A stretch of DNA of 54,223 nt from Trinickia soli (GTDB lineage: Bacteria; Pseudomonadota; Gammaproteobacteria; Burkholderiales; Burkholderiaceae). Each line of letters starts with the position of its first letter. Within the stretch, counting starts at the first letter, position 1. This document shows, in pieces, positions 1 through 54,223 of this stretch. The stretch covers positions 1 to 54,223 of the forward strand of contig NZ_PNYB01000034.1 of NCBI RefSeq assembly GCF_002879855.1, written 5' to 3'. A program made the position numbers and the translations under genes. The notes below the pieces were generated by a model. It was not told the DNA's origin. It did not search any database and saw only the letters and a list, made by a program, of their open reading frames with translations.

Positions 1-905
1 GCGGGATACGGCGCATACGGCGTATAGGCCGGATAGGTCGGCGCGTACTGCGGCGGATGAGCATAGCCCTGCACGGGCATTGCGCCCGCGTACGGCGTGG
101 GATGCGGGCCATAAGGCTGCGCATAGCCTTGGGCGGGCAGTTCCGCGGCACCGCCGTAGGGCGGATGCGTGTAGTGGGCCTGGTATGCGCTGCCGGACGA
201 TTGCCCGCCCGAAAACCGGTTGAACATCCGGCCGGCCTCCCAGCCCAGCGCGCCGAGCGCCGCCCCGCCCATGAGGCCGAGCCCCAAGTCGAGGCCCGGC
301 ATGAAACAGCCCGGCATGAGGAAGTCCGCCCCGAGCGCTGCCCCTGCCATCATGCCGAGGTCCGCGCCAAGGAACATGCCCATGGCAGGCAGCGCGAAGC
401 GCCCGATGCCGCCAAGGCCGCCGCCAAAGCCGCCACCGAAGCCGCCGCTCGCCCCCCAGTTGAAACCGCGATTGAAATGCTCGTTGTCGCCGCTTTGCGG
501 CCAAGGGGCCGAAAAGCGGGTGCGCAGCGGCCGGGGGAAGCCGAAGAAATGCGGGTGCTTGAACGATGGCACATCATGCCTGCCGTATTTGAACCTGGTA
601 TCGTGCGGCGTCTGAGATGCGCGCGGCGAGGCGGGCGGTGTGGCCGGCGGCGAATGAGCGCCGCCGGAGGTGCCGTTCGTCCGGCCCGCGCGCGGCGAGG
701 CGTTAGCGCGTTGCGTGCGCGCCGCGTTGACGTCCCTCAGATGATCGAGGCGGCCAAACGACGAAGCCGAATGCGAAGTCGAACTCGGGCGCGGCGGCGA
801 GGGCCGCGATCCGGGTGGCGAGTGAGGCGACGCAGGTGACGACGGCGTACTGGCGGGTGAATCGATCGCCGGCATGTGCGAGCCGATGCGAATATCGTCT
901 GGCAT
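1..905 (-). CDS. Gly/Pro/Tyr-rich putative secreted protein of the Hrp regulon (C-terminus outside window)
   Basis: An open frame of 301 codons runs from ATG 905 to the window edge without a stop, so the C-terminus is missing. The first ~100 residues are rich in Ser, Pro and Thr with few hydrophobics, as in type III secretion signals. Then follow a Gly run (GGFGGGFGGGLGGIG), a hydrophobic Met/Gly/Leu segment of ~60 residues, and a Tyr/Pro-rich tail with repeated YAxP-like units and one PPQY. A GAGGAA ribosome site lies 9 bases before the ATG. The gene starts 36 bases after the cupin gene on the same strand, so it probably shares the PIP-box promoter at 2166-2190. The hydrophobic centre could mean a translocator or a membrane-inserting secreted protein. 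I do not recognise a family; secretion is inference. Confidence 0.7.
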   Translation of the reverse strand, partial: MPDDIRIGSHMPAIDSPASTPSSPASPHSPPGSRPSPPRPSSTSHSASSFGRLDHLRDVNAARTQRANASPRAGRTNGTSGGAHSPPATPPASPRASQTPHDTRFKYGRHDVPSFKHPHFFGFPRPLRTRFSAPWPQSGDNEHFNRGFNWGASGGFGGGFGGGLGGIGRFALPAMGMFLGADLGMMAGAALGADFLMPGCFMPGLDLGLGLMGGAALGALGWEAGRMFNRFSGGQSSGSAYQAHYTHPPYGGAAELPAQGYAQPYGPHPTPYAGAMPVQGYAHPPQYAPTYPAYTPYAPYP

Positions 906-941
906 GAGTAAGGTTCCTCGTTGGGGATACGGGGCTGCTGG

Positions 942-2105
942 TCAGGCAGATGCCCGCTGAACAGCCGCATGTCTTGTCACGGCCCACGTATCGTCCATGA
1001 AGCGGCTGACCGAAATCACGTCGTCGAGCGCCCAGACGCAATGGAACCAACCCGTCGGAATCACGAGCAGATCGCCAGGCCCGACGGTCACCTCGATCGG
1101 CCGGGCTTGCGCAAACCGTGGAAAGCGTGCGAGGTCCGGCTGGGCCGCATCGACGCAGCACGGCTGATAGGTGTTGAACCCATCGATTGGATAAAGCAGG
1201 TCGCGCTGCGATGGGGCGTAGAGCCGCAACTTCTTGTGGCCATGCACCTGCGCGAGAAACGAGGCGGCGATGTCGCGATGCAGCGGCGTGACGAGCGTAT
1301 GCTCGCGGCGCACGCCGGCCCAGAGCTGGGCGACCGGGTGATAGGCGCCAGCCGCAAACAGCGGGAACGGGAAAAGCGCGGCCAACTGCGCCGAGAGCGG
1401 GCAGCCGGCTGAATATGGCGCGTCGGCGCCGGCCGCGGCGCCGCGCCACGACCCGAGAAAATCGCCGAGCGTTTCGGGACGGCCGGCAACGCTGTCATGC
1501 CGCAGCGGCATGGAACCATGGCGCGCAATCAGCTCATCGAGCGACCAGTCGAGCGCGGGCCAGTCGAGCACGCCCCGCAGACACAGCGGCATGCTCGCGA
1601 CCAGCGACTCGACGACACGCGCCGGATCCGGCGTGTCGTATTCGGGGACATCCTCCAGCCAGCGCGGGGCAAGCTCGTGCGCATAGCCGAAGCGCGTAAG
1701 CACGCGCGGCTCGGGGCGCTTGAGCAACTGCAGCAGATACTGCGCCGTCAGTTCGTGCCCGTCGATTCGGATGCCGGACGCAAACTCGGGAATGCGCGCA
1801 TCGAACAGGCGCGGTGCGTCGAGCGCCGCACGCAGCGTTTCGGGTGCGAACGTCACGGTGGCGTCCGGCACGATGTCGTCGGCGACGGCAACGAGCGTCT
1901 CGCCCATCTCGAGCGTCACGCTCCGTACCGGTTCGCCGGTGACGACGAGGCGCACTCGGCGCAGCCCCATGCACGGCAGATGGTGCTCGGCCACGCGCTC
2001 GATGCTCAGTTCGAGTAGTTCCGGCGTCGCATCGGGCAGGATCGACAACGCACGTGCGGCGCGCGTCGGCGCAACGGCGAGGTTCATGGCGTCCATTCGA
2101 GGCAT
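942..2105 (-). CDS. Cupin-like (JmjC-type) 2-oxoglutarate/Fe(II) hydroxylase candidate
   Basis: A protein of about 387 residues. The C-terminal half has the cupin_8/JmjC layout with a plausible iron facial triad: HRD (H276, D278) and the histidine of WFHC (H355), followed by a typical GDLLVIPTGWFH strand. The N-terminal half (about residues 20-140) resembles a small lipid-binding SCP2-type fold in pattern only. Such enzymes hydroxylate protein side chains or small molecules; the substrate here is unknown. A PIP box at 2166-2190 with a -10 hexamer at 2134-2129 puts the transcript start near 2122, so longer upstream reading frames are excluded. ATGs at 2105, 2096 and 2087 are all possible and none has a strong ribosome site. 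The gene is upstream of the secreted-protein candidate in the same operon, so modification of a secreted protein is one possibility. Confidence 0.75.
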   Translation of the reverse strand: MPRMDAMNLAVAPTRAARALSILPDATPELLELSIERVAEHHLPCMGLRRVRLVVTGEPVRSVTLEMGETLVAVADDIVPDATVTFAPETLRAALDAPRLFDARIPEFASGIRIDGHELTAQYLLQLLKRPEPRVLTRFGYAHELAPRWLEDVPEYDTPDPARVVESLVASMPLCLRGVLDWPALDWSLDELIARHGSMPLRHDSVAGRPETLGDFLGSWRGAAAGADAPYSAGCPLSAQLAALFPFPLFAAGAYHPVAQLWAGVRREHTLVTPLHRDIAASFLAQVHGHKKLRLYAPSQRDLLYPIDGFNTYQPCCVDAAQPDLARFPRFAQARPIEVTVGPGDLLVIPTGWFHCVWALDDVISVSRFMDDTWAVTRHAAVQRASA

Positions 2106-2165
2106 CCGCGAGGTTTCGATAAAACTGGACGATAGACGTCCGCCGCCCCGTTCACCGCGCGCACG

Positions 2166-2190
2166 GCGAACGTTCATCCACGGGTGCGAA
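2166..2190 (-). promoter_or_regulatory. PIP/hrpII box for the cupin operon
   Basis: Exact TTCGC-N15-TTCGC on the minus strand (halves 2190-2186 and 2170-2166). A TATCGT -10 hexamer lies 31 bp downstream at 2134-2129. Faces the cupin and Gly-rich genes. Known binding site of HrpX (Xanthomonas)/HrpB (Ralstonia) AraC-type activators. Confidence 0.85.
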
Positions 2191-2249
2191 GCAGCGGCGA
2201 ACCAGGCATCGGCCCAGGCCACGAGCCGGCGCGCACGGCGAGCGAATTT

Positions 2250-2274
2250 TTCGCGGTTCACGACACGGCTTCGC
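2250..2274 (+). promoter_or_regulatory. PIP/hrpII box for cysC
   Basis: Exact TTCGC-N15-TTCGC with a TATGCT -10 hexamer 31 bp downstream at 2306-2311. The predicted transcript starts near 2318, 26 bases before the adenylylsulfate kinase ATG. It is back-to-back with the cupin PIP box, giving a divergent Hrp-controlled pair. Confidence 0.85.
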
Positions 2275-2343
2275 CCGCCGGGGCGAAGCACCCGCGAGCG
2301 GCTCCTATGCTGGCTCTACGCTCACCCCGACCGGAAGATATCC

Positions 2344-2952
2344 ATGTTCGACCCAGACTCCAGGCTCACGGCCGCTACGGCAGCGGATCCGGCAAACGTC
2401 GCCGCGTCGGCGCACACGATCTGGCTGACGGGCCTCAGCGGTTCCGGCAAATCGACGCTCGCCTGTGGGCTGGCCGCGCGCCTCACGGCGCGTGGGCGAC
2501 CCTGCTACGTCCTCGACGGCGACCAGTTGCGGCGCGGCCTCTCGCGCGATCTCGGCTTCGGCGATCTCGAACGCCGCGAGAATGTCCGGCGCGCAGCCGA
2601 GGTCGCCCGGCTTTTCAACGAGGCGGGCTTTGTCGTGCTCGCCGCCCTGGTCTCGCCGCGCCGCGCGGACCGCGCACTCGCCGCGAAAATCGTCGGCCCG
2701 TCGCGCTTCGTCGAAATCCACCTGGCGACACCGCTCGACGTGTGCGAGCGACGCGACGTCAAAGGGCTCTATCGGCAGGCCCGCCGCGGCGTGCTTCCGG
2801 ACTTCACCGGCGTCAGCGCACCCTACGAGGCGCCCGTCGACCCCGACCTCGTACTCGACACGAGTCGTATCGATCTCGGTCCCTGTATCGATATCGTGCT
2901 CAACCGCATCGACCAACGCGGCAGTCTGCGTTACGCCGCGCGCGCGGCCTGA
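2344..2952 (+). CDS. cysC: Adenylylsulfate (APS) kinase
   Basis: A 202-residue protein that phosphorylates adenylylsulfate to PAPS, the donor for sulfation and an intermediate of sulfate assimilation. It has all family hallmarks: P-loop GLSGSGKST (about residues 31-39), LDGDQLRRGL, the DLGFGDLERRENVRR block, and the C-terminal KGLYRQARRG...FTGVSAPYEAP signature, so it should be active. ATG 2344 follows a GGAAG ribosome site and sits just behind a PIP-box promoter (2250-2274). No sulfurylase (cysD/cysN) or assimilatory gene is nearby. Its place in the Hrp regulon, directly before effector genes, suggests PAPS supply for a sulfation reaction linked to host interaction. That role is inference; the enzyme assignment is secure. 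Confidence 0.93.
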   Translation: MFDPDSRLTAATAADPANVAASAHTIWLTGLSGSGKSTLACGLAARLTARGRPCYVLDGDQLRRGLSRDLGFGDLERRENVRRAAEVARLFNEAGFVVLAALVSPRRADRALAAKIVGPSRFVEIHLATPLDVCERRDVKGLYRQARRGVLPDFTGVSAPYEAPVDPDLVLDTSRIDLGPCIDIVLNRIDQRGSLRYAARAA

Positions 2953-3008
2953 GGCGCCCCAATCACGGTGACGGAGCGATCGATGCGCTGTCTCGCCTGC
3001 CCCCCGCC

Positions 3009-3033
3009 TTCGCGTTGCGCATTCCAATTTCGC
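3009..3033 (+). promoter_or_regulatory. PIP/hrpII box for the 1630-aa effector
   Basis: Exact TTCGC-N15-TTCGC, with TAGCAT as -10 hexamer 31 bp downstream (3065-3070). Transcription should begin near 3077, which rules out the in-frame ATG at 3069 and supports ATG 3138 as the start. Confidence 0.85.
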
Positions 3034-3137
3034 TTGATGGCGGCCTCTTGTCGTGCAACGTCCCTAGCATGGGTTGCGTTGCAAACCAGATTACGCCGCC
3101 GGGCATCCCGGCAGCGCCGACAAGAGGTTCCCGTCCT

Positions 3138-6100
3138 ATGCGCCCTTCATCGCTCAGTTCCACGAGCAGCCCCTACGCGCGGGCTGAAACGCCGCCCGTA
3201 ACCACCGCGCCGCGGGGCGCGCCTTCGCAGAGCACGCCGCTCTCGAACTCGCCCGCACGCAGTCACGGCGCGTTGGGGAACCTGCCGGGCGCTCAAGGCC
3301 GAGCGGCGCCGGCAGGCAGGCGCTCGCCGCTCGCGTTCGCCTGGCGGCGCTCGACCTGGTCGCAGGCCCTGCAAGACGCCTACGCGGCCGGACACGGCCC
3401 GGAGCCCCAGCATGCGCCCCCTGTCGACTCGAATCCGCTCGACGAACCGCGCCTCTACGATCCCCGCCAGCGCACGCTGAAAACAGCACACGACGGCCGG
3501 CTCACGCTCGCGCAGGTACCCGGCGGCACGCCGCGCCGATACGAGGCCCTGAGTGCCACCGCACTCGTCGAGCAAGTCGCGGGAATCGCCGCGCCCCGGC
3601 CCGGCGGCCCATCGAGCGCAAACGACGCAGCGCGCGGCGAAGCCTCGTCGTCGTCCGCCCCTGCGCTCGCCGGAGACGAGTTGAGCGCCCAGTTGGCATC
3701 GAACGATCCCGCGGTCATCCTGGCCCTCGCGCAGCAGGCCGCGCACCGCGCATGCGAAGCGGCCGAGGCCGCGCGTGCGGGCTCGATGGCCGCACTCGTC
3801 GCCGCTCACGTGGGCAGGCTCGATGCCGGCGGCCCTTCCGGCAGTCAGTTGCCTTTGCACGCGTTGCTCGAACACGCCGGTGGCGCTCGAGCGCATCTGA
3901 ACCAGCTCCACGCGGCGCTTGCCACGATCGAGACGGCCTTCGGCCCATTCGATGATGATGATGACGATGGCGACGACGACGAAGCGTCCGTCCTGCGCGC
4001 CGCCCGCTCGATGATCGAGCAGGCGCGCACGGCCCTCGCGACGCTGGAGTCGGACGTGGCGCATTGCTGCGTCGCACAGGCGGTTGCCGAACATCGGCTG
4101 CCGCCCGAAGCAACCGTGCTGGGGCACGTGGCCGCGCTGCGCGAACTGCACCCCGCCGTTTTCGAACTCGACCAAGGCGGCGGCGATCCGCGTGTGCTCG
4201 AGGGCTTGGCCTCGCTGGCCTCGAACACGGCGCGAGACCTGCGCGCGCTGATGGGCGCGGCCGACGCCGGGGATCGCGCCACGCTGCATCATCTGGGCGG
4301 CGGCGCGGTCGACATCTCGCGGGTCCTGAGCGACGCCGTGCAAACCGTCGTGACGCTGCGCGCCGCCTGCCCTCAAGGCGCAACGCACGATGCGCTCGGT
4401 ACGTTGTTCGACGCCGCCGGGGACGCGCTCGTCTGGCTCGAGGGCGAAGCCCCGCCGGGCGCGGCCGCGCCTGTCCTGCTGCCGCCCCACTCCCCGCTGC
4501 TCACCCCCACCGCACACACACCGGTGTCGAATGAGGCCATCGAAGCTCGCATGGCCGAACTCGCGGTGCAACGGCACGCGCTGGGCCAGTTGCCCCTGCT
4601 CGCGGCCAGCATTGCCCGCAATTCGCAAAATCCTGCCGCGCGCGATCGCGAACTCGGTCGCCTGATCGAGCGCGTGATGACGAATGCGATGGGCGTTCAT
4701 ACGCCGCTCGACACGCGCATCGAACTCGCTCGCGTCGCTATGCACTTCGCGCCCGCGGAAGGCCCGGAGCGCAGCCGGCTCGCCCGCGCGCTGACCAGCC
4801 GCGCACTGCGGGTCGACGCGCCGACGACCAGCGAAGTCCACGCTACGCTCGGCACCGACGATTACGGCGAAAACGGCACGGCGGCGCTTACGCGGGTCGC
4901 GCTGTTCGATCGGCTTGGCGACGTGATGGGCTCGCTCGGCCGCGACGAGGCGCTGCGATTCGCGCGCACGCTCGATGACGGCTGGGATATCCGAGACAGC
5001 CGCTATGGAGGGAGTAATCTCCGGCACTCGGCAATGGCGATCGCGCAGCGGCGCTCGACCAGTCTCTTCGTCTCACTCGATCAGCTTAAGCTCCCCTCGG
5101 ATCCGGTGGCATTCGGGGCATGGCTGGGCGACAGCGCCCAGCGCAACCACTGGGTGTCGAACTACATCAAGGCCTGCAGCATCTCTCGCCACACCCGCGC
5201 AGCGGGGGGCGCGGACGTTACGGTTTCCTATACCGACAACCGGACAGCACTGCGCCAGCTGATCAAGCAGGCGTCGAACATGGCCGCACTGCGCGGCCAT
5301 CGCCATCATTTCGTCAAGCTCGTGAAGGACCTGCTCGAGCGCGACGACGAGCAGATCAAACTCGGACATCGGCCTGTCGTCGGCTCCGCCCAGCGCCTCG
5401 AGCTGCTGCAGGCCATGGCAGCGCAACTGCCGCAGTTCGGCCATGCATCGGGGGATCGGCAAACCGTCAGCGACGTGCTCGGACTAATCCTGCGCGAAAT
5501 GACCGAGCCGCATATGCTCACGCAGGACCGGGTGCGGCTCGCCAAGGAACTGATCGCAGTCACGGGGCAGTTGTCGACGAGCCGGTTCAGCGGTAGCGAC
5601 GCGGCGCAATCGCACGCACTCGACTCGATCGGGGTGGCGGTGCGCAGCCTGCGCGGCGTACAGTCTACCGCCCTGCTGCGGGAGCTGCTTGCCTCGAGGC
5701 TGGCGTGGAGCGGCGAGCGCAGCGCTGGCGCCGACATCGCGCGTACCCGCGGCAAGAAACGCTCCGTGCTGAGCAGTTCCCTGTTCCCGCCGGCTGCCAT
5801 GATCCATGCCGCAAGCTATGCACTGGAAACCGTCAAAGGCCGCAGCAGCCCCAGGGACGAAGCGCTGCAACTGGTACTCGAGACGCTCGAGCGTCGGCTC
5901 AAAGAGACGGTCGATAAGGGCGATCCCGCGCCGGTCGAACTGATTCCCGTCTATGGCGATCTGCTGCGCCAACTGCTCGATGCGTCCGCCCGGCCGGGCG
6001 GCAAACCCGACGCGAACAGCCTCACGCGCGCGCTCTCGTGCATGGTGCGCGGCGCACTGCCGACTGGTGGCGACGCACACGCGCGCGACCGGCGCCTGAG

Positions 6101-8030
6101 CGCCGTGTTCGGCGAGGATCCCGAGATGCGGGCCGCCGTCGCAAGATCGCTGACGCAGGCGATCCGCGACAAGACGGGGCCCGCCTCGAGCCCGTTCGGC
6201 CGGCTCTCGTCGGCGCGCTACCTGCAAAATCTGCTGGCCGCAGGCGTCGGCAGCCTGAGCCAGGACGAGCGGCAGGCAGCGCTCGCGGCGATTCATCGCG
6301 CCGCTGCGAGCAAGTCGCTGAACAGCTCGGGCCGACGGGAGCAGGTGATGCTCAATACGCTCGTTCGCGAGGCGTTGCGCGACGGCATCAGGGTCGAGCC
6401 CGAAGTCATGCGGCGAACGGTGTCGCAGACCATCGCGCTGCTGCGCGCGGTCCCGGGGGCCGTCCGCGAAGCAGCGGCGCAGTACACGATGGAGGACCGC
6501 GCGGCCGCGGCGGCGCCGGTGCACGACGCCGCCAATCAGATGCGCCAACTCGTATCTTTCTATCCGACGCTCGACGCCCAGGCGCGCGGCGAAGTGCGAT
6601 CTGTCCTGCTGGCCTGCGCACCCGCCGTTCCCGCTCAGCATGGCGTGCGCGAAGCGATAGGACAACTGCCGCTGCTGGCGTTCGCCACGAGTCTGTCCCA
6701 CTTTGCCGGCGCCCGGCCCGAGGACGCCCGCGAACTCCTGGAACTGCATGCGCAAGTGTGGCCCCGCCTGAACGCGACGAATCAGGAGGCGGCGATCAAC
6801 GATATGTTCGACGCCTATGACGAGGCCATGCCGGCCGGACGTGAGGCCGTGCTCTCGTTCGTCAGGAGGCTTGGCGAGCCCGGCGCCTTCGTCAGTGCCG
6901 CCGTCAAGCTGATCGGCAGCACCGTCGCGGACGAGGCGATGCGCGCGACGCTCGGCGAAGCGGAAAGTGGCCGGATCATCGCGGCCGTGCTCGAACGGAT
7001 GCGGGCGTTGCCTGCCGACAGCGCATCCGATCTCGTCTCGAGCGTGCTCGGCGACACCGCCGTATTGCCTCAGGCGCTGATCGACGGCTTCATCGCGCAG
7101 GCGGGTACGCTGCAGCCGCGCACGCTGGCGCAGGTGTTGAGCGCCGAACTCAAGCGGCTGCCGACGCTGCCACCCCAGCAAGCGGCCGCCGTCCTCGCGT
7201 CCTGGGACAGGACCGCAAGGCAGTTGCAGCCGGGCTCGCCGCAGCGCGACACGCTGGCGCTGTTCTCGGCTATCGCCGCGCAAGCCAATCCGGGCGCCGG
7301 GGGACGGGCGGGCGGTCCGAGCCAGATTGCGGTACCCGAGGAAGCCGCGAGCCAGCTTTCGTCCGCACTGCCGACGTTCGATCCGCGCCTGCAGGAAGTC
7401 GTGTTGAGCCACATCGCAGGCGAGCAGGCGCCGCCGGCCATGCGCCGCGCGATCGTCGACGATCTGTTCCGCGGGTTCGCGCAGGCCGCGCCGCGACAGC
7501 GGCTGCTCGCGATCCGGCTTGGAGGCGGCGCGGGAATCGGGCGCGGGCTGGAGGCGCTCGCGAAGGAATTCGGCGCGCCACGTTACCGCGCCGGGCAGGT
7601 GGTGCGCCCCGGGCTGGACCAAACCTTCTTGCCCGCTGAAGGCACGAACCGTATGGGGAGCGGGTTGAGCACGCTGCGCGCCGCGCTCGAGGATCCGGCG
7701 CGCCGGCCCGAGGAAGTCTGCGTCGCGCTCGAAACCATCGCCGAGCGTTTCCTCGCCTTGCCGAAAGCCCCATTTCAGGAACAGTTCGCCGAGCTCTTCG
7801 AACGCCTTGTTGGCAGCCCCCGGCTTCCACCGGCGTTGCTGCGGCGCGTAGTCGACACGCTGGCGTTGGCCGATGCTCGGCAATCCGATGTCGGCCGCGC
7901 TCTGCTGCTGCGGCATGGGCGGGCCCTATCCCCCGACACCGAGGGCGCTATCGAACGCGGCGAAGCGCGAGGGCGCCTCGATGCCTTGCGCGCTCAGCGC
8001 GGTGCAGTCCTAGAGCGGCGCGCCGCCTGA
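3138..8030 (+). CDS. Very large putative type III effector (1630 aa)
   Basis: The start ATG 3138 is chosen because the PIP-box promoter begins transcription near 3077 and an AAGAGG ribosome site precedes it. Residues 1-60 are Ser/Pro/Thr-rich (MRPSSLSSTSSPYARAE), typical of type III export signals. The rest is mostly Ala/Leu/Arg-rich and predicted helical by eye, with many LxxLL-like amphipathic stretches. It has an acidic Asp run (FDDDDDDGDDDE, around 3949-3985). No enzyme motif is evident. Size and style recall giant helical-repeat effectors of Ralstonia (RipS, RipA classes), but I cannot show homology and no SKWP repeats are seen. The next effector follows after 29 bases without its own PIP box, so they are probably cotranscribed. 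Confidence 0.75.
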   Translation: MRPSSLSSTSSPYARAETPPVTTAPRGAPSQSTPLSNSPARSHGALGNLPGAQGRAAPAGRRSPLAFAWRRSTWSQALQDAYAAGHGPEPQHAPPVDSNPLDEPRLYDPRQRTLKTAHDGRLTLAQVPGGTPRRYEALSATALVEQVAGIAAPRPGGPSSANDAARGEASSSSAPALAGDELSAQLASNDPAVILALAQQAAHRACEAAEAARAGSMAALVAAHVGRLDAGGPSGSQLPLHALLEHAGGARAHLNQLHAALATIETAFGPFDDDDDDGDDDEASVLRAARSMIEQARTALATLESDVAHCCVAQAVAEHRLPPEATVLGHVAALRELHPAVFELDQGGGDPRVLEGLASLASNTARDLRALMGAADAGDRATLHHLGGGAVDISRVLSDAVQTVVTLRAACPQGATHDALGTLFDAAGDALVWLEGEAPPGAAAPVLLPPHSPLLTPTAHTPVSNEAIEARMAELAVQRHALGQLPLLAASIARNSQNPAARDRELGRLIERVMTNAMGVHTPLDTRIELARVAMHFAPAEGPERSRLARALTSRALRVDAPTTSEVHATLGTDDYGENGTAALTRVALFDRLGDVMGSLGRDEALRFARTLDDGWDIRDSRYGGSNLRHSAMAIAQRRSTSLFVSLDQLKLPSDPVAFGAWLGDSAQRNHWVSNYIKACSISRHTRAAGGADVTVSYTDNRTALRQLIKQASNMAALRGHRHHFVKLVKDLLERDDEQIKLGHRPVVGSAQRLELLQAMAAQLPQFGHASGDRQTVSDVLGLILREMTEPHMLTQDRVRLAKELIAVTGQLSTSRFSGSDAAQSHALDSIGVAVRSLRGVQSTALLRELLASRLAWSGERSAGADIARTRGKKRSVLSSSLFPPAAMIHAASYALETVKGRSSPRDEALQLVLETLERRLKETVDKGDPAPVELIPVYGDLLRQLLDASARPGGKPDANSLTRALSCMVRGALPTGGDAHARDRRLSAVFGEDPEMRAAVARSLTQAIRDKTGPASSPFGRLSSARYLQNLLAAGVGSLSQDERQAALAAIHRAAASKSLNSSGRREQVMLNTLVREALRDGIRVEPEVMRRTVSQTIALLRAVPGAVREAAAQYTMEDRAAAAAPVHDAANQMRQLVSFYPTLDAQARGEVRSVLLACAPAVPAQHGVREAIGQLPLLAFATSLSHFAGARPEDARELLELHAQVWPRLNATNQEAAINDMFDAYDEAMPAGREAVLSFVRRLGEPGAFVSAAVKLIGSTVADEAMRATLGEAESGRIIAAVLERMRALPADSASDLVSSVLGDTAVLPQALIDGFIAQAGTLQPRTLAQVLSAELKRLPTLPPQQAAAVLASWDRTARQLQPGSPQRDTLALFSAIAAQANPGAGGRAGGPSQIAVPEEAASQLSSALPTFDPRLQEVVLSHIAGEQAPPAMRRAIVDDLFRGFAQAAPRQRLLAIRLGGGAGIGRGLEALAKEFGAPRYRAGQVVRPGLDQTFLPAEGTNRMGSGLSTLRAALEDPARRPEEVCVALETIAERFLALPKAPFQEQFAELFERLVGSPRLPPALLRRVVDTLALADARQSDVGRALLLRHGRALSPDTEGAIERGEARGRLDALRAQRGAVLERRAA

Positions 8031-8059
8031 GCCGCCTTATCACGACCGACCGAACCTCG

Positions 8060-10135
8060 ATGATCGATTTGAACCTGCCGGCCTCGCCCGGCTCCCCTGT
8101 TCAGCCCCCGTCCGAAACCGGCGCCGGGGCGGGCCCTTCCACGCCCGCACGATCGCCCGCGGCCGAACGCGCGCCGGCGATCGGCGGGCCGCTGACCGCA
8201 TTGGCCGGCCTGTCCGAAGCACGACGCACCACCGCGAGGCAAACTGTCAGCGCCTCGCAGCCGGGCGACGGCGGCGAACGCCCCCTCAAGCGGCTACGGC
8301 GCACGGTATCGGATGGCGATGCGCCGAGCGTGCCCCATACCGCACCGGCAAGCGCCGCACCTTGGCGCGATGAGTCGGCCATGCACGTGTTTCGATGGTC
8401 GATGATCCGGCGTCAGCCCATGGCGCGGTTCCTGCGCAGCGGCCCCATCGCCCACATCGCCACCCGGCTCCAGCCACCGAGCCAGCGCAGGCTCTTCGAC
8501 GCGCTGCTCTGTACGCCGGAGGAGCGCTACGGGTACCTGAAGCTGATGTCCCCGGAGTCGGCCGGCCGGTACCTGCTGCGAAATCGCGACCCTGACGTGC
8601 TGATGCACGCCCTCGCGCAGGCCGGCATGGACGAGCTCCATGGCGTGCCGCGTGCCGACGTCGTCGTCGACCGCTCGGGCTGGCTGCTCCGGGCGGGCGC
8701 CGCCGCGGCCGTCAAACTGAATGTGAATGCCCGGATCCCCCGGCAGGCTCGTGACGCCCTCGTACAAGCGCAGGAACAGTTGCTCGCGCAATTCGATCAG
8801 GCCGGACCGAGTGCGCGGGCCGGCGCGGTGCGCAACATCATCGGCGCATCTTCCTTTGCGAGCACGCTGGACCACGCATTTCGGCTGGCCCAGACGGCGC
8901 TTGCGCCACAGCGTTTCCACGCATTGCCGCTCGGCGAGAGGGCGGACGCGCTCGCAACGCTCGCGGAGGCGATCGGCGATGCCGCGTACATGTCATGGCA
9001 ACAGTTGGAAGAGTTACCCGAAGGACGGCGACATGACGCACTCGAGCGGCATCTCACGCTACGTCTGGACGAAGGGCTCGCGCAGACAGTGCCGATGCTG
9101 TTCGACGAAGCGCGCCGGTTGAGCCCGATACCGTCCAATGCCGCGCACGTCATGGTCACGTCGTTGATCTCCGCGCTCGAATACACGCCCCCGCCTATTC
9201 CAACGCAACAACGCATCCTCGATCTGATCGACACACAGTTGCCGTATCTCGAGGGTGCCGAGCGCGACCTCACGCTGGCCCGCCTCGCGGAATCGATCGC
9301 GCTCTTCAGCCGGCCGGAGGAGCAACGGCGGGTGCTCGACATGGTCTTGCATCGCACACCCGGCATGCCGCATCGCGATGACATGCTCGAGCACGCGAGC
9401 GCCGAAGGGCGATGGCGCATTGCCTACGGCATCCTCACTTCGCTGCGCCGCCTCGACGATCCGCGCCTGCGCGACGAGACACTGAACCTGCTCGCCAATC
9501 AGCTCGAGCCACACAGGCTGGCGGCAATACCCGCGCAGCGGCTGGAGGAACTGATGGAACGAGCGGCCGAGCTGGACGTTCCCCAGCATGACGTGCCGCG
9601 GATGTTGACGATCGTCGTGCGCGCGCTCGATGCGCTGCCGGACGCCAGCCTCGAACGTCCATTGCAGGCACTGGCCCGCCACGAGGCCGGGCCGCTCGAC
9701 GAGGATCTCGTCGAGCAGATACAGGAGGCCCGGCTCCGCCTGCTGACGCGCGTACCGCCGCAAGTGCTGGCACGGGATGCGTCCCTGCTCCAAGGCCTTT
9801 CCCTGCAGGACGAGGCGCGCCTGATGGCGTTTCGCACGAACGAGGCGACTGACGCCGACCCGCGCACGCGCGCGGCGACTTTCGCGTTCGTGGCGACACG
9901 TCTGAGCGCCCATGCAGCGGGCGCTCACGGCCGGCAAGCGTTCCATCAGATAGCGCGCGCGCTGCCGCACGGTACGGCGGCGGCATGGGCTCGCCAGCTC
10001 GAAGCGCAGCTCGACGATGCGCTTGGCCTGCGCCTCGCGCCAGGACCGAGCACCGCGGCGCCCGTAATCGGAGCGACCCTCGCCTATGCCGGCGTGGAGG
10101 CACTGATCGCGGCCTTGCGAATGCGACGAGACTAG
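8060..10135 (+). CDS. Putative nuclear-targeted type III effector (691 aa)
   Basis: Starts 29 bases after the giant effector with no promoter signal between, so it is likely in the same PIP-driven transcript. The N-terminus is Ser/Pro/Ala-rich like a secretion signal. Residues 2-7 read IDLNLP, matching the LxLxL/DLN-type EAR repression motif of plant transcriptional repressors. Residues 75-81 (PLKRLRR) form a classical basic nuclear localisation candidate, followed by a Ser. From about residue 110 the protein is an Ala/Leu-rich helical array resembling its upstream neighbour in composition. No catalytic motif is recognisable. Effector status rests on promoter context and the N-terminus; nuclear action is inference. 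Confidence 0.72.
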   Translation: MIDLNLPASPGSPVQPPSETGAGAGPSTPARSPAAERAPAIGGPLTALAGLSEARRTTARQTVSASQPGDGGERPLKRLRRTVSDGDAPSVPHTAPASAAPWRDESAMHVFRWSMIRRQPMARFLRSGPIAHIATRLQPPSQRRLFDALLCTPEERYGYLKLMSPESAGRYLLRNRDPDVLMHALAQAGMDELHGVPRADVVVDRSGWLLRAGAAAAVKLNVNARIPRQARDALVQAQEQLLAQFDQAGPSARAGAVRNIIGASSFASTLDHAFRLAQTALAPQRFHALPLGERADALATLAEAIGDAAYMSWQQLEELPEGRRHDALERHLTLRLDEGLAQTVPMLFDEARRLSPIPSNAAHVMVTSLISALEYTPPPIPTQQRILDLIDTQLPYLEGAERDLTLARLAESIALFSRPEEQRRVLDMVLHRTPGMPHRDDMLEHASAEGRWRIAYGILTSLRRLDDPRLRDETLNLLANQLEPHRLAAIPAQRLEELMERAAELDVPQHDVPRMLTIVVRALDALPDASLERPLQALARHEAGPLDEDLVEQIQEARLRLLTRVPPQVLARDASLLQGLSLQDEARLMAFRTNEATDADPRTRAATFAFVATRLSAHAAGAHGRQAFHQIARALPHGTAAAWARQLEAQLDDALGLRLAPGPSTAAPVIGATLAYAGVEALIAALRMRRD

Positions 10136-10172
10136 TGTGCGCGCCGCACTCGCCATCCGTCTGGCACCACGC

Positions 10173-10197
10173 TTCGCAGGACCACCCATGCCTTCGC
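10173..10197 (+). promoter_or_regulatory. PIP/hrpII box for the small protein gene
   Basis: Exact TTCGC-N15-TTCGC; TACCGT -10 hexamer 31 bp downstream at 10229-10234. The gene begins at 10283 with a strong AAGGAG ribosome site. Confidence 0.85.
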
Positions 10198-10282
10198 ATC
10201 GATTCCCTGCGTGATGCGAAACGCCCGCTACCGTCGAAGCGCGGCGATTGCCGCTTTCTCAATTCATTAAAGGAGAACCATC

Positions 10283-10585
10283 ATGTCATGGCATAGCTTC
10301 TGGCATGGCGTCAAGCATGACTGCAGCAAGGCGGGGCATGCAATAGAAGGCGTAGGCAAGAAGGTCCTGCATGGAGCCGAAGGTGTGGGCAAAACAGTCC
10401 TGAATGATGCCGAAGGCGTTATCGGCGGTGTCATGAACGGCATCACCGGCGGCTTCATGGGCATGAACGAGGCGGATATTGCCCAGATGGAGCAGATGAT
10501 GATGGGCGGCATGGAAATGGGCATGACCTTCCAGATCTTCGACTCGTTCCAGAGCACCATGTCCAAACCGGGCAGCAACAACTGA
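10283..10585 (+). CDS. Small Met/Gly-rich Hrp-regulon protein (100 aa)
   Basis: A 100-residue protein with its own PIP-box promoter and the best ribosome site of the region (AAGGAG, 8 bases before ATG), which suggests high expression. Residues 15-50 hold two imperfect copies of a GVGKxVLxxAEGV unit. Residues 48-63 are Gly-rich and hydrophobic. The C-terminal third is Met-rich (MEQMMMGGMEMGM) and probably helical. There is no Sec signal peptide. Size, promoter and Gly/Met composition fit an early secreted T3SS substrate (harpin, pilus accessory or translocator helper). I do not recognise the family. Confidence 0.75.
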   Translation: MSWHSFWHGVKHDCSKAGHAIEGVGKKVLHGAEGVGKTVLNDAEGVIGGVMNGITGGFMGMNEADIAQMEQMMMGGMEMGMTFQIFDSFQSTMSKPGSNN

Positions 10586-10608
10586 TTGCCGCGAGAGGCG
10601 GGCCGTGC

Positions 10609-10633
10609 TTCGCATCGTTAGCGGCCCCTTCGC
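10609..10633 (+). promoter_or_regulatory. PIP/hrpII box for the third effector gene
   Basis: Exact TTCGC-N15-TTCGC; TAGCAT -10 hexamer 31 bp downstream (10665-10670). The leader to ATG 10750 is about 70 bases, longer than at the other PIP promoters of the window. Confidence 0.85.
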
Positions 10634-10749
10634 ATTCGTCCGCAAGCGATGCGGCCTGCCTTTCTAGCATCGCAGATAACACCGAGAATCCGCGCTGCGA
10701 CGACACTTCGCATACGCAGCGGCCCAACCACACGCACGCCCGAGCCATC

Positions 10750-13128
10750 ATGGGAATCGAAACCGTCAGCCCGACTTCGCCGCCGCCCGACCTCACCCCG
10801 TCGGAGAGCGCCCAGGACGTCCGCCAGGACAGCCCGCGCGGGCAGCCGTCGAGTACACCGGGTGCGCCCCCCGGCGGCAGGCTCGAACATCTTTCGTCGC
10901 TACAGGCCGGCCGCCCCGCCAGCCAGGCCGGCCCCTCGCAAGTGCGCAAGCCGCAGGCCGATGCGCTGGCGAAGCTCGCTCGCCCGAGTTCATCGACGCC
11001 GCCGCCGCACCGGCAAACGGCGCTGCATGCCGCGCTCGGGCATGCGGTTGCCGCACCGGCCCATGCCGACACCGTGGCGGTGCGCCAGCGCGCGCAGGCT
11101 CTCGGCGATAAAGAAGCGCAGATCGCGGCGCTGAGGCGGCCGCCCGAGCCGGGGCAGGCCGAGGCAGCACAGCCGGCATCCGAGGCGGAAGTCGGCAAGC
11201 TCATCGACCTGCTCGAAGCGAAGCACGGGAGCGCGCAACAGGACGTGTCGGTGCTGGCGCAACAATGCAAGACGGCATTCGAGAAGATGGCGCGCCATGG
11301 CGTTGCGCTGGCGCGCAAGGTCGACCTGCTCGAAACATATCAGGCGAAGCTCGACGAAGCGGGCCCCGCCCCCGCTGCGCCGGCCCGGCCGCGTCCGGCT
11401 GCCGCTGCTGCCACCGTGCCCGATCGCATGAGCGCACTCGAGAGCGAAATCCGTTTGCTCAAGGGCAGCCGCAAAGCGGTCGCGCAAGAGGCGCTGGCGG
11501 TGGCGAACCGGGACAAGCTCAAGGAGCTCGGCACGTGGTCGCTGCTCGCCACAGCGTCGGACATCGCGAAAACCTCGTTCAAGTCGCTCTTCAGCAAGCA
11601 GGCGAACCCGGTCAACGAGCAACTCGAGCGCAGCATCGAAGCCTGGCTCGACAGTTGGACGCCCGAGCGCACCGGCCGACGAGACCGATCGGCAACGCCG
11701 GGCGAGCAATTCAAGCGCGCGGCCGACGACGCATTCCGGCGCATCGAAGACGCCGCCGGGGCGCACGCCAGTAGCACCGACGCGATGCAGGCATTGGCCG
11801 GCTTCTTCCACCTGATGTCTCAGCTCGAAGTGGAGCCGTTTGCGGACATGGCAAAGACGGGCGTCGTTCGTCAGATCGCCGTCTATCTGATCGGGGTCAA
11901 CCTCGAACACCAGTTTCCTTTCACAGCGCTGAAGCACATTCCCGGCTACCGGCCGTTCGTCGACGACAGAAGCGGGCTCGCGCAAACGGCAGCGACGCGG
12001 CTGCTGGAAGAAGCCGATGGCATGATGGCTGCGTTCGGCACCGGCCCTTCCCCGACCAAGGAGCTGCAGGTCCACGACCAAGTCTATCGCGGCCAGAGTG
12101 CGAGGCGGGCATTTCAGCAGTTCAAGCTGGTGGCCGAGCATCTCCGGACACACAAGGACGCCCTTACCAGCGTGCTGGCGAGCGCGCAACGGACCTTCGC
12201 CGAGGAACTGAAAGCCATCGATCCGGCCAAGGCGCAAAACGACGAAATCGACAAGATGGGCAGGCAAGTCGCGCCAAAACTGCCTCCCGTCTACGACGGC
12301 ATGATCCAGCAGCTCGGCGCCGAGCGCGCGCAGCTCGCGAAAACGCCGATGCGCCGTTCTTCGGCAGCGCCCGCGATCGACGAAACCGCTACGGCGAGCC
12401 GCGTGGGCCCCGATCGCGAAAGGCTCGAAATCGTCGTGAGCCGGCTGCAAGGCGCCGTGCTCGAATACGCGGACAAGCACCGCGAGACCTTCGAAATGCA
12501 TGCCACACTGAGCGCCAGGCACATGGATGCCTCCGACGAACTCGAGGGCATCGAGCGTCAACTCGCCGAGGCGCACGAGACCATGCAGGGCGTGCGCACG
12601 CACAAGCGCCGCCGCGCCGGCGAAAGCGCGGCGCGCGGCCAGCAAGCGGCCTCGCTCGAACGGGAGCTCGAGGCCGGCTTGCGCGAAGCGCTTGCGGACC
12701 CGGCACTCTCGCGCCTGATCTCGCCTACGGCGCTTGGACGTGCGCTGAAGATGCACGTCGCGCAGACGCCGGCGCAGATGCGCGCCCGCGTTCGCCACGA
12801 CAACCGGACCGCGCGCACGGGGTCCTTTCGCTCGGGCGTGGACCTGCTGCGCGTGATCGCGGAGATCGGCGAGCACGAACTCGGCAGGCCGGAGTCCGCC
12901 CTGCGCGCCACTACGCGGAAGGCGTTCGACGAAATCGCCGGCCGCCATCCGGGCGGGCGCATCAATGCGCTGTATGACCACGGCCGAACGATCGGTCATG
13001 GCGTGCGCGCAAGCGATGCGGCGGACGCGCCGCCTTCGCGCACCGGCACGAGCCAGTATGCGATCGATTGGGCCGAAGGCGAAGGCGCACGCATCAGCCA
13101 TCTGCATCCATGGGTCTCGCCCTATTGA
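10750..13128 (+). CDS. Putative type III effector with coiled coils (792 aa)
   Basis: ATG 10750 is the only reasonable start behind the PIP promoter at 10609-10633, although its ribosome site is weak. The N-terminal ~95 residues are Ser/Pro/Gln-rich (MGIETVSPTSPPPD). Residues about 95-260 and 540-640 look like coiled coils (heptad Leu/Ala with Glu/Lys/Arg). A basic cluster HKRRR near residue 617 is a possible nuclear signal. The middle (about 340-470) is a more conserved-looking globular segment containing Trp, Tyr and Phe clusters. No enzyme motif or named family is recognised. The next gene starts 48 bases later with no promoter signal, so they form an operon. Effector status is inferred from promoter and N-terminus. 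Confidence 0.72.
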   Translation: MGIETVSPTSPPPDLTPSESAQDVRQDSPRGQPSSTPGAPPGGRLEHLSSLQAGRPASQAGPSQVRKPQADALAKLARPSSSTPPPHRQTALHAALGHAVAAPAHADTVAVRQRAQALGDKEAQIAALRRPPEPGQAEAAQPASEAEVGKLIDLLEAKHGSAQQDVSVLAQQCKTAFEKMARHGVALARKVDLLETYQAKLDEAGPAPAAPARPRPAAAAATVPDRMSALESEIRLLKGSRKAVAQEALAVANRDKLKELGTWSLLATASDIAKTSFKSLFSKQANPVNEQLERSIEAWLDSWTPERTGRRDRSATPGEQFKRAADDAFRRIEDAAGAHASSTDAMQALAGFFHLMSQLEVEPFADMAKTGVVRQIAVYLIGVNLEHQFPFTALKHIPGYRPFVDDRSGLAQTAATRLLEEADGMMAAFGTGPSPTKELQVHDQVYRGQSARRAFQQFKLVAEHLRTHKDALTSVLASAQRTFAEELKAIDPAKAQNDEIDKMGRQVAPKLPPVYDGMIQQLGAERAQLAKTPMRRSSAAPAIDETATASRVGPDRERLEIVVSRLQGAVLEYADKHRETFEMHATLSARHMDASDELEGIERQLAEAHETMQGVRTHKRRRAGESAARGQQAASLERELEAGLREALADPALSRLISPTALGRALKMHVAQTPAQMRARVRHDNRTARTGSFRSGVDLLRVIAEIGEHELGRPESALRATTRKAFDEIAGRHPGGRINALYDHGRTIGHGVRASDAADAPPSRTGTSQYAIDWAEGEGARISHLHPWVSPY

Positions 13129-13176
13129 CGGGCCGGTTCGCCATGCCAGCCGAATGATCTAGCGCCCAATCCGCTC

Positions 13177-15579
13177 ATGGACGTATCCCATACTTCTTCG
13201 TCGCCGCCGCCCTCGCCCACGGCCGCCGCGTCCAGCCCGGCCGGGCCGCGCGGCACGGCCGACCTCACGCCGACACAGGCGACGTCGACTGACACTGCGT
13301 CGGCGCTTTCGACACCGCTCAGAGGCCTGTCGCTGAGGCAGCGGCCGGAGAGCGTGCCCACGGGGGCGCCGGCGCCGCGCGCTGCGCTGCCGGGCGCATC
13401 GGGCTCGCATCGCGGGATCGCGGCGAAGCGGGCCGGGGCGGCGCTCGTGAGGACTGTCCGGGACAAGCTGGCCGAGTGGCGCCCACTCGACGCCGAGGCG
13501 TCCGCCGTACACGGTGGCGCCAGCGACTGGGCGATACGCACGAGGATGGAAATCATCGAGGCCAGCCCGGCGCTGTTCCTGCACCGCGCCGGCCTGCCGC
13601 GCGCGGAAGCGATCCGGATGCTGAGCGACAGCGAGCTGGAGAAAATCTACGAAAGCGTGATGTCCTACGTGCACCCCGAGATGGTCCGCTTGTCGACGAC
13701 GGCCTACGGCGCGCAGTTGGCTCGGTTCAACGAGAGCCTCGCCGATCTTTGGCGCCACTTGCCGACGATCCGCGCGTCGGGCAGACAGCTCCCCGAGGAG
13801 GAGGTTGCCGCATTGCGCGTCGGCGCGAGCGCGTTGTCGGCGCACCGGGCACCGTTCGTCGAATATTGGGGCACGCAAGCTACCGCCGCTGCGCACCTGC
13901 TCGACATCGATGCAACGCTTGGAACGAATCTGCCGTACTTGCCGGCCGACGTCAGCACAGGTTACGAGGCCAACCGCCGCATCGATGCGGTGGTCGCCTT
14001 CTCGAGCCGGCTCAACGTGATGCGCGCCATTGCCGATAGCGAGACCATCCATCTGGCCGTGGCAAGCCTCTCCGTCGACGATTGCGCGGCCGAAAAACTG
14101 TATGGGGAGAGCGGCCTGCTCACGTTGATGGAGACGTTCAACTCCGACATCTTCCACGCCTATCAAACGGTCCGCGACGAATTGCTCGCGTGGCGGGCCA
14201 GAGAGCCACGCGAGCCGCTCGCCGAGAGTGCGTGCATCGTGCTCGACGGCTTCATCGCGCGGCTCACAGAGTTCGCGGCGGCGCTCGACGAGTCGTTGAC
14301 CGCCCATCGGAACGATCCCGATTTCGCGGCATTGCCTCTCGATGCGAGCGTCCCGCTCATCGAACTGTCCTGGCTGGTCGCGAACGACGCCCTGCGGCTG
14401 GCCGAACTCTCGCGTCCGCCGCAGCGGGCTCCCGCGCCCGACGCGCGCGCCGTCCCGGCCGCCCTCACACTCGACGCTGCCGCAGCGGCTTCGTCTTCGC
14501 AACCCGCCCGCGCAGGCAAAGGTAAAGGCAAAGCCAAAGGCAAAGGCAAGAAAGCCAAGGGCAAACCCGGCCGGGGCGGGCCCGCATCGCAGCCTGAGTC
14601 CGAATCGCGCGAGACGCTCGATGCGCGCGATCTGGGGGAGCAGGGACAGCGGCCGGCGCCGCACGCCTCGCGTGAGACCTCCGCAGCCCTTGACGCGGCC
14701 GGCCTGCAAGGTGGCCCCGAAGCGCCTCGCGCCGAGGGTCTCGCGCGTACCGAGCTCGGCACCTACATCCTCCTCAACAGCGAGCAGGCTCGAACGGACG
14801 CCTCTTTGGCGGCTGACTCCTCGGCGGCAGCCAGTCCGCCGGATCGGGGCGAAATCGCTGACCGGCTTGCACGCCTGGACGCGCTGCTCGCATTCGATCT
14901 GGCTGCCGAGCAGCGCAAGGTCTCTCAAGCGCGCTGGCAACTCTCGCCCGAAAACGCGGTATATGTCACCGAGAACGTGATCGAACGCCTCGCGAACGAA
15001 GCCGGTGCGATGCGCGCCTGTCTGGACGTGCTCGATGTGCCGCGCCAACGCTGGGGACTCGGCGCCGCCGAGGCAGACGATCTCCATCGCAAGATCGAGC
15101 AGCTTCGTCCGATGCGGGCCCAGGCGGAAGGCCTCACGCGCTCGCTGCGCGCACGCTTGCCGGAGGACACCGTCGAGCACATGAAACGCTATCCGTTTCC
15201 GATCCAGGAACATGTCGAACGCCTGTTCGCCGAACGCGCGTTGGCGCCGGCCGCCCCCACGCCGCTGAGCGGCGAGCCCGGCACGTTGTTCGAGCTCAGG
15301 CTCCAGCCGTCGGCCCTGCGCAACGGCGCCATGCCCCGCCCTATGTGGCTGCACATTCACACCCAGCGCGCCGTGCATGCCCGGGAACTGGCCACGCTAC
15401 CCGACACGCTCTTCGCCGTCGCTCACGTCAAATCCGACGAACAACGCGGCTACAACCGCGAATGGCAGGACGCGCGCGCGAGGCAAGGCCATGAGAAGGT
15501 CGTCGTCCACCGCGGCAAGATTGCCCCGGCGCTGTGCCGAGAACTGCTCGCGCGCACGACCGCCAGCGAACGCATTTGA
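13177..15579 (+). CDS. Putative type III effector with Lys/Gly-rich linker (800 aa)
   Basis: Second gene of the PIP-driven unit that begins at 10609. The N-terminal ~90 residues are Ser/Pro/Thr-rich (MDVSHTSSSPPPSPTAAASS). Two helical globular parts (about residues 95-415 and 540-800) flank a low-complexity linker with alternating Lys-Gly/Ala (residues ~447-469), which could bind nucleic acid or act as a nuclear signal. No catalytic signature is seen. The following small gene starts 18 bases after the stop, so cotranscription is likely. Function unknown; secretion inferred from context. Confidence 0.72.
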   Translation: MDVSHTSSSPPPSPTAAASSPAGPRGTADLTPTQATSTDTASALSTPLRGLSLRQRPESVPTGAPAPRAALPGASGSHRGIAAKRAGAALVRTVRDKLAEWRPLDAEASAVHGGASDWAIRTRMEIIEASPALFLHRAGLPRAEAIRMLSDSELEKIYESVMSYVHPEMVRLSTTAYGAQLARFNESLADLWRHLPTIRASGRQLPEEEVAALRVGASALSAHRAPFVEYWGTQATAAAHLLDIDATLGTNLPYLPADVSTGYEANRRIDAVVAFSSRLNVMRAIADSETIHLAVASLSVDDCAAEKLYGESGLLTLMETFNSDIFHAYQTVRDELLAWRAREPREPLAESACIVLDGFIARLTEFAAALDESLTAHRNDPDFAALPLDASVPLIELSWLVANDALRLAELSRPPQRAPAPDARAVPAALTLDAAAAASSSQPARAGKGKGKAKGKGKKAKGKPGRGGPASQPESESRETLDARDLGEQGQRPAPHASRETSAALDAAGLQGGPEAPRAEGLARTELGTYILLNSEQARTDASLAADSSAAASPPDRGEIADRLARLDALLAFDLAAEQRKVSQARWQLSPENAVYVTENVIERLANEAGAMRACLDVLDVPRQRWGLGAAEADDLHRKIEQLRPMRAQAEGLTRSLRARLPEDTVEHMKRYPFPIQEHVERLFAERALAPAAPTPLSGEPGTLFELRLQPSALRNGAMPRPMWLHIHTQRAVHARELATLPDTLFAVAHVKSDEQRGYNREWQDARARQGHEKVVVHRGKIAPALCRELLARTTASERI

Positions 15580-15597
15580 TCGAAGACGCTTCCGATT

Positions 15598-16146
15598 ATG
15601 AGCGACAGCAACCGCCCTTCGTCTTTGCCGCCGGATACGAAGCTCGGCTCCGCTGAGCCCGCGGGCAACGACGGGGCGGAGCATAGCCCCGTCGCTCGCC
15701 TGCCACCGTCGCGCGCAACGCCCGATCCGCTCGGCGACACCGCCAACCTCCACGAACAGCTTGCCGTCGGCTTCCGACTGGCGGTCAGCAAGGCCCGGCA
15801 GATCACCACGAGCCCGCCGCTGTCGTGGACACAGGCATTGCGCGCAACGCTCACGCGCGCCGGCCGGCGCAGCATGACGGACCGCCTGTTGGTGCAGCGC
15901 GCGGATCTCGTAGGGCTCGCGGCCGAATTGCGGCGCCTGCTCGATCAGAGCGAACCGAGCCGGCGCGGTGCGGCCCCGGAGGATAGGCAACAGCCGCAGC
16001 GCTCCGAGAAAGCGCTGCGCGCCGACCGTGCTCTCGCGCAGACGCGGCGCTGGCGTCCCGAAGCGCAACGCTGGCTCCAGGCGGTCTACTCGGAGTTGGC
16101 CGCCGTTGAACACAAGCTATCGAAGCGCTCGAAGCAGCGCCGGTGA
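15598..16146 (+). CDS. Small effector-type protein, paralogue of the next gene (182 aa)
   Basis: Starts 18 bases after the upstream effector. After a Ser/Pro-rich N-terminus of ~45 residues, the remaining ~135 residues align with the C-terminal part of the gene at 16372-17298: both have a DPL(G/D)D start, a (S/T)PxSW(T/G)(Q/T)AL block, a GLAxExxxLLxQSE block, a GAAP(E/Q)D turn, an EKAxRAD block, RPxAQR and a final LSK(R/Q)(S/L) tail. The shared domain is helical with no visible catalytic residues. It may be an effector, or a chaperone-like partner encoded with effectors. Part of the operon starting at 10609. Confidence 0.68.
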   Translation: MSDSNRPSSLPPDTKLGSAEPAGNDGAEHSPVARLPPSRATPDPLGDTANLHEQLAVGFRLAVSKARQITTSPPLSWTQALRATLTRAGRRSMTDRLLVQRADLVGLAAELRRLLDQSEPSRRGAAPEDRQQPQRSEKALRADRALAQTRRWRPEAQRWLQAVYSELAAVEHKLSKRSKQRR

Positions 16147-16264
16147 GCGGTGACCGGCGATCGATCGTCCTGGCTTGTTCGCCGCGCGCGGCTCGACGAG
16201 CCGTACATGACGGTCATGGCCATGCGGCTCGAAGCCGACGATTCGCGATAGGCGGGCTCCCCCC

Positions 16265-16289
16265 TTCGCCTCGTCGCTCGCCAGTTCGC
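16265..16289 (+). promoter_or_regulatory. PIP/hrpII box for the 308-aa effector-type gene
   Basis: Exact TTCGC-N15-TTCGC with a TACAGT -10 hexamer 30 bp downstream (16320-16325). It excludes starts before about 16332 and leaves ATG 16372. Confidence 0.85.
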
Positions 16290-16371
16290 GGCGTTGCGCC
16301 GCCGAACGCGCCGGCGCGCTACAGTCGAATCGATTCCCCTTGATCAGCTTTTGCCCAACGGACCTCCGACC

Positions 16372-17298
16372 ATGGCAGTGAATATCCCCACCCTTCCGCC
16401 TGTTCCCGCGAGTATCGACCTCGGCTTGCCCGAACCGTCGAAGGCACCTGCCGCCGGGCAAGGACTGCGCTCGAGTGCGTTGCCGAGCGCGGGCGGCCAG
16501 TTGGATAACCTGAAGACCCTCGGCCGCCGCGGCGGCTCCGGCTCGGCAAAGAGCGCGGCGAAATACGACGCCACACCCGAGCCGTCCACTGGGCAGGCGC
16601 GCGGCGACGGCAAAGCGGAACCAGACCGGCAGCCACCACCGCTGCCGCCCGCCGGTACGAGCGGCAACGGCCCGCGCTTGACGCGCGAGCCGTCGTTCAG
16701 CGATTGGATGACGAGGAGCGTCCCACGGGCAGCGCCCGAGCACGACGACTGGGCCGAACTCGACGACATCTTCCGGCGTCAGCCCGACGCCAACCAGGGC
16801 GGCATGGATACGAGCAAACAGAGTCTCATCGATACGCCGCAGGCACCGTTGCGCAAGAAGCCCGCGCGCACGGCCACCGATCCGCTCGACGACATCGTGG
16901 CCCACCACACGAAGGTCGCCGCTGGATTGCAACGAGCGATCAACACGGCGAATCGAATCGCCTCGGGCCCGTCTCCGATATCGTGGGGCACGGCGTTGCT
17001 CTCCACGTTCACGCAAAAGGGCAAGCGCAGAGTGGCGAACGCCCTGTCCGCCCGATACGCGGAGTTGAAGGGACTCGCGGGCGAGATGGAGCAACTGCTG
17101 CAGCAAAGCGAGAGCAACAAGCTCGGGGCGGCCCCGCAGGACAAGCTGCGGAGCTACGAAAAGGCGATACGCGCTGACTGGGCCGCGTTCCAGACGCAGC
17201 GCGTGCGCCCACAAGCGCAACGCTTGCTGAGCGCCATTCAAGCCGAGCTTTCATCGCTGCAAAGCGAATTGGCCAAGCTGTCGAAACAGTTGCGATAG
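16372..17298 (+). CDS. Effector-type protein with own PIP promoter (308 aa)
   Basis: Start ATG 16372 is set by the PIP-box promoter at 16265-16289. The N-terminal half is disordered-looking, rich in Pro, Gly, Ser and Arg. Residues 15-20 read IDLGLP, an LxLxL-like pattern similar to the IDLNLP of the 691-aa effector. From about residue 170 the protein is the paralogue of the 182-aa gene just upstream (shared DPLDD...LSKQL domain, helical). The tandem duplication with different N-terminal parts is typical of effector evolution by domain shuffling. No enzyme motif is seen. Confidence 0.72.
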   Translation: MAVNIPTLPPVPASIDLGLPEPSKAPAAGQGLRSSALPSAGGQLDNLKTLGRRGGSGSAKSAAKYDATPEPSTGQARGDGKAEPDRQPPPLPPAGTSGNGPRLTREPSFSDWMTRSVPRAAPEHDDWAELDDIFRRQPDANQGGMDTSKQSLIDTPQAPLRKKPARTATDPLDDIVAHHTKVAAGLQRAINTANRIASGPSPISWGTALLSTFTQKGKRRVANALSARYAELKGLAGEMEQLLQQSESNKLGAAPQDKLRSYEKAIRADWAAFQTQRVRPQAQRLLSAIQAELSSLQSELAKLSKQLR

Positions 17299-17313
17299 AT
17301 CGAATCGCCAACA

Positions 17314-18060
17314 CTACAGCCCGCCGTCGTCCTCGATCTGCGCCCAGATCGACGACATATCGAGCGCAGGCTTCCCGGGTCGCCCGTTGATCACCGGCTC
17401 GCCCGTCGCATCGTCGTCTTCGATCGGCAGGGACCCTTCCCCGAAAACCTTCTCGTATCGTTTGTTCCTTCCCACCTGATCGTTGATTGCCTGCCAGTCC
17501 TCGCCCGGCACCTTACGGGCAACGGGAGGATGCTGCCCGCTCGCAAGGCCTGCCACCTTTTCGGCTCGATCGATCTCGGGAATGCCGTCGGCCCAGCGGA
17601 CTTTCGGAATCGGCCCGCGGATCAATGCCATGCCATACCGGGTCGTCTCGGTCTCGCGTTCCGCGTGCATCAGTTCGACGAGCGCTGGCCGGCGCGGCGC
17701 CGAAGCCGACGTCGAAGCCCCGTCGCCAGCGCGCTGGCCGGCCTCGTGCGCGGTCCGAGGCTTCGGTGCGTTCGTGCGCGCAAGCATGGTTAGCGCGGAC
17801 TTGCCCTTGTCCGTGCGTACCGCTGCAACGGAGTCCTGTTGCGGTGCCGCCGCTTGCAACCGCACGGCGGCCCGCGTTTGCGAGCCCGCGCTTCGCCGAA
17901 ACGAGACGCTGTTGAGCAGCCGCTTCAGCACCGGGCTGCCGTCGGACGCCCGAACGCTTTGCGAACGATTGTGGGCAGGGCCCGATTGGGCCTGGCGTTT
18001 CGCTTCGGCCGTAACGTCCGGCGTCGAAGGTCGGGAAAATAACGAAGAAATGCTTAGCAT
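17314..18060 (-). CDS. Candidate effector at the end of the hrpB operon (248 aa)
   Basis: ATG 18060 is preceded by a GGAAAGG ribosome site. The gene lies 90 bases after hrcT on the same strand, in the slot where Xanthomonas has hrcC; no separate PIP box is visible, so it is probably the last gene of the hrpB operon. The N-terminus is Ser-rich (MLSISSLFSRPSTPD) and continues as a basic, Ser-rich region with Arg-x-x-Ser sites (residues 32-60). Residues 153-156 read KVRW followed by AD, which fits the RVxF-type docking motif for protein phosphatase 1. The C-terminus is acidic. It has no Sec signal and no secretin similarity. The family is not recognised. Confidence 0.72.
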   Translation of the reverse strand: MLSISSLFSRPSTPDVTAEAKRQAQSGPAHNRSQSVRASDGSPVLKRLLNSVSFRRSAGSQTRAAVRLQAAAPQQDSVAAVRTDKGKSALTMLARTNAPKPRTAHEAGQRAGDGASTSASAPRRPALVELMHAERETETTRYGMALIRGPIPKVRWADGIPEIDRAEKVAGLASGQHPPVARKVPGEDWQAINDQVGRNKRYEKVFGEGSLPIEDDDATGEPVINGRPGKPALDMSSIWAQIEDDGGL

Positions 18061-18150
18061 AGGGTTGCCTTTCCATGACGATTGCGTCCAAATGTCGGCC
18101 GCGTCGATACGCGCTTCGGCCTGGCCGCCCGAGCGTGGCGCGCCCTGACC

Positions 18151-18957
18151 TTACCGCTGTCCCGCCAGTGCGCGCATCTGCGGGCCGATGTCGGTCAGTG
18201 CGAGTTGGCTGTGTACTTCGTCGATGAACACGCCGATGAGCAGTGCCAGCAGCAATACCGCAAGCAACCCCTTCACGGCATGGCTCAGCGTGCCGAAGTC
18301 GAGCCGCTGCGCGCTCTTGCCGATGAACCCGAAGCCGATGTCGACGAGCACCAGGATCGCCGTGATCGGCGCCGCGATCTTCGCGACGATCTGCATCAGC
18401 GAGTCCGTCTCGTGCATCGCGAAGGTCTCGAGGATGTTCGAAGGCACTGGCGTCGCGCTCGCCAGCGGCCACCAGTGGTAGGACTCGTAGACGGCACCGA
18501 GCAGGAACGTCATGCCGCCGAGCAGCCAGAACGCCGTCATGACGCAGTTCGAAAGGAGGGTCGACGTAATCGAGGTCTGCTGTCCGTTGGTCGGGTTGCT
18601 CATCTGCACGTTGTTGTAGCCCGCCACGTCATCGAGATAAGCGCCGATACTGTCCGCGGCCCAGAAGATCTGCGACGCCGCGTAGCCGATCACGAGGCCG
18701 ATGACCGCCTCCTTCGCCACCATCGCCACGAGCACCGCACCATGAAGCTGCGGGATCAACGGTGTCTGTCCGTAAGCGATGAAGGTGCTCCAGAGCATGA
18801 CGGTGGCGTTGCGCGTGACGCCTTGCATCATCGTGTCGCCCGTTGGCGGAAACATGTTCATGACGACCATCAGACGCGTGCTGCAAAGCGCCACCAGCGT
18901 CAGGAAGTCCAGCACCGAGGCGTTCAGCCCGGGCAGTTGCAAGAACATTTGCGTCAT
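18151..18957 (-). CDS. hrcT: T3SS export apparatus inner-membrane protein SctT/HrcT
   Basis: A 268-residue SpaR/YscT/HrcT-family protein with about six hydrophobic segments. It forms part of the SctRST export gate in the inner membrane. Conserved-looking stretches include RLMVVMNMFP near residue 30, KEAVIGLVIGYAASQIFW and the C-terminal SQLALTDIGPQMRALAGQR. ATG 18957 lies 19 bases after the stop of the pyruvyl transferase-like gene, so it is in the same transcript. It is normally adjacent to hrpB7 in this T3SS family; here two extra genes separate them. Confidence 0.92.
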   Translation of the reverse strand: MTQMFLQLPGLNASVLDFLTLVALCSTRLMVVMNMFPPTGDTMMQGVTRNATVMLWSTFIAYGQTPLIPQLHGAVLVAMVAKEAVIGLVIGYAASQIFWAADSIGAYLDDVAGYNNVQMSNPTNGQQTSITSTLLSNCVMTAFWLLGGMTFLLGAVYESYHWWPLASATPVPSNILETFAMHETDSLMQIVAKIAAPITAILVLVDIGFGFIGKSAQRLDFGTLSHAVKGLLAVLLLALLIGVFIDEVHSQLALTDIGPQMRALAGQR

Positions 18958-18976
18958 GGGGCGCCAGGCTCCGTCG

Positions 18977-20434
18977 TCATCCGAAATGAATTGCCTCGAC
19001 CCACGCGGCGAGGTTCCTGCCCATCTGGTCGAACACGGCGCGCTGGGCGCCGGCATAGCGCTCGCAGGCCGCAACGATGCGCGCCCGCTCGCGGGCGTCG
19101 TCGAGCGTGGCGATGCGTTCGAGCGCGCGCGCGGTCGAGCCGTCGTCATCGCAGCGCCCACGCCAGTCGCCCAGGCCCACCTCGTCGAGCAGCCGGTCGA
19201 TGCGCTCGTCCATCGAAAGCCCGAAAACCGGCACGCCATGCGAAACGGCCAGTACAGCCGCGTGATAGCGCGTCGTCACCGCGCAGTCCGCATGCGCGAC
19301 CGTGGTGGCCACGGCTTCGAGGTCCGCCTCTCCGCGCGCCACGATGCGCACCGCGAACGGCAACCGTGCCGCGAGATCGTGGCAAGCCGCCTCGTCGAGC
19401 CGCTCCATGCCGACGATCACCGGTTCGTAGCCGCGCTCGCGCAAGGCTGTGCCGAGGGCGGCGAAGCGACTCAGATAGGACTCGTAGGCGCACTCGCGCG
19501 CCGCATTCCAGCTATGAAAGTGCAGCGAGCCATAACGCAGCGGCGATTCCCTGCCGGCCGCATCGAGCGCTCTCGCCCGGCGCGCATCGGCGTACACTGG
19601 CCACCAGAACGGGTTGTTCACGCAGAGCACTGCAACGCGCCCGCATGCCGTCTCCCGCTCGCGAGCCCGCCAGTGCCACGCGGCGTCCGCGCCGCGCTGG
19701 CCCGACACGCCCAGTTCGGCCAACTGCGTACACGCTGCGCTGTTGCGGCAGATGACAAGGCCGCGCTCCGCGTTGCGCCGCACGAACACTTGCAGCGACG
19801 CACTCATCGCGCCGCTGTCGACGCCATAGGAAACGGCCGCACATCCCTGTGCGTGCGCAAGCGCGACGCCGCCGATCAGCATGCCCGCCAGCGAATCGGA
19901 GAACTTCGATGTGTAAGTGGAGCCTTCGACGTTGAGGACGAGGTCAGCCTCGGCCACGGCTGCCGCGAGCACATCGGGCAGGTACGGCAGCGGCCAATCG
20001 AGCTTTTTCACGCGCGCGAGCACGCGATGATCGAACAGGGCACCCAGTGCGAGAAGTTTGATGCGCGGGACCCGGTGTGCGAACACGTCCTGGATCTGCG
20101 CGATCGTCTCGATCGTGCGCAGATCGGCGCCGGTATTGCCGGCCCCGCTGTAGCTCAACAGCAGCACGCGCAGCGCGTCATCGGTGGTGCGTCGCGGTCG
20201 CGCGGCATGCCGGCTGGCGGCATCGATGCGGCACTGCATGTCGGCGAGGAACACTTCGTCGGGTGCTTCGGCATGCGCATAGCGTTCGAGCGCCGCGCAC
20301 GACGCCGCGACGGGATCGGCCGCCGCGCCCGCCACGCGCAGCGGCGATGCGCCCGCGCGCTCCTGCTCGACGTACGGGAAGCGAGGCGCCTCGTTGGAAA
20401 GCGGCGTACCAAGCGATCGGAGAAGGCGTCCCAT
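18977..20434 (-). CDS. Polysaccharide pyruvyl transferase-family protein inside the hrp operon
   Basis: A 485-residue protein. Its core (from about residue 85) matches the polysaccharide pyruvyl transferase fold: VLLLSYSGAGNTGADLRTIE at the start, a middle ADLVLNVEGSTY, and the C-terminal ADCAVTTRYHAAVLAVSHGVPVFGLSMDERI block that resembles the donor-binding part. The first ~85 residues are an extra region without recognised motif. Family members transfer pyruvyl ketals from PEP to sugars (CsaB, WcaK type). Its ATG overlaps the stop of the MenD-like gene (ATGA at 20434), implying translational coupling. No glycan gene cluster is near. The placement between hrpB7 and hrcT is unusual; substrate unknown. 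Confidence 0.82.
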   Translation of the reverse strand: MGRLLRSLGTPLSNEAPRFPYVEQERAGASPLRVAGAAADPVAASCAALERYAHAEAPDEVFLADMQCRIDAASRHAARPRRTTDDALRVLLLSYSGAGNTGADLRTIETIAQIQDVFAHRVPRIKLLALGALFDHRVLARVKKLDWPLPYLPDVLAAAVAEADLVLNVEGSTYTSKFSDSLAGMLIGGVALAHAQGCAAVSYGVDSGAMSASLQVFVRRNAERGLVICRNSAACTQLAELGVSGQRGADAAWHWRARERETACGRVAVLCVNNPFWWPVYADARRARALDAAGRESPLRYGSLHFHSWNAARECAYESYLSRFAALGTALRERGYEPVIVGMERLDEAACHDLAARLPFAVRIVARGEADLEAVATTVAHADCAVTTRYHAAVLAVSHGVPVFGLSMDERIDRLLDEVGLGDWRGRCDDDGSTARALERIATLDDARERARIVAACERYAGAQRAVFDQMGRNLAAWVEAIHFG

Positions 20435-22368
20435 CACGTCGCTCCCAAAGCCAGCGCGAGCGTGTGCATCTGCGCGATACCCGAATGCGGCGGAACGACG
20501 AGTTCGACCAACGTCACGCCGGCGTGACCGCGCGCCGCAGCGAGTGCCTCGTCGAGCGCCACGCGCGAGCAGGCCCGTCGATGGCGCAGCCCGAACCCCT
20601 GTGCGAGCGCCGCGCAGTCGAAGCCATAGCGGTTGCGGATCGTGCGCGCATAGCCGGGATCGGCCGCGAGCGGCAGGTAGTCGAAGATCGCCCCGCCCCC
20701 GTTGTTGAGGATGCACACGCACGCCGGCACATCGACACGCTGTGCGCAGGCGAGCGCCGCGAGGTCGTGCAGCAGCGCCTGATCGCCCACGAGCAGCAGA
20801 CCCGGCTCGCGGCGCGCAAGCGCCTCGCCGAGGAACGTCGAGAGCGTGCCGTCGATGCCGCTCACGCCGCGGCTGACGTAGAGATCCTGCGGACTCGTGC
20901 GAACGTCATAGCCGATATCGGCGTGCCGCACCGACATCGAGTTGCCGACGTGAACGAACGCGAACCCCTCGGCATCGAGCAGGCGATGCGTGGCCGACAC
21001 TTCGCCCCACGCGAGCTGCGCGACGCAGGCATGGCGTGCGCGCATGCCATGGGCCGCCCTGTCCGCCCAGCGCGTGCGCCATGCTTCGCCCGCCACGCCG
21101 ACGTGGGTGCAAAGTTGCTCACCGAGCCGGCGCAGCGCGGGCGCATCGACGCCGCTCAGCAGATCGCGAGGATCGAGTACCGGGTGCAGATAATCGCGTT
21201 CGTCGGCGCAGGCGGCAATTTTCACGACAGGCACGTCAGCGTTCGCCTGCAGGAATTCGTGAAGCGTCGGCAACACGGGCGCCAGCCCGAACCGCACGAT
21301 CAGTTCGCAACGCGCATCGGACATCGGCGCGCGCGATGCGAGCGCGTCGAACGGATTGAGGATCAGCGCGCCCGCAGCCGGCGCTGTCTGCGCGCCGTGA
21401 GCGGACGGATGGGCACGCAACCCACTGCCGACATCGGCCAGCACCGGATAACCCGTGGCCGCCGCAAACGCCAGAATGGCGTCGCGCGTCGCGCCAGGCT
21501 CGGCCCCCGCAACGATGAGTCCGTTCAACGTGCCCGCGGCCAACGTTTCGCTCGGCTCGCCATTCGCGCGCCGTTGCGCACGCAATTGGCCGATACGCGC
21601 GGCCAGGCGTGAAGCGTCGTCGCTGCTCCAGGCATCGCTCGTCGCATTGGCCGCGGTGTGCGCATCCGCGCGCGCGTCGCACTCGCCATCGAGCGGCGCA
21701 CGCAGGGCCGCAACCGTCGCGCCGCAGACGGGCAACGTTTCGAGCGCATCGTACACGCCAGCGAACGGCACGTTCAGATGGACCGGACCGGGTGCCGCGC
21801 GGCGCGCGGACGTGTGCCCGCAACCGTTCGGCTCGGGGCTGACACTCCCTGTCATCTGCCTCAGCGCCGCATCGAGCGTCAGCCGCGCGCGCATGACCGC
21901 CTCGGGCGCATCGACGGGGTCGTCGAGATCGGCCTGCGCGCGCGTCGCCGCGGCCGTCGCGCCGAGATGGTCGGCCATCTGTCCGAAGCCGGTGCCGCGC
22001 AGATGACGCGGCCGGTCGCAACTGACGACCACGAGCGGAATACCGCTCGCCTCGGCTTCGACAAGTGCGGGCAGCAGATTGGCCACCGCGGAGCCCGACG
22101 TGGTCACGACCGCCACGGGCGCACCGTGTGCCTTGGCCATACCGAGGGCGGCGAACGCGCCACTGCGCTCGTCGGTGCTCACGAGCGCCACGTTCATCCG
22201 CACATCGCGCTCCATGGCCAGACACATCGCGCTCGCGCGGCCGCCGGGACACAGCACGGCATTGCGCACGCCATGCGCGAGGAGCGCCTCGATCACGCAC
22301 GCGACCCATACACCGTTGAGCGACGGGGCCTCCACCGCTGCCGCAAGCGCGCCATCGTACCTGTTCAT
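20434..22368 (-). CDS. MenD-like thiamine-diphosphate enzyme inside the hrp operon
   Basis: A 644-residue ThDP-dependent enzyme of the MenD (SEPHCHC synthase) type. Visible hallmarks: CPGGRAS near residue 40, DERSGAFAALGMAKA with the ThDP-activating Glu (E67), SDRPRHLRGTG-like CDRPRHLRGTGFGQ, and the C-terminal cofactor site GDQALLHDLAAL...NNGGGAIFDYLP. In menaquinone synthesis MenD joins isochorismate and 2-oxoglutarate, but Burkholderiaceae use ubiquinone and no other men gene is seen. It therefore probably catalyses a related carboligation for another product. ATG 22368 overlaps the hrpB7 stop (ATGA), and its own stop overlaps the next start, so it is firmly part of the T3SS operon. Confidence 0.85.
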   Translation of the reverse strand: MNRYDGALAAAVEAPSLNGVWVACVIEALLAHGVRNAVLCPGGRASAMCLAMERDVRMNVALVSTDERSGAFAALGMAKAHGAPVAVVTTSGSAVANLLPALVEAEASGIPLVVVSCDRPRHLRGTGFGQMADHLGATAAATRAQADLDDPVDAPEAVMRARLTLDAALRQMTGSVSPEPNGCGHTSARRAAPGPVHLNVPFAGVYDALETLPVCGATVAALRAPLDGECDARADAHTAANATSDAWSSDDASRLAARIGQLRAQRRANGEPSETLAAGTLNGLIVAGAEPGATRDAILAFAAATGYPVLADVGSGLRAHPSAHGAQTAPAAGALILNPFDALASRAPMSDARCELIVRFGLAPVLPTLHEFLQANADVPVVKIAACADERDYLHPVLDPRDLLSGVDAPALRRLGEQLCTHVGVAGEAWRTRWADRAAHGMRARHACVAQLAWGEVSATHRLLDAEGFAFVHVGNSMSVRHADIGYDVRTSPQDLYVSRGVSGIDGTLSTFLGEALARREPGLLLVGDQALLHDLAALACAQRVDVPACVCILNNGGGAIFDYLPLAADPGYARTIRNRYGFDCAALAQGFGLRHRRACSRVALDEALAAARGHAGVTLVELVVPPHSGIAQMHTLALALGAT

Positions 22369-22889
22369 ACCGTATCTCCTGTCTCGATCGCAGTTGCGCG
22401 CAGCCGAACCGCCCGCGCAACCATGATTTCCTCGATCTCGTCGTCCTGCCGATCCTCTTCCTCGCGCTCCGCCTCGGCTTTGAGCTTCTCGATACGGCGC
22501 TCGATGACGTCGATCTGCCCTTCGTTGCGCACGATCTGCGCGCGCGTATCGGCGATCTCTTCGCACCGACGCGCGACATCGGCCTCGGCCCGGCGCAGCT
22601 CGGCCTCGGCGGCCGTCACGCGCTCGACGAGGACCACGCGGTACTCGCGCAACTGGTTGAAATGCGGCAGGGACATCGCCTCCTGGCCGGTGAGCATCGC
22701 CTCGATCCGGTGGTCGCAGCCGTTCAGCACCCCATTCGCCTCCTCGCGCGCCGCCTGCTTCTCGCGCGCGAGGCCCTCGGCCTGCTCGAGCTCCGTGCGC
22801 TGCGCGGCAAGCGTTTCGCGCAGCGCACGGTCGAGGCGGCGCCGCTTGTCGAGCATCAGGCCGAAGGCCGACAGTCGTCTGTCTTTCAT
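22365..22889 (-). CDS. hrpB7: T3SS ATPase stalk protein SctO/HrpB7
   Basis: A 174-residue, almost fully alpha-helical coiled-coil protein with dense Glu/Arg/Lys heptads and no Pro-rich parts, as in the YscO/FliJ/HrpB7 family that works with the ATPase in the cytoplasmic sorting complex. Starts 45 bases after hrcN and matches the Xanthomonas order hrcN-hrpB7. Its last codons overlap the MenD-like gene start. Confidence 0.85.
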   Translation of the reverse strand: MKDRRLSAFGLMLDKRRRLDRALRETLAAQRTELEQAEGLAREKQAAREEANGVLNGCDHRIEAMLTGQEAMSLPHFNQLREYRVVLVERVTAAEAELRRAEADVARRCEEIADTRAQIVRNEGQIDVIERRIEKLKAEAEREEEDRQDDEIEEIMVARAVRLRATAIETGDTV

Positions 22890-22934
22890 GGCGCGCGCTC
22901 TTCATTTGCGACGATCATCGGCGGCCTTCGGGTC

Positions 22935-24296
22935 TCAGTTCGCGAGCGCCGCGAGTGCGGCAGCCGTCTCGCGCGGCGACGAGAACTGGTCGGTGCGCTG
23001 ACAGAGAAAAGCGCGGATCGCGTCGATGCGCGCAACGGCCTCGTCGGCGAGCGGGTCGCCGCCCGGCCGGTATTCGCCGATCTGCAGCAGCGTCTCGATT
23101 TCCTTGTGTTTGGCGAGCAGCCGCCGCACGTGGCCTGCCCGATCCATGTGCTCGCGCGTCGTGATGAGCGGCATCACGCGCGACAAGCTGCCGAGCACGT
23201 CGATGGCCGGATACTGGTTGCGCGCGGCAATCTCGCGCGAAAGGACCATGTGGCCGTCGAGCAGGCCCCGCACTTCCTCCGCGACCGGATCGCCGCCCGT
23301 CTCGTCCTCGGCCAGCACGGTATAGAGCGCGGTGATGGCGCCGTGCTCGGACAATCCCGCCCGCTCGACCAGCCGCGGCAACTCGGCAAAGACCGAAGGC
23401 GGGAACCCGCGCCGCGCGGGCGGCTCGCCGACGGCCAGGCCAATCTCGCGCTGCGCGCGCGCAAAGCGCGTCAGCGAATCCATCATCAGCAGCACGCTCA
23501 TCCCGCGGTCGCGGAAATATTCGGCCACGGCGGTCGCCACGAACGCTGCCTTGGCACGCTCGATCGACGACCGGTCCGACGTCGCGCACACCACGACCGA
23601 GCGCGCCATGCCTTCCTCGCCAAGAATGTGTTCGACGAACTCGCGCACCTCACGGCCGCGTTCGCCGATCAGCGCGATCACGTTGATGTCGCACTGCGCG
23701 CCGCGCGCGAACATCCCCATCAACGTGCTCTTGCCGACGCCGGCCGGCGCGAAAATGCCCACGCGCTGGCCAAGGCCCAGCGTCATCAGGCCGTCGACGA
23801 TGCGCACGCCCGTCGGCAGGTCGCGGTCGATGATCGGGCGGCTCATCGGGGTGGGCGGATCGGCGAAGATCGGGCGATGCTCGGTGCACCCGAGCGGCCC
23901 GCCGCCGTCGATCGGCGTGCCGAGGCTGTCGATCGTGCGCCCGAGCAGTGCATCGCCCACCGGGACCGAAAGCGGCCGCCCGAGGCCGATCACCTGCGTC
24001 GAGCGCGAGATGTCGGCCACGCGGCCGAACGGCGAGAGCACAGCGACGTTGCGCGAGAAACCGACCACCTCCGCGTGCTGCAGCAGTTGTCCGTTCGGGG
24101 CGCGCAGCTCGCACAATTCGCCGAGCCGCACTTCGAGCCCCGTCACGCGCATCAGCGTGCCCACGACTTCCAGGACTTTGCCGCGCGTCTCGACGCGCGA
24201 GCCACCGCGCAATTCCTGACCGATTGCGTCGGTAAGCGCCGAGAGCGCCCCGAAGCCCGCCGGCATGGGCAGACCGTCAAGCGTGTCGTCCATCAT
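22935..24296 (-). CDS. hrcN: T3SS ATPase SctN/HrcN
   Basis: A 453-residue F1-like ATPase that unfolds and detaches substrates from chaperones at the export gate. Walker A is AGVGKST (residues 185-191), followed by the IGERGREV motif and Walker [18 protein letters not shown]. The [25 protein letters not shown] stretch is the standard family signature. ATG 24296 overlaps the hrcL stop as ATGA; the second ATG at 24293 is the alternative. Confidence 0.96.
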
Positions 24297-25426
24297 GAAC
24301 GGGCTCCGGCGTGATGATCGGGGTGTGCGATGCGGTCGTATTCGGGGTCGCCGAGCCACGGGATCGCGTACGGGTCATGCTGAGGCTCGCTGTCGCCGGC
24401 CGCCCCCTCGCTTTGCACTTGCGCATCGGATACGGCCTCCGCCTCAGTCCCCTCTTCGGGGTCGTCCTGATCTTGCGGTTGGCCCGCGCCTGAAAGGGCT
24501 GCGCGGCGGTCCGCTTCGAATTCGTCGTCAGGATCGGCTTCATCGTCGGTTGCAGTGTCGGATCGACGCGCGGCGTCATTGCCGACTTCCTGCGCGGCAT
24601 CCTCGGCGTGTCGCGCCGCGCTGCCGCCAAGGGCTTCGAGATCCACGCCAGCATCGACCAGATCGGCATCGTTGGCGCCAGCGCCGGCCGTGCGCTGCAC
24701 GGCGCGCGTCACAGCCGCGCGCAACGCAGCCAATTGCGTGTCGAGGCTCGCGTCCACCGTGCCGAGATCGGACTCGCACAAGCAGGCTCCACGCGCCACC
24801 GCACGATCGGCCATGACCGTGACGGCGACGCCGTGACCGCGCTCGCGCCAGATGGCGGCCAGCCGGTCGAACTCGGCGACGGCTGCGGGTTCGTCGTCGG
24901 GATGCACGCGCACCCGCAAATAGGTGCTGCCCTCCACGAGGCGCTCGACCACCTCGGCCGAGCGGGCAAAGAGCGCCGACACGTCGACATTGCGCACGAT
25001 CTGCTCGGTCGCATCGACCACGAGTTCGACGATGCGCTCGCGCAACAGCGATTGCACGCGACGCTGGCCTGCGGCCGAGCGCGCGCAGCGTTCGTACCAT
25101 TCGGCCAGCCCGCGCTCGCGCCCCGCCTCGTAGCCGCGCTCGGACGCCGTTTCGTACTCGTGTTGAGCCTGCGCGCGCACGCGCTCGGCCTCGATCTCGG
25201 CCTGGGTCAATAGCGCGTCGGCGCGCGCCTGCGCATCGGCCAATATGGCCTCGCGCTGGCGCTCGATCTCGTGTGCCGCTGCATCGAGGTCGACCACCAT
25301 CGCGAACGCCTCGCGGCGCACGACATCGTCGTCGCTTTCGAGACCGACGCCGCACGCGGGCAGATCAGGCGCGATCTCGTCGATGGAATGTGGGTCGCCG
25401 TTGCGGGCGCGAAGCCAAAGGATCAT
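24293..25426 (-). CDS. hrcL: T3SS ATPase regulator/stator SctL/HrcL (HrpB5) with long acidic tail
   Basis: The first ~255 residues form a normal HrcL/FliH-type protein: an N-terminal [11 protein letters not shown] start, a charged Ala-rich coiled coil (about 50-110), and the C-terminal globular part with [13 protein letters not shown] and [20 protein letters not shown]. It binds and restrains HrcN and links it to the HrcQ pods. The full length is 377 residues because of a ~115-residue acidic, Asp/Glu/Gln-rich extension absent from standard members of about 200-260 residues. The start overlaps the hrpB4 stop (ATGA at 25426). Confidence 0.9.
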
Positions 25427-26115
25427 GACCGCTCCGGAAAAAGGTGAGGTAAAAGCTCGAGCGTCCGGACCGAGCCGTCGGCATCGATCGTCCGATCGAG
25501 GCCAGCCAGCCAGTCGGGCTCGGACCATTCGCGCGGCAACGCGAGCCGCACCAGATCGGCCGGGCCGTCGACAGGCAAGACGCCATCGCGGCGAAACAGG
25601 CACCAGCCCTCCCATGCCACGGCCAGCGCGGTGAGCGTATCGACTGCCGGCATACCGGCGCGGCGCAGCGGTTCGATCTGGGGACCGTCCGTCACGGCTT
25701 GCATCTGACGCAGCAAGCCGACCGCACCCCGGGTGCCGACGAGCTGCGCACAATGGTCGCGGCTTACGCGACCGACCAGACGCCGCAATTCGTTGCGGCG
25801 AAACCAGAGCGAGCGCACGCGCAACATCGTCAGGGCCTGCTCTACGCTCAGCATGGCCAACGAGCCTGTTGCCGGATCGTCGGCGGTACAGGCGTCGAGC
25901 CGCGGCAAACCGAGCCCGATCGCATGGGCGAGCGCCCGCGCACCCTCCTCGCGGCGCAGGCCCGGCACGAGCCGCTCAGCCCAGGCCGGCAGCCACGAGC
26001 GGTCGATCCAGGCAAGCAGGTCGCGGCGGTTCGCCTCGAAGCGCGCCAGCACCTGAGCGATGCGACGCACGGGCGTGTCGAGTCCTTCATGCATGCGGCT
26101 CGGTGCAGTGCTCAT
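25423..26115 (-). CDS. hrpB4: T3SS sorting-platform protein SctK/HrpB4
   Basis: A 230-residue HrpB4-like protein placed between hrcJ and hrcL as in Xanthomonas. It has Trp/Leu-rich stretches (WIDRSWLPAWAERL, LRVRSLWFRRNELRRLVG) typical of SctK proteins that join the HrcQ pods to the inner ring. ATG 26115 is preferred since GGAG lies 7 bases upstream; ATG 26127 is possible. Assignment rests on position and pattern, as this family diverges fast. Confidence 0.8.
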   Translation of the reverse strand: MSTAPSRMHEGLDTPVRRIAQVLARFEANRRDLLAWIDRSWLPAWAERLVPGLRREEGARALAHAIGLGLPRLDACTADDPATGSLAMLSVEQALTMLRVRSLWFRRNELRRLVGRVSRDHCAQLVGTRGAVGLLRQMQAVTDGPQIEPLRRAGMPAVDTLTALAVAWEGWCLFRRDGVLPVDGPADLVRLALPREWSEPDWLAGLDRTIDADGSVRTLELLPHLFPERS

Positions 26116-26131
26116 GGTCCGCTCCATCGGC

Positions 26132-26959
26132 TCAGTGCGCCGTCATCGTCGGCTCGACGGGCGTGGGCGCGGGTGCGCCGTCCGCCGCCGCACCGCGCTT
26201 GCCGAAGAAGCGGCCGATCAGGCCGCCCGCACGTCCCGCCGAGGCCTTGCGTGCAAGCACCACATAGAGCACGGCTGCGCAGCAGAAGAAAATCAGCAGA
26301 CCGATGCCGACGATGAGCCCAAGGACCCCACGCCGGGCTTTGGTCGCGAGGACCACCGGGTCGGCCGGCATGCTCGTCACCGCAACCTGATCGTAGGACA
26401 ACCCCTCGACGCTGTGCGCGACAAGGTTCTTGATCTGCTGCGTGAGCGTGGCCAGATCCGCGTTCGGCCGATATTTGATGAAGACCGAGGCCGATGCGGG
26501 CTTGACGATCGAGGCCAGCGGGTCGTTGTTCGGCAACACGATCTGCACCCGTGCGACGATCACGCCGTCGATCTTGGAAAGCGTGTCCGAAAGCTCCTGT
26601 TGGACGCCGTAGATGAAGCGCACGCGCTCCTCGGTCGGGGTCGATACGAGCCCGCTCTGTTTGAAGAGATCGCCCAGGTTGTCGTACTTGCGCCGCGGCA
26701 GGCCGGCTGCCCCGAGCACCTGCATGGCGCGCGCAAACTGGGCGTTGTCCACGGCGACGTCCCAGGTCTTGCCGCCATCCTGCGTCGATTTCTGCGCATC
26801 GACGCCGTTTTCGAGCAGCACCGCCACCATCTCGTTGCTGTCGTGCTCAGTGAGGTTGCCATATAGCTCGCTGTTGCAGCCCGCGAGCAGCAGCGCGAGC
26901 GCCAGGCTCGCCTGGAGCGCGGCACGGCGCAGCAGCGAGCGGGAAAAGGTCTTGCGCAT
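26132..26959 (-). CDS. hrcJ: T3SS inner-membrane ring lipoprotein SctJ/HrcJ
   Basis: A 275-residue YscJ/PrgK-family protein of the periplasmic inner ring. It has a lipoprotein signal peptide ending LLLAGC, the family segment [19 protein letters not shown], a ring-building domain with [14 protein letters not shown], and a C-terminal transmembrane helix ([25 protein letters not shown]). ATG 26959 is preferred; a GTG nine bases upstream is in frame. Confidence 0.96.
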
Positions 26960-26975
26960 GATGGTCACCGCGGCG

Positions 26976-27371
26976 TCACTGGTTTTTCATCAGCGTGTCG
27001 AGCGCGTCCTTGGACGACGTCACGACCGCCAGCTTGGTCTGCAGGTCGACCTGCATGCCGGCCGTCTCGAGCTGCACCTGGACGGTGGCCGCGGTCAGTT
27101 GCGGCATCGACATGCGCTCGGCGTTGCTGACCATGTAGAGCATGTCGTCCGAGACGGTCTTGAAAGCCGCGTCCTGCGAGCGCGCAAGCCGCGAGACCAG
27201 CGCGCCGGTGTCGGTCTCGGGCGGGCGCGGCGGCGTCATGCGGCTCGTCTCGGCCATCGCGCGGAAGGCGTCCGCCCCGCGCGCCGGGCCGCCCTGCGCC
27301 GCCCCCCCGCCGTCGAAAGCGTGCGAGAGCACTTGGCTGAACTGCGAAAACGAAATCGGTGCTGCACTCAT
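26976..27371 (-). CDS. hrpB2: T3SS inner rod protein SctI/HrpB2
   Basis: A 131-residue protein, matching the ~130 residues of HrpB2. The N-terminus is Ser/Gly/Ala-rich and the C-terminal half is helical, ending in the family-like [22 protein letters not shown] stretch. HrpB2 is an early secreted rod component whose export is controlled by the HrcU cytoplasmic domain and HpaP. It lies between hrpB1 and hrcJ. Confidence 0.9.
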
Positions 27372-27403
27372 GATGTTTCTCCCGAACCGCAATGGCGCAT
27401 GAA

Positions 27404-27988
27404 TCACAGGCGCATGTACTGGCCGCCCATCACCAGCGACGGATCGATCTGCGTCGGCACCGGCACTGCTCCCTCGGCTTGAGCCGCCTGGCGCCGCGCA
27501 CGGTCCTCCTTGAGCGCCACGATCGAAGCCGGCATCTCGAACTGCCCCGAGCGCTTGGCCGACTCGATCGCGCTGAGCAGGTCCTGGCGCGCGATGACGG
27601 TGCGCACCATCAGCACCGTGTCCTCGTCGGTCTCCTCGTCGAGGATCTGCCGCGCCTCGCCCTCCCAGTTCGGATCGTTGTTCATCGCCTTGCAGACCAC
27701 CAGCAGCGCGCGGCTGCTCGGCAAGCACTGCTCCTGATCCACCAGGCGCTGGAAGGTGTGGCTCGCGCCGATGAAGTCCTGCCGCGCGACGTTGAGCAGC
27801 CCCTCGAACATATCGAGCTCGGGCGTGTGGTGGCACAGCACCGTCAGCGCGTCATAGATATAGGCCATGTCGTCGTGATCGATGCGGCAGTTCGGGAAGT
27901 TATCGCGCATGGCCACGCCGAGCACTTCCAGCATGATGTCGACGACATGGTCATCGAAACGCATGTACTCGTCGTTCGTTTCGCTCAT
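27404..27988 (-). CDS. hrpB1: T3SS periplasmic protein HrpB1
   Basis: A 194-residue HrpB1/HrpK-family protein and first gene of the hrpB operon. Core features are the LEVLGVAMRDNFP start, CHHTPELDMFEGLLNVARQDFIGA, and the CKAMNNDPNWEGEARQIL block, which give a helical TPR-like pattern. In Xanthomonas HrpB1 is periplasmic and binds peptidoglycan. A GAGGAA ribosome site precedes ATG 27988. The C-terminal ~40 residues go beyond the usual length. Transcription is from the PIP box at 28087-28111. Confidence 0.9.
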   Translation of the reverse strand: MSETNDEYMRFDDHVVDIMLEVLGVAMRDNFPNCRIDHDDMAYIYDALTVLCHHTPELDMFEGLLNVARQDFIGASHTFQRLVDQEQCLPSSRALLVVCKAMNNDPNWEGEARQILDEETDEDTVLMVRTVIARQDLLSAIESAKRSGQFEMPASIVALKEDRARRQAAQAEGAVPVPTQIDPSLVMGGQYMRL

Positions 27989-28086
27989 TTCCGTTTCCTC
28001 TTCATGGTCGGTGGCATGCCGTTCGCCGCTTGGCGATCGGTCTTGCACTCAAAGTAACAAGCCGATGTGGACAGCACGTTCCAGAT

Positions 28087-28111
28087 GCGAAGCAAATAGC
28101 GCATTTGCGAA
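28087..28111 (-). promoter_or_regulatory. PIP/hrpII box for the hrpB operon
   Basis: Exact TTCGC-N15-TTCGC on the minus strand (28111-28107 and 28091-28087). TACTTT -10 hexamer 30 bp downstream at 28056-28051. The box includes an inverted repeat, GCAAAT-N5-ATTTGC. It should control hrpB1 through hrcT and probably the gene at 17314. Confidence 0.9.
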
Positions 28112-28255
28112 GCCGCCCGAGCTTGCGGCCGGGCGCGCCCCCAATCGCAAAAAAGTGTGACAGCCGATCGCAACAGATTGTCAACAAGCGCGGCGCTTCC
28201 CGGCACGCGACGCTATCGTCGGCCCGTCGATTGATTGCGTAAGCGAGGCCCGGCG

Positions 28256-29347
28256 ATGAGCGGGGAGAAGACCGAAGAACCCACAGAGAAACGACTCAAG
28301 GATGTCCGCAAGAAAGGGCAGGCATCCAAGAGTCAGGACATCGCGGAAAGCGTGTGCGTGCTCGCCGTGGTGATGATGCTCGCCGTCGCGCTGCACCTCG
28401 TGACGGACTTGCTGCACACGATCGTCCACGCCGCCCTTGAAGCGGTTCATGGCGGGCATTCCCTGCAGAGCACGCTCGTGGCGCTTGGCGCCATGGCCAA
28501 AGCCGGCGTGCTGCTCTCGGTGCCGATCGCGCTCGGCGCCGCGCTCGCGGCCGGCATCGCCAACGCTGCTCAGGTGAACCTGCTCGTTTCGTTCGAACCC
28601 GTGCTTCCCAAGTTCGACCAGGTCAACCCGGCGAGCGGCCTGAAGCGCATCTTTTCGCTGCGCGCGGTCATCGACCTGGTGAAGATGATCATCAAATCGT
28701 CGGTGCTGCTGGCGATCATGTGGGTGACGATCCGCGACCTGCTGCCGCTGCTCTCGGGCGCGCCGTATCAAACGCTGCCCAAGCTGATCCACCTGCTCTG
28801 GCATTCGCTCGAGCGGCTGCTGTCCATCGCGGCGGTCGCCTATCTCGTGATCGGCATCGCCGACTACAAGGTCATGCACTGGCTGTTCATCCGTCAGAAC
28901 CGCATGTCGAAAGACGACGTCAAGCGCGAGCGCAAACAGGACGACGGCGACCCCCACCTCAAAGGCGAACGCAAGAAGATCGGCCGCGAGATGGTGATGG
29001 AGGAGCCGGAGAAGAAAGCCGTCGGCCTGTCGACGCTCGTTGTCACGAACCCGACGCACTACGCCGTCGCGCTGCGTTATCTGCCCGAGACCGATGCGCT
29101 GCCCGTGGTGGTCGCAAGCGGCGTCGACGCCGATGCCGCGCTCGTGCGCCGCTACGCGGCCGAGGCCGGCGTGCCCGTGGTCGCCAATCCGCCGGTCGCA
29201 CGCACGCTCTACCGCGTGAGAGTCGGCGATCCGATTCCCGAAACGATGTTCGAAGTGGTTGCCGCGATCCTGCGCTGGGTCAACAGCGTGGGTGCGTTGC
29301 GCGAGCCGAGCCCCACCTACCCGGAGCCTGACCATGAATCTGCGTAA
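28256..29347 (+). CDS. hrcU: T3SS export switch protein SctU/HrcU
   Basis: A 363-residue FlhB/YscU-family protein. It starts with MSGEKTEEPTEKRLKDVRKKGQ, has four hydrophobic segments, and a cytoplasmic domain carrying the NPTH self-cleavage site (Asn265-Pro266) that switches substrate classes. ATG 28256 is the first codon of the plus-strand hrc operon. The 144 bases between the hrpB PIP box and this ATG contain no TTCG repeat, so its promoter differs from the others. Confidence 0.96.
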   Translation: MSGEKTEEPTEKRLKDVRKKGQASKSQDIAESVCVLAVVMMLAVALHLVTDLLHTIVHAALEAVHGGHSLQSTLVALGAMAKAGVLLSVPIALGAALAAGIANAAQVNLLVSFEPVLPKFDQVNPASGLKRIFSLRAVIDLVKMIIKSSVLLAIMWVTIRDLLPLLSGAPYQTLPKLIHLLWHSLERLLSIAAVAYLVIGIADYKVMHWLFIRQNRMSKDDVKRERKQDDGDPHLKGERKKIGREMVMEEPEKKAVGLSTLVVTNPTHYAVALRYLPETDALPVVVASGVDADAALVRRYAAEAGVPVVANPPVARTLYRVRVGDPIPETMFEVVAAILRWVNSVGALREPSPTYPEPDHESA

Positions 29348-31394
29348 ACTCCGCTTGCCCGCTATCGGCGAGGTCGGCATCGCCGGCCTCGTGGTGGCCA
29401 TCGTTTCTCTGATGGTGCTGCCCCTGCCCACCGAAGCGATCGATGCGCTCGTCGCCGTCAACATCACGCTCAGCGTGACGGTCCTGATGACGACGCTCTA
29501 TGCGCAAGACCTGATCGCGCTGTCGACCTTCCCGTCGATGCTGCTTTTCACGACGCTGTACCGGCTGTCGCTGAACATCGCCTCGACCAAGGCGATTCTG
29601 CTGCACGCGAACGCGGGCCACATCATCGAGAGCTTCGGCGAACTCGTGGTCGGCGGCAACCTCGTGGTCGGTCTCGTCGTATTCGTGACGATCGCCGTGG
29701 TGCAGTTCATCGTGATCGCCAAAGGCTCGGAGCGCGTGGCCGAAGTCGGGGCGCGCTTCACGCTCGACGGCATGCCCGGCAAGCAGATGAGTATCGATGC
29801 CGAGCTGCGCTCGAACGCGCTCACGCCCGAGGAGGCTCGCCGCAAGCGCACGCACCTGGCCATGGAAAGCCAGCTCCACGGCGGGATGGACGGCGCGATG
29901 AAGTTCGTCAAGGGCGACGCGATCGCGGGCCTCATCATCACGCTGATCAACATCCTGGCCGGCATCGCGGTCGGCGTCGCCTATCACGGCATGACGGCGG
30001 GTGAGGCGGCGAATCGCTTCTCGATTCTCTCGGTCGGCGACGCGATGGTGTCGCAAATCCCGTCGCTGTTGATCTCCGTGGCTGCCGGCGTGATGATCAC
30101 GCGCGTCTCCAACGACCTCGACGAACGCAAGGACAAGTCGCTTGGCAACGAAATCCTGCGCCAGCTCGGCGGCCAGGCGCGCCCGCTCTATTTCGCGAGC
30201 CTGCTGCTGATCGGCTTCTCGCTCGTGCCGGGCTTCCCCAAGCTGCTTTTCGTGCTGCTCGCGGGCATCCTCGCCTTCTCCGGCTATCGGCTCTCGAAGA
30301 AAAGCACCACGCGCTCCGAGACGAAGGCAAGCGATGCCGTGGCCGCCTTCCAACGCGCCGGCGCGAAGGGCGAGGCGCCGGCGATCATGACCAAAGCGCC
30401 GCAGTTCGCGGCGCCGATCGGCGTGCGGCTCGCGCCCGATCTCGTCGCGCATCTGTCCGCGCAGCGGCTCAACGATGCGTTCGACGTCTGCCGCACGCGC
30501 CTGCAGGACGAACTCGGTCTACCGTTCCCGGGCATCACCATGTGGTCGTCGCCCGAGTTGCCCGCCGCCACTTACGAAGTCTTGATTCACGACGTACCGG
30601 GCGCCCGCGTCGCGCTGCCCGCGGGGAAGGTCATGCTGCCCGATGCGGCCCGCGAGCCCGACCTCGCGGCGCGCTGCGAGGCGCACGGCCCCGCGGGCGG
30701 TGCGCTCGAGAGCTTCTGGATCGGCGAAAACGCGGCGCCGGCAAAAGCCACCGTCTGGCGCGCCGAGGATGTGATCGCGCACGAAACGATCGCTCTGTTA
30801 CGCATGCGTGCCCAGCAGTTCCTCGGCATCCAGGAGACGCAATGGATGCTCGACCAGCTGAACGTCGACTATCCGGGGCTCGTTACCGAAGTGACCAAGG
30901 CCGTACCGCTGCAAAAGATCGCCGACGTGCTGCGCCGGCTGCTGGAAGAGCAGATCTCGATCCGCAACGTGCGCGGCATCATGGAAAGCCTCGTGCTGTG
31001 GGGGCCGAAGGAGAAGGATCCGCTGCTGCTCGCCGAGTATGTGCGCGGCGACCTCGCGCCTTACCTCGCCCACCGTGCGGCCGGCGCGCAGCGCGCGCTC
31101 GCGGCGGTGGTGCTCGATATGCCCGTGGAGCAGCACATCCGTCAGGCGATCCGGCAGACGCCGACCGGCAACTTCCTCGCGCTGCCGCCCGAAGAAATGC
31201 AGTACTTCGTGGATAGCATCGCCGCGCATGCGGGCGACACGCCGCGCGAGGCCTTCGCCGTGGTCGCCTCGATGGACATCCGTCGCTACGTGCGGCGCAT
31301 GATCGAAAGCCGGCTCGCATGGCTGCCCGTCTACTCGTATCAGGAACTGGGCGGCCATGTCCAGATGCAGCCTGTCGGCCGCGTGACGATGTGA
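29334..31394 (+). CDS. hrcV: T3SS export gate protein SctV/HrcV
   Basis: A 686-residue FHIPEP-family protein (FlhA/LcrD/HrcV): about eight N-terminal membrane segments and a large cytoplasmic domain that forms the nonameric docking ring. Typical stretches are FPSMLLFTTLYRLSLNIASTK, FTLDGMPGKQMSIDAEL and MDGAMKFVKGDAIAG. ATG 29334 overlaps the hrcU end by 14 bases and has GGAG 7 bases upstream. Confidence 0.97.
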   Translation: MNLRKLRLPAIGEVGIAGLVVAIVSLMVLPLPTEAIDALVAVNITLSVTVLMTTLYAQDLIALSTFPSMLLFTTLYRLSLNIASTKAILLHANAGHIIESFGELVVGGNLVVGLVVFVTIAVVQFIVIAKGSERVAEVGARFTLDGMPGKQMSIDAELRSNALTPEEARRKRTHLAMESQLHGGMDGAMKFVKGDAIAGLIITLINILAGIAVGVAYHGMTAGEAANRFSILSVGDAMVSQIPSLLISVAAGVMITRVSNDLDERKDKSLGNEILRQLGGQARPLYFASLLLIGFSLVPGFPKLLFVLLAGILAFSGYRLSKKSTTRSETKASDAVAAFQRAGAKGEAPAIMTKAPQFAAPIGVRLAPDLVAHLSAQRLNDAFDVCRTRLQDELGLPFPGITMWSSPELPAATYEVLIHDVPGARVALPAGKVMLPDAAREPDLAARCEAHGPAGGALESFWIGENAAPAKATVWRAEDVIAHETIALLRMRAQQFLGIQETQWMLDQLNVDYPGLVTEVTKAVPLQKIADVLRRLLEEQISIRNVRGIMESLVLWGPKEKDPLLLAEYVRGDLAPYLAHRAAGAQRALAAVVLDMPVEQHIRQAIRQTPTGNFLALPPEEMQYFVDSIAAHAGDTPREAFAVVASMDIRRYVRRMIESRLAWLPVYSYQELGGHVQMQPVGRVTM

Positions 31395-31401
31395 GGCCGC
31401 C

Positions 31402-32112
31402 ATGTCCATGAACAGCGTCAATCCCCTGCCCGTACGCATACTGCCTGGCGAATTGCCCGGCGGGTTCGCGCCGCCGAACGCGCGGCGTGGCGACTATGGC
31501 GCACTCGTGCGGCTCGCACGCCGAGCCCCGCGGCGCTCGCCCGTCTGGTGGCCGACGAAAGCCGGGCATGGCTTCGACGAAGATGCCGGCCGCCGGCAAG
31601 CCGGCGAAACGATGCGCGACGAGCAGCGCGAGACGCCGGACGCTCACGAGCCACCGACGCTCGCGCGCGAGCACGCACCGGCGCCGCTCGCGGCTCGCCA
31701 CGCCGCGCCACGGGCCGCGGTCCCTGCTCAGGCCGGTACGCACGCGCGGGCGCCGATCGGGCGCCGGATCGAAATGCACGCGGCGCCCTGCGTCGGCGCC
31801 GTCGCGGCGATGCGTCAGGAATTCGACGGTTGGGTCCGCTTTCTCGTCGAGCGCGCCGCGGACTTCTGCTGCGACCGTGCCGTCGGCGCACAAGGTCAGT
31901 GGGCCATCCGCCTGGCGCTCGACCCCGCGATCCTGCCGGAGTGCACGTTGCATCTGAGCCTTTCGCATTTCACTCTGGCGCTTCGGTTCGAGACACAGGC
32001 GAGCCCCTCGCGACAGCTAGTGTTGCATCACGAAGAGACGTTGAAGGCGCAGCTCGCCGCCACGCTCGCGCAACGCGGCGAGCCACGCGACATCGAGATC
32101 GCCGTCGACTGA
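31402..32112 (+). CDS. hpaP: T3SS substrate-specificity protein SctP/HpaP
   Basis: A 236-residue HpaP-like protein between hrcV and hrcQ, its usual place. The N-terminal ~120 residues are basic, Pro/Ala-rich and poorly conserved; the C-terminal ~110 residues (from MHAAPCVGAVAAMRQEFDGW) form the conserved T3S4-type domain with WAIRLALDPAILPECTLHLS. It acts in the cytoplasm on HrcU to regulate early versus late export. Assignment relies on position and the C-terminal domain. Confidence 0.82.
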   Translation: MSMNSVNPLPVRILPGELPGGFAPPNARRGDYGALVRLARRAPRRSPVWWPTKAGHGFDEDAGRRQAGETMRDEQRETPDAHEPPTLAREHAPAPLAARHAAPRAAVPAQAGTHARAPIGRRIEMHAAPCVGAVAAMRQEFDGWVRFLVERAADFCCDRAVGAQGQWAIRLALDPAILPECTLHLSLSHFTLALRFETQASPSRQLVLHHEETLKAQLAATLAQRGEPRDIEIAVD

Positions 32113-32134
32113 CGCTCCCACGCCGACCCTGACC

Positions 32135-33271
32135 ATGGAACCCGCAGACACCGCCATGCCCATTTCCTCGCGCAAACCAGGCTCCGTCAAGCGGCTGGCG
32201 GACAGCTCGCCGCCCGCGCTCACGCACGGCGCCGCCCGCTTCGCCCGGCTCCTTGCCGATGCCCGGCTGCCCGCATGGCTGAGCCGGCACGGCATCACCG
32301 ATTGGCGCGTCGGCACGGCCGAAGCGACGCGCTTTCACGAAGCCGGCTGGATCGAACTGCGGCATGGCTTTGCCCACGCTGCGGCCGCCATCGACCTCTC
32401 GCGCCACCCGGCGCTCGCCGCGGTCGCCGCCGATGGGGCACATGCCGGCGCCGGGCGGCCTGTGCCAGCCGACGATGCCCTGCGCCACGCCGTGGCCGCC
32501 GCGCTGCTCGAACCGCTGACCCAACGCTGCGCCGCGCTCGGCCTTGGCGAGCTCAGCGTAGCAGCCGTTCACCGCGGCACACCACCGCGCGGCGGCAACG
32601 CACGCTTCGCCATCTCGCTGCGCGCGCAAGAGCTTGCGCTCGAATGCATCATGCCGCCGCCCGACGACGGCTGCCTCGACATGCTCGAAGCCCGGATCAG
32701 CACACAGCGTCTGCCGCTGCCGAGGGCGCTAGGGGCGCTGCGCGTACCCGGCAGGCTCGCGCTCGGCACGAAGACGATGCGAATCGCGACGCTGCGTTCG
32801 CTGCGCACAGGCGACGTCGTGTTGCGCGCGCTCGACCCGCGCGTATCCGACTGGCTCGCGACACGCGATCGCATTACCGAAATCCACGCGCTATGGGGCA
32901 CGCCCGGGGCACCCGGCATCCGCGTGCCGGTGCGCGTGGGCACCAACACGATGACCTTGACAGGAGAACCCGCCATGACCGAAGCAGAAATGGACATCCC
33001 GTCCGCACAACCCGAAGACCAGGCCGCGTTCGACGTGAGCGGCCTGGGCCTGCCGATCCGCTTCGAGGTCGACACGGTCGCCATGCCCGTTTCGCAGCTC
33101 ACAGCCTTGCGCCCCGGTTATGTCGTGGAGCTGGCGGTGCCGCTCGCCGACGCGCGCATCCGCATGAGCGCGCACGGCCAGACCATCGGTTTCGGGGAGC
33201 TCGTGACTGTCGGCGAGCATCTTGGCGTTCGCATTCTCGAGATGACACACGGCGATGATTCAGTTCAGTGA
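32135..33271 (+). CDS. hrcQ: T3SS cytoplasmic ring/pod protein SctQ/HrcQ
   Basis: A 378-residue YscQ/FliN-family protein. The last ~85 residues form the SpoA (SPOA/FliMN) domain: LPIRFEVDTVAMPVSQLTALRPGYVVEL ending in GEHLGVRILEM. It builds the cytosolic sorting platform with HrcL and HrpB4. The 3' end overlaps hrcR by 17 bases. An internal ribosome site at 32962 probably yields a separate C-terminal product. Confidence 0.9.
   Translation: MEPADTAMPISSRKPGSVKRLADSSPPALTHGAARFARLLADARLPAWLSRHGITDWRVGTAEATRFHEAGWIELRHGFAHAAAAIDLSRHPALAAVAADGAHAGAGRPVPADDALRHAVAAALLEPLTQRCAALGLGELSVAAVHRGTPPRGGNARFAISLRAQELALECIMPPPDDGCLDMLEARISTQRLPLPRALGALRVPGRLALGTKTMRIATLRSLRTGDVVLRALDPRVSDWLATRDRITEIHALWGTPGAPGIRVPVRVGTNTMTLTGEPAMTEAEMDIPSAQPEDQAAFDVSGLGLPIRFEVDTVAMPVSQLTALRPGYVVELAVPLADARIRMSAHGQTIGFGELVTVGEHLGVRILEMTHGDDSVQ
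32962..32977 (+). promoter_or_regulatory. Internal ribosome site and start codon inside hrcQ
   Basis: AGGAG at 32962-32966 is followed after 8 bases by an in-frame ATG at 32975 (codon 281 of hrcQ). The product would be a 98-residue SpoA-domain protein. Separate C-terminal SctQ products are known from Yersinia YscQ and Salmonella SpaO. Confidence 0.65.
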
Positions 33272-33905
33272 CTTCACCGGTCTGCTGATCGCGGTCATCG
33301 CGATCACGCTGCTGCCCTTCGTCGCGATGGTCGTCACGTCGTACGCGAAGATCGTCGTCGTGCTCGGGCTGCTGCGCAACGGTCTCGGGGTGCAGCAGGT
33401 ACCGCCCAATACCGTGCTCAACGGCATCGCCATTCTCGTGTCGATCTACGTCATGGCGCCGATCGCGATGCAGGCGCTCGATACCGTGCAGCAAGAACGG
33501 ATGCGGCAAGACACCTCGCAGGTGATGATCGATACGTTCGGCGCCGCCCGCGAGCCGTTCCGGCAGTTCCTGATGAAGCACACGAACGAGCGCGAAAAGC
33601 GGTTTTTCCTGCACTCGGCGTCGATCGTCTGGCCGAAACCGCTCGCCGCGAAGCTACAGGAGAACGACCTCATCGTGCTGGCGCCGGCGTTCACGCTGAC
33701 AGAGCTGACCGACGCTTTCCGGATCGGCTTTCTGCTCTACATCGCCTTCGTCGTGGTCGATCTCGTCATCGCCAACGTGCTGATGGCAATGGGCCTCACC
33801 CAGGTGCAGCCAACCAACGTCGCGATCCCGTTCAAGCTGCTGCTGTTCGTCGTGATGGATGGCTGGTCGACCCTGATCCACGGGCTCGTGCTCACCTATC
33901 GCTGA
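33255..33905 (+). CDS. hrcR: T3SS export gate protein SctR/HrcR
   Basis: A 216-residue FliP/YscR-family inner-membrane protein, the usual size. Hydrophobic N- and C-terminal pairs flank a periplasmic loop; hallmark sequences are KIVVVLGLLRNGLGVQQVPPN, VLAPAFTLTELTDAFRIGFLLYI and the closing FKLLLFVVMDGW. The start lies within the hrcQ 3' end. Confidence 0.97.
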   Translation: MIQFSDFTGLLIAVIAITLLPFVAMVVTSYAKIVVVLGLLRNGLGVQQVPPNTVLNGIAILVSIYVMAPIAMQALDTVQQERMRQDTSQVMIDTFGAAREPFRQFLMKHTNEREKRFFLHSASIVWPKPLAAKLQENDLIVLAPAFTLTELTDAFRIGFLLYIAFVVVDLVIANVLMAMGLTQVQPTNVAIPFKLLLFVVMDGWSTLIHGLVLTYR

Positions 33906-33936
33906 CGGGCGCGCCGTACGCAACGGAGAAACCGGT

Positions 33937-34200
33937 ATGGAAATCGACAATCTGATCCGCCTCACGACACAAGGCATGCTGATCTGCCTGTATGTGTCGC
34001 TGCCCATCGTCGTCATCGCGGCGGGCGCGGGCATGCTGGTCTCATTCCTGCAGGCCATCACCTCGCTGCAGGACCAGACGCTGTCCTTCGCCGTCAAGCT
34101 CGTTGCGGCCGTCGTCGGCATCGCCATATTCGGCGGCTGGGGAGCCGCCATGATCGTGCGCTTCGCGCATCAGCTGATCGCCGTGGCGGTGCCGTCATGA
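33937..34200 (+). CDS. hrcS: T3SS export gate protein SctS/HrcS
   Basis: An 87-residue FliQ/YscS-family protein with two transmembrane helices, forming the export gate with HrcR and HrcT. The linker SFLQAITSLQDQTLSFAVKL is diagnostic. A GGAG site precedes ATG 33937. Its stop overlaps the hpaA start (ATGA at 34197). Confidence 0.97.
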   Translation: MEIDNLIRLTTQGMLICLYVSLPIVVIAAGAGMLVSFLQAITSLQDQTLSFAVKLVAAVVGIAIFGGWGAAMIVRFAHQLIAVAVPS

Positions 34201-35168
34201 TCTCGGTCCATGGCGGCGCTCCGCCGCCGCACGCGGAGACGGGCGAGACGGAATCCGACGCCGACGCCGCGCGGCTCGCGGCCGGCATGGCGCGGACGCT
34301 ACGCCAGACAAAGCAGACCCGCTTCTATCGTGAAGCGCGCTTCGCCGCGAAGGAAGAAATCGCGTCGCCGATGGATCACACGCTCAAGCACAACCATCCG
34401 CTCACGAAGCTCAAGCGCCGGCGCCGCAAGCCGCTCGTCCTGCATCGGCCGGTGCGCCGCAATGCGCCGACGGAAACCAAGACGGCGCGGACCGAGCATG
34501 GTCAGCACCGCCGGCATGAGCGCGTGGGCAAAGACGGGCGCCATCAGGGCGGCGGCCAGGGCCAGGGAGAAGGCCACGAGCAGGAAGGCCAGCAAGAGCG
34601 GCAACGGGAGCGCGAGCGACGCGACGACCAGGCTCCGGCCATCGTCAAGGTCCGCCGAGCCAAGCGCATCGATCCGGCCGCGGCCAGCAACGCCGTGCTT
34701 GCCGCGGTCGAGACGCCGGGCTTGCCCCCCGCACAGCTCGAACTCGACATGCGGCGTGCGCTGACAGCGCGCGTGCTCGACATTGCGAGGCCGTTGCCGG
34801 GCGAACCGAAGGCGCGGGCGACGTCGCGTTGGCTCGGCCTTTCGCTCGATCTGAACGCTGCGCTTCAGTCGCTGCGCAAGCGCGGGATCAAGCCGAACCC
34901 GACAGGCCTTGCCGGCGTCAAGCAGCTCCTGCTGGAAGTGCAGGACAGTGCGCCCCCCGCGTCGCCCCAGGTCGCCGACGATCGTGCGCGCACGGTCAAC
35001 CTGCTCGCCCCGCTCATGGTGCTCGGTGCGGAGCGCCCGTCGACGCCGCGTCAGCTCGCGCTGGCCGAGAACCGGCTGCACTCGGGCCTGGCCGCTGTGA
35101 GCGCCGAACCCGAGCATGGCGACGTTCGGCCGCATGCGAACGCACCCGAATCTTCGCAAAACCCTTGA
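34197..35168 (+). CDS. hpaA: HpaA-type T3SS control/secreted protein
   Basis: A 323-residue protein between hrcS and hrcD, the position of hpaA in Xanthomonas. The N-terminal third is strongly basic with KLKRRRRK (residues 71-78), as the nuclear-localisation region of Xanthomonas HpaA, followed by a Gln/Gly/Arg-rich low-complexity part (100-145). The C-terminal third is helical and Leu-rich. HpaA is a secreted control protein that helps effector export with HpaB. The 3' end carries the PIP box for hrcD. Confidence 0.75.
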   Translation: MISVHGGAPPPHAETGETESDADAARLAAGMARTLRQTKQTRFYREARFAAKEEIASPMDHTLKHNHPLTKLKRRRRKPLVLHRPVRRNAPTETKTARTEHGQHRRHERVGKDGRHQGGGQGQGEGHEQEGQQERQRERERRDDQAPAIVKVRRAKRIDPAAASNAVLAAVETPGLPPAQLELDMRRALTARVLDIARPLPGEPKARATSRWLGLSLDLNAALQSLRKRGIKPNPTGLAGVKQLLLEVQDSAPPASPQVADDRARTVNLLAPLMVLGAERPSTPRQLALAENRLHSGLAAVSAEPEHGDVRPHANAPESSQNP

Positions 35169-35177
35169 TCGCTTCGC
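35153..35177 (+). promoter_or_regulatory. PIP/hrpII box for hrcD-hrpD6-pilin-hpaB
   Basis: Exact TTCGC-N15-TTCGC overlapping the last codons of hpaA; TACACT -10 hexamer 30 bp downstream (35208-35213). Transcription should start near 35220, giving the second half of the plus-strand island its own Hrp control. Confidence 0.85.
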
Positions 35178-35262
35178 ACGGACACCGGCACATGCATCGT
35201 CGCTTCGTACACTGGCCCATATCCGAAACTGAATGCAGGACGCGCAAAGCAGGACAACCGAC

Positions 35263-36270
35263 ATGAAACAGCTACGCATCTTGACCGGCGCCCACGCGGG
35301 CGCACAGATCCGCCTGGTTCCGGGCGAGTACCGGATCGGGCCGGACGATGCCGCCGACATCTGCGTGACCGATTGGGACGATCACGCCATCGTGCTCACG
35401 CTCGATGCCGGCGGTGTGCTGCGCTGGCATCAAGCCCCGGGCGACGAGGCCGAGGCGACAGTCACGCTCGTGCCGGACCTGATCCCGATCCCGTTCGGCG
35501 ACGTGGTGCTCGCGGCCGGCCCCGAGGACGATTCGTGGCCAAGCGACGTCGACTTGCTGCGCATGCTCTGGATCAAGCCCGAAGCGCAGGCTGCAACCGC
35601 TACCGCGGCGCCGGGCTCGCACAAGCGCCGCATCGCCGCCCCGATCGTGGCCACGCTCATCGGCGCCGGCATGGTCGGGGCACTGCTGATCACGGGTGCC
35701 GCGCTCTTCGTCGGTGCGCCGCGCGAAGCCGATGCAACGCCCGACCCACGCACGCTGACGGCACGTATTGCCACCGAACTCCGTTCGGCCGGCATCGATG
35801 GCCTCGACGTGGCGCCGCGCGGCGCGGCCGTGGTGGTCACGGGCATGGTCAAAAACGCTGCCGAGGACGTGGCCGCCCGTGCCGTGTTTGCGCGAGTGGC
35901 GCCCGACCAGAGCCACGTGCTCCGGCATTACGACGTCGCGGAAGAAGACTGCCGAAGCCTCAAGGAAGCGCTCGGCATTCCCGGCGTACAGGTCTCGTAC
36001 CACGGCGCGGGCGCCTTCGAAGTCGCGGGCAGCGTACCGTCGATGCCGACCTTCCGAGCGGCGCTCGCGCACGCGAAGACCGATTTCGACCAGAACGTCA
36101 AGCGCATCGACGTGGCGGTCACCGAGGCGGCGCACGCGCTGCCGCAAGAGCAGTACTCCGAGGTCATCTCCATCGCGGGCGTGCGTTACGTCGAAACGCC
36201 CGACGGGGTGAAACACCTTTATCCGCAAGCAGAGACGAAGCACTCTGCCACCTCTCCATCCGATCTGTGA
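35263..36270 (+). CDS. hrcD: T3SS inner-membrane ring protein SctD/HrcD (HrpD5)
   Basis: A 335-residue YscD/PrgH-type protein. A cytoplasmic FHA-like domain (MKQLRILTGAHAGAQIRLVPGEYRIG) is followed by a single transmembrane helix (about residues 128-152) and a periplasmic ring domain. It forms the outer part of the inner-membrane ring with HrcJ. ATG 35263 with AGGA upstream is preferred to ATG 35233, which would leave a leader of only ~13 bases from the predicted transcript start. Confidence 0.88.
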   Translation: MKQLRILTGAHAGAQIRLVPGEYRIGPDDAADICVTDWDDHAIVLTLDAGGVLRWHQAPGDEAEATVTLVPDLIPIPFGDVVLAAGPEDDSWPSDVDLLRMLWIKPEAQAATATAAPGSHKRRIAAPIVATLIGAGMVGALLITGAALFVGAPREADATPDPRTLTARIATELRSAGIDGLDVAPRGAAVVVTGMVKNAAEDVAARAVFARVAPDQSHVLRHYDVAEEDCRSLKEALGIPGVQVSYHGAGAFEVAGSVPSMPTFRAALAHAKTDFDQNVKRIDVAVTEAAHALPQEQYSEVISIAGVRYVETPDGVKHLYPQAETKHSATSPSDL

Positions 36271-36278
36271 GGCGAACC

Positions 36279-36539
36279 ATGTACGAATCACTCGCACCCG
36301 TGGCGAACGACCTGACCCACCTGAAGGCCACGCTGGCCTCGCCGATGAGCGATTCGCTCGTGAAGCGCGCCACCGCGGCGCTCGACGCGACCGCGAAGCA
36401 GCTCGCCGACGCCACGCAGAAAGCCGGCGCCGATCAGGAACGGGCCGAATTGCAGATTCTTTATCGCGGCTTCGTCGCGGCGCGCCGAATCGTGGCGCAC
36501 CTGCACGAGCTGCAAACGCACGGGCAAAGCCCGCGCTGA
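36279..36539 (+). CDS. hrpD6: HrpD6-like small T3SS protein
   Basis: An 86-residue, helical, soluble protein located between hrcD and the pilin gene as hrpD6 is in Xanthomonas. ATG 36279 begins 8 bases after the hrcD stop with a GAGG ribosome site. In Xanthomonas HrpD6 affects hrp gene expression and effector secretion. Position and size support the name; sequence similarity was not tested. Confidence 0.72.
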   Translation: MYESLAPVANDLTHLKATLASPMSDSLVKRATAALDATAKQLADATQKAGADQERAELQILYRGFVAARRIVAHLHELQTHGQSPR

Positions 36540-36628
36540 AACGAGCATCGCCTGGCACACCTCCCGGTCACGATGCCAGTTGTTCAACGACTGTAGTCCA
36601 CCTCAATCTTTTCCTATAGGAGAATGCT

Positions 36629-36814
36629 ATGTCCGCAGCATCCACAGTTGGAGCAGGCGCCGCTTCGGGCGGCATGAAGTCGTCGATGATGGCAATGATT
36701 CCGGTCATGCTGCAAGCGGCCGAGGATCAAATGATCATTTCGATGATCGAAGCCTTCACCAACGTCGAAAAGGCTGCCGCCTCGGGCGTACAGTCAGCGT
36801 CGCAGAAGTCGTAG
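36629..36814 (+). CDS. Small pilin/needle-like T3SS protein (HrpE/HrpY position)
   Basis: A 61-residue protein with a Gly/Ala/Ser-rich start, a Met-rich hydrophobic segment (MKSSMMAMIPVMLQAA) and a helical C-terminus (QMIISMIEAFTNVEKAAAS), the layout of T3SS needle and Hrp pilus subunits. The TAGGAG ribosome site is strong and a terminator follows at 36827, consistent with a short abundant mRNA. It is somewhat shorter than HrpE or HrpY (80-93 residues). It occupies the hrpE slot between hrpD6 and hpaB. Confidence 0.75.
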   Translation: MSAASTVGAGAASGGMKSSMMAMIPVMLQAAEDQMIISMIEAFTNVEKAAASGVQSASQKS

Positions 36815-36826
36815 CGGCATTGCTCG

Positions 36827-36860
36827 GCCGCCCGCCGCTTGCGCGGTGGGCGGCTTTTTT
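36827..36860 (+). terminator. Intrinsic terminator between pilin and hpaB
   Basis: A 10-bp GC stem (GCCGCCCGCC pairing with GGTGGGCGGC, one G-T pair), an 8-base loop, and six Ts at 36855-36860. It should stop most transcripts after the pilin gene and let a fraction continue to hpaB. Confidence 0.8.
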
Positions 36861-36899
36861 ATTGCCCATTGCAGCAGCGCTGCCTACAAGGAGCATCGC

Positions 36900-37355
36900 A
36901 TGAGCCTCGAACGTTACGGCGAGATCGTCCGCGAAACCTGCGCCGTGGTCGGTCTGCCCAATGCGGATTACGTGCTGCAAACGCATACGCTCGAAGTGGA
37001 AGGCTTCGACGTGCGGCTCGATCACTTCGAGAACGATCCGGCCGCGATGTACGTCAACTTCCATTACGGCACCGTCACGGCAGGCCGCACGCTGAACGTA
37101 TTTCGGCTGATGCTCGAGGCGAATCTGCTCATCTACGCGCAGGATCAGGCGCAGCTTGGGCTCGACGCCGATACGGGCGGCATCGTGTTGATCCTGCGGC
37201 TGCCGATCACCGACGACGTCAACGGCGATACAGTCGCCGAGCTGCTCACCCATTATGCAGAGCACGGCCGCTATTGGCGGCAGAACATCATCGAGTCGAG
37301 TGACGAGATGTTCGAAGGTATCGCTTCGGGTTCGTACTTCTGGCTGCGCGCCTAG
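36900..37355 (+). CDS. hpaB: General T3SS chaperone HpaB
   Basis: A 151-residue CesT/HpaB-like acidic protein (HpaB of Xanthomonas is ~157). It starts MSLERYGEIVRETCAVVGLP and shows the alternating beta-strand pattern of class IB chaperones (GFDVRLDHFENDP, GIVLILRLPI). It escorts effectors to HrcN. AAGGAG lies 6 bases before ATG 36900. Expression requires read-through of the upstream terminator or an unseen promoter. Confidence 0.88.
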   Translation: MSLERYGEIVRETCAVVGLPNADYVLQTHTLEVEGFDVRLDHFENDPAAMYVNFHYGTVTAGRTLNVFRLMLEANLLIYAQDQAQLGLDADTGGIVLILRLPITDDVNGDTVAELLTHYAEHGRYWRQNIIESSDEMFEGIASGSYFWLRA

Positions 37356-37419
37356 TCGAGGGCCCTCCTACGCGGCGTACCACGCGATCGAGCCAAAGAC
37401 CCCACCCCGGCATCTTTTC

Positions 37420-38739
37420 CTAATGCTGCGACGCCACGGCCGCGCACGCGCCACCGGCGACCGCCGCGAGCGCATTGCAGGCGTTGACGGTCTGCGTGGC
37501 GCCGGTGCTGCTCACACTGCCTTTGAGCGCCGCATAGACGTGCGCCGCGTCGAGATGCGGATCGACGGCCAGCAGCAGCGCGGCGATGCCCGACACGTAA
37601 GCCGCCGAAAACGATGAGCCGGACAGGAAATCGTAGTGTCCACCCGGCGTCAAGGTCAGCACGTCGCGACCCGGTGCGTAGACGACGTCGCTCACGTGCG
37701 AGCCCGGCAAATCTGCGCCGATCACGTTGGGCACGCCAACCGGAAACGCATGGCGGTCGCCGTCCGGCGGCACCGCACCGACCACGATCGCACCATGCCC
37801 TAGCGCGTAATCGACGAGTTGCGCAAGCAACGGATCGGGCGGACCCGTCAGGCTTAGATTGATGACTTGCGCATGGGACTCGATCGCGGCCGACAGCGCT
37901 TCCGCGAGCGTCAGCGAGTTGCACAGCGACGCACCTGTCTCCGGCACGCTCCAGCACGCTTTGAGCGCCAGTATCCGTGCCCCGGGCGCGACCCCCATCA
38001 CGCCGCGTCCGTCGCTGGGAGTTGCCGCGATGACGCCCGCGACGGCCGTGCCGTGCACGTCGCGATTGAAGTGCGCCATGTCGCGCTCGACGAAATCGCG
38101 CGTCAGCGCGATCCTGCCCGACAAACCAGGATGCCGCGTATCGACGCCCGTATCGATCACGGCAACTCGCACACCGTCGCCATGCGTCACACGCTGCGCG
38201 GCGAGCGCATCGATTTCTTCCAGGCCGCGCTGCAGCGACTCGTAACCGGTGTCGTAGCGCAACGACGTGCTCAACGTCCGGAACGACTGCAGCGGCTCGG
38301 CGAGCCGCACCCGGCGGTCGTGTGCGAGCTTCGACAGCAGCACGTCGCGCCGCTGGCCATCGGTGATTTCGAGCACGGCGCAATGCACATGAAGCGGCAG
38401 GATCGGCCAGGCTGTCAGCTCGCGCAGGCGATAATCCTTGGCCAGCGCGGCCATCATCGCCCGCGCGCTGCCGTACGCGAGGTAGCCCGGTGGGCTGCCG
38501 TAACCGCCGGCCGTGGTCCCTGCCATCGTTGGGACCGATTCCGCCGGATTCTCGACCGCAATGACCACCATTTTGTCGGTGGCCGAGGTCATCCGCGCCA
38601 CCACGGCAGGATCGACGTCGTTCGCCGACGGCGGAATGAGCAAGGGGCTGCTGCTACACGCGGCAAGCCATAACGCTGCGGCCGCGCCCAGCCAGGCAGG
38701 CCGGCGCCACCACGCGCCTCCTGCGGCACATCGATTCAT
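37420..38739 (-). CDS. Subtilisin-like (S8) serine protease lipoprotein
   Basis: A 439-residue protein with a lipobox LAAC (Cys28), an N-terminal ~150-residue domain, and an S8 catalytic domain with an intact triad: D196 (VIDTGVD), H229 (DVHGTAVAG) and S376 (SGSSFSAA). The N-terminal part ends with DRRVRLAEPL, the pattern closing subtilase pro-domains. It should sit in the outer or inner membrane facing the periplasm or outside. It converges with hpaB. The N-terminal domain recurs in the truncated gene at 41193, and its end resembles the tail of the nearby anti-sigma factor. Confidence 0.88.
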   Translation of the reverse strand: MNRCAAGGAWWRRPAWLGAAAALWLAACSSSPLLIPPSANDVDPAVVARMTSATDKMVVIAVENPAESVPTMAGTTAGGYGSPPGYLAYGSARAMMAALAKDYRLRELTAWPILPLHVHCAVLEITDGQRRDVLLSKLAHDRRVRLAEPLQSFRTLSTSLRYDTGYESLQRGLEEIDALAAQRVTHGDGVRVAVIDTGVDTRHPGLSGRIALTRDFVERDMAHFNRDVHGTAVAGVIAATPSDGRGVMGVAPGARILALKACWSVPETGASLCNSLTLAEALSAAIESHAQVINLSLTGPPDPLLAQLVDYALGHGAIVVGAVPPDGDRHAFPVGVPNVIGADLPGSHVSDVVYAPGRDVLTLTPGGHYDFLSGSSFSAAYVSGIAALLLAVDPHLDAAHVYAALKGSVSSTGATQTVNACNALAAVAGGACAAVASQH

Positions 38740-39022
38740 CGGTCGTTCCTTGTTTCCTTCGTTCGTTGGCTACCGAACGGCGTCGACCGTGGCCGATGCG
38801 TGACAGCAGCGCATGACGGTGAGTACCTCACCCCGCACGGAATGTTGCAATAGGGAGGGCCCCGGGTCGAGTTTTTTTTTGATCTGATTTACGATACGCC
38901 CCCAGGTCGGATCGCGCAGACGCCGTTTTCGGCGCGAGCGGCGTTCACCGCATTCACCGCGTTCAGCGCGTTCATCAGTAGGCAGCCGGCCCGTGCCGGC
39001 CGCGAGTCGAGTCGTTGTTTCT

Positions 39023-39793
39023 ATGAAGTCGAGGCGCAGTACGACCGCTCCGTCCCGAAGCGCAGCCACCGCGCCTGCGCGCGTGGTCTGGACGCATTGC
39101 ATCGTCGCCGCTTGCGCGTTGCTGCCGCAGGCGGCCGCCGCCGCGCCGAACGGTTGGCAATTCGAGGTCAGCGGCGCAACCGGCGCTACGACGCGCGGCA
39201 TCGTCGAAAGCGACAAGACGCCGACGGTCGGTATCGGCGCAAGCTGGTACCCCGATCCGGGCGGCGGTTTTTTCATCGGTGCGTCGGCATTGACGATGCG
39301 CTCGACGCACTTTCCGGAAACGGGCGCCAAGATCGTTGCCGATGCCGGCTACATGTGGCGGATCGATGGCGACTGGAGCATCCAGGCCATTGTCTCGCGC
39401 TATCAGTTCGAGCATGTGCCGTTCGCCGCGCGGTTGGGCTACGACGAAGTCGCGCTGCGCGGCGGATGGCGCGACACCGTGTTCGCCTCCGTCACGGCCT
39501 CGCCCGATACCGCATTCGGTCCGTCGCCGAAATCGCGATCGTTCTCGTACGACATCGCAGGCCGGCTGCCGCTCGCCCACGGCTTCTCGGCGACAGCCGG
39601 CATCGGGTACTACGATCTGCGCGCCCAGTTGGGCAGCGGCTTCGTTTATGCCGATGCCGGGCTAACTTACGAGTATGGCTCGATGCAGCTCGATCTCTGG
39701 TATATCGGTACACGCGCGTCCACGCAGATGCAGGCGCAAATCGGCGCCCTGCTCGCCCACCGTTGGGTCGCCGACGTCATCTGGCATTTTTGA
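39023..39793 (+). CDS. Outer-membrane beta-barrel protein (putative porin, TIGR02001-like)
   Basis: A 256-residue protein. After a signal peptide ending at ALLPQAAAAAP, it shows repeated amphipathic strands with aromatic girdle residues and ends in a terminal Phe (WHF), the hallmark of beta barrels. The order (ATTRGIVESDKTPTVGIGASWYPD, then ADAGY, YDLRAQLGSGF) recalls the TorF/TIGR02001 group of small putative porins. ATG 39023 is preferred to the upstream 38993 since a signal peptide starts there. No PIP box. Substrate unknown. Confidence 0.75.
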   Translation: MKSRRSTTAPSRSAATAPARVVWTHCIVAACALLPQAAAAAPNGWQFEVSGATGATTRGIVESDKTPTVGIGASWYPDPGGGFFIGASALTMRSTHFPETGAKIVADAGYMWRIDGDWSIQAIVSRYQFEHVPFAARLGYDEVALRGGWRDTVFASVTASPDTAFGPSPKSRSFSYDIAGRLPLAHGFSATAGIGYYDLRAQLGSGFVYADAGLTYEYGSMQLDLWYIGTRASTQMQAQIGALLAHRWVADVIWHF

Positions 39794-39846
39794 GTGCATC
39801 ACGGACGCGATGCCAGGCGCCGGCCCGCCGAGGGCGCGCGGCACGA

Positions 39847-40530
39847 TTACTGCCCGCTCGGCGTCTGCGCGATCGGCTCGGCGAACCGCACGCCCGGCGC
39901 GGTGCGCAATGCGGCCGCATCGGCGTCGAAAGATGCCTTTGGGTCGAGCGGCGCGAGCGAATAAACGCCCCTCGCATCTGGGCCGGCGACGATCTGCAGG
40001 TTCCGCGAAACCAGCAGCGTCTGCAGTTCGCGAACGGACATCCGCTCGTCGACGACGAGCCGGATCGCCGCGCGATCGGGGCTGGCAACCGGTTCGGACA
40101 ACGTGCGATATACCGCCGCCGGCCCGGCCCGCTGCCGTTCGTCGAGCACGGCGCGCGCGCCCGATTGCAGCAGCACGAGCGCGGCCACGCCGTATGCCAG
40201 CGTCATTGCGACACGCGAGCGCGCGTTCGCCGCAGCCTGGGGCCGCCGCGCTTGTGCCGGATGCGCCTGGGTGTCGCCTTCGACATCCCCGATCCGTTGC
40301 AGCAGCCTGGCGAGTCCGTGCTCGACGCGCGGCACCTGCGGCTCGCGCCCGTTCATCGTCAGGCACAGGTCGCGCTGACGCGAGAATTCGGACAGGCACA
40401 AGGCACACCCGCGCAGATGTTCGTTCACCCTGCGCAACTCGTTCGCGTCGGCCGTACCGTTCACGACCCACGGCAGCACCTCCCAGACACGTAGGTGCAT
40501 GCGTTCGTCGTCGACTGCTATCATGCTCAT
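39847..40530 (-). CDS. Anti-sigma factor, zinc-finger type, with subtilase pro-domain-like tail
   Basis: A 227-residue membrane protein. The cytoplasmic end has a zf-HC2/ZAS motif (H38, C42, C45) that binds the ECF sigma factor; one transmembrane helix spans about 107-122; the periplasmic part (155-220) closes with APGVRFAEPI. This ending matches subtilase pro-domains, including the neighbouring S8 protein (DRRVRLAEPL). ATG 40530 overlaps the sigma factor stop (ATGA), a classic sigma/anti-sigma pair. Proteolysis of the periplasmic part would release the sigma factor; that this is done by the S8 protease is inference. Confidence 0.85.
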   Translation of the reverse strand: MSMIAVDDERMHLRVWEVLPWVVNGTADANELRRVNEHLRGCALCLSEFSRQRDLCLTMNGREPQVPRVEHGLARLLQRIGDVEGDTQAHPAQARRPQAAANARSRVAMTLAYGVAALVLLQSGARAVLDERQRAGPAAVYRTLSEPVASPDRAAIRLVVDERMSVRELQTLLVSRNLQIVAGPDARGVYSLAPLDPKASFDADAAALRTAPGVRFAEPIAQTPSGQ

Positions 40531-41117
40531 CGCTCGTCTCCGGTCACGCCTGCCAGCATCGGCATCACGTTGCGCAACTTGACGCGGGCATGGAACATCC
40601 GCGCCTTGACCGTCGTTACCGTCGATTCGGTAATCTGCGCGATCTCTTCTAGCGAATGGCCCATGACATACGCGAGTTCCATCACCAAGCGCTGCTCGGG
40701 CGAGAGTTTCCTGAGCCCCTTGTCGATCCAGTCGGCCTGCTCATGATCGACAAATGGCTCCACTGCCTCGCCTTCGAAGTCAGCGGCGAACTCCTGATAG
40801 CGGAAGCTGCCGTCGCGCAGCGCACGCAGCGTCACGCGATACGCGATGCCCATCAGCCACGTGGATACGCGCGCATCGCCACGGAACGCCCCCGCCTTTT
40901 GCCAAACCACCATGAACGTATCGTTGATGACTTCCTCGATCAGATCCGGACGCCTTGTAAAGCGGTTGAGAAAGCGCGCGAGCCGGCCATGGTACGCCCG
41001 GTAAAGCTGCGCCAGCGCTTGCTTGTCCTGGTCCGCCACGCGCCGCAATAGGCGCAGGTCGTCCGCATCGGTAGCGTGTTCGTCGTCGAAAAACGGAGTG
41101 GCTTGATTCAATAGCAT
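40527..41117 (-). CDS. ECF-type RNA polymerase sigma factor
   Basis: A 196-residue sigma-70 family protein: region 2 with LIEEVINDTFMVVWQKAGAFRG and region 4 with LSPEQRLVMELAYVMGHSLEEIAQITESTVTTVKARMFHARVKLR. It is followed, with overlap, by its anti-sigma factor. Regulon unknown. The neighbouring S8 protease, barrel and pro-domain lipoprotein are likely targets or partners by location. Confidence 0.93.
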   Translation of the reverse strand: MLLNQATPFFDDEHATDADDLRLLRRVADQDKQALAQLYRAYHGRLARFLNRFTRRPDLIEEVINDTFMVVWQKAGAFRGDARVSTWLMGIAYRVTLRALRDGSFRYQEFAADFEGEAVEPFVDHEQADWIDKGLRKLSPEQRLVMELAYVMGHSLEEIAQITESTVTTVKARMFHARVKLRNVMPMLAGVTGDER

Positions 41118-41192
41118 GACGCGGATCGCGGTTGGAGCAAGCGCTAGGACCCCGTAGGTAGCGCGAAGCGATGAAAAAGTTGCGAGACAGGG

Positions 41193-41789
41193 TCAAAAAA
41201 AACCTGCCGCGGCGCCAGCTCCTATGTACTGGACTTCGCACCATGCCACAAGGGAGGCGACAGCTGATTCGGAGGTAAGGAAATCCTTACCCGCGACGGC
41301 AAGCAGTTCGCCTTTCCGGTCGCGCAGTATCCCGGCGCAGCCGCGCTGGCATCGGTCCGTAGCGGCGTCAGGCGTGCGAAAATTGACCAGCGGCTGCGCA
41401 AGTCGCACGCGCCGGTCTGCCGTGAGCTTCCTCAACAGCGCGTCGCGCGATTGCCTGCCTTCGATTTCGAGCACGACGCAATGCAGTTGCAGCGAAACGA
41501 TAGGCCACTCGAAGATCTCGCGCAATCGGTAATCCCGCTCGAGCGCAGCAACCGTCGCCTTCGTCTGCGAATCGAGGTAATCGCCGGGCCAGCGGCCCAC
41601 ACCGGCGGCGATCCCGACGACCACCATCCGATCGCCGGCGACGGCCATCCGCCTTACCGCGGCGGCCGTCTGCTCCTCTGGCAGTGGAACCAGCGTGAGG
41701 CGGGCGCATGCTGCGAGCAACAGCGACAGGAGCACGGCACAGCAGGCCTGCCGCAGCTTCGCCGCTGTCCCCGCATCCGGGAAAATCAA
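41193..41789 (-). CDS. Lipoprotein with subtilase N-terminal domain but no protease domain
   Basis: About 198 residues from TTG 41789, which has GGAGAG 7 bases upstream; a GTG at 41894 is an alternative without ribosome site. It has a lipobox LAAC (Cys28, same position as in the S8 protein). The next ~115 residues align with the S8 N-terminus: (D)RMVVVGI, DYRLREIFEWPIVSLQLHCVVLEI, QSRDALLRKLTADRRVRLAQPLVNFRT. After that point the catalytic domain is missing and an unrelated Cys-containing tail of ~60 residues follows. It may be a truncated paralogue (decaying pseudogene) or a free pro-domain that inhibits or guides the protease. Confidence 0.75.
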   Translation of the reverse strand: MIFPDAGTAAKLRQACCAVLLSLLLAACARLTLVPLPEEQTAAAVRRMAVAGDRMVVVGIAAGVGRWPGDYLDSQTKATVAALERDYRLREIFEWPIVSLQLHCVVLEIEGRQSRDALLRKLTADRRVRLAQPLVNFRTPDAATDRCQRGCAGILRDRKGELLAVAGKDFLTSESAVASLVAWCEVQYIGAGAAAGFF

Positions 41790-41894
41790 CAAGGGTCTCT
41801 CCAGCGTTGGGCGGCCTCGCTCGGGGGTCAGCCTGCCGGTTGGCGATCGCGTCCGCGCCTGCTCATCGGCGGTTGCCCCGCCGCCCGGGCTCAC

Positions 41895-42572
41895 TCACTG
41901 CAAATGAAATATCGCAGTACGTGCCATGTACGCGCTGAAATGTTGCAACGCCCAGACAACTATTCCTTTCACATCCGGCCATCCCGGGGCGGCCGGCCCA
42001 CTATCCGGCCCGCTGTCCGGCCCGCTGTCCGGCCCGCTGTCCGGCGCGTCGTCGTCGGCTGCGATGCTGACCCGGGACATCCGCATGCCGTCGGCCTCTC
42101 CCGCCGTGTGCGAAAAGACCGACAGGCGCCACTTGGCGAGGATGTGCTCGATTCGGCGCGCGTACTGGTCGCGCTCGGCCGGCGTCTCGGAATGGTAGGC
42201 GCCGACCGCCGTCCAGGTATTGCCGTACTTGTTCATCATGCGGCGCAGGTGCCACGCCCCGACATAGACGTTCGCGCACGGCCGCATCAACGTCGCGCGG
42301 GAGATGTGGTAGCGATCGAGTTCGCGCAAATGGATCGAATTGATTTGCATGACGCCGTAATCGATCGAACCGTTCGCGTTGCGATGCATGGCATCGGGCC
42401 GGTTATGCGATTCGAGCCACGCAATGGCGCGCAGCACCATCGAATTGACATGCTGGTAGGCGCCGGCCTCGTCAAAGCAATCGGCGTGTGCGGGATCGGC
42501 CCACGTGCAGGCCAGGCAGAGCAAAGCGGCAAGGGCGAGCGATCGGGATAGGCGGCGGGTTTTCGTCGGCAT
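41895..42572 (-). CDS. hpaH: T3SS-type lytic transglycosylase (IpgF/HpaH-like)
   Basis: A 225-residue secreted muramidase. After a signal peptide (ends HADCF) it has the SLT catalytic pattern: AIAWLESHN with the catalytic Glu, NGSIDYGVMQINSIHL, and NVYVGAWHLRRMMNKYGNTWTAVGAYHSE. Such enzymes open peptidoglycan for T3SS assembly. The C-terminus has four DSGP repeats. ATG 42572 is favoured by the signal peptide. A PIP box at 42649-42673 puts it in the Hrp regulon though it lies 5 kb from the hrc genes. Confidence 0.87.
   Translation of the reverse strand: MPTKTRRLSRSLALAALLCLACTWADPAHADCFDEAGAYQHVNSMVLRAIAWLESHNRPDAMHRNANGSIDYGVMQINSIHLRELDRYHISRATLMRPCANVYVGAWHLRRMMNKYGNTWTAVGAYHSETPAERDQYARRIEHILAKWRLSVFSHTAGEADGMRMSRVSIAADDDAPDSGPDSGPDSGPDSGPAAPGWPDVKGIVVWALQHFSAYMARTAIFHLQ
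42001..42048. repeat. Four tandem 12-bp repeats in the transglycosylase gene
   Basis: Unit CTGTCCGGCCCG, four copies (first with one change, last with one change), encoding DSGP repeats on the minus strand. In-frame length change by slippage would vary the linker. Confidence 0.9.
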
Positions 42573-42648
42573 TTCGCGTCGGTTCAAGCAAGCGTGCAAT
42601 TAAACGCAACCATTCTCGCCAATGCGAATGGTCCCGCTCTTCGCAATC

Positions 42649-42673
42649 GCGAAGTCCCGACACCGCTCCCGAA
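42649..42673 (-). promoter_or_regulatory. PIP/hrpII box for the lytic transglycosylase
   Basis: TTCGG-N15-TTCGC on the minus strand (42673-42669 and 42653-42649), fitting the TTCGB-N15-TTCGB consensus. The -10 candidate GAGAAT at 42617-42612 has the right spacing (31 bp) but is a weaker hexamer than at the other sites. Confidence 0.75.
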
Positions 42674-43299
42674 GCTCATGCGCTTCGGGTCACAGTTCAG
42701 CATTCGCGTATCAGACGCGCTTGCGGCGCACCGCTCGGATCAGGACGCGTTGGAAATCGCCGGCGTTCGCGGGGCGGGCGCATGCATCCCGAAATAATTT
42801 GTAGAAAGATCGACCTACATGCAGCAGACGCGACAGGAACAATCTGTCCGCGTGGTCCATCCTCGCCCTTACCCGGAGAATGAACAACGTAAGGGCCTAT
42901 GGTCTTCAGCGCATAATCGCTTTCAGGCACAGTTCCCGGTTATGCCCAGCTCGTCTACCGGTGTCCGCCAGCTTTGGATCGCCGGCGGCGACACTGTAGA
43001 TAATCAGAGTTGTTGCAGGAAGGCAGGCACGCTATCGGAAGGTGCGATTACAAGCGTTCTTCAGCCCCCCCGGGCAGCAGACTGGTTGTCGTGTCGTTTG
43101 ATTCTTAGACGAGGTCCGGGGGCGGTAGAATCGGCATGAATGAAAGCCCCCTCAGCAGAACGAAAAGAAGCCCCTCGTTCCGTGAAATGTCGGAGGGGAA
43201 GTTCATCGCGTTACCCATCGTGACGACTGCCGACGAGCGCGCCGATCGGCAATTCTTGACGTGATAACGAGATCGATGGGATTTTTCGAGGAACGCTTC
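42674..43299. other. Intergenic stretch without recognised gene
   Basis: Short open frames occur but none has a convincing ribosome site or recognisable product. An inverted repeat TGTAG-N10-CTACA lies near 42810. Composition shifts from high GC to the lower-GC chemoreceptor gene here, so it may mark an insertion edge. Confidence 0.5.
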
Positions 43300-44934
43300 T
43301 TAAACGGAGCGCGCTAACGCATGTCCACTGGGAAATGGCATTCTCAACACCTCGTTTTGAGGAGCGGCCACGCGCGCCGTCGATAACCCTGTGTCGGTGA
43401 CTTTAAATACAGCCACCGCGTTCTTCAGCGCTGTCGCTTGCTCCTCCAGAGAATGCGCTGCCGCGGATGCCTGCTCGACCAGCGCTGCATTTTGCTGCGT
43501 TACTCCATCCATCTGGCTGACGGCTTGATTAACCTGGTCAATGCCGCGGCTTTGTTCTTCCGATGCGGCGGCAATCTCACTGACTATATCGGCAACCCGT
43601 TTGATGGCCCGCCTGACCTGATCCATCGTCGCCCCCACCTCAGCAGCCTGTTTTGAGCCATCCTGAATTATGGCAACGGACGAGCCGATCAGATCCTTTA
43701 TTTCCTTTGCCGCAGCGGCTGAACGCTGGGCCAGGCTCCGGACTTCGCCCGCGACCACGGCAAAGCCTCGTCCTTGTTCGCCAGCACGCGCAGCTTCTAC
43801 AGCGGCATTGAGCGCCAGAATATTTGTCTGAAAGGCAATACCCTCAATTACACCAGTAATTTCAGAAATTTTGCTTGAACTTCCGCTAATTTTATTGATG
43901 GTCGCAACCATAGTTTGAACGGCATCATTGCCAGTATCGGCCATGCTGGTTGCATTTGTTGCAAGCGTATTTGCCTGCAATGCATGCTCCGTATTCTGCT
44001 TCACGGTCTCGGTCAGTTGAGTCATGCTGGATGCGGTTTGTTCAAGCGACGCGGCTTGTTCCTCAGTTCGGGAGGAAAGATCCGTATTGCCGCTCGCAAT
44101 TTCCTTTGACGCCGTAGAGACGGAATCAGTCGAGCTCCGAACTGAACTCAAGGCATCGGCAACCCGAGACATGAGTGTATTGAATGCGGTTGCGGTGTGC
44201 CCTATTTCATCCATACGGATTACGGGCGCACGAAGAGTGAGATCAAGTGAGCGACTAGTTTGCTGCAAAGCAGCTTGCATGCCGCGTAGACTTAATCTGA
44301 TATGCATCAAAACCCGAAACGCGATAATTCCAACAACGAAAAGAATCAGGCCGATCCCGGCGGATAGTGCCAAAATGGATTGCTGGTAGGCGTCATTGTT
44401 TTTGTTGTGCAAGTCGCCAGCAAGCTTCATATTGTAAGCCATATGCGCAGCCAATCCGGCGCGTAGCTTCTTGCTCGCCGCATCCAAAGGACCATCACCA
44501 AAGAGCATTTTTCTGGAGGTATCCATGTCGCCGGAACGGGATACCTCGATGAATTTCAGTGTGGCCGCTTTGTAATTATCGAGATTAACTTTGTTTGCCT
44601 CGGAGAACGCGCGCTCATTTTTATCGGCATGATCTGCAACGGAATATTTTTCAACCAGCTCATCCAGCGTCTTTTTTCTTGCCGCGACCGCTTCCTCGAT
44701 TTTTGATTTTCCTTCCAAATCCGGCGTCATCGCATGACGATAAAGAAATACGCGGATATCAGTCAGACTGGCGGTAATGGCATCGAGACTGGTTATCGCG
44801 GGAAGAACATTGCTGTATACATTTTCAAAACGGGATTGTGATTGATGTAATTGCCATACTCCATATCCTCCACTTACCAGCAGCGAAGCGGCAAAGAGAG
44901 TCAGGGCGAGAGTTAATCGATTTACGATGTTCAT
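43300..44934 (-). CDS. Methyl-accepting chemotaxis protein
   Basis: A 544-residue chemoreceptor with the standard layout: N-terminal transmembrane helix, a periplasmic four-helix-bundle sensor (about residues 33-190), second transmembrane helix ([15 protein letters not shown]), HAMP, and a signalling domain with the hairpin tip [42 protein letters not shown] ribosome site precedes the ATG. Base composition is clearly lower in GC than the genes on either side, which points to separate acquisition. Ligand unknown. Confidence 0.95.
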
Positions 44935-45543
44935 GACGTCCCTCTATGCTTAAATATGAAGAATTCTCGGGACCCGCGCATGCTTGCCGATCCGACAATG
45001 CCAGTCAAAATCCAATTGATATTACGGCATGATGATTTCTTTCTTTAGAGGCCGCAGAGGAAATTTGACCAGCACTCGGGATTACGGGTGCTTTTAAGCA
45101 CCTCTTTATACATAAGTCAAGTCACCGCCTTCGTCGCGTAGCAACGCTCGCGCATAGTTTCATACTTTGTTGGGCACGCCGACCAACGTATCGGACGTAT
45201 CGCAAGCGCATGCTTTGTCGCACGGGCATGGAAATGAAACGCTCGGCGATGCCGCCGACACGGATGTTGAAAAGCGCGACGTGCAAGGTGAGCCGCTGCA
45301 GTAGCGCGTGGCCGTCAAGCACGGAAAGATCAATGCGATGCGCGATGGAGTTGGCCGCCGCTGGAGTGGCTAAATGTTGCACTTGATTCTTGAGACCGCC
45401 CACCGCCGCGACAGTCTTGGTCGGATTCCGATACTCTCATTGTCGGATCGTCTTCTTCGAAAGTCGAACAAGAAATTTAAATCGGCGTCATTAAGAAAAA
45501 TTTACGGTCTCTATTGCAAGCGCGACGGGTCGTCTGCAAAAAA
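44935..45543. other. Lower-GC intergenic region
   Basis: No confident gene. One short minus-strand frame (45122-45403, 93 codons) has no recognised product. A near-perfect hairpin GGTGCTT/AAGCACC lies at about 45087-45102, followed by TCTTTAT, and could be a weak terminator. The region may hold remnants of older insertions. Confidence 0.45.
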
Positions 45544-46323
45544 TCAGTGCGCTACGTGCGCACCGAATCCGACCTGTCCCCGTGCAATTTCTTCCCGCAG
45601 CGTGCATTCAGGAATGGTGTAATCGCCTGCGTTCTGGCGCCGATAGGGAATAGGCCTCGTGCTCCAGAGTTCGTCGAGTCGCCGCCCCAGCGCATCGGCG
45701 CTCTGCGCGAACCTGGCTTCGTCCATCTTTCCTGTTCGATAAATGACGAACGGCGGCAGCACATCGAAGCCGGGATAGAACAGCACGCCGTGATTGATCG
45801 GAAACAGCAGATCGTCGATGGGCCCGTTGATCCCGCGCACACCGTAATGTGGCTCCCATCCGCCGGTCGTCACGACGAGCATCGCCCGCTTGCCGGCCAA
45901 CGAGCCCTCGCCGTATCGATCGCCCCAATGGTGGTCCGAATGCTCGCCTACGCCGTACGCAAATCCATATGCGTAGACGCGCTCAACCCATCCTTTCAAA
46001 ATTGCGGGCATCGAAAACCACCAGAGCGGAAACTGCAAAATGACGGCGTCCGCCCATTTCAGCTTCTCTTGCTCGCGAGCGATGTCGTCGCTTTGCGTGC
46101 CATCGACGAACGCCTGTTTCGAGGCGAGCGAAGCGTTGAACACTGTACCCGGCACATGGGCGGTGTTGTCGTCGGCATCGAGCGTGGCCTTCCACTTCAT
46201 CGCGTATAAATCGGAAACGCTCACGGTGTGCCCGGCTGCTTCCAGGCGCTGCACCGCGAAATCCTTCAACGCGCCGTTCAGCGATCGCGGCTCGGGATGG
46301 GCATAGACGATCAGGACGTTCAT
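45544..46323 (-). CDS. NAD(P)H:quinone oxidoreductase-type flavoprotein
   Basis: A 259-residue flavodoxin-like enzyme of the NQO/KefF/MdaB group. It begins MNVLIVYAHPEPRSLNGALKD and holds DAVILQFPLWWFSMPAILKGWVERVYAYGFAYG, the FMN/FAD and active-site pattern of the family. GGAGG lies 9 bases before ATG 46323. It is divergent from a LysR regulator 88 bases away that probably controls it. Likely role: two-electron reduction of quinones or electrophiles. Confidence 0.9.
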   Translation of the reverse strand: MNVLIVYAHPEPRSLNGALKDFAVQRLEAAGHTVSVSDLYAMKWKATLDADDNTAHVPGTVFNASLASKQAFVDGTQSDDIAREQEKLKWADAVILQFPLWWFSMPAILKGWVERVYAYGFAYGVGEHSDHHWGDRYGEGSLAGKRAMLVVTTGGWEPHYGVRGINGPIDDLLFPINHGVLFYPGFDVLPPFVIYRTGKMDEARFAQSADALGRRLDELWSTRPIPYRRQNAGDYTIPECTLREEIARGQVGFGAHVAH

Positions 46324-46411
46324 TGAACCAGCCTCCAAAAAGTAGTAGAGGCGAAGATTACGGTTCGTCGAGGTATAGTAGAAATGAATTCCTGAAATAG
46401 CAGGTATTACT

Positions 46412-47311
46412 GTGGATAATCACCTTCGACGCCTCGACCTGAACCTGCTCGTCACACTGGACGCATTGCTTGGCGAACTGAACGTCACGCGCGCCGCGCA
46501 ACGGCTGCATTACTCGCAGCCGTCCGTCAGCGTTCAACTGGCCAGGCTTCGCGATATTTTCAAGGATCCGTTGCTGTTGCCGGGCCCGCGCGGCATGCGC
46601 CCGACCCAACGCGCCGAGGACCTTCGCGCACCGCTGCGCGAGGCGCTCGATGCACTGGAGCGCGCTGTCGCCCCGGCTCGGCCATTCGACCCGGGTCAGG
46701 CCGATCAAACATGGAAGTTGGCAGCGACGGACTACGCCGAATCCACGATCGTGTTGCCGGCGCTGCGCGGCTTGCGAGCATCGGCACCCAACACCCGGCT
46801 TGCGGTGGTCGAAATGGTCCCGCCGCGTATGGAGAAGCAAGCGGCGCAAGGCGAGATCGACCTCGCCTTCCATACGACGGTGGGCGCGCCCGAGGGCATG
46901 CGTCGACGCACGCTGTTCACCGAACGCTATGTGTTGATCGGCCGGGCGGGCCACGCCCGCTTGAAACGGCGTCCCACGCTCGCTCAGTTTTGCAAGCTCG
47001 AACACGTGATCGTGTCGCCCGATGGCGGCGGGTTTCGCGGCGTCACCGATGAAGCCCTGAACGAATTGGGGCTGACGAGGCGAGTCGCGTTATCGGTCCC
47101 GCACTTTTTGTTTCTGATATCGGCGGTGGTGAACACGGATCTCGTTGCGATGGCGCCGTTGCGCCTCGTCCATGGGAATCCTGCGTTGAGGATCGTCGAG
47201 CCCCCCGTCGACGTCCCCGGTTACGAAATGTCCATGCTCTGGCATGAACGTGTCCATCGCGACCCCGCGCATCAGTGGCTGCGCGATCATATCGTCGCGT
47301 CGGTGCGGTAG
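46412..47311 (+). CDS. LysR-family transcriptional regulator (divergent to quinone reductase)
   Basis: A 299-residue LysR regulator starting at GTG 46412. HTH residues LNVTRAAQRLHYSQPSVSVQLARLRDIFKDPLLL are of the NodD/LinR-like subgroup (LDLNLLVTLDALL start). A substrate-binding domain follows. Faces the quinone reductase gene, the usual LysR-target arrangement. Confidence 0.92.
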   Translation: MDNHLRRLDLNLLVTLDALLGELNVTRAAQRLHYSQPSVSVQLARLRDIFKDPLLLPGPRGMRPTQRAEDLRAPLREALDALERAVAPARPFDPGQADQTWKLAATDYAESTIVLPALRGLRASAPNTRLAVVEMVPPRMEKQAAQGEIDLAFHTTVGAPEGMRRRTLFTERYVLIGRAGHARLKRRPTLAQFCKLEHVIVSPDGGGFRGVTDEALNELGLTRRVALSVPHFLFLISAVVNTDLVAMAPLRLVHGNPALRIVEPPVDVPGYEMSMLWHERVHRDPAHQWLRDHIVASVR

Positions 47312-47315
47312 CGTT

Positions 47316-48551
47316 TCAGCGCGGCCACACGCGCACGGCGAGCGCGGCCAAGGATGTCGTCACGTTCATCGCAATCACGCCTGCCCATCCCCACTGCGCC
47401 AACGCCAGGCTCCCCAAGCCCGCGCCGGCTGCCATGCCGATGAACATGCCGACGAACAACACCGCGTTCAAGCGGCTGCGCGATGCCGGATCGATGCCGT
47501 AGACGATCGTTTGATGGGCGATCAGCGTGGCTTGCACGCCAAGGTCGAAGCCGACCGTAGCGACGGCGAGCAACACCAACTGCGCGTGAGGCGTCATCGT
47601 CAAACCGAATGCCATCGCCCCGAACGAGACCGTCGCGATCGCAATGCCGATACGTGTCACCCACTCCGGCCCATGACGATCGGCCAAGCGCCCCGCGATC
47701 GGCGCTGCCAGCGCACCGGCCGCACCGGCCAGCCCGAATGCGCCAGCCGCTGCGCTGCCCAGATGAAGCGGCGCATCGTGCAGCATGACCGCCAGCGTCG
47801 ACCAGAATGCGCTGAAGCCCATCGAAAGCAGCCCTTGCGCAAACGCGGCACGGCGCAGCGCGCGATGATGCCACCACAGGTGTGCAAGCGAGCCGATCAA
47901 AGCGCGATACGACAGATGCGTCGTCGGCTTGAACGACGGCAATCCGCGCCAAGCAGCCACGCCAATGGCGGCGACACTCGCGGCCGCGGCGACGAACATT
48001 GCGCGCCAGCTGTAATGCTCGGCGACGAAGCCGCTGACGACGCGCGACAACAAGATGCCGAGCAGCAATCCAGTCATCACGGTGCCGACAATCTTGCCGC
48101 GATTGGCATCGGGCGCAAGCGTCGCGGCCGCAGGGACAATGTCTTGCGCCATCGTCGCCGATAAGCCGATCGCAAAGCTCGCCGGGAGCAAGCACCCGAT
48201 CGAGGGCGACACCGCCGCAAGCAGCAGCGCACCGACAAGCGCGGTCGCCTTCATCAAAATCACACGCCGCCGGTCGAACCGGTCGCCGAGCGGCGCGAGC
48301 AACAAAATGCCGAGCGCGTAGCCCAGTTGCGTCAGCATCGGCACCATGCCGATAACCCGCGCGGATGTGCCCATCCCTGTCTGGAGAATGCCGAGCATGG
48401 GCTGGCTGTAATAAAGCGAGGCGACGCCAAGCCCCGCTGCCGCGGCCAGCAGCAAGACGAGGCGGTGACTCAACGGCGCGGCGGGCACGCCGGCGCGAGT
48501 GGCTTCATGCCGGCCGGACGGCTCGACACGTATCGTCTGCGAGGTAGTCAT
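47316..48551 (-). CDS. MFS transporter (putative exporter)
   Basis: A 411-residue major facilitator protein with 12 hydrophobic segments; the first is VLLLAAAAGLGVASLYYSQPML, and LLLAPLGDRFDRRRVI is the family loop 2-3 motif. ATG 48551 is favoured by AAGGA 8 bases upstream; ATG 48560 also exists. Converges with the upstream LysR gene and is divergent from a second LysR gene, which may control it. Probably a drug or metabolite exporter of the YnfM/AraJ type. Confidence 0.9.
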   Translation of the reverse strand: MTTSQTIRVEPSGRHEATRAGVPAAPLSHRLVLLLAAAAGLGVASLYYSQPMLGILQTGMGTSARVIGMVPMLTQLGYALGILLLAPLGDRFDRRRVILMKATALVGALLLAAVSPSIGCLLPASFAIGLSATMAQDIVPAAATLAPDANRGKIVGTVMTGLLLGILLSRVVSGFVAEHYSWRAMFVAAAASVAAIGVAAWRGLPSFKPTTHLSYRALIGSLAHLWWHHRALRRAAFAQGLLSMGFSAFWSTLAVMLHDAPLHLGSAAAGAFGLAGAAGALAAPIAGRLADRHGPEWVTRIGIAIATVSFGAMAFGLTMTPHAQLVLLAVATVGFDLGVQATLIAHQTIVYGIDPASRSRLNAVLFVGMFIGMAAGAGLGSLALAQWGWAGVIAMNVTTSLAALAVRVWPR

Positions 48552-48655
48552 CTTTTCCATCCTTATTGACGTTTCGAAGCAATGGACGCGAGTGTGACCG
48601 CAGTCGCGCGGCGCCGGTAGTACCGTGACGGGCAGATTTGTTATACGCTGCACGC

Positions 48656-49633
48656 ATGACCAATAAACTCCGTCACTCCGCCGCCGCTCACGGCACCGCG
48701 CGATCGCCTGCACTCTCGGCCGATGGCGCCAGCCAGCGTTTTCAGCTGATGGAAACCTTCGTGCGTATAGTCGAGGCCGGCAATTTATCGGCGGCTGCCG
48801 CGCAACTGAGAACGACCCAACCGACCGTCAGCCGCCGGCTGCAGGCGCTCGAACGGTCGCTTGGCGTAAGGCTGCTGCAACGGTCGACGCACACGATGCG
48901 ATTGACGGTGGACGGCGAGCGCTGCTTCAAGCGCGCCAAAGAATTGCTGGCGAGTTGGGCTTCGTTCGAGGCCGACGTGCGCGGCGCACAAGAGGAACCG
49001 GAGGGCATGTTGCGGGTGGCCGTGCCGCACGCGTTCGGTCAACACAAGTTGGTCGAACCGCTGGCGCGGTATTTGAACGACCACCCGCGCGTCTCGGTCG
49101 AGTGGTTGCTACAGGATGATGTGCGCGACTTCATCGCCAATGGCATCGATTGCGCCATTCAGGTGGGAGAGCCGAACGATCCGACCGTCGTCGCAATCCG
49201 GCTCTCGGATGTATCGCGGATCGTGGCTGCAGCGCCGTCGCTGCTCGAAGGCAGCGGTCCGCTGGACGAGCCGGAGCAGCTCGCCGCGCTACCTTGGCTG
49301 GCGCTGCGCACCTATTACCGAACCGAATTGACGCTGACGCACGAGGAGACAGGCGAAGCGCGGCGGATTCAGATCAACCCGCGCCTGAGTACCGATAACC
49401 TTTACGCACTACGCACCGCGGCGTTGCTGGGCACCGGTGTGTGCGCGAGTTCAGCGTGGCTGTTGGCCGACGATCTCGCCGCGAAGCGCCTGGTCCATCT
49501 CGCGCCGAAGTGGCGCGCGGCGGCGCTACCTGTCTACCTCATCTATCCGCACGCGCAGTTCTACCCTTCCAGATTGCTGCGGTTCATCGCGTTGATGAAG
49601 CAAGCCGTACCCATCGCCATCGCTGGCGAATAG
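48656..49633 (+). CDS. LysR-family transcriptional regulator (divergent to MFS transporter)
   Basis: A 325-residue LysR protein with HTH AGNLSAAAAQLRTTQPTVSRRLQALERSLGVRLLQRSTHTMRLT and a CrgA/DmlR-type effector domain (GMLRVAVPHAFGQHKLVEPLARYL). The first ~40 residues are an extra tail. ATG 48656 is preferred to an upstream non-ATG start. Divergent to the MFS gene by about 100 bases. Confidence 0.92.
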   Translation: MTNKLRHSAAAHGTARSPALSADGASQRFQLMETFVRIVEAGNLSAAAAQLRTTQPTVSRRLQALERSLGVRLLQRSTHTMRLTVDGERCFKRAKELLASWASFEADVRGAQEEPEGMLRVAVPHAFGQHKLVEPLARYLNDHPRVSVEWLLQDDVRDFIANGIDCAIQVGEPNDPTVVAIRLSDVSRIVAAAPSLLEGSGPLDEPEQLAALPWLALRTYYRTELTLTHEETGEARRIQINPRLSTDNLYALRTAALLGTGVCASSAWLLADDLAAKRLVHLAPKWRAAALPVYLIYPHAQFYPSRLLRFIALMKQAVPIAIAGE

Positions 49634-49643
49634 TACGGCTTCG

Positions 49644-49667
49644 CTGCGGGATCGATCGCAGTTTTAT
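49644..49667 (+). terminator. Possible weak terminator after the second LysR gene
   Basis: CTGCG/CGCAG stem with an 8-base loop and TTTTATT, at the junction of two convergent genes. The stem is short. Confidence 0.35.
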
Positions 49668-50851
49668 TGCAGATTCTCGAAAATGGCGGCAATGCCCTGG
49701 CCGCCGCCGATGCACATCGTGACGAGGGCATAGCGCCCACGGATCCGCTGCAATTCGTCGAGCGCCTTCACCGTAATGACAGCCCCCGTCGCACCGATCG
49801 GGTGTCCCAGCGAAATCCCGGAGCCGTTCGGGTTGACCTTGGCCGGATCGAAGCCGAGCTCCCGCGTGACCGCGCAGGCTTGCGCCGCAAACGCTTCGTT
49901 CGCTTCGACCACGTCGATATCGGCGACGGACAACCCGGCTCGCTGCAAAGCGAGCTTCGTGGCGGGCACGGGACCGATGCCCATATGCAGCGGATCCACG
50001 CCGGCATGCCCATAAGCGACGAGGCGCGCGATCGGCTTGACGCCGTTGCGCTCGGCCGCTTCGCGCGACATGAGCAACACGGCAGCGGCCGCATCGTTGA
50101 TACCCGAGGCGTTGCCTGCCGTGACCGTGCCGCTCTCGCGATCGAACACGGGTTTCAACAGAGAGAAATCCTCGAGCGTCGCATTCAGGCGCACGTGTTC
50201 GTCGGTGTTGAAGACGACGTCCTTGCCTTTGATACGGCGCGTGATGGGCACGATCTGGCGTTCGAAGCGGCCTTCGACGATCGCACGTTCCGCGCGGCGG
50301 TGCGATTCCAATGCAAGCTCATCCTGATCTGCGCGCGAGATGCCGAACCTGCGCGCGACGTTCTCGGCCGTCACGCCCATCGCCACGCCATGGAACGGAT
50401 CGTTGAGCGCGCCAAGCATCATGTCGATCATGCGCACATCGCCCATGCGCGCACCGAAGCGGACATCGCTCGTGATGTACGGCGCGCGGCTCATGTTTTC
50501 GGCGCCGCCGCCGATCGCGACCTCGGCATCGCCGAGCACGATGGTTTGAGCGGCGGAGACGATCGCCTGCAAACCCGAGCCGCACAAGCGGTTCACGTTG
50601 AATGCCGGCGTCGTTTCAGGAATGCCCGCGTTGATAGCGGCCACACGCGACAGATAAAAATCCTTCGGCTCGGTCGGGATGACATTACCGAATACGACGT
50701 GTTCGACTTGCGCCGCATCGACGCTCGAGCGCGCCAACGCCTCGCGCACGACGATCGTCGCGAGCTCGGTCGGCGCCAGATCCTTGAGGCTTCCACCGAA
50801 TTTTCCGATGGCGGTCCGTACACCGCCGACGACGACCACTTCCTTATTCAT
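49664..50851 (-). CDS. Acetyl-CoA C-acyltransferase (thiolase)
   Basis: A 395-residue thiolase with all three active-site signatures: NRLCGSGLQAI (nucleophilic Cys near 90), GHPIGATGA (His) and MCIGGGQGIAAIF (second Cys). It condenses or cleaves acyl-CoA/acetyl-CoA in beta-oxidation or PHB-type metabolism; BktB/PhaA-like. GAGGAG precedes ATG 50851. It lies 82 bases after the acyl-CoA dehydrogenase gene on the same strand, likely one operon. Confidence 0.94.
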   Translation of the reverse strand: MNKEVVVVGGVRTAIGKFGGSLKDLAPTELATIVVREALARSSVDAAQVEHVVFGNVIPTEPKDFYLSRVAAINAGIPETTPAFNVNRLCGSGLQAIVSAAQTIVLGDAEVAIGGGAENMSRAPYITSDVRFGARMGDVRMIDMMLGALNDPFHGVAMGVTAENVARRFGISRADQDELALESHRRAERAIVEGRFERQIVPITRRIKGKDVVFNTDEHVRLNATLEDFSLLKPVFDRESGTVTAGNASGINDAAAAVLLMSREAAERNGVKPIARLVAYGHAGVDPLHMGIGPVPATKLALQRAGLSVADIDVVEANEAFAAQACAVTRELGFDPAKVNPNGSGISLGHPIGATGAVITVKALDELQRIRGRYALVTMCIGGGQGIAAIFENLQ

Positions 50852-50933
50852 GTCTGCTCCTCAGTTTTCCGTCTCGCTGCAAAGTTGCCGCGATGCTTGT
50901 GCGTTCGATCGGCGGCTTCGATTCCGTTCGTAC

Positions 50934-52724
50934 TCAGAATTGTTCGGCGTCCAGATTAATTGCGCCTTCTGCACTCGCTCCACTGACGATCGACGTTTGC
51001 AGCGCGACCGCGTGCGGCAGCAGATGCACGGCGTAGAACTGCGCCGTCGCGATCTTCGCGCCGTAGAAGGCGCGATCTTCATCACGTTTCGCATGTGCAA
51101 CCAGCGCTGCACGCGCCATCTGCCAGCCCGACAACACAAGGCCGGCCAGCTCCAGATAGGGCACGCTGCCTGCGAAAACGGCGTTCGGGTTGACTTTGGC
51201 TTGCTTGACGACGAAGTCCACCACGCCGGCCAGTGCCTGCCGCCCCGCTTCAAGATGCGTCGCGATCGCGCGGAACGTCGCATCGTCATGCGCTTTCAAT
51301 GCCGCCAGCGTTGCATCGATCTCGCGCAACAACCCTTGCGCCACGGCGCCGCCGTCGCGCAACGTTTTTCGCCCGACGAGGTCGTTCGCCTGAATGGCCG
51401 TGGTGCCCTCGTAGATGGGCAGGATACGGGCGTCGCGATAGTATTGCGCCGCACCCGTCTCTTCGATGAAGCCCATGCCGCCATGCACTTGCACGCCCAG
51501 GCTCGTCACCTCGAGCGACATTTCCGTGCTCCATCCCTTCACGATCGGCACGAGATACTCGTAGATCGCCTGATGCTCGGCACGGGCCCGCTCGTCGGCG
51601 CTGTGATGGGCAATGTCGCTATGCGCAGCGGCCACATACGCCAGCGCGCGTGCGCCTTCGGTCAGCGCACGCATCCTGGCGAGCATACGCCGTACGTCGG
51701 GATGATGAATGATGGCCACGGCTTGTTTGGCCGACCCGTCGACGGGCCGGCTCTGCACGCGCTCTTTGGCGTAGGCCACGGCCTTTTGATAGGCGCGATC
51801 GGCAACCGCCACGCCTTGCAAGCCGACCGCGAAGCGCGCCGCGTTCATCATGATGAACATGTATTCGAGCCCGTGGTTCTCTTCGCCGATCAAATAACCG
51901 GTGGCCCCGCCGTGATCGCCGAATTGCAACACCGCCGTCGGGCTCGCTTTGATGCCCAGCTTGTGCTCGATCGAGACGCAATGCACGTCGTTGCGCTCGC
52001 CGAGCGTGCCGTCCTCGTTGACCAGGAACTTCGGCACGATGAACAGCGAAATTCCCTTGACCCCTTCCGGTGCGTTCGGCGTGCGCGCGAGCACGAGATG
52101 GACGATGTTCCCGGCCATGTCGTGTTCGCCCCAGGTGATGAAGATCTTCGTGCCGAACAGGCGGTACGTGCCGTCGCCTTGGGGCTCCGCGCGCGTGCGC
52201 ACGAGGGCGAGATCGGAGCCTGCTTGCGGCTCGGTCAGGTTCATCGTGCCCGTCCATTCGCCCGAAATCAGCTTGGGCACGTAAAGCTGCTTCTGCGTTT
52301 CGCTGCCAGCCGTCAACAGCGCTTCGATGGCGCCGTCGGTCAGCAGCGGGCACAACGCAAACGACAGATTCGACGCGTTGAGCATCTCGATGCAAGGCGT
52401 CGCAATCAGTTTCGGCAGCCCCTGGCCTTCATACTCGGTGGGATGCTGCACGCCCTGCCACCCGCCTTCGACAAATTGACGGAACGCTTGCGCGAAGCCG
52501 GGCGACGCCGTCACCGCCCCGTCCTTCCAGGTGCTGGGATTGCGATCGCCCTCGACATTCAGCGGCGCCAGCACCTCCCCGCAAAACCTGGCCGATTCTT
52601 CGAGCACGGCTTGCGCCGTGTCGATACCGGCATCCTCGAAGCCGGGCAGATTGGCGATGGTGGCCATGTCGGCCAATTCTTCCAAGACAAATAACATGTC
52701 CTTGATCGGGGCGGCGTAGCTCAT
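50934..52724 (-). CDS. Acyl-CoA dehydrogenase, ~600-aa type
   Basis: A 596-residue FAD enzyme, the length of the beta-proteobacterial FadE-like group with an extra C-terminal domain. Motifs: MNLTEPQAGSDL, FGTKIFITWGEHDM, and ILPIYEGTTAIQANDLVGRKTL. ATG 52724 gives the standard MSYAAPIKDMLFVL start. First step of fatty-acid or related acyl-CoA degradation, upstream of the thiolase. Confidence 0.95.
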   Translation of the reverse strand: MSYAAPIKDMLFVLEELADMATIANLPGFEDAGIDTAQAVLEESARFCGEVLAPLNVEGDRNPSTWKDGAVTASPGFAQAFRQFVEGGWQGVQHPTEYEGQGLPKLIATPCIEMLNASNLSFALCPLLTDGAIEALLTAGSETQKQLYVPKLISGEWTGTMNLTEPQAGSDLALVRTRAEPQGDGTYRLFGTKIFITWGEHDMAGNIVHLVLARTPNAPEGVKGISLFIVPKFLVNEDGTLGERNDVHCVSIEHKLGIKASPTAVLQFGDHGGATGYLIGEENHGLEYMFIMMNAARFAVGLQGVAVADRAYQKAVAYAKERVQSRPVDGSAKQAVAIIHHPDVRRMLARMRALTEGARALAYVAAAHSDIAHHSADERARAEHQAIYEYLVPIVKGWSTEMSLEVTSLGVQVHGGMGFIEETGAAQYYRDARILPIYEGTTAIQANDLVGRKTLRDGGAVAQGLLREIDATLAALKAHDDATFRAIATHLEAGRQALAGVVDFVVKQAKVNPNAVFAGSVPYLELAGLVLSGWQMARAALVAHAKRDEDRAFYGAKIATAQFYAVHLLPHAVALQTSIVSGASAEGAINLDAEQF

Positions 52725-52941
52725 TGCGGACTGTCCAATTGAAGGGATGGAACGCGCTGCGGGGCACGGTATGACATATGAGGCCACCTTGCAGCAATTT
52801 TGTCCAGATCGTAGCGGGAAAGCGGCGCGAGCGGCTGACGAAACCGGACCGCCTACTGACAAATCTGGCCATCCCATGCATGCCGGTGTGGCGCCCGATG
52901 CCAGCGCGGTGAATTCGCCCAGCTTACCGCCGATTGCGCCT

Positions 52942-54027
52942 CTATGCGCGGCGGCGATAGGTGCCGGGCGTGCTACCCGTCCAATGGCGAAAGGCCCGGT
53001 GGAACGCGCTTGGGTCATCGAACCCGATATCGCCAGCGATCTTCGTGATGGTCTCCTCCGTCTCGGTCAGCCGTTGAATGGCGACGTCGCGGCGCAATTC
53101 GTCCTTCAGTGCTTGAAAGGTCGTCTCTTCGCCGGCCAAACGGCGGCACAGCGTGCGGACGGAGCAATGCAGGCTGGCGGAAGCCTGCTCGATCGTCGGC
53201 AGATCGGGCAGTTGCGCCGCGAGATACTGACGCACCCGATGGCTGACCAACTGCTCGCTGAACGAACCGAAGATCCAATCGCCGGGCGCACGCGCCAGAA
53301 ACCTGCGCAGGTTGCGCTTGCTCTGGCGGATCGGCAAATCGAGGTAGGCCACGCTAAAGCGCATCAACGTCATGTCGCAGTCGAAACGCACCGGCCCGGA
53401 AAAGAAGTAGCGGTGATCGAGCGCGTGCGCCGGGCGCGGGCAGGCGAGATCGACTTGCAGCAGCGGAATGTTTTGACCGATGAGCCAGGACCCCACGCCG
53501 TGCGCGAGCTTCAGCATCAGTTCATGCCCGAGCGGCCCGATGCGGCCGCCCCCCGGATGGCCGCCCCCCGGATGGCCTGCCCCCACATTCAAATGCAGCG
53601 ACAGTTGCGCGACCGGGCCGTGGCGTCGCGACTCGATATGAAAATCGTCGAGAACGATGTGAAAGAACTGACAGAAGCGATGCAGCGCCGTATCGAGGTT
53701 GCGCGCGTCGAGCAGGCTCAGGCAGAGAAACTTCAACGTGCCGCTGCGCAGCGGCCGGCTAAAGAAGCCGGGCATTTCATCGTCGAGCGCGATCGCAAGC
53801 GCTTGATAGAGCGACGAAAACTGTTCTTCCGTTACGCGCGCCCCGAGCTCGGCCAACAATTCCTGCGCGATGCCGGCCTCGTCCAGATAGCGACGAATCG
53901 TCTCCGGACGAGCGTCGGCGCCGGCCAGGAATGCCTTGACGAGCGAAATCGGAACGGTGGCGTTCGGCGGTTCGGGTACGCCATGATTCAATGCCGCGCC
54001 CGAATCGTCGATGACGGATCGATGCAT
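52942..54027 (-). CDS. AraC-family transcriptional regulator
   Basis: A 361-residue regulator with an N-terminal Arabinose_bd-type ligand domain (about 25-210) and a C-terminal AraC HTH (ASASLHCSVRTLCRRLAGEETTFQALKDEL...KIAGDIGFDDPSAFHRAFRHWTGSTPGTYRR). Start ATG 54027 gives MHRSVIDDSG. This architecture (OruR/ArgR-like) is unlike HrpX/HrpB, so it is not obviously the PIP-box activator. It lies 217 bases upstream of the dehydrogenase operon on the same strand and may control it. Confidence 0.92.
   Translation of the reverse strand: MHRSVIDDSGAALNHGVPEPPNATVPISLVKAFLAGADARPETIRRYLDEAGIAQELLAELGARVTEEQFSSLYQALAIALDDEMPGFFSRPLRSGTLKFLCLSLLDARNLDTALHRFCQFFHIVLDDFHIESRRHGPVAQLSLHLNVGAGHPGGGHPGGGRIGPLGHELMLKLAHGVGSWLIGQNIPLLQVDLACPRPAHALDHRYFFSGPVRFDCDMTLMRFSVAYLDLPIRQSKRNLRRFLARAPGDWIFGSFSEQLVSHRVRQYLAAQLPDLPTIEQASASLHCSVRTLCRRLAGEETTFQALKDELRRDVAIQRLTETEETITKIAGDIGFDDPSAFHRAFRHWTGSTPGTYRRRA
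53544..53573. repeat. Two tandem 15-bp repeats in the AraC gene
   Basis: GGCCGCCCCCCGGAT twice in a row; encodes a doubled His-Pro-Gly-Gly-Gly unit in the ligand domain. Confidence 0.85.
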
Positions 54028-54113
54028 ACGCAACTCCCATGCGAGCGTCAGAGTATAAAGACGCGCACATCGGGACACCAGGGCAAGCCCCAAAACTGTT
54101 AGCCCAAAGTCGT

Positions 54114-54148
54114 AATGTCCCCTTCCAACAAAGTACAAATGTCCCCTT
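54114..54148. repeat. Direct repeat AATGTCCCCTT at the presumed IS end
   Basis: Two identical 11-bp copies (54114-54124 and 54138-54148), 24 bp apart, just before the transposase start. Such repeats are typical of transposase-binding termini. Confidence 0.6.
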
Positions 54149-54189
54149 TTGGTTCGTGAGGGGGCGGCACGGTGGAAGGGCTAGTGTCG

Positions 54190-54223
54190 ATGAGCGCGAA
54201 GGAACGAGAGCGGCAACGGGTGA
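54190..54223 (+). CDS. N-terminus of a transposase (cut by window end)
   Basis: ATG 54190 (or GTG 54184) opens MSAKERERQRV and runs off the window. GGAAGGG is a fitting ribosome site. The start resembles IS transposases with an N-terminal helix-turn-helix (ISNCY/IS481-like), and the repeat pair upstream fits an IS terminus. Only 11 residues are visible, so the family is uncertain. Confidence 0.5.
   Translation, partial: MSAKERERQRV

Follow-up and report, generated by a model that had tools for sequence, protein, structure and literature searches.

The closest described counterpart of the gene pair reported here is that of the megapolipeptin (mgp) cluster of Paraburkholderia megapolitana, in which a pyruvyl transferase and a SEPHCHC synthase (MenD) are proposed, in the portions of the two reports available to us, to build a 4-oxoheptanedioic group (PMC13291983, PMC12964715). 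The same portions place other enzymes of the PS_pyruv_trans family, DxpH and ChtnH of Chitinimonas koreensis (dioxanopeptins and chitinimines), in natural-product pathways. Small-molecule operons under a master regulator of type III secretion (T3SS) are also on record: the operon for the 3-hydroxy-oxindole HDF of Ralstonia is under HrpB (excerpts of PMC10653808 and PMC5357869, the latter calling hdfA merely a dioxygenase) and that for phevamine A of Pseudomonas is under HrpL (excerpt of PMC8303149). In these excerpts neither operon is described as lying inside a T3SS structural operon, and the phevamine genes belong to enzyme families other than those considered below. Among the literature matches listed, no paper dealt with genes for MenD, a Rieske enzyme or a pyruvyl transferase within a T3SS cluster, and none of these terms came up when the paper on P. 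tropica in the apoplast was searched for them.

The window, which is the whole 54,223-nucleotide stretch of Trinickia soli DNA that we analysed, carries between hrpB7 and hrcT a gene for a MenD-family ThDP enzyme (menD; 20434..22368, minus strand, 644 aa) and a gene for a PS_pyruv_trans-family protein, PvlT (pvlT; 18977..20434, minus strand, 485 aa from ATG). Both reading frames are open and lie where the sequence-only reading had placed two intact enzyme genes. The flanking genes are on the same strand: hrpB7 (22365..22889) scores 101.5 bits against PF09486 (cut-off 29.7) and 92.5 bits against a second model, TIGR02559, under its cut-off of 134.4, and hrcT (SctT; 18151..18957) scores 188 bits against TIGR01401 (cut-off 163.05). 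Upstream in this minus-strand run are hrcN (SctN ATPase; 22935..24296; 623.1 bits against TIGR02546, scanned from an upstream start, 22935–24359) and the gene calls at 24293..27988 for hrcL, hrpB4, hrcJ, hrpB2 and hrpB1. The name HrcJ is backed by the TIGR02544 profile; the other four names are ones that we take from gene order. Genes were called with a simple codon-usage caller, and those that it missed in two of the comparison loci (L066 and L074) were read by tblastn.

The genes of the run are tightly coupled. ATGA overlaps had been claimed at two junctions: that of the menD start with the hrpB7 stop holds, whereas the pvlT/menD junction reads TGATG (ATG at 20434, one shared base) or, with a GTG start at 20437, GTGA. 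The start of hrcT follows 19 bases past the pvlT stop, as had been noted. Between the window and Trinickia sp. Y13, dN/dS is 0.18 for menD and 0.34 for pvlT, so neither is a chance open reading frame. The hrcT match begins −4 to 69 bases past the stop of hrpB7 in 19 of the 21 loci that have both genes, so that direct coupling is the usual state, in line with the adjacency stated earlier for known Hrp2 clusters; the distance is ∼3.4 kb in the other two (the window and L012). A search for the order hrpB7–menD–pvlT–hrcT among these 21 loci, as proposed earlier, found the insert in the window and in Trinickia sp. Y13 only. No compositional sign of recent transfer was seen.

MenD scores 266 bits against TIGR00173 (menD), above the curated cut-off of 244.2, although some of its relatives fall at or under this value, for example one with a truncated start (L016; 219.3 bits). 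It is the single match of its family in the genome at E ≤ 1e-5, and none of the 38 records that it matched in the plasmid collection reaches 60% identity. In the tree, MenDs of this type and those of the megapolipeptin-type clusters form sister clades within one clade, apart from seven other MenDs (E. coli, G056, G050 and four plasmid-collection records), with support of 100/100, long branches being present. Two of the four plasmid records lie among annotated men genes, an Azospirillum record shows 13.7 kb in which men genes are otherwise absent, and one is unannotated; the outgroup is hence not proven to consist wholly of menaquinone enzymes.

Like menaquinone MenD, the window enzyme matches the family profile and retains the catalytic glutamate and the residues that bind 2-oxoglutarate: Glu55, Ser391, Arg395 and Arg413 are kept in 25 of 25 sequences of this type (residue roles from the available part of PMC12312563). 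The residue numbers of a Listeria paper could be matched to the chain only in part. Unlike it, the window enzyme belongs to another clade and has lost the basic residue of position 292 (E. coli numbering), which is Lys or Arg in all seven other MenDs and Pro or Gln in 25/25 of this type; Ser32 is replaced by Gly or Ala. A first impression that the isochorismate site had been lost was softened since Arg33, Arg107 and Gln118 on that side are kept, and the acceptor could for the same reason still resemble isochorismate. Nothing that we found would mark it as a menaquinone enzyme.

PvlT scores 39.3 bits against PF04230, above the Pfam gathering cut-off of 25.3, so that both family assignments made earlier, MenD and PS_pyruv_trans, are upheld by scores above the cut-offs. 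Against the curated CsaB model it reaches 52.9 bits, far under the cut-off of 213.1. The Arg and His of the segment Arg389-Tyr-His391 are invariant in 18 sequences and may, going by the motif, correspond to Arg306/His308 of CsaB, described as a PEP-binding R-x-H pair in the accessible part of PMC10435577. A phmmer search of solved structures with PvlT gave no match at E ≤ 1, with its profile the yeast pyruvyl transferase came up no better than E 0.41, and the plasmid collection held no match.

We read two clusters (G718 and G689) as megapolipeptin clusters from their gene content. The mgp-type pair and that of the window are alike in having PvlT and MenD as neighbours, in the sister relationship of their MenDs and in a Cupin_8 gene in the set, and adjoining PvlT and MenD homologues also occur in L113 and L115. 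They differ in that the window pair lies in an hrp operon, its wider set includes genes for a Rieske oxygenase and an APS kinase, and no PUFA synthase, PKS or NRPS was recognised there; the sequence identity between the two pairs is just 33–34%. A PvlT relative with 36% identity lies in a cluster (G611) that looks to be of the DxpH/ChtnH lipopeptide kind; unlike the window pvlT, its gene has no MenD partner called beside it.

Across the family, this MenD type was found in 18 of 398 sampled Burkholderiaceae genomes. An hrp-type hrcT (E ≤ 1e-60) is present in 17 of these 18 compared with 71 of the 398 overall (Fisher test on the sampled genomes, in which kinship is ignored). The two genes are on the same contig in 15 genomes and at most 14 kb apart in 12; in G083 and G303 they are on separate contigs. 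A Rieske oxygenase with at least 58% identity occurs in 18/18 of the genomes with this MenD type and in seven others. Among 23 MenD loci, which show several differing arrangements, pvlT adjoins menD in 22, a Rieske gene accompanies it in 19, and the sequence retrieved includes an hrp gene in 21 (16 with structural genes, five with only an hrpB-type regulator); no hrp gene was recognised near the other two (L063 and L067). The menD and pvlT genes of the window group with Paraburkholderia loci, whereas its hrcT and Rieske genes group with other Trinickia; the pair therefore seems to have moved and re-landed in the hrp operon.

The pair belongs to a larger dispersed set that includes Rieske, Cupin_8 and APS kinase genes and, in other genomes, TylF and a luciferase-like oxygenase. 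The set can do without menD, since Rieske genes also occur with pvlT and without menD nearby (L061, L062, L064 and L117), or without both (L060 and L069). The window Cupin_8 (JmjC-like, Fe/2-oxoglutarate) oxygenase (942..2096, minus strand; PF13621, 85.5 bits) keeps His273-x-Asp275; the same family is present in nine of ten Paraburkholderia menD loci, and its relationship to the megapolipeptin-type Cupin_8 is only distant. The APS kinase (2344..2952, plus strand) scores 193.5 bits against PF01583 and 199.9 bits against TIGR00455 (cut-off 138.7), and homologues adjoin Rieske–menD–pvlT in L065 and L066. In the plasmid collection the Rieske query found 574 records, none of them reaching 60% identity, and a TylF query of the window's own genome, a search without a positive control, gave no match. 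No PKS, NRPS, PUFA synthase or fatty-acid synthase gene was recognised among the profiled window ORFs, and the sole called ORF of over 1000 aa (3138–8030) has no Pfam match.

PIP boxes with a matched −10 element precede three transcription units of the window: one (28087..28111, minus strand) lies 123 bp before hrpB1 and is the presumed promoter of the hrpB1-to-hrcT run containing menD and pvlT, and two others each lie at a distance of 94 bp, one ahead of the Cupin_8 gene (2166..2190, minus strand) and one ahead of the gene for APS kinase (2250..2274, plus strand). The Rieske gene elsewhere in the same genome is also preceded by a PIP box. At the true spacing 56 boxes with a −10 element were counted compared with 0–8 at eight false spacings, and before the enzyme genes nine compared with none. 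A perfect box precedes only six of the 26 Rieske genes, with 0/10 among those of Paraburkholderia, and the boxes of the TylF genes are without a matched −10. From these patterns menD and pvlT are predicted to be members of the hrp regulon. The link to the injectisome proposed earlier is well supported by the cross-genome linkage together with the PIP boxes.

We give somewhat better than even weight to the explanation that the pair provides tailoring enzymes of an hrp-coregulated specialized-metabolite pathway, adding a C7 unit derived from PEP and 2-oxoglutarate to a molecule that is probably directed at the host. An HrpB/HrpX-type regulator acting at the box before hrpB1 would have menD and pvlT transcribed with the injectisome, while expression of the Cupin_8 oxygenase, the APS kinase and the Rieske oxygenase, whose gene lies outside the window, would be turned on from the other boxes. 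The Rieske or Cupin_8 enzyme may then expose a hydroxyl on a scaffold, to which PvlT would attach a pyruvyl or enolpyruvyl group (C3) taken from PEP; MenD would decarboxylate 2-oxoglutarate and join the ThDP-borne C4 succinyl carbanion to that group. The outcome would be a 4-oxoheptanedioic decoration, as proposed for the homologous megapolipeptin pair, on a small molecule made during effector injection and probably acting on the host. What has been computed is where the genes lie, how they are linked, how the promoter boxes are distributed, which clade the enzyme falls in and how the active site differs; how the genes are regulated in practice, and the substrate, the product and its role, are inferences. 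The proposal resembles HDF and phevamine A, in the parts of those reports cited above, in placing a small-molecule operon under a T3SS master regulator. In its full extent, with dispersed Rieske, Cupin_8, APS kinase and MenD/PvlT loci, one of them inside the injectisome structural operon, making a 4-oxoheptanedioate-bearing small molecule without PKS or NRPS that is produced with injection and acts on the host beside protein effectors, it is tentative and a little short of even.

The same enzymes might instead modify a glycan of the cell surface (EPS, capsule or LPS) that is produced along with the pilus of the T3SS; PvlT would then add a CsaB-like pyruvate ketal and MenD another decoration. 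The best studied members of PF04230 do pyruvylate saccharides (PMC10435577, in the part available), but PvlT falls far short of the CsaB cut-off, and no glycan export or glycosyltransferase set was recognised beside the pair in the gene calls of the loci, whose ORFs were profiled in part. Because the nearest outside relatives occur in polyketide/lipid-type clusters, where a ThDP partner has precedent (PMC13291983 and PMC12964715, in the same portions), the glycan explanation is unlikely and falls behind metabolite tailoring; of the T3SS-linked metabolite or glycan suggested by the sequence-only reading, the former is thus favoured. It is less probable still that a mobile hrp island merely carries the two genes along, with no functional link to secretion. 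The gene set does differ among genomes and T3SS regions are often exchanged (available text of PMC8565462), but the dN/dS values, an association repeated in differing arrangements, PIP boxes at separate loci and tight coupling preserved despite insertion do not look like the marks of passengers.

Two further explanations concern the substrate of MenD. Plant salicylate is made through isochorismate, and the enzyme might act on this compound, perhaps that of the plant host, lowering the salicylate precursor as a host-directed enzyme outside any pathway. The MenD fold, the retained 2-oxoglutarate side and Arg33, Arg107 and Gln118 would fit, as would a genome with no isochorismate synthase above the cut-off; PvlT and Rieske as conserved partners and the lost basic residue 292 speak against it, and the ∼13 residues ahead of the stretch matching helix 1 of other MenDs would leave little room for an injection signal. 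We consider this very improbable. The family Burkholderiaceae normally uses ubiquinone, and a role in menaquinone or another respiratory quinone, to which the TIGR00173 match could point, is the least probable of all. A genome search for two enzymes of the pathway, MenB and isochorismate synthase, gave 14 matches of the MenB family and two of isochorismate synthase, none above the curated cut-offs; the enzyme falls in a separate clade, and 380 of the 398 sampled genomes are without this MenD type. The menaquinone role was rejected on these grounds, in agreement with the earlier suggestion of another product. Neither a full menaquinone pathway with this gene as its sole menD nor an absence of the pair from all close relatives with mutated active sites was found, and the earlier interpretation as a whole is partly supported.

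Studies of T3SSs have mainly been after protein effectors. A survey of the T3SSs of Burkholderia sensu lato describes the effectors of environmental strains as still elusive; the words menaquinone, Rieske, pyruvyl and monooxygenase did not turn up when its main text was searched for them (PMC8565462, in the part available). If the specialized-metabolite pathway is indeed wired into the T3SS regulon and operon, part of the host interaction may be chemical, and the MenD/pyruvyl-transferase pair would extend beyond assembly-line lipids. In many Paraburkholderia and Trinickia the T3SS regulon would then amount to a joint kit of proteins and metabolite.

The minus-strand run of gene calls from 27988 to 18151 reads hrpB1-hrpB2-hrcJ-hrpB4-hrcL-hrcN-hrpB7-menD-pvlT-hrcT. 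The names hrcN, hrpB7, hrcT and hrcJ were assigned by profiles and the others by gene order; hrpB1, hrpB2, hrpB4 and hrcL are presumably these genes, judging from order. As the sequence-only reading had proposed, two enzyme genes, menD (20434–22368, minus strand; MenD-family ThDP enzyme) and pvlT (18977–20434, minus strand; pyruvyl-transferase family), separate normally adjacent partners: hrpB7 and hrcT are directly coupled in 19 of the 21 loci that have both, the hrpB7 stop forming part of an ATGA in 16 of the 19. A search for the interrupted order among these 21 loci found it, besides the window, in Trinickia sp. Y13 alone. The start of menD lies within an ATGA common with hrpB7, and hrcT begins 19 bases downstream of pvlT, as previously described; the menD–pvlT junction is a TGATG rather than the ATGA claimed. 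Y13 also supplies the closest named relative of the window MenD (92% identical). The dN/dS values against Y13 are 0.18 for menD and 0.34 for pvlT (hrcT, 0.085; hrpB7, 0.154), and both enzymes are thus under purifying selection.

The association of the pair with the injectisome extends beyond the window. Among 398 Burkholderiaceae genomes drawn evenly from a larger group, this type of MenD (at least 44% identity) occurs in 18, and hrcT (E ≤ 1e-60) in 71 overall and in 17 of these 18 (Fisher p = 5e-13 over 398 genomes, uncorrected for relatedness); the sole exception, G071, is 70% complete. menD and hrcT share a contig in 15 genomes, within 14 kb in 12 and at 39–53 kb in three, and lie on separate contigs in G083 and G303. 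A VanA-type Rieske oxygenase (at least 58% identity to that of Paraburkholderia) is present in all 18 menD genomes and in seven others; Rieske matches at E ≤ 1e-70 were found in 44 of the 398 genomes, the best below the 58% group being 49%. We read 23 MenD loci (the window, L012–L027, L063, L065, L066, L067, L072 and L116; L071, a copy of L020, was omitted), using the names hrpB and hrpG from family (AraC HTH and response regulator) and position, since specific profiles gave no matches. pvlT is adjacent in 22 of the 23 and Rieske in 19; an hrp gene lies within the stretch read in 21, with a structural gene in 16 and an hrpB-type regulator as the sole hrp gene in five (L025, L027, L065, L066 and L116). 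L063 and L067 have no recognised hrp gene nearby; the contig of L067 is just 8.5 kb, and the T3SS locus of the L063 genome, L064, carries pvlT and Rieske. The proposed injectisome link is well supported by this linkage.

The layout varies between loci. Ten Paraburkholderia loci (L013–L022; gene lists for five, family counts for the remainder) contain hrcT, hrpB, hrcC, hrpG (opposite), Rieske, menD, pvlT and a luciferase-like oxygenase, with TylF and Cupin_8 genes in nine. L023 and L024 resemble them, with DUF3455 present and the luciferase-like gene absent. In L025 and L027 hrpB-GNAT-luciferase-like faces pvlT-menD-Rieske, in L026 menD-pvlT faces hrcT, and L065 and L066 have APS kinase-Rieske-menD-pvlT with hrpB-GNAT near by; in the window menD-pvlT lies within the core operon. 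A DUF3455 gene recurs beside Rieske-menD-pvlT or in the same T3SS region in L013–L024, L060, L064, L069, L071 and L072. The Rieske gene of the window's own genome lies elsewhere (C5), near a GNAT and an hrpB-type gene; the luciferase-like enzyme gave only a weak match there (36% over 103 residues) and TylF none, in a search without a positive control. The window menD groups with the Paraburkholderia loci (100/99 in the MenD tree), as does pvlT (97, quick tree), whereas hrcT groups with Trinickia G003 (98) and the own-genome Rieske with Trinickia and G071 (86, weak). Base composition gives no sign of transfer of menD-pvlT in the window. These discordant trees are most simply read as acquisition of menD-pvlT from a Paraburkholderia-like donor, after which the pair would have settled once more in an hrp operon.

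A role in menaquinone synthesis was rejected, on a search of the own genome for menD, menB and isochorismate synthase and on a separate clade in the MenD tree. There is a single MenD match; neither the 14 MenB-family matches nor the two to isochorismate synthase exceed the curated cut-offs, in keeping with the earlier remark that no menaquinone genes are seen. The better isochorismate synthase match (179.7 bits versus 224.75) falls within a 497-residue called ORF, which from its neighbours is probably TrpE. The tree of 32 MenD sequences comprised 23 hrp-type, two megapolipeptin-type (G689 and G718, so called from our own reading of gene content) and seven others: the E. coli enzyme, two from Burkholderiales outside the family (G056 and G050) and four from plasmid records, of which two carry further men genes. 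With a long-branch warning, the hrp-type sequences form one group (99/99) and join the megapolipeptin type against the seven others (100/100). The catalytic Glu and the equivalents of E. coli Ser391, Arg395 and Arg413, which hold the 2-oxoglutarate carboxylate according to the available text of PMC12312563, are kept in all 25 hrp-type and megapolipeptin-type proteins. Position 292 is Lys or Arg in all seven others versus Pro or Gln in the 25; Ser32 is replaced by Gly or Ala in the 25, and by Ala in two of the seven; Arg33, Arg107 and Gln118 are retained. The active site thus keeps the donor side of MenD, with a partly altered acceptor side.

The pairing itself is already known from megapolipeptins, for which a 4-oxoheptanedioic group has been proposed to arise through a pyruvyl transferase acting with a SEPHCHC synthase (available text of PMC13291983 and PMC12964715). 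PvlT occurs in 25 of 144 Paraburkholderia genomes (profile search); in G689 and G718, where its scores are far below those of the other 23, it is accompanied by ketoacyl-synthase/FabA, ACP-bearing and Cupin_8 genes and adjoined by MenD (profiles for G718). In G611, of another family, a PvlT relative (36% identity) lies amid apparent polyketide/NRPS genes, judged by eye. The related enzyme DxpH moves pyruvate from PEP in vitro (available text of PMC12964715), and the carbon count would fit, four carbons (decarboxylated 2-oxoglutarate) and three (PEP) giving seven. On these grounds we propose that MenD and PvlT would perform a two-step decoration, as for megapolipeptins, on a putative scaffold, with Rieske and Cupin_8 as the oxygenases of the pathway. 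Among solved structures, dicamba O-demethylase is closest to the Rieske protein; the window Cupin_8, which is similar to JMJD5 and FIH, keeps His273-x-Asp275 but is no more than a distant relative of the megapolipeptin-type Cupin_8. Counting against this decoration, menD is conserved less well than any other member of the set, because Rieske-pvlT occurs without menD (L061, L062 and L117) or apart from it (L064), and Rieske without either (L060 and L069). The Rieske-pvlT pairs of L064 and L117 lie beside T3SS genes; those of L061 and L062 have sugar-transport-like genes around them, and no hrp gene could be recognised within 20 kb. Of the T3SS-linked metabolite or glycan modification suggested earlier, metabolite decoration is the likelier by the megapolipeptin analogy, and PIP boxes would provide the regulon link.

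A scan of 34 stretches (720 243 bases) with the pattern taken from the available text of PMC8565462 found 124 PIP boxes. With one duplicate stretch dropped and the −10 spacing loosened to 29–33, 56 boxes had a −10 at the true spacing, whereas eight false spacings gave 0, 4, 4, 2, 5, 2, 8 and 2. At 60–260 bp upstream of eight enzyme classes there were nine boxes with a −10 versus none at false spacings, or 13 versus 0 or 1 when the −10 was not required. Window boxes with a −10 precede hrpB1 (28111), Cupin_8 (2190), APS kinase (2250), hrcQ (31962), the ORF at 35233 (35153) and four other ORFs (3009, 10173, 10609 and 16265). Such a box precedes six of the 26 Rieske genes (L025, L027, L057 of the own genome, L059, L067 and L068); no perfect PIP box stands before any of the ten from the Paraburkholderia loci, where nine TylF genes have a box with no matched −10. 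The four ORFs span 3138–8030, 10385–10585, 10750–13128 and 16372–17298 (plus strand), with further long ORFs beside them at 8060–10135 and 13177–15579. Pfam gave no match over cut-off for the long ORFs of this region; 10750–13128 has a sub-threshold RNAse_A_bac match (18.3 bits versus 27). By position, the PIP-box ORFs of 3138–17298 are candidate secreted proteins. On C5, a 1790-residue ORF (L057 2077–7449, minus strand) has a PIP box with a −10 at 7732; a gene for a GGDEF protein lies between this ORF and Rieske. Near the T3SS genes of the window also lies a Subtilase-family protease (37420–38739, minus strand; PF00082, 101.8 bits). The window further encodes a lytic-transglycosylase-like protein (41895–42572, minus strand; IagB model, 106.6 bits, under the cut-off of 208), whose PIP box at 42673 has no −10.

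There are precedents for small molecules controlled by T3SS regulators: HDF under HrpB in Ralstonia (PMC10653808, PMC5357869) and phevamine under HrpL in Pseudomonas (PMC8303149), each as given in the available text. Among the literature matches listed, none joins such a molecule with a MenD/PvlT pair and none places metabolic enzymes within an injectisome structural operon. Since both halves are known separately, the novelty would lie in the combination: a MenD/PvlT pair, with the function we infer for it, joined to predicted T3SS control inside the structural operon.
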